A stretch of 64,000 bases of DNA from Meghimatium bilineatum (taxonomy: Eukaryota; Mollusca; Gastropoda; Stylommatophora; Philomycidae): positions 12,084,980 through 12,148,979 of the forward strand of contig CM067315.1 of assembly GCA_034231615.1 (NCBI GenBank), given 5' to 3'. Made by a program: the position numbers and the translations under genes. Every line of letters begins with the position of its first letter. The stretch's first letter is position 1. Of this stretch, positions 1-64,000 are shown piece by piece. The notes below the pieces were generated by a model. The model searched no databases and was not told the DNA's origin. It saw only the letters and a program-made list of their open reading frames with translations.

Positions 1-375
1 TGAGGAGCGCTGTCTGAAGGTAGTCTGGAAGCATGTGAAAACCACTTAATCTGTTGTCTTCTCATATAATTCAGGATTGGCACTGTGTTTGTTAGTCTTC
101 TGATGTTTTCGTTCCTGATTCTGTATCCTTATTATTTGTTATTATCGTTACTCCGATGTTCTACGTAGACAAGTCATTTCTGTTGTAACAAGTTTTCTTT
201 TAGATTCTGTTGTTAGTGTCCATGTTTGACATTGGTAGCATAGTGTTGGCATGATGATCGTTTTATATAGTGCAGTTTTGCTGTTCATGTTGACATATTT
301 GTTTTGGAAAATAGGAGAATCTGCCCTAAGATCTGGTATTCTGTGTTGTATCTATGTTGAATTTCTTTGGTGTTT
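1..375 (-). pseudogene. LINE reverse transcriptase C-terminal fragment
   Basis: The minus strand reads LYKTIIMPTLCYQCQTWTL then, in another frame, NENIRRL-like and IKWFSH-like segments, which is the region after the catalytic domain of APE-type non-LTR reverse transcriptases. It is frameshifted and has no catalytic FADD motif. It continues beyond the left edge of the window. The same fragment is at 26215-26650. Confidence 0.7.
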
Positions 376-1046
376 TTGTCATTCAATGATATGATGCTTC
401 CAAGGATAAGTGAATTCTTTCAACTGTTAAAGTTGTTGATTATCAATTAGAATAGTGGTGTTTCTGTGTTTGCGATTGACAATAACTGAACACACAAAAA
501 TAGAAACACATAGCAACCAGTATCTTTCAGGACATGAATACACAACTAAAAGAGTTGGTCTTGGAAAATGTAAGTGTGAATGATGGATGGACATCAGTCT
601 CAAACATCCAGCACTCGTAAGCACATTCTAGGTCTGAAGACGTGCAGAAAACCAAGACTGGTTTGATGACAACGACATGGACATTACAAGTCTGCTAGAG
701 AAAATGTAGTGTCTTCAGAAATCACCAATGTTCACTCTCTTCATCTTCAAAGAAATGAGCAGCGTAAACCAGGACCTTGTACCTTATGTCCAAAGAAAAG
801 TCGAGTTCAAAGGGTTCGTCATAGAAGATTGACTTCACTGTACTCGGTTTCCCATATATGCTCCTTCCCCCCACAGCAACGCGGCATTCCGCCTGTCGAG
901 AGTACCACTCATAGCACGTAACTCTGTAGTTTCAAGCGATAATCCACAGAGATTTCGAGAAAAATCACCCTTGTAAACAATACGGCACAAGTAAGATTCG
1001 AACCTATGAACACCTATGTCCAAAGAAAACTAAGGTAGGTGAAATA
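376..1046. other. Intergenic; weak transposon traces
   Basis: No gene seen. At about 970-1000 the minus strand carries GGTTCGAATC, which resembles a Pol III B box, in a short tRNA-like fragment. At 610-715 the plus strand can be read as a decayed LINE linker (TKTGFDDNDMDITSLLEKM). Both also occur in copy B (about 26900-27325). Confidence 0.4.
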
Positions 1047-1452
1047 TAAGCGACTGTAACAGGGATGAAGAATGTCTGGCCCGAGGATTGTGTATGTTAA
1101 TGTAATTTGGTCTGGCCCGCGATGTCACATTGTTCGGCCCACAAATCATTTGATTCGACCCATGATGTAATTTCTGGTCCCTAAAATCATTCGTCCCGGA
1201 TAACGAAATCATTTTACCCAGTCGTGCTAAGGTAACTGGTAGCGGGAAATGGGCATTCAATAACACTGGGTGGTTTTTCATAACATCTTCTCAGACCTAT
1301 GCTTTTATACGTGTAATCTCTCTGTTTATATATCTATTGTCATTTCAAAAACATCGTTTGGGAAAAAAGGGGGGGGGGAGAGATTTGGAGTTATTTGTCT
1401 TTAGACATTTGGGTGGCATTGTCCATGATCAGTATATATGAAAAGTAACCCA

Positions 1453-1470
<18 letters not shown>
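1047..1470. other. Segment present only in copy A
   Basis: About 0.4 kb that has no counterpart in copy B, where the sequence jumps at about 27335 directly into the SINE tail. It contains several degenerate phrases built on TCTGGCCCG / TTCGGCCCA / TTCGACCCA. No coding potential is convincing. Confidence 0.7.
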
Positions 1471-1868
<398 letters not shown>

Positions 1869-2079
1869 ACACATGTAGACAGATAGACAGACAGGACAAG
1901 ACCAGGCAGGCAAACAGACAGATAGAAAGATAGAGAGATATATAAAAAAAATATCGATGAACTTAGTAAGAGGCGACGAATGGAAATGCTCCGACATTCA
2001 ATCATGTTATGGTCACCTCACCTGTTGTGTTCTACCTGTGTGCGGGCAGTTTTAAAAAGCATGTGATCGGTGTCGAGGA

Positions 2080-2395
2080 TGTATCATTTCATACCTGTAC
2101 CGGCTGTTCTGTTCAGCGAAAGGGGAGTCAGGATTCTTGGTGGAGCTAAACGAGTGTAGGTTCTGTACAGTCAGGTAGCTGCAGGTATTGTGAGGACTCG
2201 CACAGGTAGGCGTAATCGCTGTGTGAGGTAGATTTCTGGGTTGTGCTATAGATTTATGGTGCCAGGTAAAATTTATGTAGATTTCAAAGTTGTCAGGTAG
2301 TTTTCGGGGGATGTGTCTGCAAGATGTCAGTGTGTTGTCAGGTAGATTTCGGGTGTGTGTCTGCAAGATGTCAGTGTGTTGTCAGGTATATTTCA
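2080..2395. repeat. Degenerate CAGGTA-rich repeat
   Basis: Loosely repeated phrases around CAGGTAGATTTC. The last part (2290-2395) holds two clean copies of a roughly 44-bp unit with TCTGCAAGATGTCAGTGTG. The same block in copy B is at 27880-28100. Confidence 0.6.
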
Positions 2396-2551
2396 ATACT
2401 GCGGCAGGTAAATTTCTGCGTTCTTATAGATGGATTTCTGGGTTGTCCGGTAGGTTCAATGTTGTATCAGTATAGATCTCTGGTTGTGTGAGGTGGGTCT
2501 TAAAATGGCGTAATGTTGATTTCAATGTTGTATGGGGTATTTTTTATGCTC

Positions 2552-2942
2552 CTTGTTTAGTATATTTATGTCTCGTGTCGGGTATATTTATGTCTCGTGT
2601 CGGGTATATTTATGTCTCGTGTCTGGTATATTTATGTCTCGTGTCGGGTATATTTATGCATAATATCATGTATATTATCATGGACCTAAGCTTTCCGGAC
2701 GTGCGGTATTGGGACAAATAATGCTGCAATATATTTAAGTATGACAATTGCTCAGGAAAGTGTCAGGTACATATATGCATCGTGGCAGGTATATTTATGT
2801 GTCGTGTCAGGTATATTTATGTGTCGTGTCAGGTATATTTATGCATCGTGGCAGGTATATGTATGCGTCGTGTCAGGTATATTTATGTGTCGTGTCAGGT
2901 ATATTTATGCATCGTGGCAGGTATATTTATGCGTTGTGACAA
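2552..2942. repeat. 22-bp minisatellite (GTATATTTATG...CGTGTCGG)
   Basis: Two blocks (2552-2660 and 2765-2942) are separated by about 100 bases of other sequence. Each unit has GTATATTTATG, then a variable dinucleotide, then CGTG. There are about 13 units here and about 28 uninterrupted units in copy B (28262-28882). Confidence 0.95.
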
Positions 2943-3730
2943 GTCAAGACTGTAAATAAGGGAGGATGGGCAGAATGTACCTGAGACGACATTGAAATTA
3001 GCCTGACGTCACATGTGTGCAAACACCCCCCCCCCCCACTTATAAATCCAGAAAATGACTCTTAGTACTAGGAATTTAACTAAAATTAAGCTATCCCCCC
3101 ACCCCAGCCTCGATGTTTTTTTAAAGTAGGTCATCACAGTTCTTATCCAAAAGAGAAATTAAAGCGAATAACATTTCTTTCCTTGTTTTGTAGGCAAAAA
3201 CCACCTCCTTATTAAAAAAAATTTACTGACATATGTTAGGTAGATTTCAATGTTGTATCGCATAAATTTAAATGAAAAAAAGCCGGACAAAGAAAATCCT
3301 GAATTTACATCAAGGAATGTCAAGATTTACATCAAATCATGATTTTTCTACATTTTCCTAATGGCTTAAAACAGTGTTGTTTTAATCCCTTTTTGCGCTG
3401 ACGTCTCCGATGTGGCACCCATGCGACCAAAATGAGTATGTATATTATTATTGCAGTATATGTTCCAATTATTAGTTTATGTTGCGGTAACACTTAGCTC
3501 AATACGCTTTGACATGATACTTTTATATAACTGTCATTACTGGGTAGAATTAACACTTGCATAGATACAATATTCCTGTAAGTATTTTTATAACTGTCAT
3601 TTTGGGTAGTTAGGACTTGCACTGATGCCTTTCTATATTTGCCATTACTGAGCAGAGTTAATAACACGAATTGATCTACTGTACCTGGATATCTCTCTAT
3701 AACTGTTATTACTGTGTATGTTTCATTCAG
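2943..3730. other. Upstream flank or 5' intron of the transporter gene
   Basis: No confident coding sequence. It holds a C13 run near 3027 and a pyrimidine-rich stretch leading to TTTCATTCAG at 3721-3730, a good splice acceptor. A non-coding first exon further upstream is therefore likely, but I could not locate it. Confidence 0.5.
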
Positions 3731-3732
3731 GA

Positions 3733-3922
3733 ATGATGTCTTTCTTCAATTGGACAGTGCTGCACAATGTCGCAGTGTTCATTGCCTGGACGGTCACGTC
3801 ATTCTTGTGTCACTTCTGCGGCAAAGCTTTCCTGTTGACTGTCTCGGAGATGTGGCTGACCAATAGCGATGACTTCTTGAGGAATCTTTGGTTTGCTGCA
3901 GGTTTAACTTGCGTGCAGATAG
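3733..3922 (+). CDS. Transporter exon 1 (copy A)
   Basis: Encodes residues 1-63 plus the first base of codon 64, including the first membrane segment (VAVFIAWTVTSFLCHFCG). The acceptor AG is at 3729-3730 and the donor GTAAAC at 3923. It ends in phase 1. Compared with copy B there is a silent TCG/TCA difference in the SEMW region. Confidence 0.8.
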
Positions 3923-6900
3923 GTAAACGATTAATATTACTGTTAATAATGTAGTAGATCCCTGTATGACATATTACAGTTGATAATGTAGTAGATCCCT
4001 GTATGACATATTACAGTTGATAATGTAGTAGATCCTTGTATGACATATTACAGTTAATAATGTCCCACTTTATCCCTCGCGAAAACTAATCTACGGCCCA
4101 GTCTAATGGTATTATTTTTCTACTTCTTCTGTGCAATGTACACTTATTACTGAAAATTAAAATATAAACTCATACTTAAACTCATGTTTTCATATAATGT
4201 GTATTTTCAATATTTTTACCAATGACTAAAAGTTGTGTACACATTTCTTATAGAATAGTACAACACTCGGCTTATACATGTACTAAATTTGTGTGTTGTG
4301 TAGGAGGGGATTACGACCTCTATCTATCGAGGCACTACACTTTAAACCTAAGACAGGAGTCTATCACAAACTAAAGACTTTTGTTACATTTCTTACACAA
4401 GTCGAGAAGTATCGTACTCGGCGTATACAATATTCGGCTTATACACGAGAATAATATATTGCAATTCTCTTCTCTCAAAGCCCTCTGCTACGTGTCCGTG
4501 GACGTGAAGCATACAAAGGAGAGCACAGGTTTCAGGACTGCCAGGTTGACTCATGTCCTAGCCACCTTCTGCACCAACCTCAGCATGACCTTCATGTTTG
4601 CATCCTCCACTTTGGCCATCAAGGTATTAGTATACGTGCATCAAGGTATTACTATAGTCCTGGACCGGACTAATATACTGTACATACTAATATACTGTAC
4701 ATACTAATATACTGTACATACGAATAAACTGTACATACTAATATACTGTACATACTAATATACTGTACATACTAATATACTGTACATACGAATAAACTGT
4801 ACATACTAATATACTTTACATACTAATATGATATATATACTAATATGATATATATATAGTATACTTACGGACATATGAAATAGTGTATACGTATCACCAT
4901 AGCACAGTATGTTTTGTTGGTCACTTCGCTGTTGTTGTTCATCCGTCAAAGCCAACGATGACCATTCAGCTCAACGGGAATGATGATGATAATGAGAACG
5001 TCTGAGGTGTGCCTGACTGTGACTAATGAGTCCTATGCGTGCCTGAATTGTCTACCACACTCTGAGCATATGTGTGTGTGTGTGGGGAGGGGAATCTGTG
5101 GGACATTGAGCAGCTCTTGCTTTCTTTCAAGCGTATTTTTATTGCGCACCTTGATGTCTGAGGTTCTCTGCAGCTGCTGCACCTCTCTTGATTCTGCGCC
5201 GCCAGTCAGATCTGTCTTGTGCATGATTCTCCCATGAATGTGTGTCTATTTTGAACTGAGACCGTGATGTCTTAAAAGTGTCTTTAAAATGCTTCGTCTG
5301 TCCTCCTGCATTGCGTTAGCCAGGTTGGAGTTCTCCATATAACAGCTTTTTTGTTACACAATTATCTGTCATGCGAACTATGTATTCTATCTAGCGTACC
5401 TTCGCCAACATTGTATGTATGCTTGCATCAACACTACCTAGCGTACCTTCGCCAACATTGTATGTATGCTTGCATCAACATTGTATGTATGCTTGCATCA
5501 ACATTGTATGTATGCTTGCATCAACATTGTATGTATGCTTGCATCAACATTGTATGTATGCTTACAGACTTAGATTTAAACAGTACATTAATGTCTGGTA
5601 TTTCATCCAACCAATGGATGGTATCTTACTAAAGCAGCTTAGGTGAAAATGGTTGAGTCTCCTAGCATTTCTATCACATACTGTCCATGTTTCACATGCC
5701 ACTAGGTATATATTATGTATTGTCTGACACAGTAATTAATCGAAAATATGACATAAAGAGTCTTGTTTTGATTGTGCTCGTAGGTCTTCTATTCTCAAAG
5801 GTCACAATTGACTCATTTCTCAATCTTTCTGAGCTTGTAACTATCCATCTATAATCGTTCTGTCCATCCTATTTATCTATCTTTGTGAAAGAGTGCACAC
5901 TAGTGGAGTTAGATAAACAAAATACGCCAGTGGAGGTAGATAAACAGAATACACTAGTGGAGGTAGATAAACAGAATACACAAGTGGAGGTAGATAAACA
6001 GAATACACTAGTGGAGGTAGATAAACAGAATACACAAGTGGAGGTAGATAAACAGAATACACTAGTGGAGGTAGATAAACAAAATACACTAGTGGAGTTA
6101 GATAAACAAAACACACTAGTGGAGGTAGATAAACAGAATACACTAGTGGAGGTAGATAAACAAAACACACTAGTGGAGGTAGATAAACAGAATACACAAG
6201 TGGAGGTAGATAAACAGAATACACTAGTGGAGGTAGATAAACAGAATACACTAGTGGAGGTAGATAAACAGAATACACTAGTGGAGGTAGATAAACAAAA
6301 CACACTAGTGGAGGTAGATAAACAAAACACACTAGTGGAGGTAGATAAACAAAACACACTAGTGTAGGTAGATAAACAGAATACACAAGTGGAGGTAGAT
6401 AAACAGAATACACTAGTGGAGGTAGATAAACAGAATACACTAGTGGAGGTAGATAAACAGAATACACTAGTGGAGGTAGATAAACAAAACACACTAGTGG
6501 AGGTAGATAAACAAAACACACTAGTGGAGGTAGATAAACAAAACACACTAGTGGAGGTAGATAAACAGAATACACAAGTGGAGGTAGATAAACAGAATAC
6601 ACTAGTGGAGGTAGATAAACAGAATACACTAGTGGAGGTAGATAAACAGAATACACTAGTGGAGGTAGATAAACAAAACACACTAGTGGAGGTAGATAAA
6701 CAAAACACACTAGTGGAGGTAGATAAACAGAATACACTAGTGGAGGTAGATAAACAAAACACACTAGTGGAGGTAGATAAACAGAATACACAAGTGGAGG
6801 TAGATAAACAGAATACACTAGTGGAGGTAGATAAACAGAATACACTAGTGGAGGTAGATAAACAGAATACACTAGTGGAGGTAGATAAACAGAATACACT

Positions 6901-9900
6901 AGTGGAGGTAGATAAACAAAACACACTAGTGGAGGTAGATAAACAGAATACACTAGTGGAGGTAGATAAACAGAATACACTAGTGGAGGTAGATAAACAG
7001 AATACACTAGTGGAGGTAGATAAACAAAACACATTAGAAAGTGGAGACGTATATGACACACCTTCAGAAAGAAACCTTACAATATAATCAGACATGCCCT
7101 GGACTGGAACTCACAGGGAAAGAGAAGTTGGAAAACCTATGACCACCTAGAGAAGAACATTATAGGAAGAGGCCAAATCAATTGGGTCCTTGTAGGCACA
7201 GATAACCAGAACGGGACAAAAGAAACATAGCTAAAGAGCGAGGGTTGCAACCCTATGTTCCACAGAAAAATGAAACGAAATAATAGCTATTACCCTTATA
7301 ATAATAGATATTACACTTATAATAATAGATATTACCCTTATAATAATAGATATTACCCTTATAATAATAGATATTACACTTATAATAATAGATATTACAC
7401 TTATAATAATAGATATTACCCTTATAATAATAGATATTACCCACATTATAATATATATTACCCTTATAGTAATAAATATTACCCTTATAGTAATAAATAT
7501 TACCCTTATAATAATAGATATTACCCTTATAATAATAGATATTACCCTATAATAATAGATATTACCCTTATAATAATAGATATTACCCTATAATAATAGA
7601 TATTACACTTATAATAATAGATATTACCCACATTATAATAGATATTACGCTTATAGAAATGGATAGAACCCTTATAATAATAGATATTACCTGCAACAGT
7701 ATAATGAAAAGTCTTTTCATCGTATGTGATGGTTGGTTGGTCTGGTTGTTAATATCACAAGGTGAATGGTCAAGAAAGCGCGTGATGTATTTCCGTGTTC
7801 TATTTGTGAGAGGTGTTTGGGTTGTTACTCTGTAAGTTGCAGGTGATGCAGTGACAGACGATCTGCATAAATAGTCCACATAGTTCTTTAATATAACAGA
7901 CTGACAATTGGAGTAAAAACGTTCAACTATTTAATTTCAAATAAGCGACATCAACTTCAGGCACAAATAGTACCAATAAACTGTGGTCTAAATTCTCATA
8001 GACAATAGCAGCAATAATAATAATATACGTTTCATGGACAGCATCCAACTTCAAGTAATATTACCAATTTACAGTGGTCTATATTGTCATAGACAACGGC
8101 AGCAGTAATGGTAGTATTACGTTTCATAGATAGACGACATCAAATTCAAGTAATAGTACCAATTAGCAGTGGTCTATATTCTCATATTGGTGGTCAGCCT
8201 GAAAATCGCTGACAATAAATTCATTCACTGTAATGCTTGAACGATAAGTAAACTCCACGTATTAAACTCCAATCGCTGACAATAAATACATTCAGTGTAA
8301 TCCTTGAACCATAAGTAAACTCCAACGTATTAAACTCCAATCGCTGACAATAAATACATTCAGTGTAGTCCTTGAACAATAAGTAAACTCCACGTATTAA
8401 ACTCCAATCGCTGACAATAAATACATTCAGTGTAGTCCTTGAACAATAAGTAAACTCCACGTATTAAACTCCAATCGCTGACAATAAATACATTCAGTGT
8501 AGTCCTTGAACAAAAGTAAACTCCACGTATTAAACTCCAATCGCTGACAATAAATTCATTCAGTGTAGTCCTTGAACAATAAGTAAACTCCAACGTAATT
8601 ATAGTCAGCTTGAAAATTCCTGACAATAAATACATTTAGTATAATTCCGGTCACACAGACTACAGCACTCTGCCTTCTTAGCTCTGACTCAAACTTAGCT
8701 GCTCAAAACTAAACCCACAACTAAAACTCAACTGACCAAAAACTAATCTAGACTGCCCATCACTAAAACTTCATAACTCAAACTGACCACAACTAAAACT
8801 GTCCGTTACTAAAGCTGACCAAAAAACTAACCGTGTGCAAAAAAACTGAACTGTCCATTCTCGCTCAAACAACCAACTTTTCGCTTACTCAATCGCTCGC
8901 AACAAACACACCGTCTCGGTACGAACACACTATGACTTAACTAGTAATTGAAGTGCTTAATAGTGCTGGTAGAGTGAATAGGGGGGGGGGGAGTAGGTAT
9001 GTAGGGGGAGACAATGGTGCAATCATTGCAGATCAGACTACAGGAGGACGAACGAACAGTAGCCTGGTGTCTGATACTGTCACATACCCACATAATATAT
9101 ATATATATATATATATATATAACCCATACAATAATATATATATATAACCGACATAATATAAACATATTACATTACTCCATCTAATTAAAAGATATATTAC
9201 ACCATATAATAAAAAGATACCACATTATCCTATACAACATTACCATCACTACTACCACCACCACTTTCGTCATCATCATCATCTACGTTATCATTACCAC
9301 CTCTACAACCATCATCATCACCACCACCACTTTCGTAATCATCATTTACGTTATCACTACCACAACTACCACCATCATCATCACTATCACCACCACCACC
9401 TTCGTCATCATCATCATCTACGTTACCACTACCACCACCACATCCATCAGCATCATCACCTACGTCATTACTACCACCACTATCACCACCATCATCATCA
9501 TGATCATCATACATATACCTAAGAGAGAGAGAGAGAGAGAGAGAGAGAATAAATAATTGAAAGAAAATGAAATGATATTAGACTAATCTACAGTGAGCTA
9601 TAGAGAAGGAGCGACAACTCACTAGTAAACATCCGATTATCGGAGGCCTTTCTTGACCTAACTACAACAAAACTTTACAACACAACATTATTTCGTGTCA
9701 TTACGAGAGGCTGCTTCGTTCTTTTCATTGAATGGTAACACGTGATCAGCTTCTCTCATTGACACGTAATATGGTAGTGAATGGAGTATTACTTTTATGT
9801 CAAAAATAGTTGCACAAAAAGTCATCTGGTGAGCAAATGTTTATATTTAGTTGTATCACCTTCTCTATAATTTGCTTTGACTGAAAATAAATATACGTTT

Positions 9901-12900
9901 TAAATTAATAAGAGCTGTTTATCTGCTTTATTTTTATTCCTTTAACAATTGAATCGTTTATTTGATTGTGTTGTTGCTGTCTCTTACGTCACCAGCTGAT
10001 GGAGCCAATCTCAAGCGCTGTTACACAGTTCTTCGTCCATCGTACAACAGTGTCTCCACTGACAGTTTTAAGCTTGCCTATAATTGTAGGAGGAGCAATA
10101 ACTTTTTCTGGAAATCCACTTTCTGATATGAAACTGTCACTAGGTTTTGGTGCCGCCTTTGCCTCCAACTTTATCCTTGCATTAAGGTTTGTTATTGGTT
10201 ACTTGTGAAGTGCGAATGTGAGCTTGTGTGATACATAGTTATTGGTTACTTGTGAAGTGCGAATGTGAGCTTGTGTGATACATAGTTATTGGTTACTTGT
10301 GAAGTGCGAATGTGAGCTTGTGTGATACATAGTTATTAGTTACTTGTGAAGTGCGAATGTGAGCTTGTGTGATACATAGTTATTGGTTACTTGTGAAGTG
10401 CGAATGTGAGCTTGTGTGATACATAGTTATTGGGTGTACTCAATTATGAACATAATGGGGAGTTAGATGCAGGTACAAAAACAATGTTTAAAAATTAAAA
10501 GAAACGGAAGTAATAGCTGAATATTGGACAAGATGGACATTTTGTCAGGATCTATGCTCCGCGGGTAGTGAAAGTGACTAGATAGATATAATTAATCATC
10601 ATCCACAAAGCTTACACGTTCGTCATAACGCACGCACTTAACTAGCTGGAATCGCTAGCATATTCCCATGCGTGTATATTAAGTGACTCAATTACTAATT
10701 CAAACAGAAAAGTTTCAGTGTATGCCAAGTCATCCAATGAAGGAAAGATTCCAAAATCTAGCAATGGGACGACTGAAAAGGAGCAGCTTTATCCATCAAG
10801 CTAAACGACTCCGTAGACAACTTACAGACCTACCTGAAGTTGGCAGCCCCTTAAGGTCTGTACCAGAGCAAACCCCGTGGAGTGAAAGCCATGGAATGCC
10901 AATATACATTCAGACCCATGTGAAAGGAATACTAAGCGAGGACGAACAGAACAGTGTGCAGCGAATGACAATCACCCTCAGTTTCCTGGATGAGGAATAT
11001 CCACAAGATATATGGGTCAGAGTGTACACAGATGGGTCAGCACAGAATGCTGTGAGGAATGGAGGTGCAGGTGTATATATAGAATATCCACACAAGCCTA
11101 GAGATACAATCAGAACACCCACAGGAAAATTCTGCAATAATTATGATGCAGAAATCCAGGCAATTAGTGTGGCAGCTAAAAAACTGCTGAACTCCAACTC
11201 TGACCTACAGCCTGTGGTATTCCTGACAGATGCAAGGTCAGTGCTTCAAGCTCTCCAGTCTGGAAAACTAACAGACTTAAAAAAACTACTTAGTGAATTG
11301 TCTTACCAGTATAGGGTAACCATGCAGTGGATACCCTCTCACTGTGGAATACCAGGAAATGAAAAAGCAGACCAACTGGCTAAGGAAGGTGCTGCCGAAG
11401 ACCAACCAGATATACCAATCACCTACCATCAGAAAAAACAGATGATAAAGTCAATAAGAAAGCCACAAACACCAACACAAGATGACTATCACAATATGAA
11501 CAGATCAGAACAAGTTATAATTCTACGTCTCAGAACAGGACACAACCGACTCCGCAGTCACATGTATACAAAGTTCAAGATTGGCAACACAGCCATGTGT
11601 ACATGTGGACAGGCAGCACAGAGTGCCAAACATATACTTCAAGAGTGTTCTGAGCATGAAACGCTGAGGCAGACATATTGGCCAGAGGAAACAACACTGG
11701 AATCAAAGCTCTATGGGACACTGTATGAACTACAAAAGACAGTGAGTTTTATTAAGGAGACAGAATTACAGATATAGACATGTTTCAAGTGAACGAAAGA
11801 AGAAGAAGAAGAAGAAGTGACTCAATGAATATGATTCAGAAAGTCAAAACAGGTGATGTACGTAGGGATGGGTGGAATCACTAGAGAGAGCTAACATGCA
11901 GGCATCATTACGTACATTCACGCTTATCTTTGTCCCCGGACACGCGGGCGTGGAGAGAAACGAGCGGACCGACCAATTAGCTAGACGTGCTATCACAACA
12001 GATGGTCAGAATATGAACCGAGCAGACATACTCATTGCTCTTCGTGAGTCCTCACGATAAGATGAGTTTGAGATGAATGAGCACGAGTCAATATCGAGAA
12101 TGCGCGAATTTAGAGTGAGTATGAACTTGGCCTGTAGAAAACACCTGACAAAGATTTCAAACAGAGCAGTGAACCAACATAGAACCGGAACCATCAGCCG
12201 TTATATCCTGAGAGATTTACTGAGGCCGAGATCTGAGCACCTATGGACGTGTCCTGTGTGCGAAGAGGCTAATCAACATACCTAGTACGACATATGCTAT
12301 TTTAGAATTCTTCCCTTTTCTGATTTTGTCTGATGATAATAGTGTGAGTTCTTTGAGATAAATGTTAATGTATTTGACAGGAATTTGGCCATCAAGAAAA
12401 TGAATCCTGGGGATCAAAATCCACTCAAGATACAGATGCAGAAATCCGAATTTCTGGCAGTCTCACCTGTTCTGTTATGTGCCTTAATTATTTTGATGTA
12501 CCTGGAGAAGGTAGATTCCCTTCCACCAAGGACAGTCTACGCAGTCATCATGTGTCTCTTGTCAGGTGTTTTTCATGTAACATACTCCTACCTGTCAACT
12601 GGCGTAGTTCTCACTCAGGTAAATCGTATGTATAGAATTATGAAACTGTGATTTAACAAATGATCAGGGAGCTTTCTTTGAAATTGTATACAGAACTCTT
12701 TGAACTTTAACTCTCGGAAATTGTATACAGAACTCTTTGAACTTTAACTCTCTGAAGATGAAGCTCGCTAAACATTAAAAGGCAAGATGTCTGTGAGATG
12801 TAAAACTCTAACATCATAATTACGCTGTTCTTCTGACAATTCGTGAATAGTTAATAGGATAGAGAAACAGATCCTGACTCAAGAATAAGACGGAAAACTA

Positions 12901-15634
12901 AGACTGACTCAAGAATAAGACGGATTACTAAGACTGACTCACGAAAACGACGGAAAACTAAGACTGACTCAATAATAAGACGGATTACTAAGACTGACTC
13001 AAGAATAAGACGGATTACTAAGACTGACTCAAGAATAAAACGGATTACTAAGACGCTGCACCGAAAGGTACACTTCCAGCAAGACGTAGCTGTCAAAGCT
13101 GAAAAGCACAGTGCCATGAAAAGACTAAATATGTCAGATCAAAGGTAATATCAGATGACTGTAAACTTCAATACTTGGATGGCTGTGACTATGTCGATGG
13201 CGACACAAACAACGGCAAAAAAATGTCAAGCACGTTTGAGTTTAGTTCGTTTTCAGGTTGGTTACCAGCATGTAGTACGGGGACGAGTTCTGTCGTATGG
13301 TTAGCCGACTAGCCTATTGGTAATATGGTTACAGACTTCCACGGTTCTTTGAAGTGGTAAAACAACTGAACGTATTATTTACCATCGCCGAAGTCGGATG
13401 TGTCAGATCATTCGTGTGAGTAAAATGCCGTCATGACGTATTTCCATTCTCTAAACTACGTCCTGCTGGAAATCTAGTAGGACTATTGTCCTGCTACAAC
13501 AGCGATCCAGTGGTAGTTTAGTAACATTGTCTCGCTGCAGAGGGAACCAGTGGTAGTTTAGTAACATTGTCTCGCTGCAGAGGGATCCAGTGGTAGTTTA
13601 GTAACATTGTCTCGCTGCAGAGGGATCCAGTGGTAGTTTAGTAACATTGTCTCGCTGCAGAGGGATCCAGTGGTAGTTTAGTAACATTGTCTCGCTGCAG
13701 AGGGATCCAGTGGTAGTTTAGTAACATTGTCTCGCTGCAGAGGGATCCAGTGGTAGTTTAGTAACATTGTCTCGCTGCAGAGGGAACCAGTGGTAGTTTA
13801 GTAACATTGTCTCGCTGCAGAGGGATCCAGTGGTAGTTTAGTAACATTGTCTCGCTGCAGAGGGATCCAGTGGTAGTTTAGTAACATTGTCTCGCTGCAG
13901 AGGGATCCAGTGGTAGTTTAGTAACATTGTCTCGCTGCAGAGGGATCCAGTGGTAGTTTAGTAACATTGTCTCGCTGCAGAGGGATCCAGTGGTAGTTTA
14001 GTAACATTGTCTCGCTGCAGAGGGATCCAGTGGTAGTTTAGTAACATTGTCTCGCTGCAGAGGGATCCAGTGGTAGTTTAGTAACATTGTCTCGCTGCAG
14101 AGGGATCCAGTGGTAGTTTAGTAACATTGTCTCGCTGCAGAGGGATCCAGTGGTAGTTTAGTAACATTGTCTCGCTGCAGAGGGATCCAGTGGTAGTTTA
14201 GTAACATTGTCTCGCTGCAGAGGGATCCAGTGGTAGTTTAGTAACATTGTCTCGCTGCAGAGGGATCCAGTGGTAGTTTAGTAACATTGTCTCGCTGCAG
14301 AGGGATCCAGTGGTAGTTTAGTAACATTGTCTCGCTGCAGAGGGATCCAGTGGTAGTTTAGTAACATTGTCTCGCTGCAGAGGGATCCAGTGGTAGTTTA
14401 GTAACATTGTCTCGCTGCAGAGGGATCCAGTGGGAGTTTAGTAGGGAAGCAACAATATGATCTGCAATACATGTCATAAAAAACAACTAAGGAATTTTGC
14501 AGTTTAGTCGATTTTTTCACACATAAATCAGTCGCCTAAAATTGATACATAAATCGGATGTATTAGACCAAGCAGCGCAGATATCGCAGCTAAATGTAAA
14601 AATAGTGACAGACACGAAGTATACCGCTCTTCGGAATGTATCATGTCAACCAGAAGTAGTTTGAGGAGTTTCGAGAGAAGAAGAAGAAGAATATGTCTCG
14701 GTGGATATACAGAGTCGCAGTGACCCGAAGCCATGATGATGATTCTCATGTCGAAATGAGCAGATATCGCGGTCAAGCTGTAAACCATGACACTGCGCAT
14801 ACCTTTCCCTGTAGTACTTAAAGCTAACATGTAAGAGCTTTCATACGAACAGAAGAAGAATATCGCTTATAGGAGATCTTATTTTTCTCTGTTTATAGGA
14901 GATTGTATTTTTTCTCTGTTTATAGGAGATCTTTTTTTTTCTCTGTTTATCGCCCGTGTGTTGCCGGGCCTGAAGGGGAGCAAAGAAATAGCAACACTGT
15001 TTACCTTCCACGCATGTCGTAAAAGGCGACTAAGGAGGTTATGGGATGGAGTTGGCTGTCCCATCCCATATAGGTCAGTGACCCAAAGCCATGCTGAAGT
15101 CGGATGTGTCTGGTCGAAAGGCGCAGATATCGCAGCAATGATGTAAACCATGACACAACGCATTCCGTTCTCCGGACTACATCCTGCTAATCTGCAGGAG
15201 TTTGAGAACGAACGCAAAGAAGAAGTCTTTGTTTATATGCGTTCTTATTTTCTCTCTGTTTATATGCGTTCTTATTTTCTCTCTGTTTATATGCGTTCTT
15301 ATTTTCTCTCTGTTTATATGCGTTCTTATTTTCTCTCTGTTTATATGCGTTCTTATTTTCTCTCTGTTTATATGCGTTCTTATTTTCTCTCTGTTTATAT
15401 GCGTTCTTATTTTCTCTCTGTTTATATTTCAAGCTGTCTGTTGTTAGTCATGCTGTGATCAACATTACAAAGCGGGTTCTGGTTGTGCTACTGTTATACC
15501 TCGTAGGACGACGTGTTGCCACAGCCTACAACTTCTTGGGCTTGGTGATATGCACTGTTGGACTTTTCCTCTACGCATGGGATAAGCAGATGTCAAGGAA
15601 TAGAAAGTCTCTGATTTATGGAGGTAATTTCTAG
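3733..15634 (+). CDS. SLC35/TPT-family transporter, five exons (copy A)
   Basis: A Golgi/ER-type small-molecule transporter of the triose-phosphate translocator (TPT) fold in the drug/metabolite transporter superfamily. Exons 3733-3922, 4481-4623, 9996-10186, 12381-12618 and 15434-15634 have GT-AG borders and compatible phases (1, 0, 2, 0), and join into 963 bases, 320 residues plus stop, a normal family length. About ten hydrophobic segments are visible (roughly 10-36, 49-70, 88-110, 112-127, 133-150, 158-175, 198-216, 227-248, 263-279, 283-302). Family hallmarks: ASNFILALRNLAIKK (168-181) and SHAVINITKRV (259-269). In plastid TPTs a Lys-Arg pair at the latter place binds the phosphate of the substrate; here it is K267-R268. 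Start: ATG 3733 or 3736 just after a splice acceptor, with 3718 possible if unspliced. An AATAAA signal follows the stop by 51 bases. The substrate is unknown; the neighbouring pyruvyl transferase makes phosphoenolpyruvate an attractive candidate, with nucleotide sugar as the alternative. Confidence 0.85.
3949..4062. repeat. 37-bp tandem repeat, three units
   Basis: Three near-identical units containing AGATCCCTGTATGACATATT lie just inside intron 1. The counterpart in copy B is 29880-29992. Confidence 0.9.
4481..4623 (+). CDS. Transporter exon 2 (copy A)
   Basis: Acceptor CTCTCAAAG ends at 4480 and donor GTATTA starts at 4624. It completes the split Ala64 codon and encodes up to Lys111 (SSTLAIK), the start of the helix that continues into exon 3. 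It ends in phase 0. Confidence 0.85.
4668..4850. repeat. 17-bp minisatellite (TACTAATATACTGTACA)
   Basis: About ten units start shortly after the exon 2 donor. Copy B has about 28 units (30611-31110). Confidence 0.95.
4914..5240 (-). pseudogene. LINE ORF C-terminus and 3' UTR fragment
   Basis: The minus strand reads a Cys-rich finger (CSECGRQFRH) in the same position as CPNCPRTFTARIGPFSH at the end of the LINE at 32483-36480, followed by a 3' end with GACGGATGAACAAC, close to GATGGACGAACAAC of that LINE. It is a truncated, decayed relative. It is shared by both copies (31205-31530). Confidence 0.65.
5405..5565. repeat. 23-bp minisatellite (CAACATTGTATGTATGCTTG)
   Basis: About six units here and seven in copy B (31648-31805). 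The MYACIN-type reading frames are artefacts. Confidence 0.95.
5897..7045. repeat. 27-bp minisatellite, about 42 units
   Basis: The unit contains GGAGGTAGATAAACAGAAT followed by ACACTAGT. Because 27 is a multiple of 3, both strands stay open (LVEVDKQNT on plus, CLSTSTSVF on minus), which gives long false open frames up to about 400 codons. Variants AAAACAC and CAAGTG are interspersed without strict order. Copy B has about 13 plus 9 units split by a LINE. Confidence 0.97.
7046..7280. other. Unique intron 2 sequence between two arrays
   Basis: No coding signal. It is conserved in copy B at 36746-36975. Confidence 0.5.
7281..7690. repeat. 21-bp minisatellite (TTATAATAATAGATATTACC)
   Basis: About 19 units with length variants. 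The copy B counterpart is 36975-37425 with a different variant order. Confidence 0.95.
7691..8204. other. Unique intron 2 sequence
   Basis: Nothing recognisable apart from loose repetition of ATAGTACCAAT-type phrases (7960-8170). Confidence 0.4.
8205..8610. repeat. 67-bp tandem repeat
   Basis: About six units, each with AATCGCTGACAATAAATACA and TCAGTGTAGTCCTTGAACAA. Copy B has about seven units (37929-38395). Confidence 0.95.
8660..8900. repeat. Degenerate ACTAAAACT-rich repeat
   Basis: Short imperfect phrases of AACTAAAACTGACC. No gene seen. Confidence 0.6.
9093..9549. repeat. Microsatellite cluster: (TA)n, (CAT/CAC)n, (GA)n
   Basis: TA runs are at 9093-9150, a trinucleotide CAT/CAC block at 9230-9513 and a GA run at 9518-9548. 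The Asp/Gly- and His-rich frames over it are artefacts. Copy B lacks the TA part and its flank. Confidence 0.95.
9996..10186 (+). CDS. Transporter exon 3 (copy A)
   Basis: Acceptor ACGTCACCAG ends at 9995 and donor GTTTGT starts at 10187. It encodes residues 112-174 and two bases of Arg175 (LMEPISSAV ... ASNFILAL). Codon 150 is TCT (Ser) here but TGT (Cys) in copy B. A 47-bp tandem array begins a few bases past the donor. Confidence 0.85.
10189..10433. repeat. 47-bp minisatellite next to the exon 3 donor
   Basis: About five units with GTTATTGGTTACTTGTGAAG start two bases after the donor GT. Copy B has two units. The units do not repeat the donor itself, so no decoy splice site is created. 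Confidence 0.95.
10434..10681. other. Unique intron 3 sequence
   Basis: No feature seen. It matches copy B at 39941-40191. Confidence 0.4.
10693..11815 (+). mobile_element. 5'-truncated RNase H LINE, only in copy A
   Basis: A recent non-LTR retrotransposon tail flanked by an 11-bp target duplication AGTGACTCAAT (10682-10692 and 11816-11826); copy B has the empty site at about 40192. The open frame runs unbroken to a stop at 11777. It contains a complete-looking RNase H domain: YTDGSA (Asp), YDAEIQA (Glu), LTDARS (Asp), WIPSHCG and GNEKADQLA (Asp), the expected D-E-D-D set. After that comes the tail found in such elements, RTGHNRLRSHMY plus a Cys-His segment (CTCGQ...KHILQEC). The reverse transcriptase and endonuclease are missing through 5' truncation. 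The 3' end is a (GAA)n tail, not poly(A). Confidence 0.9.
11840..12286 (+). pseudogene. Older LINE RNase H fragment (copy A)
   Basis: Reads FVPGHAGVERNERTDQLARRA, the last RNase H motif, then MNRADILIALRE and a Cys-containing end WTCPVCEE. One in-frame stop at 12058-12060 interrupts it. It belongs to a different LINE subfamily from the adjacent 10693-11815 insertion. The same fragment with the same stop is at 40216-40662. Confidence 0.75.
12381..12618 (+). CDS. Transporter exon 4 (copy A)
   Basis: Acceptor TTTGACAG ends at 12380 and donor GTAAAT starts at 12619. It completes Arg175 (AG+G) and encodes residues 176-254, including the NLAIKK motif and two membrane segments. It ends in phase 0. 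Confidence 0.85.
12676..12750. repeat. 37-bp repeat, two units
   Basis: Two copies with GAAATTGTATACAGAACTCT; copy B has three (41056-41168). Confidence 0.9.
12868..13055. repeat. 30-bp minisatellite (CTAAGACTGACTCAAGAATA)
   Basis: About six units here versus about fourteen in copy B (41287-41706). Two variant endings (GGAAAA and GGATTA) alternate. Confidence 0.95.
13056..13400. other. Unique intron 4 sequence
   Basis: No feature seen. It is near-identical to 41707-42075. Confidence 0.4.
13401..14455 (+). repeat. SINE 3' region expanded into a 40-bp minisatellite
   Basis: Bases 13401-13507 match the 3' half of the local SINE (TTCTCTAAACTACGTCCTGC ... CTATTGTCCTGCTACAACAG). From 13508 a 40-bp unit (GATCCAGTGGTAGTTTAGTA plus ACATTGTCTCGCTGCAGAGG) repeats about 23 times almost without variation, and the SINE-like end GATCCAGTGGGAGTTTAGTA closes it. 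Copy B has about two units (42160-42250). Confidence 0.9.
14456..14864 (+). mobile_element. Decayed SINE copy
   Basis: Matches the local SINE in pieces: CATGTCATAAAA...CAACTAAGGA near 14471, GCGCAGATATCGCAGC near 14575, and a second partial copy with CGGTCAAGCTGTAAACCATG at 14770-14800, with GAA-rich tails near 14680 and 14850. There is no clear target duplication. Confidence 0.55.
14865..14950. repeat. T-rich tandem repeat left of the SINE
   Basis: Three units of TATAGGAGATC plus T/CT runs and CTCTGTTTAT. These look like diverged relatives of the 28-bp units on the other side of the SINE, which suggests that the SINE landed inside one array. Confidence 0.7.
14951..15225 (+). mobile_element. 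GAA-tailed SINE (copy A)
   Basis: A 275-bp copy that starts CGCCCGTGTGTTGCCGGG and ends GAACGCAAAGAAGAAG. The flanking duplication is TCTCTGTTTAT (14940-14950) and TCTTTGTTTAT (15226-15236). I see no convincing A/B box, so the head type is unresolved. Confidence 0.8.
15226..15430. repeat. 28-bp T-rich minisatellite upstream of exon 5
   Basis: About seven units with CTCTCTGTTTATATGCGTTC followed by TTATTTT. The last unit runs into the exon 5 splice acceptor and forms its pyrimidine tract. Copy B has about 3.5 units (43065-43160). Confidence 0.95.
15434..15634 (+). CDS. Transporter exon 5, terminal (copy A)
   Basis: The acceptor TTTCAAG ends at 15433 and its pyrimidine tract is supplied by a T-rich minisatellite. 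It encodes residues 255-320 with SHAVINITKRV and the last two helices, then a TAG stop. An internal GGAG|GTAATT could act as a donor at 15624, but the nearby AATAAA favours this being the last exon. Confidence 0.8.
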   Translation: MSVVSHAVINITKRVLVVLLLYLVGRRVATAYNFLGLVICTVGLFLYAWDKQMSRNRKSLIYGGNF

Positions 15635-15685
15635 TATAACCCAACACTTGTAGACAGTGTTTAAAAGGATTTTTGCTGTGTGACT

Positions 15686-15691
15686 AATAAA
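15686..15691 (+). promoter_or_regulatory. AATAAA polyadenylation signal
   Basis: Fifty-one bases after the exon 5 stop. It is conserved in copy B (43417-43422). Confidence 0.6.
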
Positions 15692-15715
15692 TAGCTATTT
15701 TCACTCTTTCAATTT

Positions 15716-16180
15716 AATGACACCTACCATCAAATGTCACGCAAGGAACAAACCATCATCTTCAGACTACAAACTGGCCACAACAGACTGAGAATTCACA
15801 TGTTCCGAAAACTTAAGATTGGCGAGACAAACCTGTGCAACTGTGGACTGAGCCCAGAAACTGCAGAACACATTCTGCATGCGTCAACTCTACCAAGAAG
15901 AGAGGGAGAAAATATGGCTTACTGAGACAGCACTGCTTCCAGACTTGAGGGGTTCCATGGATGACCTGAAGCGAATCACACAATTCATTGAAGCTATTGG
16001 TGCTGTAACCGGATATCTGACTGAAGCTATTGGTGCTGTATCCGGATATCTGACTGAAGCTATTGGTGCTGTAACCTGATATCTGACTGAAGCTATTGGT
16101 GCTGTATCCGGATATCTGACTGAAGCTATTGGTGCTGTATCCGGATATCTGACTGAAGAACGATGATGAAGAAGAAGAAG
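15716..16180 (+). mobile_element. LINE 3' end with internal 33-bp array (copy A)
   Basis: A 13-bp target duplication, ACTCTTTCAATTT, flanks it (15703-15715 and 16181-16193). The coding part (about 15734-15925) reads RLQTGHNRLRIHMFRKLKIG and NCGLSPETAEHILH, the same protein tail as the LINE at 10693-11815, then shifts frame. Near its 3' end a 33-bp unit (AAGCTATTGGTGCTGTAACC plus GATATCTGACTG) is repeated about five times, and the element ends GAACGATGATGAAGAAGAAGAAG. In copy B the same array has about 49 units. Confidence 0.85.
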
Positions 16181-16296
16181 ACTCTTTCAATTTGAGCTGG
16201 TAAAAGAAGATTTTTCAGATCGTGTATACTAATAGTCAAACAGCAATGTCATTGTTCGTGCCTGCAACACTGACAATCAATTTAAGAAAAGTTAAC

Positions 16297-16420
16297 GCAT
16301 TGCATTTATTAATGCCGTAGGACTGTGAGATGTTAGCGATCTCACATTTTAGTGGCTCTGCTATATGAGGGTGGTAACCATCTCCTCTTCCTCGCAGGCT
16401 TTATTTCCCAGTTAATCCGA
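16297..16420 (-). mobile_element. SINE tail fragment with stem-loop
   Basis: Shares with 1453-1560 the phrases CATTTATTAATGCCGTAG and the stem-loop TGTGAGAT-GTTAGCG-ATCTCACA (16324-16346). The tRNA-like head is not present. Confidence 0.6.
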
Positions 16421-17041
16421 GTAGTTATTAATGAGCAACTGGATTCCTGACGCAGAAACTGTCTCCCGCTACGTCGGTATATAGACCTGCTGCGTTCTGC
16501 TGAAAAAATATAGCTCGAAGTAACAAGGATCTAGGGACATGGCGGTGAGCCCCAGTAGTCGCGATATAGGACTCGGGAACACGATCGGCCCGAAACGCCC
16601 GCTACCGACCTGTGTACTCGATGAGGATATCGTTCCAATTCGGCCAATTACCAATTAAATTATTGTAATTTGAAACATTTTTCTAAATTAAACAAAACTT
16701 TAAAATCATGTAGTTGTTTGCCTACTTTTTTTATGCAAACATTTTTTTAAGTATGAGTAGATTGATTTTATTTGTCCTAATAATTAAGCAGGGTGGGTGC
16801 ATGTATTCTTTATAGTTGTTGACAAAGAAATTGAAAATATTGGTACAAAATGATTGAATAATAATTTATGGGCAACCCTTATCGGTTTTTTTTTTGGTTT
16901 GCTCTTTAGTACTCATTGTCTGTTTTGACTTTTTATTAATGGTTGGGTTTTAAAACCCCCTTTTCCACTTTTCTACGATCTATACTGTTGGTGTTTTAAA
17001 GTGTGTTTTAGATCTACATTTTCTGCCATTACTTTTATCAG
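16421..17041. other. Upstream region of the pyruvyl transferase gene
   Basis: No coding signal. The part from 16680 is T-rich, and CTTTTATCAG at 17032-17041 is a plausible splice acceptor for a 5' UTR intron ending 29 bases before the ATG. No TATA box can be assigned. Confidence 0.4.
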
Positions 17042-17070
17042 ATTTTAACTGAATTGATATTATCTTCCAC

Positions 17071-18534
17071 ATGTCTCTGCAAGAATGGCTGAACAAGATC
17101 TACAGAACTCCCTTGTCCTGTTTGGTAATCACTATCTGTTGCCTGTCGTCCATCTGGTGTGCAATTCAAGTATTTCCGATCACGCAGGTCCACGGCTATA
17201 GAAGCATATCTGTTATTCGACGATTCTTCGATTTGAAACAGTCTATCGGTTTTGCAAAGAGGTCGTCTATATTTGACAATGAGAACGGGCAATATTTTAC
17301 ACCTGACAATTTCTTCGACCTCACGTTTGGCCCTGACTCATCTAAACGTCCAGCAGACTGGCAATTGCAACCAAATTTACAAGGTTATCTGGCTAACGAG
17401 AGCGACGAAATCACATCATTTTTATCAACTCGCCTCCTAGATAATCCCGTACAATCAAATTACTTATCTCAGAAACTTAGAACATCATTGGAAGTTATTA
17501 GAGAAGCTCAGAGAATTCATTATAATATGTTTAGTGATGTGATTGGTCAGTTTAAATATTGTATGCTATTGGATACATCAAATACTGAAAATAAAGGAGA
17601 TCCGGCGATTACAATTGGAGAGATATATTTCATAACACGTATGGGCATTGAAATAATTTACTATTGCAACGAAGTTACTTGGAAGACTGAGGCATTGGAC
17701 ACGGCTGCTAGCATTGCAAGAACTTACTCTCCGACAGAACTTGTTATATTTCTGCATGGCGGTGGCAATGTTAATGCATATTACCGCCATGATGATATCC
17801 GAGGAAAAGTTTTTACAAAATTTCAAGGATATCAGTTTTTCATATTCCCGCAAAGTATTTTAGTAAGAAATGAAATAACAACCCATTTCCAAGAATGTAT
17901 CAGAAATTATTGTTGTAATGAAAACTTGACTTTTGTTTTTAGAGACCACCAATCATATTCCGAGGCCAAGAAATACTTCAACGGCACTTCACGCCTGCTA
18001 GTCGCTCCTGATATGGCTTTTCATATTGGACCAGTCAAAAGATTTCTTTCCCCTGTTTTTGACATACTCTGGATTAAAAGAAACGACACAGAACGTGCTG
18101 GGTACAACAAAATACCAGAACATCCGCCTCATCTAAGACTCCACGTTTCGGACTGGTTAACGTTCCCAACTCCCCAAGCTGGTACTAATTTGGAGAAATC
18201 ATTTTATGCAACGGTTATGGGTCTTTTCTTCACCCAGCGTGGCAGAGTTGTTATTACTGACAGATTTCACGGCCACGTCTTTGCTACATTGCTCAACATC
18301 CCGCATGTACTTCTAGACAACCCGGCTAAAAAGTTATCCTCTTACCACAATACATGGACGAAAGGGTTGGAGAACACACGTCTCACTGACAACCCTAAAA
18401 CAGCCTTGACGTTGGCTCTTGAATTATTGGACATTTATGGAGAGCGCCAAATACCACCCCGAGTTCCGTTTCTCAATGTTAGTGAATATTTTCACAATAT
18501 TAACTATAGTTTACCAGAAACTAGCTATCCCTGA
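17071..18534 (+). CDS. Polysaccharide pyruvyl transferase-like protein (copy A)
   Basis: Predicted type II Golgi-membrane enzyme that would transfer the pyruvyl group of phosphoenolpyruvate onto a sugar as a ketal. The 487-residue frame has no intron; an in-frame TGA at 17050 supports ATG 17071 as the start. Residues 14-35 form a single membrane anchor after a short, basic N-terminus, followed by a stem and a lumenal domain with several N-glycosylation sequons (109, 285, 304, 338, 469, 478). Family motifs in order: NKGDPAI (174-180), FLHGGGNV (227-234), FPQS (259-262), RDHQSYSEAKK (291-301), APDMAFHIG (312-320), VVITDRFHGHVFATLLNIP (393-411) and KKLSSYHNTW (420-429). This order matches bacterial pyruvyl transferases (PF04230) and yeast Pvg1. 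Such genes are rare in animals, and the lack of introns is compatible with transfer from microbes or with retroposition. Acceptor sugar unknown. Confidence 0.88.
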   Translation: MSLQEWLNKIYRTPLSCLVITICCLSSIWCAIQVFPITQVHGYRSISVIRRFFDLKQSIGFAKRSSIFDNENGQYFTPDNFFDLTFGPDSSKRPADWQLQPNLQGYLANESDEITSFLSTRLLDNPVQSNYLSQKLRTSLEVIREAQRIHYNMFSDVIGQFKYCMLLDTSNTENKGDPAITIGEIYFITRMGIEIIYYCNEVTWKTEALDTAASIARTYSPTELVIFLHGGGNVNAYYRHDDIRGKVFTKFQGYQFFIFPQSILVRNEITTHFQECIRNYCCNENLTFVFRDHQSYSEAKKYFNGTSRLLVAPDMAFHIGPVKRFLSPVFDILWIKRNDTERAGYNKIPEHPPHLRLHVSDWLTFPTPQAGTNLEKSFYATVMGLFFTQRGRVVITDRFHGHVFATLLNIPHVLLDNPAKKLSSYHNTWTKGLENTRLTDNPKTALTLALELLDIYGERQIPPRVPFLNVSEYFHNINYSLPETSYP

Positions 18535-18674
18535 CACTATAAGTGTGACCCACGACGTATATAATACCTATAGTATTTAATGGGAAAACAGCCTTACAAA
18601 ATGACTCGTTTCACATTTTCCATGATTTTCAAGGCTGTCCACACTAGACATAACCATAGCTCATAGCATATCCT

Positions 18675-18680
18675 ATTAAA
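18675..18680 (+). promoter_or_regulatory. ATTAAA possible polyadenylation signal
   Basis: Lies 140 bases past the pyruvyl transferase stop and is conserved in copy B (47855-47860). No closer AATAAA is seen. Confidence 0.4.
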
Positions 18681-18784
18681 GATATAGTCATCAGCCCATT
18701 TTTTTGGCTGTAGTATTTTCTAAGCATTATAAAAACGTTCAGTAATTTGTCATTGCTTTCTGAACGGTCCGAATACACAATAGC

Positions 18785-18849
18785 CTGTGGCAGGATTCGA
18801 ACCCAGTATCTTGGCCGTCACAGACGCTCCCTGTACCACACTGCCACAG
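18785..18849 (-). repeat. tRNA-like sequence, probable SINE head (copy A)
   Basis: The minus strand has GGCAGTGTGGTACAGGGAGC (A-box-like) and GGGTTCGAATCC (B box), bracketed by a perfect inverted repeat CTGTGGCAG / CTGCCACAG. The anticodon arm does not fold properly, so this is not a functional tRNA gene. Also in copy B at 47965-48029. Confidence 0.55.
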
Positions 18850-19130
18850 AGTCGGACATAATGCAACAGTTCATCAAAGTCATGGAACATATTCTTTCCC
18901 GAACATGGTCTTCCTTATGGAGGATTATCTGAACACTCCGCGGTTTCATCATAATGATCATTGAAAAATCAACGGGGAAAATGGAATGAGTCATTTTAGG
19001 AGGCTGAATTTACCATTATATAACATACCTTATAGTGTCGATGGTCTGGCTATTAAAGCCACCTGCATTTGAAATCGTAGTAGATAAAGAGCATCGTCTT
19101 CACATTCCTCACATGTTATCTTTGTATCTC
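18850..19130. other. Unique spacer
   Basis: No feature seen. Confidence 0.4.
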
Positions 19131-19865
19131 ATAGAAAGTGTACATGGAACGTGTTGACTGACTCCTGCTTACAGTAGAAAGTGTACATGGAAAATGTTGA
19201 CAGACTCCTGTTTACAGTAGAGAGTGTACATGGAAAGTGTTGACTGACTCCTGTTTAAAGTAGAAAGTGTACATGGAACGTGTGTTGATTTCTCTTTACA
19301 GTAGAAAGTGTACATGGAACGTGTGTTGATTCCTGTTTACAGTACAAAGTGAACATGGAACGTGTTGACTGACTCCTGTGACTCATGTTTACAGTAGACA
19401 GTGTACATAGAACGTGTTGACTGACTCCTGTTTACAGTAGAAAGTATACATGAACAGCTGTTACGTTTTATTTCACGTAGAAAGTGCACATGAAAATGTG
19501 TAACTTTTTTATTTTCATAGAAAGTGTACATCAAAAGTTATATTTTTTTGTGGGTTTTTTAAAATAAAAATAGAAAGTGCTCATATAGAAAGATGCAAAT
19601 TTTGATTTTCAATAGAAAGTGTATATGGAATATTCCGACCTTTTGTTTTTAATAGAAAGTTTATATGGAAAAGAGCGACTTTTCGTTTTTAAATAGAAAG
19701 TTTATATGGAAAATTATGACTGTTTTCAGTAGAAAGTGTATATGTAAAAATGTGACTTGTTGCTTTCAATAGAAGGTACATATGGAAAAGTGTGACTTTT
19801 TGATTTTCATAGACAGTGTATATGGAAAGTTGTGACCTTTCGGTACCCCCCCCCCCCCAATAGAA
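19131..19865. repeat. Diverged ~44-bp tandem repeat (GTAGAAAGTGTACATGGAA)
   Basis: The left part is fairly regular (TTGACTGACTCCTGTTTACA between units) and decays to the right, where only ATAGAAAGT...TATGGAAA is recognisable. A C12 run near 19847 closes it. Copy B has about three more of the regular units (48311-49170). Confidence 0.85.
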
Positions 19866-19918
19866 ATTTACATGGGAAGATATGTACAACTGATAGGTAT
19901 TTATCAGAAAAACCAAGC

Positions 19919-20380
19919 TGTACATGGCAGGATGTGAAAACTTGTCTCATTCAGTAATAAATGTTGTACATGGCAGGATGTGAAAACTTGTCTCATTCAG
20001 TAATAAATGTTGTACATGGCAGGATGTGAAAACTTGTCTCATTCAGTAATAAATGTTGTACATGGCAGGATGTGAAAACTTGTCTCATTCAGTAATAAAT
20101 GTTGTACATGGCAGGATGTGAAAACTTGTCTCATTCAGTAATAAATGTTGTACATGGCAGGATGTGAAAACTTGTCTCATTCAGTAATAAATGTTGTACA
20201 TGGCAGGATGTGAAAACTTGTCTCATTCAGTAATAAATGTTGTACATGGCAGGATGTGAAAACTTGTCTCATTCAGTAATAAATGTTGTACATGGCAGGA
20301 TGTGAAAACTTGTCTCATTCAGTAATAAATGTTGTACATGGCAGGATGTGAAAACTTGTCTCATTCAGTAATAAATGTTT
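19919..20380. repeat. 46-bp minisatellite, ten units (copy A)
   Basis: The unit has TGTACATGGCAGGATGTGAA and ACTTGTCTCATTCAGTAATA and is virtually invariant. Copy B has five units (49230-49459). Confidence 0.97.
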
Positions 20381-20740
20381 AATTCTTGGTTGGTAGCTAG
20401 TCTAGGTTGAGAGCCTAGCCGTGATTGTTAGCTAGTCTACGTTGCGACACTAGCTTTGGTTGGTAGCTGGTCTAGCTGGGTACCCTAGTCTTGGTTGGTA
20501 GCTGATCTAGGTTGGGAGCCTAGCCTTAGTTAGTATCTGGTTTGGGTTGGGATCGTAACCGTGGTTGGTTGCTGGTCTATGTTGGGAGCCTCGCCTTGGT
20601 TTGTACCTAGTCTAAGTTAGGAGCCTAGCATAGATTGGTACCTAGTCTAGGTTAGGATCCTAGCCTTAGTTTGTATCTGGTCTATGTTGGAATCCTAGAC
20701 TTGGTTGGTTGCTCTTCTATGTTGGGAGCACCGATAGACA
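20381..20740. repeat. Old degenerate ~39-bp repeat
   Basis: About nine diverged units of TTGGTTGGTAGCTGGTCTA plus GTTGGGAGCCTAGC. Unit number is the same in copy B (49460-49820), unlike the homogeneous arrays. Confidence 0.85.
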
Positions 20741-21136
20741 GTCAGAACATGACCGGGCCCCAGTTAAGACCTGTGTACAGAAAGTAAACATAACCCAGAA
20801 GGTTAATTTTTTTAACATTTGGTTGGTCGGCCTTGGTTTCTTTTGGCATGCAACTCCAAGTATATAAATAATTACCAAATAAAAATCACGACAATATTTT
20901 AAAAAGCAATAAGCAAAGACTTGTTTACTTTCTGTTAAGAGTTTTATACTGCCAAAAGTCTTGGATAAAACACAACTCTGTTGGTCCGGCTGTTAGCAGA
21001 AAAATATTACGTTAAAAAATGCGAAGCTCATTACACAAAATACATGAACCACTATGTCAAGACTGAAAAACACAATGCAATTGAACATTTTTTACTGCAC
21101 TGTCATAGATTCCACCTACATGGAGTAGACTTAAAC
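20741..21136. other. Unique spacer
   Basis: No feature seen. Confidence 0.4.
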
Positions 21137-21940
21137 GGCTACTACATTACTAAACGATACTACATTACTAAACGATACTACTTTACTAAACGATACTACA
21201 TTACTAAACGACTACTACATTACTAAACGACTACTACATTACTAAACGATACTACATTACTAAATGATACTACATTACTAAACGATACTACATTACTAAA
21301 CGATACTACATTACTAAACGATACTACATTACTAAACGACTACTACATTACTAAACGACTACTACATTACTAAACGTTACTATATTACTAAACGATACTA
21401 CATTACTAAACGATACTACATTACTAAACGATACTACATTACTAAACGATACTACATTACTAAACGACTACTACATTACAAAACGATACTACATTACAAA
21501 ACGATACTACATTACTAAACGATACTACATTACTAAACGATACTACATTACTAAACGACTACTACATTACAAAACGATACTACATTACTAAACGATACTA
21601 CATTACTAAACGATACTACATTACTAAACGATACTACATTACTAAACGACTACTACATTACTAAACGACTACTACATTACTAAACGTTACTATATTACTA
21701 AACGATACTACATTACTAAACGATACTACATTACTAAACGATACTACATTACTAAACGATACTACATTACTAAACGACTACTACATTACAAAACGATACT
21801 ACATTACAAAACGATACTACATTACTAAACGATACTACATTACTAAACGATACTACATTACTAAACGACTACTACATTACAAAACGATACTACATTTCTA
21901 AACGATACTTCATTACTAAACGATACTACATTATTAAATG
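21137..21940. repeat. 18-bp minisatellite with higher-order period (copy A)
   Basis: The unit is TACTACATTACTAAACGA with 18- and 19-base variants. A block marked by CGTTACTATATT recurs 310 bases apart (21376 and 21686), showing a higher-order duplication. Copy B (50218-50695) has a single such marker. Confidence 0.93.
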
Positions 21941-22364
21941 CTACATTATTACACAATCACTGCCTAAATAATAAATAACACCATGTATGCCATATATAAA
22001 ATTGCTTGACTAGCATGTACCAAAAGATAATAAAATTAATTGAAAATTAATAATCAGAACAATAGTTCTATATAAGTTGACGAATACAACAACATGATAG
22101 AAGTGGCTTGTTACATTGTTCTTCTTGTGTTAGCTGTACGGGGATAAAATTTCGTCTTAATTATGCTTTCTTATATTAATATCTAAGCCATAATGAGTTT
22201 CCTTCTGCTAACAATATCAGTTCTGAGTTTCTTTCTGCTAACAATATTTCTAAAATTATCTCCCTTAGATAACTTTTGTATTTTATGTGCATTTGTATAT
22301 TTATGTAGTTACATCCCTTGTATCGTAAAATCTCTGGTACGGTCGATACACGCAGATATCTATG
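21941..22364. other. AT-rich spacer with short triplicate
   Basis: Three loose copies of a roughly 30-bp phrase with CTGCTAACAATAT at 22195-22290. No gene seen. Confidence 0.4.
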
Positions 22365-22460
22365 AAGGTGTACACCAAGATACAACGCTATTTTTTTCCC
22401 GGACGACATCCTACTGATTTGCAGAAATTTGAGAACGAACACAGAAAAATATGCACTTTC
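22365..22460 (+). mobile_element. SINE 3' end fragment
   Basis: Carries CCCGGACGACATCCTACTGA, TTTGCAGAAATTTGAGAACG and AACACAGAAAAA, the last part of the GAA-tailed SINE. Repeated in copy B at 51125-51210. Confidence 0.6.
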
Positions 22461-22648
22461 AACAACCATAAGCCAAGTCTGTGTTTTTATGTAGATATTC
22501 TTCAGATGTTTTCATTGACTCAGCACGTAGTACTATTCTTAAAGAAGGACTTGAAGATAATACCTCTCAGACACTTCCCCCAAAAGTTACCTAGAATATG
22601 TTATTTGTTGATTCATTTTGATTGTTTATTTAAATCGTCACATGTGAA

Positions 22649-22846
22649 ATGAAGTGTCTGAGAAAAGCTGCAATGGTTACCAAACTAGATAAAATAAGAA
22701 ATGAAGAAATTAGGAAAAGAGTTGGTATAATATCATGTATCGAACATATTGAGAGACATCAAGTAAAATGGTTCAGTCACCTTATGAGAATGAAGCCAAA
22801 TCAAATACCAATAGACATTTTAATTACCCAATACCAGAAGATTTAG
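22649..22846 (+). pseudogene. LINE reverse transcriptase C-terminal fragment (copy A)
   Basis: Reads KLDKIRNEEIRKRVGI and HIERHQVKWFSHLMRM, which is typical of the region after the reverse transcriptase domain in APE-type LINEs. It is short, lacks the catalytic domain, and is shared with 51388-51585. Confidence 0.7.
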
Positions 22847-22983
22847 CGATAATGCTTGTGTTTTCTATGTACAGTAAATTGGAGGGTGGGGGGATGGGGG
22901 GGGGGTTAATAGTTTTTAAACGTAGAATACGCGAATTCTCAACACTCTGCATTGATTAAAGACTCGTTCTCCTACTTAGACAG

Positions 22984-24450
22984 CTCTATCGCCAGAAACA
23001 TTCTTATCCATTGCCAGGTCTATCGTCAGAAACACTTATCCATTGCCAGGTCTATCGTCAGAAACACTTATCCATTGCCAGGTCTATCGTCAGAAACACT
23101 TATCCATTGCCAGGTCTATCGTCAGAAACACTTATCCATTGCCAGGTCTATCGTCAGAAACACTTATCCATTGCCAGGTCTATCGTCAGAAACACTTATC
23201 CATTGCCAGGTCTATCGTCAGAAACACTTATCCATTGCCAGGTCTATCGTCAGAAACACTTATCCATTGCCAGGTCTATCGTCAGAAACACTTATCCATT
23301 GCCAGGTCTATCGTCAGAAACACTTATCCATTGCCAGGTCTATCGTCAGAAACACTTATCCATTGCCAGGTCTATCGTCAGAAACACTTATCCATTGCCA
23401 GGTCTATCGTCAGAAACACTTATCCATTGCCAGGTCTATCGTCAGAAACACTTATCCATTGCCAGGTCTATCGTCAGAAACACTTATCCATTGCCAGGTC
23501 TATCGTCAGAAACACTTATCCATTGCCAGGTCTATCGTCAGAAACACTTATCCATTGCCAGGTCTATCGTCAGAAACACTTATCCATTGCCAGGTCTATC
23601 GTCAGAAACACTTATCCATTGCCAGGTCTATCGTCAGAAACACTTATCCATTGCCAGGTCTATCGTCAGAAACACTTATCCATTGCCAGGTCTATCGTCA
23701 GAAACACTTATCCATTGCCAGGTCTATCGTCAGAAACACTTATCCATTGCCAGGTCTATCGTCAGAAACACTTATCCATTGCCAGGTCTATCGTCAGAAA
23801 CACTTATCCATTGCCAGGTCTATCGTCAGAAACACTTATCCATTGCCAGGTCTATCGTCAGAAACACTTATCCATTGCCAGGTCTATCGTCAGAAACACT
23901 TATCCATTGCCAGGTCTATCGTCAGAAACACTTATCCATTGCCAGGTCTATCGTCAGAAACACTTATCCATTGCCAGGTATATCGTCAGAAACACTTATC
24001 CATTGCCAGGTCTATCGTCAGAAACACTTATCCATTGCCAGGTCTATCGTCAGAAACACTTATCCATTGCCAGGTCTATCGTCAGAAACACTTATCCATT
24101 GCCAGGTCTATCGTCAGAAACACTTATCCATTGCCAGGTCTATCGTCAGAAACACTTATCCATTGCCAGGTCTATCGTCAGAAACACTTATCCATTGCCA
24201 GGTCTATCGTCAGAAACACTTATCCATTGCCAGGTCTATCGTCAGAAACACTTATCCATTGCCAGGTCTATCGTCAGAAACACTTATCCATTGCCAGGTC
24301 TATCGTCAGAAACACTTATCCATTGCCAGGTCTATCGTCAGAAACACTTATCCATTGCCAGGTCTATCGTCAGAAACACTTATCCATTGCCAGGTCTATC
24401 GTCAGAAACACTTATCCATTGCCAGGTCTATCGTCAGAAACATTCTTATC
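22984..24450. repeat. 32-bp minisatellite, about 45 units (copy A)
   Basis: The unit joins TATCGTCAGAAACACTTATC and CATTGCCAGGTC. Homogeneity is extreme: the one clear variant is TATATCG for TCTATCG near 23979. Since 32 is not a multiple of 3 the reading frame cycles, and all three plus frames are open for about 500 codons. These are not genes. Copy B has about 34 units (51723-52805). Confidence 0.98.
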
Positions 24451-24487
24451 GATAGACAGGTCTATCATCCATTTGTATACATAGCCT

Positions 24488-24745
24488 GCTCTATCGCCCG
24501 ATTATGCGTTCCGATAAGAGAACAAGAAATAGCAACACTATTACACAGTTACCTACCAAGCATGTCGTGGGAGGCGACTAAGGATTTTTTTATATGGAGT
24601 TAGTCATCACATTTCATAGAGGGTCAAAGTGATCCATAGACCATCCTGAGGCATGAGTTAGGCCGAATGGTACAGATATCGCAGCTATGCTGTAAACCAT
24701 TACAAAGCGCAATCCGTTCTCTGGGCTACATCCTCTACCTGCAGG
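24488..24745 (+). mobile_element. Diverged SINE (copy A)
   Basis: Aligns along its length with the GAA-tailed SINE: AAGAAATAGCAACACTATTA, GCATGTCGTGGGAGGCGACT, GATATCGCAGCTATGCTGTA, TCTCTGGGCTACATCCT and CTGCAGGA. Confidence 0.7.
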
Positions 24746-24747
24746 AT

Positions 24748-24979
24748 TTTCTTCTTTCTTCTTCAGTGTTCATTCTCAAACTCCCACTGGATCTCTCATT
24801 CATTCTCATACTCCCACTGGATCTTTCATTCTCAAACTCCCACTGGATCTCTCTTTCATTCTCAAACTCCCGCTGGATTTCTCTTTTAGCAGGACAATGG
24901 CTCTACTACATTTCTAGCAGGATGTAGTCCAGAGAATGGAAGTGCTTTGTTTCACCGTTTTATTTACGCCAATGGTACG
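24748..24979 (-). mobile_element. SINE, reverse orientation, cut by the gap (copy A)
   Basis: Reverse of the second SINE subfamily: TTCATTCTCAAACTCCC...GGATCTC (tail side, tandemly repeated four times), AGCAGGACAATGGCTCTACT, GGATGTAGTCCAGAGAATGG and TTTATTTACGCCAATGG. The sequence stops at the N gap; copy B continues it (53105-53350). Confidence 0.75.
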
Positions 24980-25079
24980 NNNNNNNNNNNNNNNNNNNNN
25001 NNNNNNNNNNNNNNNNNNNNNNNNNNNNNNNNNNNNNNNNNNNNNNNNNNNNNNNNNNNNNNNNNNNNNNNNNNNNNNN
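24980..25079. other. Assembly gap, 100 Ns
   Basis: Exactly 100 N characters, a conventional placeholder for a gap of unknown size. Confidence 1.
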
Positions 25080-25112
25080 TACTACTACTCTACTACTACT
25101 ACTACTACTACT

Positions 25113-25145
<33 letters not shown>

Positions 25146-25177
25146 GCTATTACTACTACTACTACTACTACTGCTAT

Positions 25178-25211
<34 letters not shown>

Positions 25212-25216
25212 GCTAT

Positions 25217-25248
<32 letters not shown>

Positions 25249-25250
25249 GG
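25080..25250. repeat. (TAC)n microsatellite at the contig edge
   Basis: Imperfect TAC/TAT trinucleotides right after the gap; there is nothing like it in copy A or at the matching position of copy B. Confidence 0.95.
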
Positions 25251-25607
25251 CTACATACTATATTTATTCCATGACGTGTGGCATCGGTTATCATGTCTAT
25301 CCGCAGCCTTGTTTCGTGCGCTGTACATTTTTTTATTATAGGCTACCTGTCCCCCCCAATACCACAATGCCAGACTATCCAGCGTCGTCCTGGACTGATT
25401 ATAAATACTCATACAATAAAATAATCAAAATAAAAAATTAAAAGAAGTTAGTTTCGGTGCTTTCTAACAACTGTTGAGTTTTTAAGAAGGAATTGCCCAA
25501 AGTTTCCTCCGCAACAATAGTCGTGGTAAAAGATAAATTACCACAAGTTGTGCGCAAGTGAAAGTTTGTGGTAATGAAGATGGAATATATATATATTCTA
25601 TATATTC

Positions 25608-25642
<35 letters not shown>

Positions 25643-25654
25643 ATATATATATAT

Positions 25655-25713
<59 letters not shown>

Positions 25714-26214
25714 TATATATATATTATATATATATATATACAATTGTATATCAATTGAGATTCAAGTATTATAATTATTATTTTTTGCAACATATTATTT
25801 TTCTGACAAGTTACACCAGTCGGAGACATCAGACAGTCAGATTTCAGCGGAAAGTGGAATTTATTTTTTCTTTTAACTCGAATGGGTAATATGGGTACAA
25901 ACAGATACAATTTGGGGTAATAGATAGAAACAGTTTCCATACCCTTGCTTTACATAGTGTTTACACTCACCAAAATTTTCCAGACCCTTACTTTACATAG
26001 TGTTTACACTCACCAAATATTTGAAATTTGTTTGTGTTCAAGATTTTGTACATGGTATTTGTGTTCTGAAAAATATAATGAAATAATTGAACTTCCTTCT
26101 TTTCGTTGTATACCCCTTTATGTCTCGCAGAGTCAGTGGTAGAAGAGATCTCTGGAGATGACTTTTGTGTGTGCTTCATATATTTTTAATTTTCGTTGAC
26201 TCTTTTATTTCTGT
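25251..26214. other. Flank between gap and copy B
   Basis: Contains a TA microsatellite (25588-25742) and two copies of a roughly 40-bp phrase with CTTTACATAGTGTTTACACT (25945-26020). No gene seen. It is probably the left flank of the locus whose copy A version lies outside the window. Confidence 0.5.
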
Positions 26215-26650
26215 AGTCCATCATTTGCAAGGTATACCCCTGACTTTGTATCCATCGTGTCTGTATAGTAATGCTTTGAGGAGCGCTGTCTGAAGGTAGT
26301 CTGGAAGCATGTGAAAACCACTTAATCTGTTGTCTTCTCATATAATTCAGGATTGGCACTGTGTTTGCTAGTCTTCTGATGTTTTCGTTCCTGATTTTGT
26401 ATCCTTATTATTTGTTATTATCGTTACTCCGATGTTCTACGTAGACAAGTCATTTCTGTTGTAACAAGTTTTCTTTTAGATTCTGTTGTTAGTGTCCATG
26501 TTTGACATTGGTAGCATAGTGTTGGCATGATGATCGTTTTATATAGTGCAGTTTTGCTGTTCATGTTGACATATTTGTTTTGGAAAATAGGAGAATCTGC
26601 CCTAAGATCTGGTATGCTGTGTTGCATCTATGTTGAATTTCTTTGGTGTT
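26215..26650 (-). pseudogene. LINE reverse transcriptase C-terminal fragment (copy B)
   Basis: Same fragment as at 1-375, seen here with its full left extension. The minus strand reads SKTALYKTIIMPTLCYQCQ and MTCLRR, then shifts frame. Confidence 0.7.
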
Positions 26651-27338
26651 TTTGTCATTCGATGATATGATGCTTCCAATGATAAGTGAATTCTTTCAAC
26701 TGTTAAAGTTGTTGATTATCAATTAGAATAGTGGTGTTTATTTCTGTGTTTGCGATTGACAATAACTGAACACAAAAAAATAGAAACACATAGCAACCAG
26801 TATCTTTCAGGACATAAATACACAACTAAAAGAGTTGGTCTTGGAAAATGTAAGTGTGGATGATGGATGGACATCAGTCTCAATCATCCAGCACTCGTAA
26901 GCACATTCTAGGTCTGAAGACGTGCAGAAAACCAAGACTGGTTTGATGACAACGACATGGACATTACAAGTCTGCTAGAGAAAATGTAGTGTCTTCAGAA
27001 ATCACCAATGTTCACTCTCTTCACCTTCAAAGAAATGAGCAGCGTAAACCAGGACCTTGTACCTTATGTCCAAAGAAAAGTCGAGTTCAAAGGGTTCGTC
27101 ATAGAAGATTGACTTCACTGTACTCGGTTTCCCATATATGCTCCTTCCCACCACAGCAACGCGGCATTCCGCCTGTCTGAGTACCACTCATAGCACGTAA
27201 CTCTGTAGTTTCAAGTGATAATCCACAGAGATTTCGAGAAAAATTACCCTTGTAAACAATACGGCACAAGTAGGATTCGAACCTATGAACACCTATGTCC
27301 AAAGAAAACTAAGGTAGGTGAAATATAAGCGAAATATA
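26651..27338. other. Intergenic sequence, copy B
   Basis: Same content as 376-1046, with the tRNA-like GGTTCGAATCCT on the minus strand near 27275. It ends with GAAATATAAGC repeated directly before the jump into the SINE at 27339, where the copy A-only segment is absent. Confidence 0.4.
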
Positions 27339-27564
27339 AGAGATGTTAGCGATCTCACATTTCAGAGGCTCTGCAAATGAGTGCGGTAGCCATCTCCTCT
27401 TCCTCGCAGTCATTACATCCGCAGTCTTTAGTACCCTTTAAGGCTGGGTCGACCTGGGAGCCGTTGCGATTTGAAAAACATTTCCGCCTCAACTCGACTC
27501 AACTGGGGAATAAACCCAGGACCACTCATATGCGAAGCCAGCGCGCTAACCGCGGCTCTCTCTG
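27339..27564 (-). mobile_element. tRNA-derived SINE, tail-truncated (copy B)
   Basis: Counterpart of 1453-1697. One arm of the terminal stem-loop is partly lost at the junction. Confidence 0.6.
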
Positions 27565-27879
27565 TATATATATATATATACATGTAGACAGATAGACAGA
27601 CAGGACAAGACCAGGCAGGCAAACAGATAGAAAGATAGAGAGATATATAAAAAAAATATCGATGAACTTAGTAAGAGGCGACGAATGGAAATGCTCCGAC
27701 ATTGAATCATGTTATGGTCACCTCACCTGTTGTGTTCTACCTGTGTGCGGGCAGTTTTAAAAAGCATGTGATCGGTGTCGAGGATGTATCATTTCATACC
27801 TGTACCGGCTGTTCTGTTCAGCGAAAGGGGAGTCAGGATTCTTGGTGGAGCTAAACGAGTGTAGGTTCTGTACAGTCAG

Positions 27880-28130
27880 GTAGCTGCAGGTATTGTGAGG
27901 ACTCGCACAGGTAGGCGTAATCGCTGTGTAAGGTAGATTTCTGGTTGTGCTATAGATTTATGGTGCCAGGTAAATTTATGTAGATTTCAAAGTTGTCAGG
28001 TAGTTTTTGGGGGTGTGTCTGCAAGATGTCAGTGTGTTGTCAGGTAGATTTCGGGGGTGTGTCTGCAAGATGTCAGTGTGTTGTCAGGTATATTTCAATA
28101 CTGCGGCAGGTAAATTTCTGCGTTCTTATG
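27880..28130. repeat. Degenerate CAGGTA-rich repeat (copy B)
   Basis: Same block as 2080-2395. Confidence 0.55.
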
Positions 28131-28261
28131 GATGGATTTCTGGGTTGTCCGGTAGGTTCAATGTTGTATCAGTATAGATCTCTGGGTTGTGTGAGGTGGG
28201 TCTTAAAATGGCGTAATGTTGATTTCAATGTTGTATGGGGTATTTTTTTATGCTCCTTGTT

Positions 28262-28882
28262 TAGTATATTTATGTCTCGTGTCGGGTATATTTATGTCTC
28301 GTGTCGGGTATATTTATGTCTCGTGTCGGGTATATTTATGTCTCGTGTCGGGTATATTTATGTCTCGTGTCGGGTATATTTATGTCTCGTGTCGGGTATA
28401 TTTATGTCTCGTTTCGGGTATATTTATGTCTCGTGTCGGGTATATTTATGTCTCGTGTCGGGTATATTTATGTCTCGTGTCGGGTATATTTATGTCTCGT
28501 GTTGGATATATTTATGCGTCGTGTCATGTATATTTATGTGTCGTGTCAGGTATATTTATGTGTCGTGTCAGGTATATTTATGTGTCGTGTCAGGTATATT
28601 TATGCGTCGTGTCAGGTATATTTATGCGTCGTGTCAGGTATATTTATGTGTCGTGTCAGGTATATTTATGCATCGTGGCAGGTATATTTATGTGTCGTGT
28701 CAGGTATATTTATGTGTCGTGTCAGGTATATTTATGTGTCGTGTCAGGTATATTCATGCATCGTGGCAGGTATATTTATGCGTCGTGTCAGGTATATTTA
28801 TGTGTCGTGTCAGGTATATTTATGCGTCGTGTCAGGTATATTTATGGGTCGTGTCAGGTATATTTATGCGTCGTGGCAGGTC
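28262..28882. repeat. 22-bp minisatellite, about 28 units (copy B)
   Basis: Left units carry TCTCGTGTCGG and right units GTGTCGTGTCAGG or GCGTCGTGTCAGG, so variants are spatially sorted. Long frames through it are artefacts. Confidence 0.97.
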
Positions 28883-29661
28883 AAGACTGTAAATAAGGGA
28901 GGAGGGGCATAATATACCTGACACGACATTGAAATTAGCCTGACGTCACATGTGTGCAAACCACCCCCCTTCACCCCACTTACAAATCCAGAAAATGACT
29001 CTTAGTACTAGGAATTTAACTAAAATTAAGCTATTCCCCCCACCCCAGCCTCGATGTTTTTTAAAGTTCTTATCACAGTTCTTATCCAAAAGAGAAATTA
29101 AAGCGAATAACATTTATTTCCTTGTTTTGTAGGCAAAACCAGCTCATTATTTAAAAAAATGTACTGACATATGTTAGGTAGATTCCAATGTTGTATCGGA
29201 TAAATTTCAATGAAAAAAAGCCGGTCAAAGAAAATCCTGAATTTACATCAAGGAATGGTGCATCAAATCATGATTTTTCTATATTTTCCTAATGGCTTAA
29301 AACAGTGGTGTTTTAATCCCTTTTTGCGTTGAAGTCTCCGATGTGGCACCCATGCGACCCCAATGGGTATGTATATTATTATTGCAGTATATGTTCCAAT
29401 TATTAGTTTATGTTGCGGTAACACTTAGCTCAATACGCTTTGACGTGATACTTTTATATAACTGTCATTACTGGGTAGAATTAACACTTGCATAGATACA
29501 ATATTCCTGTAAGTATTTTTATAACTGTCATTTTGGGTAATTAGGACTTGCACTGATGCCTTTCTATATCTGCCATTACTGAGCAGAGTTAATAACACGA
29601 ATTGATCTACTGTACCTGGATATTTCCCTATAACTGTTATTACTGTGTATGTTTCATTCAG
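28883..29661. other. Upstream flank of transporter, copy B
   Basis: Same as 2943-3730, with small indels and an acceptor TTTCATTCAG ending at 29661. Confidence 0.5.
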
Positions 29662-29663
29662 GA

Positions 29664-29853
29664 ATGATGTCTTTCTTCAATTGGACAGTGCTGCACAATG
29701 TCGCAGTGTTCATTGCCTGGACGGTCACGTCATTCTTGTGTCACTTCTGCGGCAAAGCTTTCCTGTTGACTGTCTCAGAGATGTGGCTGACCAATAGCGA
29801 TGACTTCTTGAGGAATCTTTGGTTTGCTGCAGGTTTAACTTGCGTGCAGATAG
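29664..29853 (+). CDS. Transporter exon 1 (copy B)
   Basis: Donor GTAAAC at 29854. The protein part is identical to copy A. Confidence 0.8.
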
Positions 29854-32800
29854 GTAAACGATTAATATTACAGTTAATAATGTAGTAGATCCTTGTATGT
29901 CATATTACAGTTGATAATGTAGTAAATCCCTGTATGACATATTACAGTTGATAATGTAGTAGATCCCTGTATGACATATTACAGTTAATAATGTCCCACT
30001 TTATCCCTCGCGAAAACTAATCTACGGCCCAGTCTAATGGTATTATTTTTCTACTTCTTCTGTACACTTATTACTGAAAATTAAAATATAAACTCATACT
30101 TAAACTCATGTTTTCATAGAATGTGTATTTTCAATATTTTTACACATTCAATTCGGCTTATATAATGACTAAAAGTTGTGTACACATTTCTTATAGAATA
30201 GTACAACACTCGGCTTATACGTGTACTAAATTTGTGTGTTGTGTAGGAGGGGATTACGACCTCTATCTATCGATGCACTACACTTTAAACCTAAGACAGG
30301 AGTCTATCACAAACTAAAGACTTTTGTTACATTTCTTACACAAGTCGAGAAGTATCATACTCGGCGTATACAATATTCGGCTTATACACCAGAATAATAT
30401 ATTGCAATTCTCTTCTCTCAAAGCCCTCTGCTACGTGTCCGTGGACGTGAAGCATACAAAGGAGAGCACAGGTTTCAGGACTGCCAGGTTGACTCATGTC
30501 CTAGCCACCTTCTGCACCAACCTCAGCATGACCTTCATGTTTGCATCCTCCACTTTGGCCATCAAGGTATTAGTATACGTGCATCAAAGTATTACTATAG
30601 TCCTGGACCGGACTAATATACTGTACATACTAATATACTGTACATACTAATATACTGTACATACAAATAAACTGTATAAATATACTGTACATACTAATAT
30701 ACTGTACAAATATACTGTACATACTAATATACTGTACAAATATTACTGTACATACTAATATACTGTACATACTAATATACTGTACATACTAATATACTGT
30801 ACAAATATTACTGTACATACTAATATACTGTACATACTAATATACTGTACATACTAATATACTGTACATACTAATATACTGTACATACTAATATACTGTA
30901 CATACTAATATACTGTACATACTAATATACTGTACATACTAATATACTGTACATACTAATATACTGTACAAATATTACTGTACATACTAATATACTGTAC
31001 ATACTAATATACTGTACATACTAATATACTGTACATACTAATATACTGTACATACTAATATACTGTACATACTAATATACTGTACATACTAATATACTTT
31101 ACATATTAATATGCTATATATACTAATATGCTATATATATATAGTATACTTACGGACATATGAAATAGTGTATACGTATCACCATAGCACAGTATGTTTT
31201 GTTGGTCACTATGCTGTTGTTGTTCATCCGTCAAAGCCAACGATGACCATTCAGCTCAACGGGAATGATGATGATGATGATGAGAATGTCTGCGGTGTGC
31301 CCAGCTGTGACTAATGAGTCCTTTGCGTGCCTGAATTGTCTACCACACTCTGAGCATGTGTGGGGGGAGTCTGTGGGACTTTGAGCAGCTCTTGATTCTC
31401 TTCAAACGTGTTTTGATCGCTCAACATGATGTCCGATGTTCTCTGCAGCTGCTGCACCACTCTTGATTCTGCGCAGCCAGTCAGATCTGTCTTGTGAAAG
31501 ATTCTCCCATTAATGTGTGTCTATTTTGAACTGAGACCGTGATGTCCTCCTGCATTGCGTGAGCCAGGTTGGAATTCTCCATATAACAGCTTTTTTGTTA
31601 CACAATTATCTGTCATGCGAACTATGTATTCTACCTAGCGTACCTTCATCAACATTGTATGTATGCTTGCATCAACATTGTATGTATGCTTGCATCAACA
31701 TTGTATGTATGCTTGCATCAACATTGTATGTATGCTTGCATCAACATTGTATGTATGCTTGCATCAACATTGTATGTATGCTTGCATCAACATTGTATGT
31801 ATGCTTACAGACTTAGATTTAAACAGTACATTACTGTCTGGTATTTCATCCAACCAATGGATGGTGAGTATCTTACGAAAGAAGCTTAGGTGAAAATGGT
31901 TGAGTCTCCTAGCATTTCTAGCATATACTTTCCATGTTTCACCGGTATATACTATGTATTGTCTGACACAGAAAATAATCGAAAATATGACGCGTAAAGA
32001 GTGCTCGTAGGTCTTCTATTCTCAAAGGTCACCATTGACACATTTCTCAATCTTTCTTAGCGTGTAACTATCCATCTATAATCGTTCTGTCCATCCTATT
32101 CATCTATCCTTGTGGAAGAGTGCACACTACTGGAGATAGATAAACAGAATACACTAGTGTAGGTAGATAAACAGAATACACTATTGGAGGTAGATAAACA
32201 GAATACACTATTGGAGGTAGATAAACAGAACACACTAGTGGAGGTAGATAAACAAAACACACTAGTGGAGGTAGATAAAGATAATACACTAGTGGGCGTA
32301 GATAATCAAAATACACTAGTGGAGGTAGATAAACAGAATACACTATTGGAGGTAGATAAACAGAACACAATAGTGGAGGTAGATAAACAAAACACACTAG
32401 TGGAGGTAGATAAACAGAATACACTAGTGGAGGTAGATAAACAAAACACACTAGTGGAGGTAGATAAACAGAATACACTACGTTACGTTGTTCGTCCATC
32501 ACAAGTGATGATGACCATTTGTTACATCCACTTTTGAAAATTCAATTTTAGTTATGTACTTGATTATGAGTTCGTAGATGGCTAAAAGGCCCTATTCGAG
32601 CTGTAAATGTCCTTGGACAGTTTGGACATGGAATAACGACTGTAGACGGATCTTGGTCTATCCGTGACTTTCTAGCTGCTCTCCGCTGTTGAGCTGCTGC
32701 ATTTCTCTTTTTTTCACAAGATGATGCGCTCTTTTTTATTTTAGAACGCCATGTAGATCTATTTTGTGCAAGTTCTTCCCATGTATCGTGGTCTATTTCA

Positions 32801-35800
32801 AAGGCTTTCAGTGAGTCCTTTAACGAGTCCTTGTAGCGCTTCCTTTGGCCACCTTGAGATCGTATATCCTTCTCTAGCTCACCATAGAGAAGTATCTTTG
32901 GCAGACGATGGTCTGGCATGCGCACCAAATGACCTGCCCAACGAATCTGTGTCTGCATCAGGATCGTATCAATTCTTGGGATACCAGCTCTATCAAGGAC
33001 AGTGGTATCTGGAATCTTGTCTTGCCATCTGATGTTCATAACTTTTCTGAGACAATTTGTATGAAAATGATTGTTTTATTCACATGACGTCTATACACAG
33101 TCCATGTTTCACTAGCGTATAGCAGCACTGGAAGTACCACTGCTCTGTAAACTTTCAGCTTATTCTGTAGGTTAATGCCATTTCTACGCCAAACATTTGC
33201 GTACAATCTGCCGAAAGTACTGCTTGCTTTGGCGATCCTTGTATACACTTCATCATCAACGTTGGCATTTTGTGATAACGTACTGCCTAGATATGTGAAT
33301 CTGTTCACAACTTTCAGTGCTACACCATTTACCTTTATGCAGGGCTCGAGATAGCTTTTGCCAAGTGCTGGTTGTAACATGACTTCTGTTTTCTCTGTGT
33401 TAATGGTAAGCCCAAAGTTGGTACAGGCTTTGGAGAATCTGTCTATAATACATTGTAGATCAGCCTCAGAGTTGGCATTTAGGGCACAGTCATCAGCAAA
33501 TAGAAGATCCCTGATTGTGTGTGATTTAACTTTGGTTTTTGCTCGAAGCCGCCGAAGGTTTAACAATTTTCCGTCTATGCGATAGGTGATGTTTACTCCC
33601 AGGTCTAGATCTCTGAAAGCATCATTCAACATAGCAGAGAACATGATGCTAAATAGGGTAGGTGCTAATACACATCCTTGTTTTACTCCATTTGAGACAG
33701 GAAAAGTTTCAGATAACTCTCCATCATCCTGAACTCTAGCTTGCATTCCATCATGCAATTGCTGCACCATTGAGATAAATTTCTGTGGACATCCATACTT
33801 TGCCAGAATCTTCCACAGACCCTCTCTACTTACTGTGTCAAATGCTTTTGTCAAGTCTATGATTGCTGTGTACAGGTCACAGTGTTGTTCTTGACATTTT
33901 TCTTATGCTGTCTTTCAGCAAAGATCATATCAGTTGTTCCACGTTCTTTTCTGAAACCACATTGGTTTTCGGCTAGTAGTCCTTCAATTAGATGAGATGT
34001 AAGACTGTTCAAAAGGATTCTGTCAAATATCTTTCCAGCAATGGACAGTAGAGAGATACCACGATAGTTGTTACAGGACTGGAGGTTCCCTTTACGTTTA
34101 TACAGGTGTATAATTGTAGCATCCTTAAAATTTTGTGGAATTTTTTCGCTTTTCCATGACTGTTGGAAAATTATGTGAAGTTTCTCAATAATATTTTTAC
34201 CACCATATTTGTATATTTCGATTGGTATTGAGTCGGAGCCAGGTGCTTTTCCACTAGAAAGCTGATGAACTGCTTTACGAGTTTCCTCCAAAGTAGGGAT
34301 GTCACCTAGCATTTCATTGAGAGGAACCTGCGGTAGTCGGTTGATAGCCTCTTCATTTATTGATGATTCAAAATGTGCTCAAAGTGTTCTACCCAGCGCT
34401 GCATGATTTTATCTTTTTCTACGATTAGTTGTGTTTCATTTGCATTGAGAAGTGGAAAAGATCCCGATGAGGTTGGGCCATATAACATTTTAAGCGCATC
34501 ATAGAAGTTTCTTAAATCGTTTGTGTCTGAAAATCTTTGTATCTCATCTGCTTGCTTATTTAGCCATGAGTCCATCATATGGCGTAGTTTATTTTGAATT
34601 ATTTTCCGTTTGCAATTGAGTGCTTCTTTTTTAGACATTGATTTTGGATCATTTAAGCATGCTTTGAAAAGGTGGTGTTTTTCGTCCAACATTTCTTTGA
34701 TTTTAAATTCATTCTCATCAAACCAGTCATTATGTTTTTTGATAGAATGACCTAATTCCTCAGTAGCAGTGTCGTAAATTTGCTTGCTCAGATATGTCCA
34801 GTTCGTATCTACATCTTGCTCTAGTTGTACAGATTTCAGACATTCATCCAGAGTAGAGGCTAGGGACTGTTGTGTGTTTACATTTGATAACTTTCTGACG
34901 TCTATACGTTTCTTTGCTTTGCTTCCTTGTGGGCGTCTGGCAGGCTGTATGCGAATTCTTAGTTTTGACACAATAAGACGATGGTCAGTCCAGCAGTCTG
35001 CACCGCACATGGATTTTGTCACTCGAACATCTTGGCGGTCCTTTCTTCTTACAATTATATAATCTATAAGATGCCAGTGTTTTGATCGAGGGTGCATCCA
35101 GGAGGTCCGATTTCGGATTGGGAGTTGAAATATGGTGTTGGTAATGAGGAGGTCATGTTCGCCACAAGTTTGTAACAGACGAAGTCCATTGTTGTTGCAC
35201 TGACCCACTCCATATTTCCCTATTACACCGTTCCAGGAGATATTGTCTTTACCCACCCTTGCATTGAAGTCTCCAAGTAATATGAGCTTATCAGTTTTTG
35301 GAACTGCACTGATAGCTGCATGAAGTTCATCACAGAACTTATCTTTAACTTCTTCTGGATTTGCCAGTGTTGGTGCATACGCACTGATGATTGTTGCATA
35401 TTTTTTACCAGAGAGCAGGGGGATTTTTACTGTCATGAGGCAGTCATTTATTGCCTTTGGTGGGCCTGCTAGTTTGCCAACGAGTGTTGTTTTAATGGCG
35501 AAGCCTACTCCTGCTTCACGTCTTTCCTTAATATCTCTTCCGCTCCAAAAGAATGTATATTCATTCTGCAACTCTTTCACAGAGCTGACCGACTCCAGCA
35601 AGTCGTGTTTCACTCAGAGCTGCTATGTCAATATGGTACCTTGCTAACTTTCTCCCAATCAGGGCTGTTCTTCGAATCGGTCTATTTGTGTTAGAGTCAT
35701 TATCGAGGAGTGTGCGTACATTCCATGCTCCTAGAGTCAGTGGGAAAAGCTTTTCCCTTCGGGTGAATTTTCGTGAATGTGAAAATGACTTGCACTGGGG

Positions 35801-38800
35801 ATTTTGATTAAAGTGAGGAAGAGTTGTGCAAAGCGTCGCCCTCACTCTCTTGTCGGACCTCATTTGAAACCAGTGGCAAGACGAATCGAGACAACTGGAA
35901 GTGAAGCACGATTGCAGCGGATGACCATGGTTTTCTACGTGTCTCACCATGCCCGATGCGGTCCACACCGCGTTGCTGGCGTTCGCCTACATTACCCGGT
36001 GGGCCGATAAACCATCGTACTTCGTACGCGTAAATTCGCCGAATATCAGACTTTACGTGTTTAGGTTGACAAGACCGTTATGCTTTTTGAGATAGTCTCA
36101 GCACAATATCACCTACTTTATGACTGCCTAACAGGCTGTCAGTCGAGTGTGGAGCCAGAACACGCCCCAGGCAGTCCACTGGTGCTGTGTTCACACGACA
36201 CGTCAAACCTGTTGTTGTAGCTACATGGTGAATAGTGAGAGATTTCAATGTGTTATTGACACCGAAGTAAATTTGTTCATCACATAAACTTCAACATTAT
36301 TATATATAATCACTCTTTACACATCACGCAGATATATCCATTTGATTGCCTCAACTAGACTGTCTTAAAATACACAATTTGATGTTATACACTGGTTATG
36401 ATGTTAACACAACTTTGAAAACATAGCACAACTGAGACTGTGGAAAACATACCGCGCCATATTGGCGTGGCGTAGACGTAGAAACAAAACACACTAGTGG
36501 AGGTAGATAAACAAAACACACTAGTGGAGGTAGATAAACAAAACACACTAGTGGAGGTAAATAAACAAAACACACTAGTGGAGGTAGATAAACAAAACAC
36601 ACTAGTGGAGGTTGAGAAACAAAACACACTAGTGGAGGTAGATAAATAAAACACGCTAGTGGAGGTAGATAAACAAAACACACTAGTGGAGGTAGATAAA
36701 CAGAATACACTAGTGGAGGTAGATAAACAGAACACACTAGAAAGTGGAGACGGATATGACACAGCTTCAGAAAGAAACCTGACAACATAACCAGACATGC
36801 CCTGGACTGGAACCCACAGGGAAAGAGTAGTTGGAAAACCTATGACCACCTGGAGAAGAACATTATAGGAAGAGGCCAAATCTATTGGGTCCTTGTAGGC
36901 ACAGATAACCAGAACGGGACAAAAGAAACATAGCTAAAGAGCGAGGGTTGCAACCTATGTTCCACAGAAAAATGAAACGAAATAATAGATATTACCCTTA
37001 TAATAACAGATATTACACTTATAATAGTAGATATTAATTACACTTATAATAACAGATATTACACTTATAATAATAGATATTACCCTTATAATACTAGCTA
37101 TTACCCTTGTAATAATAGATATTACCCTTGTAATAATAGATATTACCCTTGTAATAATAGATATTATCCTTATAATAGTAGATATTACACTTATAATAGT
37201 AGATATTATCCTTGTAATAATAGATATTACACTTATAATAGATATTACCCTTGTAATAATAGATATTACACTTATAATAGTAGATATTACCCTTATAATA
37301 GTAGATATTACCCTTGTAATAATAGATATTACACTTATAATAATAGATATTACCCACATTATAATAGATATTACGCTTATAGTAATGGAGAGAACCCTTA
37401 TAATAATAGATATTACCTGCAACAGTATAATGAAAAGTCTTTTCATCGTATGTGATGGTTGGTTGGTCTGGTTGTTATTATCACAAGGTGAATGGTCAAG
37501 AAGGCGCGTGATGTATTTCCGTGTTCTATTTGTGAGAGGTGTTTGGGTTGTTACTCTGTAAGTTGCAGGTGATGCAGTGACAGACGATCTGCATAAATAG
37601 TCCACATAGTTCTTTAATATAACAGACTGACAATTGGAGTAAAAACGTTCAACTATTTAATTTCAAATAAGCGACATCAACTTCAGGCACAAATAGTACC
37701 AATAAACTGTGGTCTAAATTCTCATAGACAATAGCAGCAATAATAATAATATACGTTTCATGGAAGACAGCATCCAACTTCAAGTAATATTACCAATTTA
37801 CAGTGGTCTATATTGTCATAGACAACGGCAGCAGTAATGGTAGTATAACGTTTCATAGATAGACGACATCAAATTCAAGTAATAGTACCAATTAGCAGTG
37901 GTCTATATTCTCATATTGGTGGTCAGCCTGAAAATCGCTGACAATAAATTCATTCACTGTAATGCTTGAACGATAAGTAAACTCCACGTATTAAACTCCA
38001 ATCGCTGACAATAAATACATTCAGTGTAATCCTTGAACCATAAGTAAACTCCAACGTATTAAACTCCAATCGCTGACAATAAATACATTCAGTGTAGTCC
38101 TTGAACAATAAGTAAACTCCACGTATTAAACTCCAATCGCTGACAATAAATACATTCAGTGTAGTCCTTGAACAATAAGTAAACTCCACGTATTAAACTC
38201 CAATCGCTGACAATAAATACATTCAGTGTAGTCCTTGAACAATAAGTAAACTCCACGTATTAAACTCCAATCACTGACAATAAATACATTCAGTGTAGTC
38301 CTTGAACAAAAGTAAACTCCACGTATTAAACTCCAATCGCTGACAATAAATTCATTCAGTGTAGTCCTTGAACAATAAGTAAACTCCAACGTAATTATAG
38401 TCAGCTTGAAAATTCCTGACAATAAATACATTTAGTATAATTCCGGTCACACAGACTACAGCACTCTGCCTTCTTAGCTCTGACTCAAACTTAGCTGCTC
38501 AAAACTAAACCCACAACTAAAACTCAACTGACCAAAAACTAATCTAGACTGCCCATCACTAAAACTTCATAACTCAAACTGACCACAACTAAAACTGTCC
38601 GTTACTAAAGCTGACCAAAAAACTAACCGTGTGCAAAAAAACTGAACTGTCCATTCTCGCTCAAACAACCACCTTTTCACTTACTCAATCGCTCGCAACA
38701 AACACACCGTCTCGGTACTAACACACTGTGACTTAACTAGTAATTGAAGTGCTTAATAGTGCTGGTAGAGTGAATAGGGTGGGGGGGAGTAGGTAGGTAG

Positions 38801-41800
38801 GGGGAGACAATGGTGCAATCATTGCAGATCAGACTACAGGAGGACGAACGAACAGTAGCCTGGTGTCTGATACTGTACATTATCCTATACAACATTACCA
38901 TCACTACTACCACCACCACTTTCGTCATCATCATCATCTACGTTATCATTACCACCTCTACAACCATCATCATCCCCACCACCACTTTCGTCATCATCAT
39001 TTACGTTATCACTACCACAACTACCACCATCATCATCACTATCACCACCACCACCTTCGTCATCATCATCATCTACGTTACCACTACCACCACCACATCC
39101 ATCAGCATCATCACCTACGTCATTACTACCACCACTATCACCACCATCATCATCATGATCATCATACATATACCTAAGAGAGAGAGAGAGAGAGAGAGAA
39201 TAAATAATTGAAAGAAAATGAAATGATATTAGACTAATCTACAGTGAGCTATAGAGAAGGAGCGACAACTCACTAGTAAACATCCGATTATCGGAGGCCT
39301 TTCTTGACCTAACTACAACAAAACTTTACAACACAACATTATTTCGTGTCATTACGAGAGGCTGCTTCGTTCTTTTCATTGAATGGTAACACGTAATCAG
39401 ATTCTCTCATTGGCACGTAATATGGTAGTGAATGGAGTATTACTTTTATGTCAAAAATAGTTGCACAAAAAGTCATCTGGTGAGCAAATGTTTATATTTA
39501 GTTGTATCACCTTCTCTATAATTTGCTTTGGCTGAACATAAATATACGGTTTAAATTAATAAGAGCTGTTTATCTGCTTTATTTTTATTCCTTTAACAAT
39601 TGAATCGTTTATTTGATTGTGTTGTTGCTGTCTCTTACGTCACCAGCTGATGGAGCCAATCTCAAGCGCTGTTACACAGTTCTTCGTCCATCGTACAACA
39701 GTGTCTCCACTGACAGTTTTAAGCTTGCCTATAATTGTAGGAGGAGCAATAACTTTTTGTGGAAATCCACTTTCTGATATGAAACTGTCACTAGGATTTG
39801 GTGCCGCCTTTGCCTCCAACTTTATCCTTGCATTAAGGTTTGTTATTGGTTACTTGTAAAGTGCGTATGTGAGCTTGTGTGATACATAGTTATTGGTTAC
39901 TTGTAAAGTGCGAATGTGAGCTTGTGTGATACATAGTTATTGGGTGTACTCAATTATGAACATAATGTGGAGTTAGATGCAGGTACAAAAACAATGTTTA
40001 AAAATCAAAAGAAACGGAAGTAATAGCTGAATATTGGACAAGATGGACATTTTGTCAGGACCTATGCTCCGCGGGTAGTGAAAGTGACTAGATAGATATA
40101 ATTAATCATCATCCACAAAGCTTACACGTTCGTCATAACGCAGGCACTTAACTAGCTGGAATCGCTAGCCTATTCCCATGCGTTTATATTGAGTGACTCA
40201 ATGAATATGATTCAGAAAGTCAAAACAGGTGATGTACGTAGGGATGTGTTGAATCACTAGAGAGAGCTAACATGCAGGCATCATTACGTACATTCACGCT
40301 TATCTTTGTCCCCGGACACGCGGGCGTGGAGAGAAACGAGCGGACCGACCAATTAGCTAGACGTGCTATCACAACAGATGGTCAGAATATGAACCGAGCA
40401 GACATACTCATTGCTCTTCGTGAGTCCTCACGATAAGATGAGTTTGAGATGAATGAGCACGAGTCAATATCGAGAATGCGCGAATTTAGAGTGAGTATGA
40501 ACTTGGCCTGTAGAAAACACCTGACAAAGATTTCAAACAGAGCAGTGAACCAACATAGAACCGGAACCATCAGCCGTTATATCCTGAGAGATTTACTGAG
40601 GCCGAGATCTGAGCACCTATGGACGTGTCCTGTGTGCGAAGAGGCTAATCAACATACCTAGTACGACATATGCTATTTTAGAATTCTTCCCTTTTCTGAT
40701 TTTGTCTGATGATAATAGTGTGAGTTCTTTGAGATAAATGTTAATGTATTTGACAGGAATTTGGCCATCAAGAAAATGAATCCTGGGGATCAAAATCCAC
40801 TCAAGATACAGATGCAGAAATCCGAATTTCTGGCAGTCTCACCTGTTCTGTTATGTGCCTTAATTATTTTGATGTACCTGGAGAAGGTAGATTCCCTTCC
40901 ACCAAGGACAGTCTACGCAGTCATCATGTGTCTCTTGTCAGGTGTTTTTCATGTAACATACTCCTACCTGTCAACTGGCGTAGTTCTCACTCAGGTAAAT
41001 CGTATGTATAGAATTATGAAATTGTGATTTAACAAATGATCAGGGAGCTTTCTTTGAAATTGTATACAGAACTCTTTGAACTTTAACTCTCTGAAATTGT
41101 ATACAGAACTCTTTGAACTTTAACTCTCTGAAATTGTATACAGAACTCTTTGAACTTTAACTCTCTGAAGATGAAGCTCGCTAAACATTAAAAGGCAAGA
41201 TGTCTGTGAGATGTAAAACTCTAACATCATAATTACGCTGTTCTTCTGACAATTCGTGAATAGTTAATAGGATAGAGAAACATATCCTGACTCTAGAATA
41301 AGACGGAAAACTAAGACTGACTCAAGAATAAGACGGATTACTAAGACTGACTCAAGAATAAGACGGATTACTAAGACTGACTCAAGAATAAGACGGAAAA
41401 CTAAGGCTGACTCAAGAATAAGACGGAAAACTAAGACTGACTCAAGAATAAGACGGATTACTAAGACTGACTCAAGAATAAGACGGATTACTAAGACTGA
41501 CTCAAGAATAAGACGGAAAACTAAGACTGACTCAAGAATAAGACGGAAAACTAAGACTGACTCAAGAATAAGACGGATTACTAAGACTGACTCAAGAATA
41601 AGACGGATTACTAAGACTGACTCAAGAATAAGAAGGAAAACTAAGACTGACTCAAGAATAAGACGGAAAAGTAAGACTGACTCAAGAATAAGACGGATTA
41701 CTAAGACGCTGCACCGAAAGGTACACGTCCAGCAAGACGTAGCTGTCAAAGCTGAAAAGCACAGTGCCATGAAAAGACTAAATATGTCAGATCAAAGGTA

Positions 41801-43365
41801 TTATCAGATGATTGTAAACTTCAATACTTGGATGGCTGTAACTATGTCGATGGCGACACAAACAACGGCAAAAAAATGTCAAGCACGTTTGAGTTTAGTT
41901 CGTTTTCAGGTTGGTTACCAGCGTGTAGTACGGGGACGAGTTCTGTCGTATGGTTAGCCGACTAGCCTATTGGTAATATGGTTACAGACTTCCACGGTTC
42001 TTTGAAGTGGTAAAACAACTGAACGTATTATTTACCATCGCCGAAGTCGGATGTGTCAGATCATTCGTGTGAGTAAAATGCCGTCATGACGTATTTCCAT
42101 TCTCTAAACTATATCCTGCTGGAAATCTAGTAGGACTATTGTCCTGCTACAACAGCGATCCAGTGGTAGTTTAGTAACATTGTCTCGCTGCAGAGGAATC
42201 CAGTGGTAGTTTAGTAACATTGTCTCGCTGCAGAGGGATCCAGTGGGAGTTTAATAAGGAAGCAACAATATGATCTGCAATACATGTCATAAAAGGCAAC
42301 TAAGGAATTTTGCAGTTAATTCGATTTTTTCACACATAAATCAGTCGCCTAAAATTGATATAGAAATCTGATGTATTAGACCAAGCTGCGCAGATATCGC
42401 AGCTAAATGTAAAAATTAGTGACAGACACGAAGTATACCGCTCTTCGGAATGTATCCTGTCAACCAGAAAACAAGAAGCAGTTTGAGGAGTTTCGAGAGA
42501 AGAAGGAGGAGAAGAAGAAGAAGAAGAAGAATATGTCTCGGTGGATATACAGAGTCGCAGTGACCCGAAGCCATGATGATGATTCTCATGTCGAAATGAG
42601 CAGATATCGCGGTCAAGCTGTAAACCATGACACTGCGCATTCCTTTCCCTGTAGTACTTGAAGCTAACATGTAAGAGCTTTCATACGAACAGAAGAAGAA
42701 TATCGCTTATAGGAGATCTTATTTTTCTCTGTTTATAGGAGATCGTATTTTTTCTCTATTTATAGGAGATCTTTTTTTTTCTCTGTTTATCGCCCGTGTG
42801 TTGCCGGGCCTGAAGGGGAGCAAAGAATAGCAACACTGTTTACCTTCCACGCATGTCGTAAAAGGCGACTAAGGAGGTTATGGGATGGAGTTGGCTGTCC
42901 CATCCCATATAGGTCAGTGACCCAAAGCCATGCTGAAGTCGGATGTGTCTGGTCGAAAGGCGCAGATATCGCAGCAATGATGTAAACCATGACACAACGC
43001 ATTCCGTTCTCCGGACTACATCCTGCTAATCTGCAGGAGTTTGAGAATGAACGCAAAGAAGAAGTCTCTGTTTATATGCGTTCTTATTTTCTCTCTGTTT
43101 ATATGCGTTCTTATTTTCTCTCTGTTTATATGCGTTCTTATATTCTCTCTGTTTATATTTCAAGCTGTCTGTTGTTAGTCATGCTGTGATCAACATTACA
43201 AAGCGGGTTCTGGTTGTGCTACTGTTATACCTCGTAGGACGACGTGTTGCCACAGCCTACAACTTCTTGGGCTTGGTGATATGCACTGTTGGACTTTTCC
43301 TCTACGCATGGGATAAGCAGATGTCAAGGAATAGAAAGTCTCTGATTTATGGAGGTAATTTCTAG
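29664..43365 (+). CDS. SLC35/TPT-family transporter, five exons (copy B)
   Basis: Same gene as 3733-15634. Exons 29664-29853, 30424-30566, 39647-39837, 40757-40994 and 43165-43365 have the same borders and phases and again give 320 residues. The one amino-acid change I noticed is Ser150 to Cys in exon 3. Intron 2 is longer because a LINE lies in it, and introns 3 and 4 differ through tandem arrays. All splice sites are preserved, so both copies look functional, which fits alleles or a very young duplicate. Confidence 0.85.
29880..29992. repeat. 37-bp repeat, three units (copy B)
   Basis: Counterpart of 3949-4062. Confidence 0.85.
30424..30566 (+). CDS. Transporter exon 2 (copy B)
   Basis: Acceptor ends at 30423 and the donor is at 30567. 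It starts and ends in the same phases as copy A. Confidence 0.85.
30611..31110. repeat. 17-bp minisatellite, about 28 units (copy B)
   Basis: Expanded version of 4668-4850, with interspersed ACAAATATTACTGTAC variants absent from copy A. Confidence 0.95.
31205..31530 (-). pseudogene. LINE C-terminus/3' fragment (copy B)
   Basis: Counterpart of 4914-5240, somewhat shorter because of deletions. Confidence 0.6.
31648..31805. repeat. 23-bp minisatellite (copy B)
   Basis: About seven units. Confidence 0.95.
32128..32482. repeat. 27-bp minisatellite, left part (copy B)
   Basis: About 13 units, more variable than copy A (ACTATTGG, GATAATCAAAA and GGGCGTAG variants). It stops at the LINE boundary. 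Confidence 0.95.
32483..36480 (-). mobile_element. Near full-length APE-type LINE, only in copy B
   Basis: Four blocks on the minus strand. (1) 35968-34357, endonuclease: LGAWNVRTL, DIAALSETRL, GDFNARVG, LIDYIIVR and DHRLIVSKL. (2) 34312-33857, start of the reverse transcriptase: SGKAPGSDSIPIEIYK and NNYRGISLL. (3) 33854-33036, the catalytic part: KAFDTV, GVKQGCVLAPTLF and LFADDCA. (4) 33039-32548, end: QIRWAGHLVRM and a C2H2 finger CPNCPRTFTARIGPFSH...H. The blocks are joined by at least three frame shifts, so it is inactive as read, unless the shifts are sequencing indels. About 0.5 kb upstream of the endonuclease looks like 5' UTR. It interrupts the 27-bp array; I see no clear target duplication. 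Clade not assigned. Confidence 0.85.
36484..36745. repeat. 27-bp minisatellite, right part (copy B)
   Basis: About nine to ten units to the right of the LINE, mostly the AAAACACACTAGTGG form. Confidence 0.95.
36975..37425. repeat. 21-bp minisatellite (copy B)
   Basis: Counterpart of 7281-7690, with CCTTGTAATAATAG variants that copy A lacks. Confidence 0.95.
37426..37928. other. Unique intron 2 sequence (copy B)
   Basis: Matches 7691-8204. No gene seen. Confidence 0.4.
37929..38395. repeat. 67-bp tandem repeat (copy B)
   Basis: About seven units, one more than copy A. Confidence 0.95.
38396..38875. other. Degenerate ACTAAAACT-rich intron sequence (copy B)
   Basis: Counterpart of 8660-9080. 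No gene seen. Confidence 0.4.
38880..39200. repeat. (CAT/CAC)n and (GA)n microsatellites (copy B)
   Basis: Same trinucleotide block as copy A without the preceding TA run. Confidence 0.95.
39201..39640. other. Unique intron 2 end (copy B)
   Basis: A useful alignable stretch: against 9550-9990 I count roughly seven single-base differences by eye. No feature seen. Confidence 0.5.
39647..39837 (+). CDS. Transporter exon 3 (copy B)
   Basis: Reads GGAITFCGNPL where copy A has GGAITFSGNPL. The donor GTTTGT is at 39838. Confidence 0.85.
39840..39942. repeat. 47-bp minisatellite, two units (copy B)
   Basis: Short version of 10189-10433. Confidence 0.9.
40216..40662 (+). pseudogene. Older LINE RNase H fragment (copy B)
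   Basis: Same as 11840-12286, including the internal stop. Upstream lies the intact empty site GAGTGACTCAATGAATATG of the copy A insertion. Confidence 0.75.
40757..40994 (+). CDS. Transporter exon 4 (copy B)
   Basis: Acceptor TTTGACAG ends at 40756 and donor GTAAAT is at 40995. Protein identical to copy A. Confidence 0.85.
41056..41168. repeat. 37-bp repeat, three units (copy B)
   Basis: Counterpart of 12676-12750. Confidence 0.9.
41287..41706. repeat. 30-bp minisatellite, about 14 units (copy B)
   Basis: GGAAAA and GGATTA unit types come in pairs (AA-BB pattern), suggesting amplification of multi-unit blocks. Confidence 0.95.
41707..42075. other. Unique intron 4 sequence (copy B)
   Basis: Matches 13056-13400. 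No feature seen. Confidence 0.4.
42076..42260 (+). mobile_element. SINE 3' region with two 40-bp units (copy B)
   Basis: Near-unexpanded form of 13401-14455; shows the ancestral arrangement of the SINE end. Confidence 0.8.
42261..42670 (+). mobile_element. Decayed SINE (copy B)
   Basis: Counterpart of 14456-14864, with a longer GAA-rich stretch near 42500-42530. Confidence 0.5.
42791..43064 (+). mobile_element. GAA-tailed SINE (copy B)
   Basis: Same insertion as 14951-15225. The flanking duplication TCTCTGTTTAT is perfect here (42780-42790 and 43065-43075). Confidence 0.85.
43065..43160. repeat. 28-bp T-rich minisatellite (copy B)
   Basis: About 3.5 units leading into the exon 5 acceptor. 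Confidence 0.95.
43165..43365 (+). CDS. Transporter exon 5 (copy B)
   Basis: Same sequence as copy A, ending in TAG. The preceding 28-bp array is about half as long. Confidence 0.8.
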   Translation: MSVVSHAVINITKRVLVVLLLYLVGRRVATAYNFLGLVICTVGLFLYAWDKQMSRNRKSLIYGGNF

Positions 43366-43416
43366 TATAACCCAACACTTGTAGACGGTGTTTAAAGGGA
43401 TTTTTGCGGTGTGACT

Positions 43417-43422
43417 AATAAA
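43417..43422 (+). promoter_or_regulatory. AATAAA polyadenylation signal (copy B)
   Basis: Same position relative to the stop as in copy A. Confidence 0.6.
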
Positions 43423-43446
43423 TAGCTATTTTCACTCTTTCAATTT

Positions 43447-45357
43447 AATGACACCTACCATCAAATGTCACGCAAGGAACAAACCATCATCTTCAGACTA
43501 CAAACTGGCCACAACAGACTGAGAATTCACATGTTCCGAAAACTTAAGATTGGCGAGACAGACCTTTGCAACTGTGGACTGAGCCCAGAAACTGCAGAAC
43601 ACATTCTGCATGCGTCAACTCTACCAAGAAAAGAGGGAGAAAATATGGTTTACTGAGACAGTACTGCTTCCAGACTTGAGGGGTTCCATGTATGACCTGA
43701 AGCGAATCACACAATTCATTGAAGCTATTGGTGCTGTACCCGGATATCTGACTGAAGCTATTGGTGCTGTAACCTGATATCTGACTGAAGCTATTGGTGC
43801 TGTAACCTGATATCAACTGAAGCTATTGGTGCTGTAACCTGATATCTGACTGAAGCTATTGGTGCTGTAACCTGATATCTGACTGAAGCTATTGGTGCTG
43901 TAACCTGATATCTGACTGAAGCTATTGGTGCTGTAACCTGATATCAACTGAAGCTATTGGTGCTGTAACCTGATATCTGACTGAAGCTATTGGTGCTGTA
44001 ACCTGATATCTGACTGAAGCTATTGGTGCTGTAACCTGATGTCAACTGAAGCTATTGGTGCTGTAACCTGATATCTGACTGAAGCTATTGGTGCTGTAAC
44101 CTGATATCTGACTGAAGCTATTGGTGCTGTAACCTGATATCTGACTGAAGCTATTGGTGCTGTAACCTGATATCTGACTGAAGCTATTGGTGCTGTAACC
44201 TGATATCTGACTGAAGCTATTGGTGCTGTAACCTGATATCTGACTGAAGCTATTGGTGCTGTAACCTGATATCTGACTGAAGCTATTGGTGCTGTAACCT
44301 GATATCAACTGAAGCTATTGGTGCTGTAACCTGATATCTGACTGAAGCTATTGGTGCTGTAACCTGATATCAACTGAAGCTATTGGTGATGTAACCTGAT
44401 ATCTGACTGACGCTATTGGTGCTGTAACCGAATATCTGACTGAAGCTATTGGTGCTGTAACCTGATATCTGACTGAAGCTATTGGTGCTGTAACCTGATA
44501 TCTGACTGAAGCTATTGGTGCTGTAACCTGATATCTGACTGAAGCTATTGGTGCTGTAACCGGATATCTGACTGAAGCTATTGGTGCTGTAACCTGATAT
44601 CTGACTGAAGCTATTGGTGCTGTAACCTGATATCTGACTGAAGCTATTGGTGCTGTAACCTGATATCTGACTGAAGCTATTGGTGCTGTAACCGGATATC
44701 TGACTGAAGCTATTGGTGCTGTAACCTGATATCTGACTGAAGCTATTAGTGCTGTAACCTGATATCTGACTGAAGCTATTGGTGCTGTAACCTGATATCT
44801 GACTGAAGCTATTGGTGCTGTAACCTGATATCTGACTGAAGCTATTGGTGCTGTAACCTGATATCTGACTGAAGCTATTGGTGCTGTAACCTGATATCTG
44901 ACTGAAGCTATTGGTACTGTATCCGGATATCTGACTGAAGCTATTGGTGCTGTATCCGGATATCTGACTGAAGCTATTGGTGCTGTAACCGGATATCTGA
45001 CTGAAGCTATTGGTGCTGTAACCTGATATCTGACTGAAGCTATTGGTGCTGTAACCTGATATCAACTGAAGCTATTGATGCTGTAACCTGATATCTGACT
45101 GAAGCTATTGGTGCTGTAACCTGATATCTGACTGAAGCTATTGGTGCTGTAACCTGATATCTGACTGAAGCTATTGGTGCTGTAACCTGATATCTGACTG
45201 AAGCTATTGGTGCTGTAACCTGATATCTGACTGAAGCTATTGGTGCTGTAACCTGATATCTGACTGAAGCTATTGGTGCTGTAACCTGATATCTGACTGA
45301 AGCTATTGGTGCTGTAACCTGATATCTGACTGAAGAACGATGATGAAGAAGAAGAAG
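43447..45357 (+). mobile_element. LINE 3' end with 49-unit 33-bp array (copy B)
   Basis: Flanked by ACTCTTTCAATTT at 43434-43446 and 45358-45370. The coding tail is at 43465-43656. The 33-bp array fills 43720-45330, about ten times longer than in copy A; some units lack three bases (GATATCAACTG), which breaks the minus-strand frame into several false open frames. Confidence 0.88.
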
Positions 45358-45474
45358 ACTCTTTCAATTTGAGCTGGTAAAAGAAGATTTTTCAGATCGT
45401 GTTTACTAATAGTCAAACAGCGATGTTATTGTTCGTGCCTGCAACACTGACAATCAATTTAAGAAAAGTTAACC

Positions 45475-45600
45475 CATTGCATTTATTAATGCCGTAGGAC
45501 TGTGAGATGTTAGCGATCTCACATTTTAGTGGCTATGCTATATGAGGGTGGTAACCATCTCCTCTTCCTCGCAGGCTTTATTTCCCAGTTAATCCGAGTA
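45475..45600 (-). mobile_element. SINE tail fragment with stem-loop (copy B)
   Basis: Counterpart of 16297-16420. Confidence 0.55.
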
Positions 45601-46221
45601 GTTATTAATGAGCAACTGGATTCCTGACGCAGAAACTGTCTCCCGCTACGTCGGTATATAGACCTGCTGCGTTCTGCTGAAAAAGTATAGCTCGAAGTAA
45701 CAAGGTTCTAGGGACATGGCGGTGAGCCCCAGTAGTCGCGATATAGGACTCGGGAACACGATCGGCCCGAAACGCCCACTACCGACCTGTGTACTCGATG
45801 AGGATATCGTTCCAATTCGGCCAATTACCAATTAAATTATTGTAATTTGAAACATTTTTCTAAATTAAACAAAACTTAAAAATCATGTAGTTGTTTGCCT
45901 ACTTTTTTTATGCAAACATTTTTTTAAGTATGAGTAGATTGATTTTTTGTGTCCTCATAATTAAGCAGGGTGGGTGCATGTATTCTTTATAGTTGTTGAC
46001 AAAGAAATTGAAAATATTGGTACAAAATGATTGAATAATAATTTATGGGCAACACTTATCGGCTTTTTTTTTTTTGGCTTGCTCTTTAGTACTCATTGTC
46101 TGTTTTGACTTTTTATTAATGGTTGGGTTTTAAAACCCCCTTTCCCACTTTTCTACGATCTAAACTGTTGGTGTTTTAAAGTGTGTTTTAGATCTACATT
46201 TTCTGCCATTACTTTTATCAG
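45601..46221. other. Upstream region of the pyruvyl transferase gene (copy B)
   Basis: Matches 16421-17041 with a few substitutions and poly-T length changes. The acceptor-like CTTTTATCAG ends at 46221. Confidence 0.4.
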
Positions 46222-46250
46222 ATTTTAACTGAATTGATATTATCTTCCAC

Positions 46251-47714
46251 ATGTCTCTGCAAGAATGGCTGAACAAGATCTATAGAACTCCCTTGTCCTG
46301 TTTGGTAATCACTATCTGTTGCCTGTCGTCCATCTGGTGTGCAATTCAAGTATTTCCGATCACGCAGGTCCACGGCTATAGAAGCATATCTGTTATTCGA
46401 CGATTCTTCGATTTGAAACAGTCTATCGGTTTTGCAAAGAGGTCGTCTATATTTGACAATGAGAACGGGCAATATTTTACACCTGACAATTTCTTCGACC
46501 TCACGTTTGGCCCTGACTCATCTAAACGTCCAGCAGACTGGCAATTGCAACCAAATTTACAAGGTTATCTGGCTAACGAGAGCGACGAAATCACATCATT
46601 TTTATCAACTCGCCTCCTAGATAATCCCGTACAATCAAATTACTTATCTCAGAAACTTAGAACATCATTGGAAGTTATTAGAGAAGCTCAGAGAATTCAT
46701 TATAATATGTTTAGTGATGTGATTGGTCAGTTTAAATATTGTATGCTATTGGATACATCAAATACTGAAAATAAAGGAGATCCGGCGATTACAATTGGAG
46801 AGATATATTTCATAACACGTATGGGCATTGAAATAATTTACTATTGCAACGAAGTTACTTGGAAGACTGAGGCATTGGACACGGCTGCTAGCATTGCAAG
46901 AACTTACTCTCCGACAGAACTTGTTATATTTCTGCATGGCGGTGGCAATGTTAATGCATATTACCGCCATGATGATATCCGAGGAAAAGTTTTTACAAAA
47001 TTTCAAGGATATCAGTTTTTCATATTCCCGCAAAGTATTTTAGTAAGAAATGAAATAACAACCCATTTCCAAGAATGTATCAGAAATTATTGTTGTAATG
47101 AAAACTTGACTTTTGTTTTTAGAGACCACCAATCATATTCCGAGGCCAAGAAATACTTCAACGGCACTTCACGCCTGCTAGTCGCTCCTGATATGGCTTT
47201 TCATATTGGACCAGTCAAAAGATTTCTTTCCCCTGTTTTTGACATACTCTGGATTAAAAGAAACGACACAGAACGTGCTGGGTACAACAAAATACCAGAA
47301 CATCCGCCTCATCTAAGACTCCACGTTTCGGACTGGTTAACGTTCCCAACTCCCCAAGCTGGTACTAATTTGGAGAAATCATTTTATGCAACGGTTATGG
47401 GTCTTTTCTTCACCCAGCGTGGCAGAGTTGTTATTACTGACAGATTTCACGGCCACGTCTTTGCTACATTGCTCAACATCCCGCATGTACTTCTAGACAA
47501 CCCGGCTAAAAAGTTGTCCTCTTACCACAATACATGGACGAAAGGGTTGGAGAACACACGTCTCACTGACAACCCTAAAACAGCCTTGACGTTGGCTCTT
47601 GAATTATTGGACATTTATGGAGAGCGCCAAATACCACCCCGAGTTCCGTTTCTCAATGTTAGTGAATATTTTCACAATATTAACTATAGTTTACCAGAAA
47701 CTAGCTATCCCTGA
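46251..47714 (+). CDS. Polysaccharide pyruvyl transferase-like protein (copy B)
   Basis: Same 487-residue, intronless, membrane-anchored protein as 17071-18534. By eye I found two base differences across 1464 bases (near 46282 and 47516), both silent. All family motifs (NKGDPAI, FLHGGGNV, FPQS, TDRFHGH, KKLSSYHNTW) are intact. This low divergence next to more variable flanks suggests purifying selection, or it may be chance between two alleles. Confidence 0.88.
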   Translation: MSLQEWLNKIYRTPLSCLVITICCLSSIWCAIQVFPITQVHGYRSISVIRRFFDLKQSIGFAKRSSIFDNENGQYFTPDNFFDLTFGPDSSKRPADWQLQPNLQGYLANESDEITSFLSTRLLDNPVQSNYLSQKLRTSLEVIREAQRIHYNMFSDVIGQFKYCMLLDTSNTENKGDPAITIGEIYFITRMGIEIIYYCNEVTWKTEALDTAASIARTYSPTELVIFLHGGGNVNAYYRHDDIRGKVFTKFQGYQFFIFPQSILVRNEITTHFQECIRNYCCNENLTFVFRDHQSYSEAKKYFNGTSRLLVAPDMAFHIGPVKRFLSPVFDILWIKRNDTERAGYNKIPEHPPHLRLHVSDWLTFPTPQAGTNLEKSFYATVMGLFFTQRGRVVITDRFHGHVFATLLNIPHVLLDNPAKKLSSYHNTWTKGLENTRLTDNPKTALTLALELLDIYGERQIPPRVPFLNVSEYFHNINYSLPETSYP

Positions 47715-47854
47715 CACTATAAGTGTGACCCACGACGTATATAATACCTATAGTATTTAATGGGAAAACAGCCTTACAAAATGACTCGTTTCACATTTTC
47801 CATGATTTTCAAGGCTGTCCACACAAGACATAACCATAGCTCATAGCATATCCT

Positions 47855-47860
47855 ATTAAA
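47855..47860 (+). promoter_or_regulatory. ATTAAA possible polyadenylation signal (copy B)
   Basis: Same spacing from the stop as copy A. Confidence 0.4.
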
Positions 47861-47964
47861 GATATAGTCATCAGCCCATTTTTTTGGCTGTAGTATTTTC
47901 TAAGCATTATAAAAACGTTCAGTAATTTGTCATTGCTTTCTGAACGGTCCGAATACACAATAGC

Positions 47965-48029
47965 CTGTGGCAGGATTCGAACCCAGTATCTTGGCCGTCA
48001 CAGACGCTCCCTGTACCACACTGCCACAG
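47965..48029 (-). repeat. tRNA-like sequence, probable SINE head (copy B)
   Basis: Identical to 18785-18849. Confidence 0.55.
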
Positions 48030-48310
48030 AGTCGGACATAATGCAACAGTTCATCAAAGTCATGAAACATATTCTTTCCCAAACATGGTCTTCCTTATGG
48101 AGGATTATCTGAACACTCCGCGGTTTCATCATAATGATCATTGAAAAATCAACGGGGAAAATGGAATGAGTCATTTTAGGAGGCTGAATTTACCATTATA
48201 TAACATACCTTATAGTGTCGATGGTCTGGCTATTAAAGCCACCTGCATTTGAAATCGTAGTAGATAAAGAGCATCGTCTTCACATTCCTCACATGTTATC
48301 TTTGTATCTC

Positions 48311-49170
48311 ATAGAAAGTGTACATGGAACGTGTTGACTGACTCCTGCTTACAGTAGAAAGTGTACATGGAAAATGTTGACTGACTCCTGTTTACAGTAG
48401 AAAGTGTACATGGAACGTGTTGACTGACTCCTGTTTACAGTACAAAGTGTGCATGGAAAGTGTTGACTGACTACTGTTTACAGTAGAAAGTGTACATGGA
48501 AAGTGTTGACTAACTCCTGTTTACAGTAGAGAGTGTACATGGAAAGTGTTGACTGACTCCTGTTTAAAGTAGAAAGTGTACATGGAACGTGTGTTGATTT
48601 CTCTTTACAGTAGAAAGTGTACATGGAACGTGTGTTGATTCCTGTTTACAGTACAAAGTGAACATGGAACGTGTTGACTGACTCCTGTGACTCATGTTTA
48701 CAGTAGACAGTGTACATAGAACGTGTTGACTGACTCCTGTTTACAGTAGAAAGTATACATGAACAGCTGTTACGTTTTATTTCACGTAGAAAGTGCACAT
48801 GAAAATGTGTAACTTTTTTATTTTCATAGAAAGTGTACATCAAAAGTTATATTTTTTTGTGGGTTTTTAAAAATAAAAATAGAAAGTGCTCATATAGAAA
48901 GATGCAAATTTTGATTTTCAATAGAAAGTGTATATTGAATATTCCGACCTTTTGTTTTTAATAGAAAGTTTATATGGAAAAGAGCGACTTTTCGTTTTTA
49001 AATAGAAAGTTTATATGGAAAATTATGACTGTTTTCAGTAGAAAGTGTATATGTAAAAATGTGACTTGTTGCTTTCAATAGAAGGTACATATGGAAAAGT
49101 GTGACTTTTTGATTTTCATAGACAGTGTATATGGAAAGTTGTGACCTTTCGGTACCCCCCCCCCCCCCCA
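48311..49170. repeat. Diverged ~44-bp tandem repeat (copy B)
   Basis: Has about three additional regular units relative to copy A. Confidence 0.85.
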
Positions 49171-49229
49171 ATAGAAATTTACATGGGAAGATATGTACAA
49201 CTGATAGGTATTTATCAGAAAAACCAAGC

Positions 49230-49459
49230 TGTACATGGCAGGATGTGAAAACTTGTCTCATTCAGTAATAAATGTTGTACATGGCAGGATGTGAAAACTT
49301 GTCTCATTCAGTAATAAATGTTGTACATGGCAGGATGTGAAAACTTGTCTCATTCAGTAATAAATGTTGTACATGGCAGGATGTGAAAACTTGTCTCATT
49401 CAGTAATAAATGTTGTACATGGCAGGATGTGAAAACTTGTCTCATTCAGTAATAAATGT
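49230..49459. repeat. 46-bp minisatellite, five units (copy B)
   Basis: Exactly half the copy A number. Confidence 0.97.
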
Positions 49460-49820
49460 TTAATTCTTGGTTGGTAGCTAGTCTAGGTTGAGAGCCTAGC
49501 CGTGATTGTTAGCTAGTCTACGTTGCGACACTAGCTTTGGTTGGTAGCTGGTCTAGCTGGGTACCCTAGTCTTGGTTGGTAGCTGATCTAGGTTGGGAGC
49601 CTAGCCTTAGTTAGTATCTGGTTTGGGTTGGGATCGTAACCGTGGTTGGTTGCTGGTCTATGTTGGGAGCCTCGCCTTGGTTTGTACCTAGTCTAAGTTA
49701 GGAGCCTAGCATAGATTGGTACCTAGTCTAGGTTAGGATCCTAGCCTTAGTTTGTATCTGGTCTATGTTGGAATCCTAGACTTGGTTGGTTGCTCTTCTA
49801 TGTTGGGAGCACCGATAGAC
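49460..49820. repeat. Old degenerate ~39-bp repeat (copy B)
   Basis: Counterpart of 20381-20740. Confidence 0.85.
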
Positions 49821-50217
49821 AGTCAGAACATGACCGGGCCCCAGTTAAGACCTGTGTACAGAAAGTAAACATAACCCAGAAGGTTAATTTTTTTAACATT
49901 TGGTTGGTCGGCCTTGGTTTCTTTTGGCATGCAACTCCAAGTATATAAATAATTACCAAATAAAAATCACGTCAATATTTTAAAAAGCAATAAGCAAAGA
50001 CTTGTTTACTTTCTGTTAAGAGTTTTATACTGCCAAAAGTCTTGGATAAAACACAACTCTGTTGGTCCGGCTGTTAGCAGAAAAATATTACGTTAAAAAA
50101 TGCGAAGCTCATTACACAAAATACATGAACCACTATGTCAAGACTGAAAAACACAATGCAATTGAACATTTTTTACTGCACTGTCATAGATTCCACCTAC
50201 ATGGAGTAGACTTAAAC
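49821..50217. other. Unique spacer (copy B)
   Basis: Matches 20741-21136. No feature seen. Confidence 0.4.
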
Positions 50218-50695
50218 GGCTACTACATTACTAAACGATACTACATTACTAAACGATACTACATTACTAAACGATACTACATTACTAAACGACTACTACA
50301 TTACTAAACGACTACTACATTACTAAACGATACTACATTACTAAATGATACTACATTACTAAACGATACTACATTACTAAACGATACTACATTACTAAAC
50401 GATACTACATTACTAAACGACTACTACATTACTAAACGACTACTACATTACTAAACGATACTACATTACTAAATGATACTACATTACTAAACGACTACTA
50501 CATTACTAAACGACTACTACATTACTAAACGTTACTACATTACTAAACGATACTACATTACTAAACGATACTACATTACTAAACGATACTACATTACTAA
50601 ACGACTACTACATTACAAAACGATACTACATTACAAAACGATACTACATTACTAAACGATACTACATTACTAAACGATACTACATTATTAAATGC
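50218..50695. repeat. 18-bp minisatellite (copy B)
   Basis: Shorter than in copy A and without the 310-bp higher-order duplication. Confidence 0.93.
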
Positions 50696-51387
50696 TACAT
50701 TATTACACAATCACTGCCTAAATAATAAATAACACCATGTATGTCATATATAAAATTGCTTGACTAGCATGTACCAAAAGATAATAAAATTAATTGAAAA
50801 ATTAATAATCAGAACAATAGTTCTATATAAGTTGACGAATACAACAACATGATAGAAGTGGCTTGTTACATTGTTCTTCTTGTGTTAGCTGTACGGGGAT
50901 AAAATTTCGTCTTAATTGTGCTTTCTTATATTAATATCTAAGCAATAATGAGTTTCCTTCTGCTAACAATATCAGTTCTGAGTTTCCTTCCGCTAACAAT
51001 ATTTCTAAAATTATCTCCCTTAGATAACTTTTGTATTTTATGTGCATTTGTATATTTATGTAGTTACATCCCTTGTATCGTAAAATCTCTGGTACGGTCG
51101 ATACACGCAGATATCTATGAAGGTGTACACCAAGATACAACGCTATTTTTTTCCCGGACGACATCCTACTGATTTGCAGAAATTTGAGAACGAACACAGA
51201 AAAATATGCACTTTCAACAACCATAAGCCATAGATATTCTTCAGATGTTTTCATTGACTCAGCACGTAGTACTATTCTTAAAGAAGGACTTGAAGATAAT
51301 ACCTCTCAGACACTTCCCCCAAAAGTTACCTAGAATATGTTATTTGTTGATTCATTTTGATTGTTTATTTAAATCGTCACATGTGAA
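50696..51387. other. AT-rich spacer with SINE end (copy B)
   Basis: Matches 21941-22648. A short deletion (about 20 bases) lies near 51231. The SINE 3' fragment is at 51125-51210. Confidence 0.4.
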
Positions 51388-51585
51388 ATGAAGTGTCTGA
51401 GAAAAGCTGCAATGGTTACCAAACTAGATAAAATAAGAAATGAAGAAATTAGGAAAAGAGTTGGTATAATATCATGTATCGAACATATTGAGAGACATCA
51501 AGTAAAATGGTTCAGTCACCTTATGAGAATGAAGCCAAACCAAATACCAATAGACATTTTAATTACCCAATACCAGAAGATTTAG
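51388..51585 (+). pseudogene. LINE reverse transcriptase C-terminal fragment (copy B)
   Basis: Same fragment as 22649-22846. Confidence 0.7.
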
Positions 51586-51722
51586 CGATAATGCTTGTGT
51601 TTTCTATGTACAGTAAATTGGAGGGTGGGGGGATGGGGGGGGGGTTAATAGTTTTTAAACGTAGAATACGCGAATTCTCAACACTCTGCATTGATTAAAG
51701 ACTCGTTCTCCTACTTAGACAG

Positions 51723-52805
51723 CTCTATCGCCAGAAACATTCTTATCCATTGCCAGGTCTATCGTCAGAAACACTTATCCATTGCCAGGTCTATCGTCAG
51801 AAACACTTATCCATTGCCAGGTCTATCGTCAGAAACACTTATCCATTGCCAGGTCTATCGTCAGAAACACTTATCCATTGCCAGGTCTATCGTCAGAAAC
51901 ACTTATCCATTGCCAGGTCTATCGTCAGAAACACTTATCCATTGCCAGGTCTATCGTCAGAAACACTTATCCATTGCCAGGTCTATCGTCAGAAACACTT
52001 ATCCATTGCCAGGTCTATCGTCAGAAACACTTATCCATTGCCAGGTCTATCGTCAGAAACACTTATCCATTGCCAGGTCTATCGTCAGAAACACTTATCC
52101 ATTGCCAGGTCTATCGTCAGAAACACTTATCCATTGCCAGGTCTATCGTCAGAAACACTTATCCATTGCCAGGTCTATCGTCAGAAACACTTATCCATTG
52201 CCAGGTCTATCGTCAGAAACACTTATCCATTGCCAGGTCTATCGTCAGAAACACTTATCCATTGCCAGGTCTATCGTCAGAAACACTTATCCATTGCCAG
52301 GTCTATCGTCAGAAACACTTATCCATTGCCAGGTCTATCGTCAGAAACACTTATCCATTGCCAGGTCTATCGTCAGAAACACTTATCCATTGCCAGGTCT
52401 ATCGTCAGAAACACTTATCCATTGCCAGGTCTATCGTCAGAAACACTTATCCATTGCCAGGTCTATCGTCAGAAACACTTATCCATTGCCAGGTCTATCG
52501 TCAGAAACACTTATCCATTGCCAGGTCTATCGTCAGAAACACTTATCCATTGCCAGGTCTATCGTCAGAAACACTTATCCATTGCCAGGTCTATCGTCAG
52601 AAACACTTATCCATTGCCAGGTCTATCGTCAGAAACACTTATCCATTGCCAGGTCTATCGTCAGAAACACTTATCCATTGCCAGGTCTATCGTCAGAAAC
52701 ACTTATCCATTGCCAGGTCTATCGTCAGAAACACTTATCCATTGCCAGGTCTATCGTCAGAAACACTTATCCATTGCCAGGTCTATCGTCAGAAACATTC
52801 TTATC
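51723..52805. repeat. 32-bp minisatellite, about 34 units (copy B)
   Basis: Same unit as copy A and equally homogeneous. Confidence 0.98.
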
Positions 52806-52845
52806 GATAGACAGGTCTATCATCCATTTGTATACATAGCCTGCT

Positions 52846-53100
52846 CTATCGCCCGATTATGCGTTCCGATAAGAGAACAAGAAATAGCAACACTATTACA
52901 CAGTTACCTACCAAGCATGTCGTGGGAGGCGACTAAGGATTTTTTTATATGGAGTTAGTCATCACATTTCATAGAGGGTCAAAGTGATCCATAGACCATC
53001 CTGAGGCATGAGTTAGGCCGAATGGTACAGATATCGCAGCTATGCTGTAAACCATTACAAAGCGCAATCCGTTCTCTGGGCTACATCCTCTACCTGCAGG
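52846..53100 (+). mobile_element. Diverged SINE (copy B)
   Basis: Counterpart of 24488-24745. Confidence 0.7.
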
Positions 53101-53104
53101 ATTT

Positions 53105-53395
53105 TCTTCTTTCTTCTTCAGTGTTCATTCTCAAACTCCCACTGGATCTCTCATTCATTCTCATACTCCCACTGGATCTTTCATTCTCAAACTCCCACTG
53201 GATCTCTCTTTCATTCTCAAACTCCCGCTGGATTTCTCTTTTAGCAGGACAATGGCTCTACTACATTTCTAGCAGGATGTAGTCCAGAGAATGGAAGTGC
53301 TTTGTTTCACCGTTTTATTTACGCCAATGGTACGACACATCCGTCTTCGGTGAGATCTGCAATAGTTTGAGAACGAACGCAGAAGATATTACTGT
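53105..53395 (-). mobile_element. SINE, reverse orientation, complete (copy B)
   Basis: Shows what copy A loses at the gap: after GCCAATGGTACG comes ACACATCCGTCTTCGGTGAG and then a forward SINE end (TTTGAGAACGAACGCAGAAG). The arrangement is nested, with a reverse SINE inside a forward one. Confidence 0.7.
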
Positions 53396-53476
53396 GGTAA
53401 CTACTATTACTGTGCGGTTGGTTTTCAGACTATCGGTACGGTTAAATACATGGATTAAATACATCGATAAATGTTG

Positions 53477-53635
53477 CATTCCTCTTAGGCTCTCAAGTAA
53501 AACTTTTCATTCCTCTTAGACTCTCAAGTAAAACTTTTCATTCCTCTTAGACTCTCAAGTAAAACTTTTCATTCCTCTTAGACTCTCAAGTAAAACTTTT
53601 CATTCCTCTTAGGCTCTCAAGTAAAATTTTACATC
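53477..53635. repeat. 31-bp tandem repeat, five units
   Basis: The unit has ATTCCTCTTAGACTCTCAAG and TAAAACTTTT, and the last units decay. Confidence 0.93.
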
Positions 53636-53777
53636 GCTCTTATGTTCTCATATATAACGTTACGTTGTTCTTAGGTTCTCATCACAGTAAGGCCTTCATA
53701 ATGTAATGTTCCTTAAACAACATCAGTATTTCCTGGTGTGAAGTGCAATGAGTAGACTATCGAGTGGAATGTCATAA

Positions 53778-54184
53778 TATCTGGGAGTAACGTTTGAACG
53801 GAGCCTGTCCTACAAATACCATGTCGATGATATTATCCAGAAAAGTAAACATGGCATGACAACGTTGAATACAATGGAAGCTGTGGGTATAGAACAAATG
53901 TTACTGGTTATGATTTTTCAGCAACTGGTCCTATCCGTAATAAATTATGGCATGGGAATCCTCGCACTGTCAACTGAAAATGTCAATGGATGGAACACTT
54001 TCAGAACGAGGGTATGCGGATAGCGTTCGGGTGTACGAGTGATACCCCTATTGTGATGGTGATACATTCTGAGATAAGTATCCATCACGTCAAGATATGC
54101 ACCGGCACTGGTGAAATACAACACGAGAGTGACAAGAGTAATCTCCTATTGGAAACACGCCTCACTTTACAGGTTCAAGACTAA
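53778..54184 (+). pseudogene. LINE reverse transcriptase fragment
   Basis: Reads YLGVTFERSLSYKYHV, SVINYGMGILALS and, after a frame shift near 53990, EHFQNEGMRIAFGCTSDTP. This is the thumb region following the catalytic core of non-LTR reverse transcriptases that carry RNase H. Truncated at both ends. Confidence 0.75.
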
Positions 54185-54234
54185 CAAGTTATACTTGTCA
54201 TACATTTATGTAGTGATTATGTTAAAGATATGTG

Positions 54235-54370
54235 TTTATATATGTATTTCACATGGGTATGTGTGTGTATATATATTTATATATGTGTATATATGTAAGT
54301 ATGTGTTTGTATATTTATATATGTGTGTATATATATATTTATGTTTGTATATTTATATGTGTATATGTTT

Positions 54371-54418
<48 letters not shown>

Positions 54419-54428
54419 ATTAGTATAT
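54235..54428. repeat. TA/TG-rich microsatellite
   Basis: Imperfect TATATGTGTATAT ending in a (TG)n run. Confidence 0.95.
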
Positions 54429-55067
54429 GCAGTGTTTACTACCAGACATCATAGAGTCTGCGTCTATAGATAGCCTCCCAGCGATCAATTCCCATTTCTT
54501 CATATTCTCTTCCCTTCCTCGTTTATTTCTCCACCTTCTTGACATCACTCTTCAGTGTCTCCCTACTCTGCATTTGTATTTCTCATTTTTTTGCTTCCAC
54601 TTGATCTAATATATGATCCACTACTTTACATCTATTATAATAACCATCGATATTTGTCTATCCCTGTCTGCCAATAGTATTCAAATTCATGACCACGTAA
54701 TGAAAGCACTCAATGTGTTATTTATTAGACAAGCGTTGCATATTGTTACTTGACCTTGTTTCCTCGGTAAGAGAGACAGGTTCACGTCATTTTAGCGGAT
54801 AATATATTTACTGTTTGGTGTTTTTTTAAAGTTTTTTCCCCCAATATTGATTTTGTCCGTGTAAGGACACCAAGACCAGACCGCAGGTCAAATCACCAGT
54901 CCCTAACAGGACAACCCAGGCCATTGGGCCACAATATACGCCCCGATATAACTAAAGGAAAACCATTCCACGGTTGAAAGGGGCGTGTCTGACTCTAGAC
55001 AGACAAATCCACCAGCTAACAAACAAACAATACAAGTTTTTTTTTGTTTCTTGAAAAATGTCCCAAT
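54429..55067. other. Intergenic, nothing recognised
   Basis: GC content rises at 54860-55000 but no frame or repeat family is recognised. Confidence 0.4.
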
Positions 55068-55080
55068 AGGACCGTAACGT

Positions 55081-55359
55081 CGCCTATGTGTTGCCGGTGC
55101 CCAAAAGGGGAGCAAAGAATAGCAACACTGTTTACCTTCCACGCATGTTGTAAAAAGCGACTAAGGAGGTTATGGGATGGAGTTGGCTGTCCCATCCCAT
55201 ATAGGGTCAGTGACCCAAAGCCATGCTGAAGTCTGATATGTCAGGCCAAAAGGCGCAGATATCCCAGCAATGCTATAAACCATAACACAACGCATTCCGT
55301 TCTCCGGACCACATCCTGCTAATCTGCAGGAGTTTGAGAACGAACGCAGAAGAAGAAGA
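55081..55359 (+). mobile_element. GAA-tailed SINE with 13-bp target duplication
   Basis: Reference-quality copy of 279 bp: head CGCCTATGTGTTGCCGG, body with AATAGCAACACTGTTTACC, GGAGTTGGCTGTCCCATCCC and GGCGCAGATATC, end GAACGCAGAAGAAGAAGA. The duplication AGGACCGTAACGT is perfect (55068-55080 and 55360-55372). Confidence 0.9.
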
Positions 55360-55372
55360 AGGACCGTAACGT

Positions 55373-55580
55373 AGAAAATTGTCCGTGTTCTGTTTTATTG
55401 TTAGCTATTATTATTTTTATTTACTAATGGTAGGTAGGTATTCTTTGGTAACGACTTTACTTTATTTTGTATTTCTTGTCTATTCGTTTCGTTACTGAGG
55501 CACTCTACATGTTGTCGGCTAACCTCCAATATTTTGGTTATTTATATAGCTTTCTGAACTTGACAGAGTCACTTTTAACA
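55373..55580. other. Intergenic spacer
   Basis: No feature seen. Confidence 0.4.
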
Positions 55581-55588
55581 CACTAGAT

Positions 55589-55921
55589 CAGGGGTGGGCA
55601 AACTTTTTGTGCAGAGGGACGCATTGAAAATTGTAAAGCTATTGGAGGGCTGCATATAATATTATGTATGTTTTTGTTTAAAATTCTCGGTAAGTAATCA
55701 ATTAAATATTTGTATTGTAAAGAAATGTAGTTTTACATAATGTAGATAACTTGTGAAATAAATTACATTTCTAACAGACTTACACTATAACAGTATATTT
55801 TCTAATATGGATAAAAGGTTTTGCAAATATTTTAACAATGTTCGTGTATTTAAAAATGTGTTTGAGGGCCGCAAAATATCCAATGGCGGTCCACGTGCGG
55901 CCCATAGTTTGCCCACCCCTG
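55589..55921. mobile_element. hAT-like MITE, 333 bp
   Basis: Terminal inverted repeats CAGGGGTGGGCAAACT and AGTTTGCCCACCCCTG match base for base. The 8-bp flanks CACTAGAT (55581-55588) and CACTAGAC (55922-55929) fit a hAT-type duplication with one mismatch. No transposase inside. Confidence 0.92.
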
Positions 55922-55929
55922 CACTAGAC

Positions 55930-56414
55930 GACTAAATGACTATCACTCACATGATGATGATGAAGTATTTAGCGGTGAGCAGGATGACAGCTCATACCAT
56001 GTCTGACAAAAGCACAGGTCCTCAGTTGAGTAACTGAGATGATACCTGGGCGTGTACATTGTAAGGTTTTCTGTTGCAAATTCGTGTATTGGGGGGGGGG
56101 GGGGGGTTATGGGTGCATGCTAAATCGACAAATGGAAACATTCTAATGTGTCAGTATCTCAGAATAACGTCCTGGCAGGAGTGTAGTATATACCTCTGGA
56201 CGAGCTAGTTCAGTATTTTTTCCGTCAACTCTGTTGGCCCATCTGCGGTGATTGCACTTTGCATTCCTCGTGAGATAACATTCTGCCAAAAAAGGACAAG
56301 GAGAAAAAGGTTCGCTGGCCAGCATCTCTCGTCATCCACGAGAACCATTCGACAAAAGTAAGAAATTCAGACAGAACACTTCCGATGATTTTTCACGTGA
56401 CAGATTATCAGCCT
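55930..56414. other. Intergenic with poly-G tract
   Basis: A G16-17 run at about 56091-56106. No gene seen. Confidence 0.5.
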
Positions 56415-56600
56415 ATCCCCTTCTTCGGCGTTCATTCTCAAACTCCCGCTTGTTTTCTCTTGTAACTGGCAAATGGTCCTACACGATTTCCAGTTGGATG
56501 TAGTCCAGAAAATGGAAATGCGTTGTGTCGCCGTTTTATTTGCGCAAATGGCTCGACACATCCAACTTCGTCGTAGCCTATCCCCCGAACTTTCTTTAGT
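56415..56600 (-). mobile_element. SINE, reverse orientation, second subfamily
   Basis: CTTCTTCGGCGTTCATTCTC, AACTGGCAAATGGTCCTACA, TGGATGTAGTCCAGAAAATG and CGCCGTTTTATTTGCGC read as the reverse of the subfamily also seen at 24748, 53105 and 59925. Confidence 0.75.
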
Positions 56601-56655
56601 CACCTTTCACAACATGCCTGAAAAGAAGACAGTACCCTATTCTTTGCACCCTCAA

Positions 56656-56913
56656 CCGCCCGTGTGTTACCGGGGCCCGAAAGGGGGGGGCAAAGAATAG
56701 CAACACTGTTCACCTTCCACGCATGTCGTAAAAGGCGACTAAGGAGGTTATGGGATGGAGTTGGCTGTCCAATCCCATATAGGGTCAGTGACCCAAAGCT
56801 ATGCTCAAGTAGGATTTGTCAGGCCGAAAAGCGCAGATATCGCAGCAATGTTGTAAACCATGACACAACGCATTCCGTTCTCCGGACTACATCCTGCTAA
56901 TCTGGAAGAAGAA
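56656..56913 (+). mobile_element. GAA-tailed SINE with 10-bp target duplication
   Basis: Flanked by GCACCCTCAA (56646-56655 and 56914-56923). Lacks the last internal segment before the GAA tail, so it is slightly shorter than the copy at 55081. Confidence 0.88.
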
Positions 56914-56923
56914 GCACCCTCAA

Positions 56924-57456
56924 ATAGAAGCTCATACCCCGGTTGCCACACGGGCGACACCCACACCAAAAACAGATAAAACAGTATCACCAACATAAAA
57001 ACAGACAACAGAAATTAAAGTCGATATAAAATTTATTCATGTGCTAAATCAGTCAAAATGTATGTATATATATATATATATATATAGATTATATAAAACA
57101 TATCAAAAACCATATTAATTGAGTTGTAGACCATAAACTGTTGGCTTGGAGGGAGAACTCTGTGAGACAGACAGAAAGGCATTCATAATAGGTTTTATAA
57201 ACATCAACTTCATACCATCTGACTAGGCTAATTGTGTACATGGGCAAAAATGGTAAAAAATGTCTGGGTATACATTTTCTTCAAAACTAGAAATAATTCT
57301 GGAATGGAACAATTCTTTCGATGTGACATAATAGCAGATGAACATGTTGCGGGGAATTAAGTGCAAGAAACCTCACAGTGGTAGAGATGTTGTATATGAC
57401 GGTGAAGAAGCTAGTTCGCTTCCTTGCTAACTTTACTTTTCGGATATATTGAATAG
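56924..57456. other. Intergenic; short (TA)n at 57061-57086
   Basis: No gene seen. Confidence 0.4.
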
Positions 57457-57657
57457 GTGGATAATTTCAAGCGTGCTTATACCACGTCCATAGAGAGCAG
57501 AAGACCTCTGTACTGGATTTCATTCGTTACGTTTTTGACTATTGTCGAGATTTTTGTTAGTCGCTATTTTATACGTGGAGTCGCATGCCAAAAAAGCAAC
57601 AGCCGATTCATGAAATGCACGGACATAATCAAAATCAGCTTTTCAAGTCATGTTTAG
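57457..57657 (+). CDS. Possible exon with one membrane segment (doubtful)
   Basis: A 66-codon open stretch without an ATG at its start, preceded by an acceptor-like TATATTGAATAG. It encodes charged sequence, then RRPLYWISFVTFLTIVEIFV, a likely membrane helix, then a Cys/Lys-rich part and a stop. The helix faintly recalls the first membrane segment of rhomboid proteins, but there is no further domain in sight and no partner exon was found. Chance is a fair explanation. Confidence 0.15.
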   Translation: MDNFKRAYTTSIESRRPLYWISFVTFLTIVEIFVSRYFIRGVACQKSNSRFMKCTDIIKISFSSHV

Positions 57658-57904
57658 ATTGTCAGTACACAGGTCTTTATTTTGTTGGCAGGTCTTGCTT
57701 ATACTATAATGAAATTAATTAAAGAACGACATATATACATTTAACTGTTGTTGAAATTTTAGGTCGCAATTAATACAGTGTGGACGTTCGGCTTTCAGGC
57801 CATGAACAAGCTTGAGCGAGTTGTGTTTGTGAGCTTGGCCCACTAACCGCTCCACCACATAACCTACTTCTGTGTTTATTCTCACATTCTTGCAGCTTAG
57901 CAAT

Positions 57905-58080
57905 ATGTAGTCCAGAGCTTAGAGTGCATTGTGTCTACTTTGTGATGTGCTGTAGTTTTCAGCTTAGCTGCGATATCTGCGCCTTTCAGTCGAACTATTT
58001 TAGTGTAGCATGTGAGTCATTTGGAACCTGTATGGATTAGGACAGCATACTCCATCATCCAATCCTCCTTAGTCAACCCA
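57905..58080 (-). mobile_element. Decayed SINE, reverse orientation
   Basis: Contains ATGTAGTCCAGAGCTTAGAG, GCTGCGATATCTGCGCCTTT and AATCCTCCTTAGTC, the reverse of the SINE body. Confidence 0.65.
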
Positions 58081-58169
58081 TGCTTACCACATAGTTAACA
58101 TCAGCAAGAAGTAATGTCAATACATTACTTACAAAATCCTACAAAATCCGTACATCAATCCTGATTCTC

Positions 58170-58380
58170 CTCATCCGTGTTGCTTGCCATGCATGTCATA
58201 AAAGACGACTATGGTGCTTTGGAGGTGGACATCCAATGAGACAAAATGATACAAAACCTGTGTTGAAACCGGATGTTAAGTCAAAAAGTGCAGATATCGC
58301 TACCAAGGTATAAGCCATTACAGAATGTATTGTGCTCTCTAGACTGGAACCAGGAGTTTGAGAATATACTCAAATGAAGA
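58170..58380 (+). mobile_element. Decayed SINE
   Basis: Contains GCATGTCATAAAAGACGACT, GTGCAGATATCGCTACCAAG, CTCTCTAGACTGGA and AGGAGTTTGAGAAT. Confidence 0.65.
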
Positions 58381-59545
58381 ATAACTTTAATCCCTTGACA
58401 ACGAAAGCATGCTGGAAATAGTGTAACAAATGTATAGAAATTTAAAAAAAACTGTTCTTCAATTTCAAGAAATCTGCTCACAATGAACATTATAATCGCA
58501 ATCTGGACACTAGTGGTCAGTTATTAAATCGTAATCTGGACACTAGTGGCCAGGTCATTTTAATTGTAATATAGGCATACTCAAGGGCATGTCCTTCAGT
58601 GCATGGTAATGGACTTGTTACGGTCTATGTTAGTGTCTTTGTTCAATTCTATGTTAGTGTCTTGTTTTGATTCCTACATGCAGTTCTTTGAGGAAATCAC
58701 GAGGAGTTATGTATGTCTAAAAATGTTAAAGAACATGAGAAAAATCTTTGAAAGTGGTTTGTCTTTCTGCAATAAAATTAACAGACAGATCAACCTAGCA
58801 CCAAAATTGTGCAAAAATGGACACTTTCCCTCAATCCTTCCAGGAATCAAAAAATAGTCTTGTTACTTTCCTTTACTGATGTCAATGTTTATTCAATTTG
58901 GATTGAGTTAGGTTTATTGTACATTGTTTCCTGGAACTCTATTGAAACTTATTAAGCGTCAACAAATGGAAGTAAATCAATTTCCTGCTTTGAGGAAGGA
59001 TTGAGATCAAATATGTAAATGTGTGTACATGGCAGCAGAAATGATGCAATCAGAAATGAAGTTAATTATGCATGAAAAGTATTCTAATAAATCAAGGCTT
59101 GTTAGCGTGGCTACAACCACAACATATATAATTCAGCATTGATATTTTTAATAATTACAAAAATTGGTCCATTGCTAGACATTATATGTACAAATGAGAT
59201 GTCAATCATCTGGGCAGACGTTGATGCAACGGTTTTGTTATCCCAATCTGTGGTAGATTAGGATAAGTGAAATGGAAAAGGTTGGTAGTGTCTTAAAAAT
59301 CTACAGCAGGCACACGAGTCAATGGTTTGTGGGTAAATATTAATCAGGATGTGAAGATATTTGCTTTGTTTTATTCTATTCTCTTCACATATTCTCTGAC
59401 CTACTTATAAGGAATGAATGGTCAACAGCAAAACCTTTCTTCACAACATATATAATCAGCAAATATTTCACAACAGATCTGGCCAGACCATACGCAGCTG
59501 AAGCAAAATCTGTGATAGAGCCACTTTGTCCTGGAAAAGACTGCG
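58381..59545. other. AT-rich intergenic sequence
   Basis: A short duplication of AATCTGGACACTAGTGG at 58500-58555. An 84-codon frame at 58603-58857 has no family resemblance. No gene seen. Confidence 0.4.
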
Positions 59546-59835
59546 GACAATGCTCTGGTGGGAGAATTGGCACGGACAATGCTCTGGTGGGAGAATTGGC
59601 ACGGACAATGCTCTGGTGGGAGAATTTGAACGGACAATGCTCTGGTGGGAGAATTGGCACAGACAATGCTCTGATGGGAGAATTGGCACGGACAATGCTC
59701 TGGTGAGAGAATTGGCACAGACAATGCTCTGGTGGGAGAATTGGCACAGACAATGCTCTGGTGGGATAATTGGCACAGACAATGCTCTATTGGGAGAATT
59801 GGCACGGACAATGCTCTGGTGGAAGAGTTGGCAAT
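59546..59835. repeat. 29-bp minisatellite, about ten units
   Basis: Unit GACAATGCTCTGGTGGGAGA plus ATTGGCACG. Frames on both strands are artefacts. Confidence 0.97.
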
Positions 59836-59924
59836 CTAGTTAGATCACAGACTTAAATGAAGAAGAATATTCAACTGGAGCTAACAAGTAATGATGAATG
59901 TTGTGATAGTCTATTTCTTCTTCT

Positions 59925-60085
59925 TCTTCAGCGTTCATTCTCAAACTCTCGCTGGATCTCTGTTGTAGCAGGACAATGGCCCTACCAGATCTCCAGCAGT
60001 ATGTAGTCCAGAGAATGCAATGCATTGTGACGTCGTTTTATTTGCGCCAAGGCCCGTCACATCAGTCTTCGGCGGGATAGTCTAT
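59925..60085 (-). mobile_element. SINE, reverse orientation, second subfamily
   Basis: Starts with the complement of the GAA tail (TTCTTCTTCTTCAGCGTTC) and carries GCAGGACAATGGCCCTACC, ATGTAGTCCAGAGAATGC and TCAGTCTTCGGCGGG. Confidence 0.8.
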
Positions 60086-60179
60086 TTAAAACATTTCATT
60101 TATCCATTGACTCATTTCTTACAAAAATAAATTTCCTACCAATCAGTCACAAGAGCAAATGTTAGGTATGTTTGTTTCT

Positions 60180-60300
60180 TTTTTTCTTGCATTCGTTCTC
60201 AAACTCCTGCAGATAAACAAGATGTAGCTCAGAGAACAGAATGTGCTGTGTCATGGCTTACAGCTTATTTGCAATACCTGCGCCTTTTAACCTGGCACAC
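60180..60300 (-). mobile_element. SINE 3' half, reverse orientation
   Basis: GCATTCGTTCTCAAACTCCT, GCAGATAAACAAGATGTAG and ACCTGCGCCTTTTAACC match the complement of the SINE end. Confidence 0.65.
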
Positions 60301-60808
60301 AAAAAATGAACAATTTATGGCATATTGTAAACCAATTATTTGTGATTCCAGGATTGAATTATTAAAATTTAGAAATGATATTTGTCTGTTCTCAATGATT
60401 GTGTTTTGAACAGGTACGGTTTTTCAATCTTTGTATGGTGTTTCATCTAAACAAGATGACCGGTGAGTTTATATTTGTGAAGATATTACAGGAGAAATTA
60501 TGTAGACATTTTCAAAAAGAGTTAGAAAAACAAGTGTGCAAAGGAAAGACATGATTTCAATATAGATTGGAATGGATCTTGTGATATAGATGGAACAGTA
60601 ATTTGCAAGAAACATAATAGAACAGCTGATGGAAATATTCAGAGAACTCAACTTGTTTAGGAAATAGTTTTTATATATGTAAATACTGAAGGCAAAAATC
60701 AAACATACATAAAAATCATAATTTCAGAAGATTGATTTAGGTCATATTTCATATTCAAGAATTTGAGTCATAATTTCATATTTAAGTGCAAATTTCAAAT
60801 TGAGAGAT
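60301..60808. other. AT-rich intergenic sequence
   Basis: Nothing recognised. Confidence 0.4.
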
Positions 60809-60812
60809 TTAA

Positions 60813-61134
60813 CCCTTTAGCTGTTAACTTGTTCTCAGTAAGCGATCCCGGCTGTGCTAAATTCTTTTATTGAATGACTTTCTCCTTTGTCCTTATTCCA
60901 TTTCATGTCCTACATGAAAGAAGAGATTTTACAGTAGTGGTTTTTTTATTGAGACCAAAAAATAAATGGTTGGATGGGATGTTTGAAGCATGCTGGTACC
61001 TGGAACTTGGCAATTTCAAAATGAAATAATTTTTAAATGATGGGATAAAAAAAAAAACCCTCAAAAATACCAGTTAACTTGCCTTTAGCAGTGTTAGGGA
61101 AGGTTCAGTAAACTGGTGAGCAGCAGCTAAAGGG
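60813..61134. mobile_element. piggyBac-like MITE, 322 bp
   Basis: TTAA sits on both sides (60809-60812 and 61135-61138), and the inverted ends CCCTTTAGCTG / CAGCTAAAGGG are perfect. No coding capacity. Confidence 0.8.
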
Positions 61135-61138
61135 TTAA

Positions 61139-62690
61139 TTTACAAATAGTTATAATTTTAGATCAAACTACATTTGTGGTATGTGTATTGTCAACATACA
61201 TACATTGAACATAAATTGTGTCAAGATTTCTATTACATAATATATATATATATAAAAGTAACAGCCAAGGCTTATGTGATGCATGTTAAATAACAGGAAA
61301 ATAACATTCTGAACCAGTTATATTTTGTGAAATGTACTAAGGTTTTGTGTAGATTGTGAATGTGTTTTATTCTATCAACATTGAGCTGAGTTGATCTGGC
61401 TGGTACAAGATTGTGTAAAGATTGAGAATGTTTTATTTAACATTGAGCTGAGTTGATCTGGCTGGTACAAGATTCCATGGAGTGAAACGTTAGTCAATGA
61501 CTTTTTACACTTTATAAATCTTTGCATAATCTTGTATTCAATGAATTCTCAACCATGTCTCATGATGATGATAAGCTGGTGTACCATAGTTTCTTACTCT
61601 TCTTCTTGTTGTCATTTAACTATGTTTATAGTAAGATCAGATCTTTGAATAAATGTTGCAGTGTTTTCTGCTGATGTGTTCTCTTGTAGGACAGTGCAAT
61701 GATCACAACTTGTTTAATGTACTGCAGTGTTTTGTTTTCTATGTTCATGAACAATGTTCCCTCTAATTTTCTTCTCATGTGAGCAAATATGAAGATGTCT
61801 GAGCAGTGAATATTTCCATGTGAAGGTTTCACTACCTAAAAAAAGGACATCTGCTCGTACTTTATGTGGGTGAGTGGTACATTTCCTGAGCAGTACCTTC
61901 TAATAATGTGCACTGGGAATATTGCTGATGAATAAATTCAGTGATTGGGGGAGTTCGGTAAATATGACAAGTTAAACTGGGCACTTGCGCAGTAGAGCGA
62001 GGAGAATTTTTATAACTAATAAGTCACAGGAACTATAAGCAGGCATACCATACCCTTCGACATATGCTGGGGAGATTAAGCACTGCAGGTATGCACTCTT
62101 ACCTACACTCTGAAATGTGAAAGTGGTAAATCAGTCACAATCTAAGTATGTGATTTTTTAATCTGGTGAATGTCCTGTACTGGCAATGGAACATATCACT
62201 TGTTCTGTACTCTATTCAAGAGTCAACTTTAAGAAGTGGGAGGGGGGGTTAACAATAGCATTGATGTAATGTACATCATTGATGTACATTGATGTAGATT
62301 GATGTAGTCTGTTGTAATGTACTGTATAATTTTTAAACTAGAGTATTGAAATAAGTGACATATAATTTGTATTACAAATGTATACATGAAGGTATGGTTG
62401 TGTCTTATAACAGACAAATTGTTGAGATTCATATACCTCAATGCAAGGGCAATATTTCAAAAAAAATGATTAGAGAAACATATTGATAGAGAGAAACATT
62501 ATATAAGGCAAAATTCGACAAAGCCATCCCCTGGCAGGTAATATGACAATAACAGCAATTGTGAATGACAAAAGAAAGACATGATTTGGTAGTGACTTCA
62601 TAAAGTATCATCTCAAAACTGTTCATAGTAAACATCCAGTGTTGTAATGTGGATATAATCCAATTATCCACTAGCTTTTACAGTATATAC
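61139..62690. other. AT-rich intergenic sequence with small duplications
   Basis: A roughly 70-bp phrase with TGAGCTGAGTTGATCTGGCT is repeated at 61380-61475, and GATGTACATTGATGTAGATT repeats at 62260-62310. No gene seen. Confidence 0.5.
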
Positions 62691-62699
62691 AAACATAAA

Positions 62700-63240
62700 A
62701 TATAGCAAGTACCTAGTTGACAAAATAATAAAGTTATTTCATACCCCAACCACACCTCTTTGTTTCTTGTGTTACTGAGCCATCTGTGTAAATTATTGTA
62801 TTGTGTGGCTTTGAGTGCTGCAGTATGAGTTCTTGGATCATTCACTCTGTTCTGTTGGCAGCCCAGTCGCTGCACTCTCTTCCCATCTGTCTCACAACTG
62901 TTGTCAATAACTTTCTATCTTTGCCAAATGTCACCCATTCACATCTTGTGCATCCTAGGACAGCTCTAATGGCCTCATTTTTAACTCTCTCTAGTCTATC
63001 CCCCTGTGTATGCAACAGTGTAACTAAACCTATAGTCCAACGTTAGTATCCTGCCAAGTCCAGCCTCCAGAAGCTGCGCTATTTTGTATGTGTAGACGTT
63101 AAAGAGTTGAGATGATAGTACCGATCCCTGTGGCAATCCTGTTGCTATAGTTCTGATCTCTAATGTTCAGGATCCCACTTTGGTCGCCACAAATCCACCT
63201 AGAAGATGCTTACAACAGAATCAGCTTCGGCCAGCTGATA
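62700..63240 (-). pseudogene. Decayed LINE reverse transcriptase remnant
   Basis: The minus strand reads ATGLPQGSVLSSQLFNVYTY near 63130-63060, the reverse transcriptase motif preceding the catalytic box, then many stops and VQRLGCQQNRVNDPRTHTAA near 62870. Heavily degraded. Confidence 0.65.
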
Positions 63241-63423
63241 CATTTGCTTAGTGAATCAACATCGACTCGTGGATAATTCGATGGAAAGCAATGGTGCTAA
63301 TGTTCAGACTGTATACGTTATAATAAAATTCCCTATTTCACAACTTTTCACAACCCCCACTAAGTTTATTCGCAATGGTATATAATTGTATATAGCGAAT
63401 TTTAGTTATTACATACATATATT

Positions 63424-63580
63424 ATTGGTTGGAACCAATCTCATATTTCATTGGTTGGACCTAATCTCATATTTCATTGGTTGGACCTAATCTCATATTT
63501 CATTGGTTGGACCTAATCTCATATTTCATTGGTTGGACCTAATCTCATATTTCATTGGTTGGACCCAATCTCATACAGGA
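63424..63580. repeat. 26-bp tandem repeat, six units
   Basis: Unit ATTGGTTGGACCTAATCTCA plus TATTTC. Confidence 0.95.
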
Positions 63581-64000
63581 ATTTCATCATATTGTAAGTA
63601 ATTATTGTTTTAGTAAATTGTCTGTAACAAAAATAATTTCAGGCATGTTTTGAAGAAATAGTATTTACAATATGTCAGAGAAGTACTAGTTCTTGTGACT
63701 TGGACAAATCAGTTGCCAATACTTATCCTCAAATGGGGATGTTGTACTAAACATGAATGAGGATCGTAAGAAAGAAAAGGCATTACAAACATGACAAAAG
63801 ATGTGTTTTAACCAAATGGAACTTCTAAAAATGACATGTTTTGATGAATTGTTACTTTGAAGAATAGACATCAAATGTGTTGTGGTACTTATAAACTTGA
63901 CACCAGATGGTCATTCCTGAACAATTATGATTTACCCAAAAAAATAACTAGCGCATGAATATACAGTTGTTATCAAAATTATTCCCAAGTACACCTGACA
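63581..64000. other. AT-rich sequence to the window edge
   Basis: Nothing recognised. Confidence 0.4.

Follow-up and report, generated by a model that had tools for sequence, protein, structure and literature searches.

The closest described relative of the enzyme half of the gene family analysed here is S. pombe Pvg1 (PDB 5ax7), a Golgi galactose-specific 4,6-ketal pyruvyl transferase with which it shares the PF04230 family, the catalytic residues and an N-terminal membrane helix. Pvg1 is a separate protein, whereas in most of the mollusc copies the PF04230 domain is read as the final exon of a gene for a transporter. The sole solved relative found for the carrier half, an algal triose-phosphate/phosphate translocator (5y78/5y79, E 3.5e-8) that we take to be a plastid protein, has no enzyme domain, unlike the mollusc unit. 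In S. pombe, phosphoenolpyruvate (PEP) for the lumenal pyruvyl transferase is described as coming from the Golgi PEP transporters Pet1p and Pet2p (PMC4872226), which are separate from Pvg1 and have the role inferred for the mollusc carrier. Nucleotide-sugar transporters of the mammalian Golgi are described as complexed with glycosyltransferases, so that donor supply is coupled to transfer (PMC9368800); as presented there, these complexes are non-covalent, whereas the mollusc coupling would be covalent and its donor PEP. The products that such an animal enzyme would make are represented by pyruvylated glycolipids of the sea hare Aplysia (1989 work) and a pyruvylated proteoglycan of the sponge Microciona, for which the relevant parts of the sources give the chemistry and name no animal enzyme gene (PMC6801904, PMC6994554). 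The Aplysia glycolipid is described as 3,4-Pyr-Gal, whereas Pvg1 makes 4,6-ketals. Among the literature matches listed, which covered few subscription journals, none dealt with an animal pyruvyl transferase gene or a fused TPT-pyruvyl transferase.

We analysed a 64,000-nucleotide stretch of the Meghimatium bilineatum genome (the window), for which a TPT-family transporter (3733-15634) and a Pvg1-like pyruvyl transferase (17071-18534) had been predicted on the same strand. Both were recovered in each of two copies, and the predicted spacing of 1.4 kb agrees with the 1.44 kb between the transporter stop and the transferase ATG at 17071. The features, in window coordinates, are as follows.

3733-3922, plus strand: copy 1 exon 1, transporter part, ATG at 3733, ends in phase 1 (spliced model; tblastn)
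4481-4623, plus strand: copy 1 exon 2, ends in phase 0, bears K111, which matches Lys204 in the algal TPT (spliced model; alignment)
9996-10186, plus strand: copy 1 exon 3, ends in phase 2 (spliced model)
12381-12618, plus strand: copy 1 exon 4, ends in phase 0, bears Y243, the presumed Tyr339 counterpart (spliced model; alignment)
15434-15623, plus strand: copy 1 exon 5, closing the transporter part, with K267-R268 and the donor GAG/GTAATT in phase 1 (model; splice-site scan)
15632-15634, plus strand: TAG taken in the original prediction as the transporter stop; behind the donor, probably intronic
15686-15691, plus strand: AATAAA behind the donor, a possible signal for a transporter-only transcript
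17042, plus strand: where an alternative exon would begin, behind the AG that scored highest within the 150 nt scan, tacttttatcag/ATTT (splice-site scan)
17071-18534, plus strand: 487-aa ORF with a membrane helix, ATG at 17071, the separate-gene reading of the copy 1 transferase
17084-18534, plus strand: copy 1 exon 6, membrane helix 11 and pyruvyl transferase (PF04230)
24980-25079, strandless: assembly gap of 100 N adjoining copy 1 on its right
29664-29853, plus strand: copy 2 exon 1
30424-30566, plus strand: copy 2 exon 2
39647-39837, plus strand: copy 2 exon 3, with one Ser-to-Cys change
40757-40994, plus strand: copy 2 exon 4
43165-43354, plus strand: copy 2 exon 5
46264-47714, plus strand: copy 2 exon 6, pyruvyl transferase

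The transporter, predicted as a 320-residue protein, does come to exactly 320 aa when read from its ATG (3733) as far as the TAG at 15632-15634, but its last few codons lie behind the splice donor and are probably intron. Conservation in both copies had also been stressed; the pair is indeed present twice, but this is little informative, since dS between the copies is 0.006-0.009 and the edge of copy 1 abuts the 100-N gap, for which reasons they may be two haplotypes or the product of a very recent duplication. Their transferase proteins are identical (2 synonymous nucleotide differences), and their transporters differ at one residue.

Both family assignments held. The window carrier scored 69.7 bits against PF03151 in the first, unrefined splice and 67.1 in the refined fused model (cut-off 30), and in a Pfam listing at E up to 10 it matched only TPT, over the cut-off, and EamA, below it. 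No nucleotide-sugar carrier family appeared in that listing, and a nucleotide-sugar transporter was rejected as the identity of the carrier; within the reach of the listing, the grouping with nucleotide-sugar carriers named in the original prediction as counting against it did not occur. The 487-aa ORF reached 62.4 bits against PF04230 (cut-off 25.3) and 14 against the CsaB model TIGR03609 (equivalog cut-off 213.1 bits), and S. pombe Pvg1 aligned to its residues 154-451 (E 9e-35). A membrane helix is predicted in this ORF, in line with the membrane-anchored enzyme originally proposed. A helix followed by 4-9 N-glycosylation sequons, as a type II Golgi enzyme would have, is present in each of the ten copies, yet none of the ten distinct predicted exons has a Met before the helix.

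Across the whole 1.6 Gb genome, PF04230 gave 11 matches over the cut-off, eight on C4, two in the window (C18) and one on C19. On C4, C18 and C19, three places unlinked to one another, ten of these 11 transferase exons follow directly on a same-strand TPT gene, which supports the claim that transporter and transferase form a unit; the eleventh (C4_4b) is preceded by another transferase exon and has no carrier of its own. Matches to the window transporter fall almost entirely in these pair places (42 of 44), and we grouped the 42 into ten genes, each upstream of a same-strand transferase exon. Exon 3 of the C19 carrier is missing from the assembly, a 100-N gap lying in its place. The TPT family as a whole gave at least 24 matches, at least eight in the pair places and at least 16, six of them over the cut-off, at nine other places; none of the nine adjoins a transferase or lies on C4 or C19, and the single one on C18 lies some 11 Mb from the window pair. 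The C4 pairs, like the two window copies, stand side by side and resemble local duplicates, so the C4 pairs are not independent of one another. We consider it probable that the pairs belong to one mollusc gene family, whose unit is a TPT-type carrier joined with a Pvg1-like ketal-pyruvyl transferase, both ancestrally and in the majority of copies as one gene for a single polypeptide of ~770-800 residues that would supply its own enzyme.

Whether the two halves are one protein depends on the junction between exon 5 and exon 6, predicted as a phase 1 intron of 1.1-5.9 kb. Donors are in phase 1 in all ten TPT last exons (judged by eye), and a phase 1 acceptor is present at all 11 transferase exons (in a listing that took in phase 1 alone). 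Because this first version used a phase-1 filter, the analysis was rerun blind to phase, with approximate matrices from general knowledge and over the 150 nt around each predicted site; the predicted site scored highest for 8/10 donors and 9/11 acceptors, and the phase argument was weakened for the window's copies. Six-exon models without internal stops are complete for C4_3 (772 aa), C4_4 (768 aa), C4_5 (766 aa) and the window (800 aa), and both Pfam domains are found in the fused window and C4_3 models. A single frame is open across exons 5 and 6 in these four models and at the C19 junction, the window having a stronger competing acceptor. Between C4_3 and C4_5, the 150 bases before the donor align with 0 gaps and the 100 after it with 8 gap runs, and between C4_3 and C4_4 the gap runs number 0 before and 4 after; the comparison did not discriminate for C4_6/C4_7, C18a/C18b or C18a/C19, nor at the acceptor side. 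The donors of C4_3, C4_4 and C4_5 are weak (TTG/GTAAAA), and a different GT scores higher in C4_3 and C4_5. Given the phase 1 donors and acceptors and predicted exons that have no Met ahead of the helix, the C4 and C19 pairs are most likely one gene each, with the splicing predicted from genomic sequence.

The two-gene reading, which was taken first, holds that a stand-alone PEP carrier and a type II pyruvyl transferase cooperate as neighbours with their own starts and stops, like fission yeast Pet1/Pet2 and Pvg1. It suits the window's copies, where the carrier is followed by a stop and an AATAAA (+62 behind the donor) and the transferase is preceded by an ATG and a strong acceptor; the latter, at 17042, scores 8.5 vs 4.4 for the fusion acceptor and, joined to exon 5, gives an in-frame stop, which argues against fusion there. 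With a further AATAAA at +65 in C19, a carrier-only form is possible at both places, and five of the ten distinct transferase ORFs (window, C4_1, C4_2, C4_5 and C4_6) have an in-frame ATG upstream of both the predicted acceptor and the helix. In the other five, the stretch from the preceding stop to the helix holds none. C19 and C4_7 carry a Met 3-4 residues into the helix, where a shortened anchor could begin, but in C4_3, C4_4a and C4_4b the first in-frame ATG comes at residue 93 or later, well past the helix, and for these copies the two-gene reading fails. Against it also stand the polyadenylation-type motifs of the C4 copies scanned (5 of 7), in which the first AATAAA/ATTAAA is at least 431 nt behind the donor or absent from 600 nt, and the carrier 'stops', which fall at differing distances behind the donor (+8 to +80, 8 of 10 measured). 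Two separate genes are an unlikely reading, though one far from negligible. Of the original prediction of two adjacent genes, the pairing stands, but outside the window the pair is most likely one gene encoding one polypeptide. Fusion of the window's own copies (800 aa) is possible but ambiguous, because the stronger acceptor adds a stop codon and both an ATG and an AATAAA are present; these copies might yield one protein, or splicing might give the carrier alone and the transferase as a form of its own.

In the preferred reading, a fused carrier and transferase, exons 1-5 would encode the carrier and exon 6, beyond the phase 1 intron, the transferase, preceded by a short run of basic residues and one more membrane helix. 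TPT-class carriers have ten helices with both ends cytosolic, and helix 11 would bring the enzyme into the lumen. Located, as we infer, in the Golgi membrane, the carrier half would import PEP, probably against phosphate, and the lumenal enzyme would set pyruvate as a cyclic ketal on two hydroxyls of a terminal sugar acceptor, most likely galactose. Phosphate released by the transferase would leave through the same carrier, such that the protein would feed its own enzyme and clear its own by-product.

The residues of both halves bear on this scheme, in which PEP is the putative cargo. In the algal TPT, phosphate is bound by Lys204, Lys362 and Arg363 (PMC11661312), the counterparts of which in the window carrier are K111, K267 and R268. 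The KR pair to which the original prediction pointed is real but of no diagnostic value: the same Lys and Lys-Arg residues occur in an ordinary TPT relative on C25, so the set is not specific for PEP. The position corresponding to Y243 of the window is presumably Tyr339 in the algal numbering, and the one that we take to be His185 is a Thr in the window. Counterparts of Lys204, Lys362, Arg363 and Tyr339 are present in all four aligned carrier copies. PF03151 does not separate PEP from other cargoes. In the enzyme half, the counterparts of the proposed catalytic residues of Pvg1, D106, R217 and R337 (D490, R604 and R711 of the fused window model), are invariant in all ten distinct copies. The position of Pvg1 H168, described as limiting the acceptor of that enzyme, varies among the mollusc copies (the window has H, C19 has N, and the C4 copies have I, F, V, M or K, as read from alignments). 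The unit could be real and yet serve another phosphate compound, or its PF04230 enzyme could use another donor or acceptor. Consistent with this are the generality of the Lys and Lys-Arg set, the score against the plastid TPT/PPT model TIGR00817, far below its cut-off (67.6 vs 317.9), and the care advised for sequence-based predictions in the pyruvyl transferase class (PMC6801904, section 5.3.2). Set against it are the invariant catalytic residues, the PEP-using Pvg1 as the only solved enzyme relative found and the absence of nucleotide-sugar families from the Pfam matches, and we regard a different cargo or reaction as quite improbable.

Both halves are under purifying selection, with dN/dS of 0.21-0.33 for the transporter and 0.15-0.26 for the transferase (finite dS only, excluding the two window copies, which are nearly identical). 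The dS of C18/C19 approaches saturation, the C19 carrier part spans no more than 142 codons, and saturation affects several further comparisons. Such selection between diverged copies rules out decayed genes. That the halves are chance neighbours spread by tandem and segmental duplication, without a functional link, would fit the adjoining C4 pairs and window copies but is barely credible, since the pair has been kept at three unlinked places despite an identity, in both halves, of only 51-55% between C18 and C19 and 32-38% between these and C4, with selection on both halves and a conserved splice phase at the junction. As to origin, one short-pattern scan of prokaryote genomes returned one relative, from Aureimonas (27% identity), and in a short-pattern scan of viral contigs, 21 stretches fitted the pattern, none of them a relative.

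We are evenly balanced on the fullest form of the proposal, a self-feeding Golgi enzyme that would combine PEP import, glycan pyruvylation and phosphate export in one polypeptide. It would form a family of about ten members, in which recombination would have swapped enzyme halves between carrier halves and the acceptor-contact residue would have diverged, so that each member may tag a different glycan; such a protein would be a covalent transporter-transferase and would supply the enzyme that animal glycan pyruvylation has lacked. The exon-by-exon models provide concrete candidate genes for the pyruvate-tagged sugars of animals. If one polypeptide both imports and uses PEP, it would represent a covalent form of the transporter-transferase coupling that is described elsewhere as non-covalent complexes, and it would offer a route, besides sialic acid, for placing negative charge on animal glycans.

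The original prediction of a transporter gene followed by a pyruvyl transferase gene was confirmed for both genes, which are genuine and, when read as separate genes, are located as follows:

3733 to TAG 15632-15634: window transporter, separate-gene reading, 320 aa
17071-18534: window transferase ORF, 487 aa

The transporter matches the Pfam TPT family with 69.7 bits in its first-draft splice form and 67.1 bits in the refined model (cut-off 30), and the transferase matches PF04230 with 62.4 bits (cut-off 25.3). Both genes also recur in window copy 2; however, dS between the two copies is 0.006-0.009 and a 100-N gap (24980-25079) terminates copy 1, so the copies may be haplotypes, and their described conservation in both copies is therefore no independent evidence. 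Sequence fetched upstream of the window is N throughout. The near-identical halves (1-24979 and 26277-53334) differ in insertions, and the right edge of the first adjoins the N gap, which makes a false duplication in the assembly possible. Recognized by eye, an RNase H-like ORF (10683-11777, + strand) lies in a transporter intron of copy 1, in a region where the two copies do not align, and LINE-like element ORFs (endonuclease, reverse transcriptase; 32548-35986, - strand) lie in one of copy 2. Long tandem arrays with a step of about 32-33 bases occupy 22981-24466, open in several frames, and 43720-45335.

Throughout the genome (1.61 Gb, 32 contigs), the PF04230 profile identified 11 places, all above cut-off: eight on contig C4 (3.110-3.330 Mb), two in the window (contig C18), and one on contig C19. 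The window transporter, used as a query, gave 44 exon-sized matches, of which 42 fall where PF04230 also matched (28 on C4, 10 within the window, and 4 on C19); these group into 10 transporter genes, each with a same-strand transferase exon after it. Directly behind a transporter lie 10/11 transferase exons, and the remaining one (C4_4b) has a further transferase exon ahead of it. A control search with the whole TPT family gave, with counts that are lower bounds, at least 24 matches (E up to 1), at least 8 in paired places and at least 16 at nine others; six of these nine exceed the cut-off, C4 and C19 carry none of the nine matched, and the sole member on C18 lies ~11 Mb from the window pair. 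A second, stop-ridden transporter match within the C4_2 gene (C4 3140434-3140925) is perhaps a partial exon duplication. Haemocyanin domain PF14830, a marker of molluscs, gave 50 matches in this genome, all on two contigs.

The junction between exon 5, the last of the transporter, and exon 6, encoding a membrane helix and the transferase, points to fusion. A phase-1 donor is reached in frame in all 10 transporter last exons read (two in the window, C19, C4_1 to C4_7), with the apparent transporter stop beyond it in every case (+8 to +80 in 8/10 measured), and a phase-1 acceptor lies just upstream of the helix in 11/11 transferase exons, from a list filtered for phase 1. When the phase filter was dropped and 150 nt around each site rescanned, the predicted donor had the top score in 8/10 (exceptions C4_3 and C4_5) and the predicted acceptor in 9/11 (exceptions the two window copies). 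C4_3 shows no gaps in the 150 bases before the donor against either C4_5 or C4_4, and eight and four gap runs, respectively, in the 100 bases after it; this comparison did not discriminate for C4_6/C4_7, C18a/C18b (the window copies), or C18a/C19, nor on the acceptor side. No Met precedes the helix in the 10 distinct predicted transferase exons, C19 and C4_7 having one 3-4 residues into it; in five of the 10 distinct transferase ORFs, the stretch from the last upstream stop to the helix holds no in-frame ATG, and the other five have one upstream of the predicted acceptor. Full six-exon models, built for C4_3 (772 aa), C4_4 (768), C4_5 (766), and the window (800), with C4_1, C4_2, C4_6, and C4_7 left out, are open throughout, and a GC donor closes exon 1 in all three C4 models. 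In C19, exon 3 is missing from the assembly, with a 100-N gap at its place.

A competing window acceptor at 17042 scores 8.5 vs 4.4 for the fusion acceptor; its use would extend the transporter by three codons ending in a stop codon, after which the ATG at 17071 could serve as the transferase start. AATAAA follows the donor by 62 bases in C18 and 65 in C19; a scan of C4_1 to C4_5 placed the first AATAAA or ATTAAA at 431 bases or more, or met none within 600 nt. On the evidence as a whole, we regard fusion as having good support in the C4 copies and as likely for the C19 copy; the window copies are the least clear of the set, and fusion, alternative splicing, or a split into separate genes may apply to them. 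By our rough judgement, not a computed value, predicted fusion is highly probable on C4 and slightly favored in the window.

Both halves show the same deep split of C18 and C19 from C4: C18 and C19 share 51% identity in carrier exons 4-5 and 55% in the transferase, and 32-38% with C4. Within C4, the halves of C4_2, C4_3, and C4_4 (3134179-3220789) form a mosaic, C4_3 being 95% identical to C4_4 in carrier exons 4-5 and 61% in the transferase, and 95% identical to C4_2 in the transferase and 59% in carrier exons 4-5; the simplest reading is that recombination swapped halves between neighboring copies. Excluding the near-identical window copies, dN/dS for pairs with finite dS ranged over 0.21-0.33 in the transporter and 0.15-0.26 in the transferase. 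A pair of transferase exons 97% identical to each other (C4 3219480-3220789 and 3229411 to about 3230720), with one transporter gene ahead of both and the same phase-1 acceptor, are candidate alternative last exons.

TPT transporters have ten helices, with both ends cytosolic. A hydropathy scan of the window model clearly resolved helix 11 (residues 330-348) and only partly the ten preceding it; basic residues ahead of helix 11, together with the 4-9 sequons that follow it in 10/10 copies, fit a lumenal enzyme half. The only solved relative found for the transporter was the algal TPT (5y78, E 3.5e-8), whose Tyr339 has a counterpart in the four copies aligned. So do Lys204, Lys362, and Arg363, reported to bind phosphate (PMC11661312). 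Since the Lys and Lys-Arg also occur in an ordinary TPT relative on contig C25, and the plastid TPT/PPT model fell below cut-off against the transporter, we can only infer PEP as the carrier's cargo, from the neighboring transferase and by analogy with yeast Pvg1, which depends on Pet1 and Pet2 (PMC4872226). For the transferase, the only solved relative found was fission yeast Pvg1 (5ax7, E 9e-35); counterparts of its proposed catalytic residues D106, R217, and R337 (PMC4872226) are invariant in 10/10 copies. Replacement of Pvg1 H168 is reported to widen the acceptor range (PMC4872226), and the alignments show H at this position in the window and N, I, F, V, M, or K in the other copies, which would fit different acceptors.

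Pyruvylated glycolipids of Aplysia and a pyruvylated proteoglycan of Microciona are on record (PMC6801904, PMC6994554). One review surveys pyruvyl transferases as mainly bacterial and fewer in eukaryotes, with a Pvg1-like set mostly from Proteobacteria and Firmicutes (PMC6801904); among the literature matches listed, there was no animal pyruvyl transferase gene, and one combined-term match concerned giant viruses. Golgi transporters and glycosyltransferases are described as forming non-covalent complexes (PMC9368800). The proposal that the transporter supplies PEP to the enzyme in the Golgi, made from a correct observation of both genes, is supported in part and is extended here to a repeated and selected mollusc family of carrier-transferase genes, mostly fused by predicted splicing, with putative cargo, location, and product.
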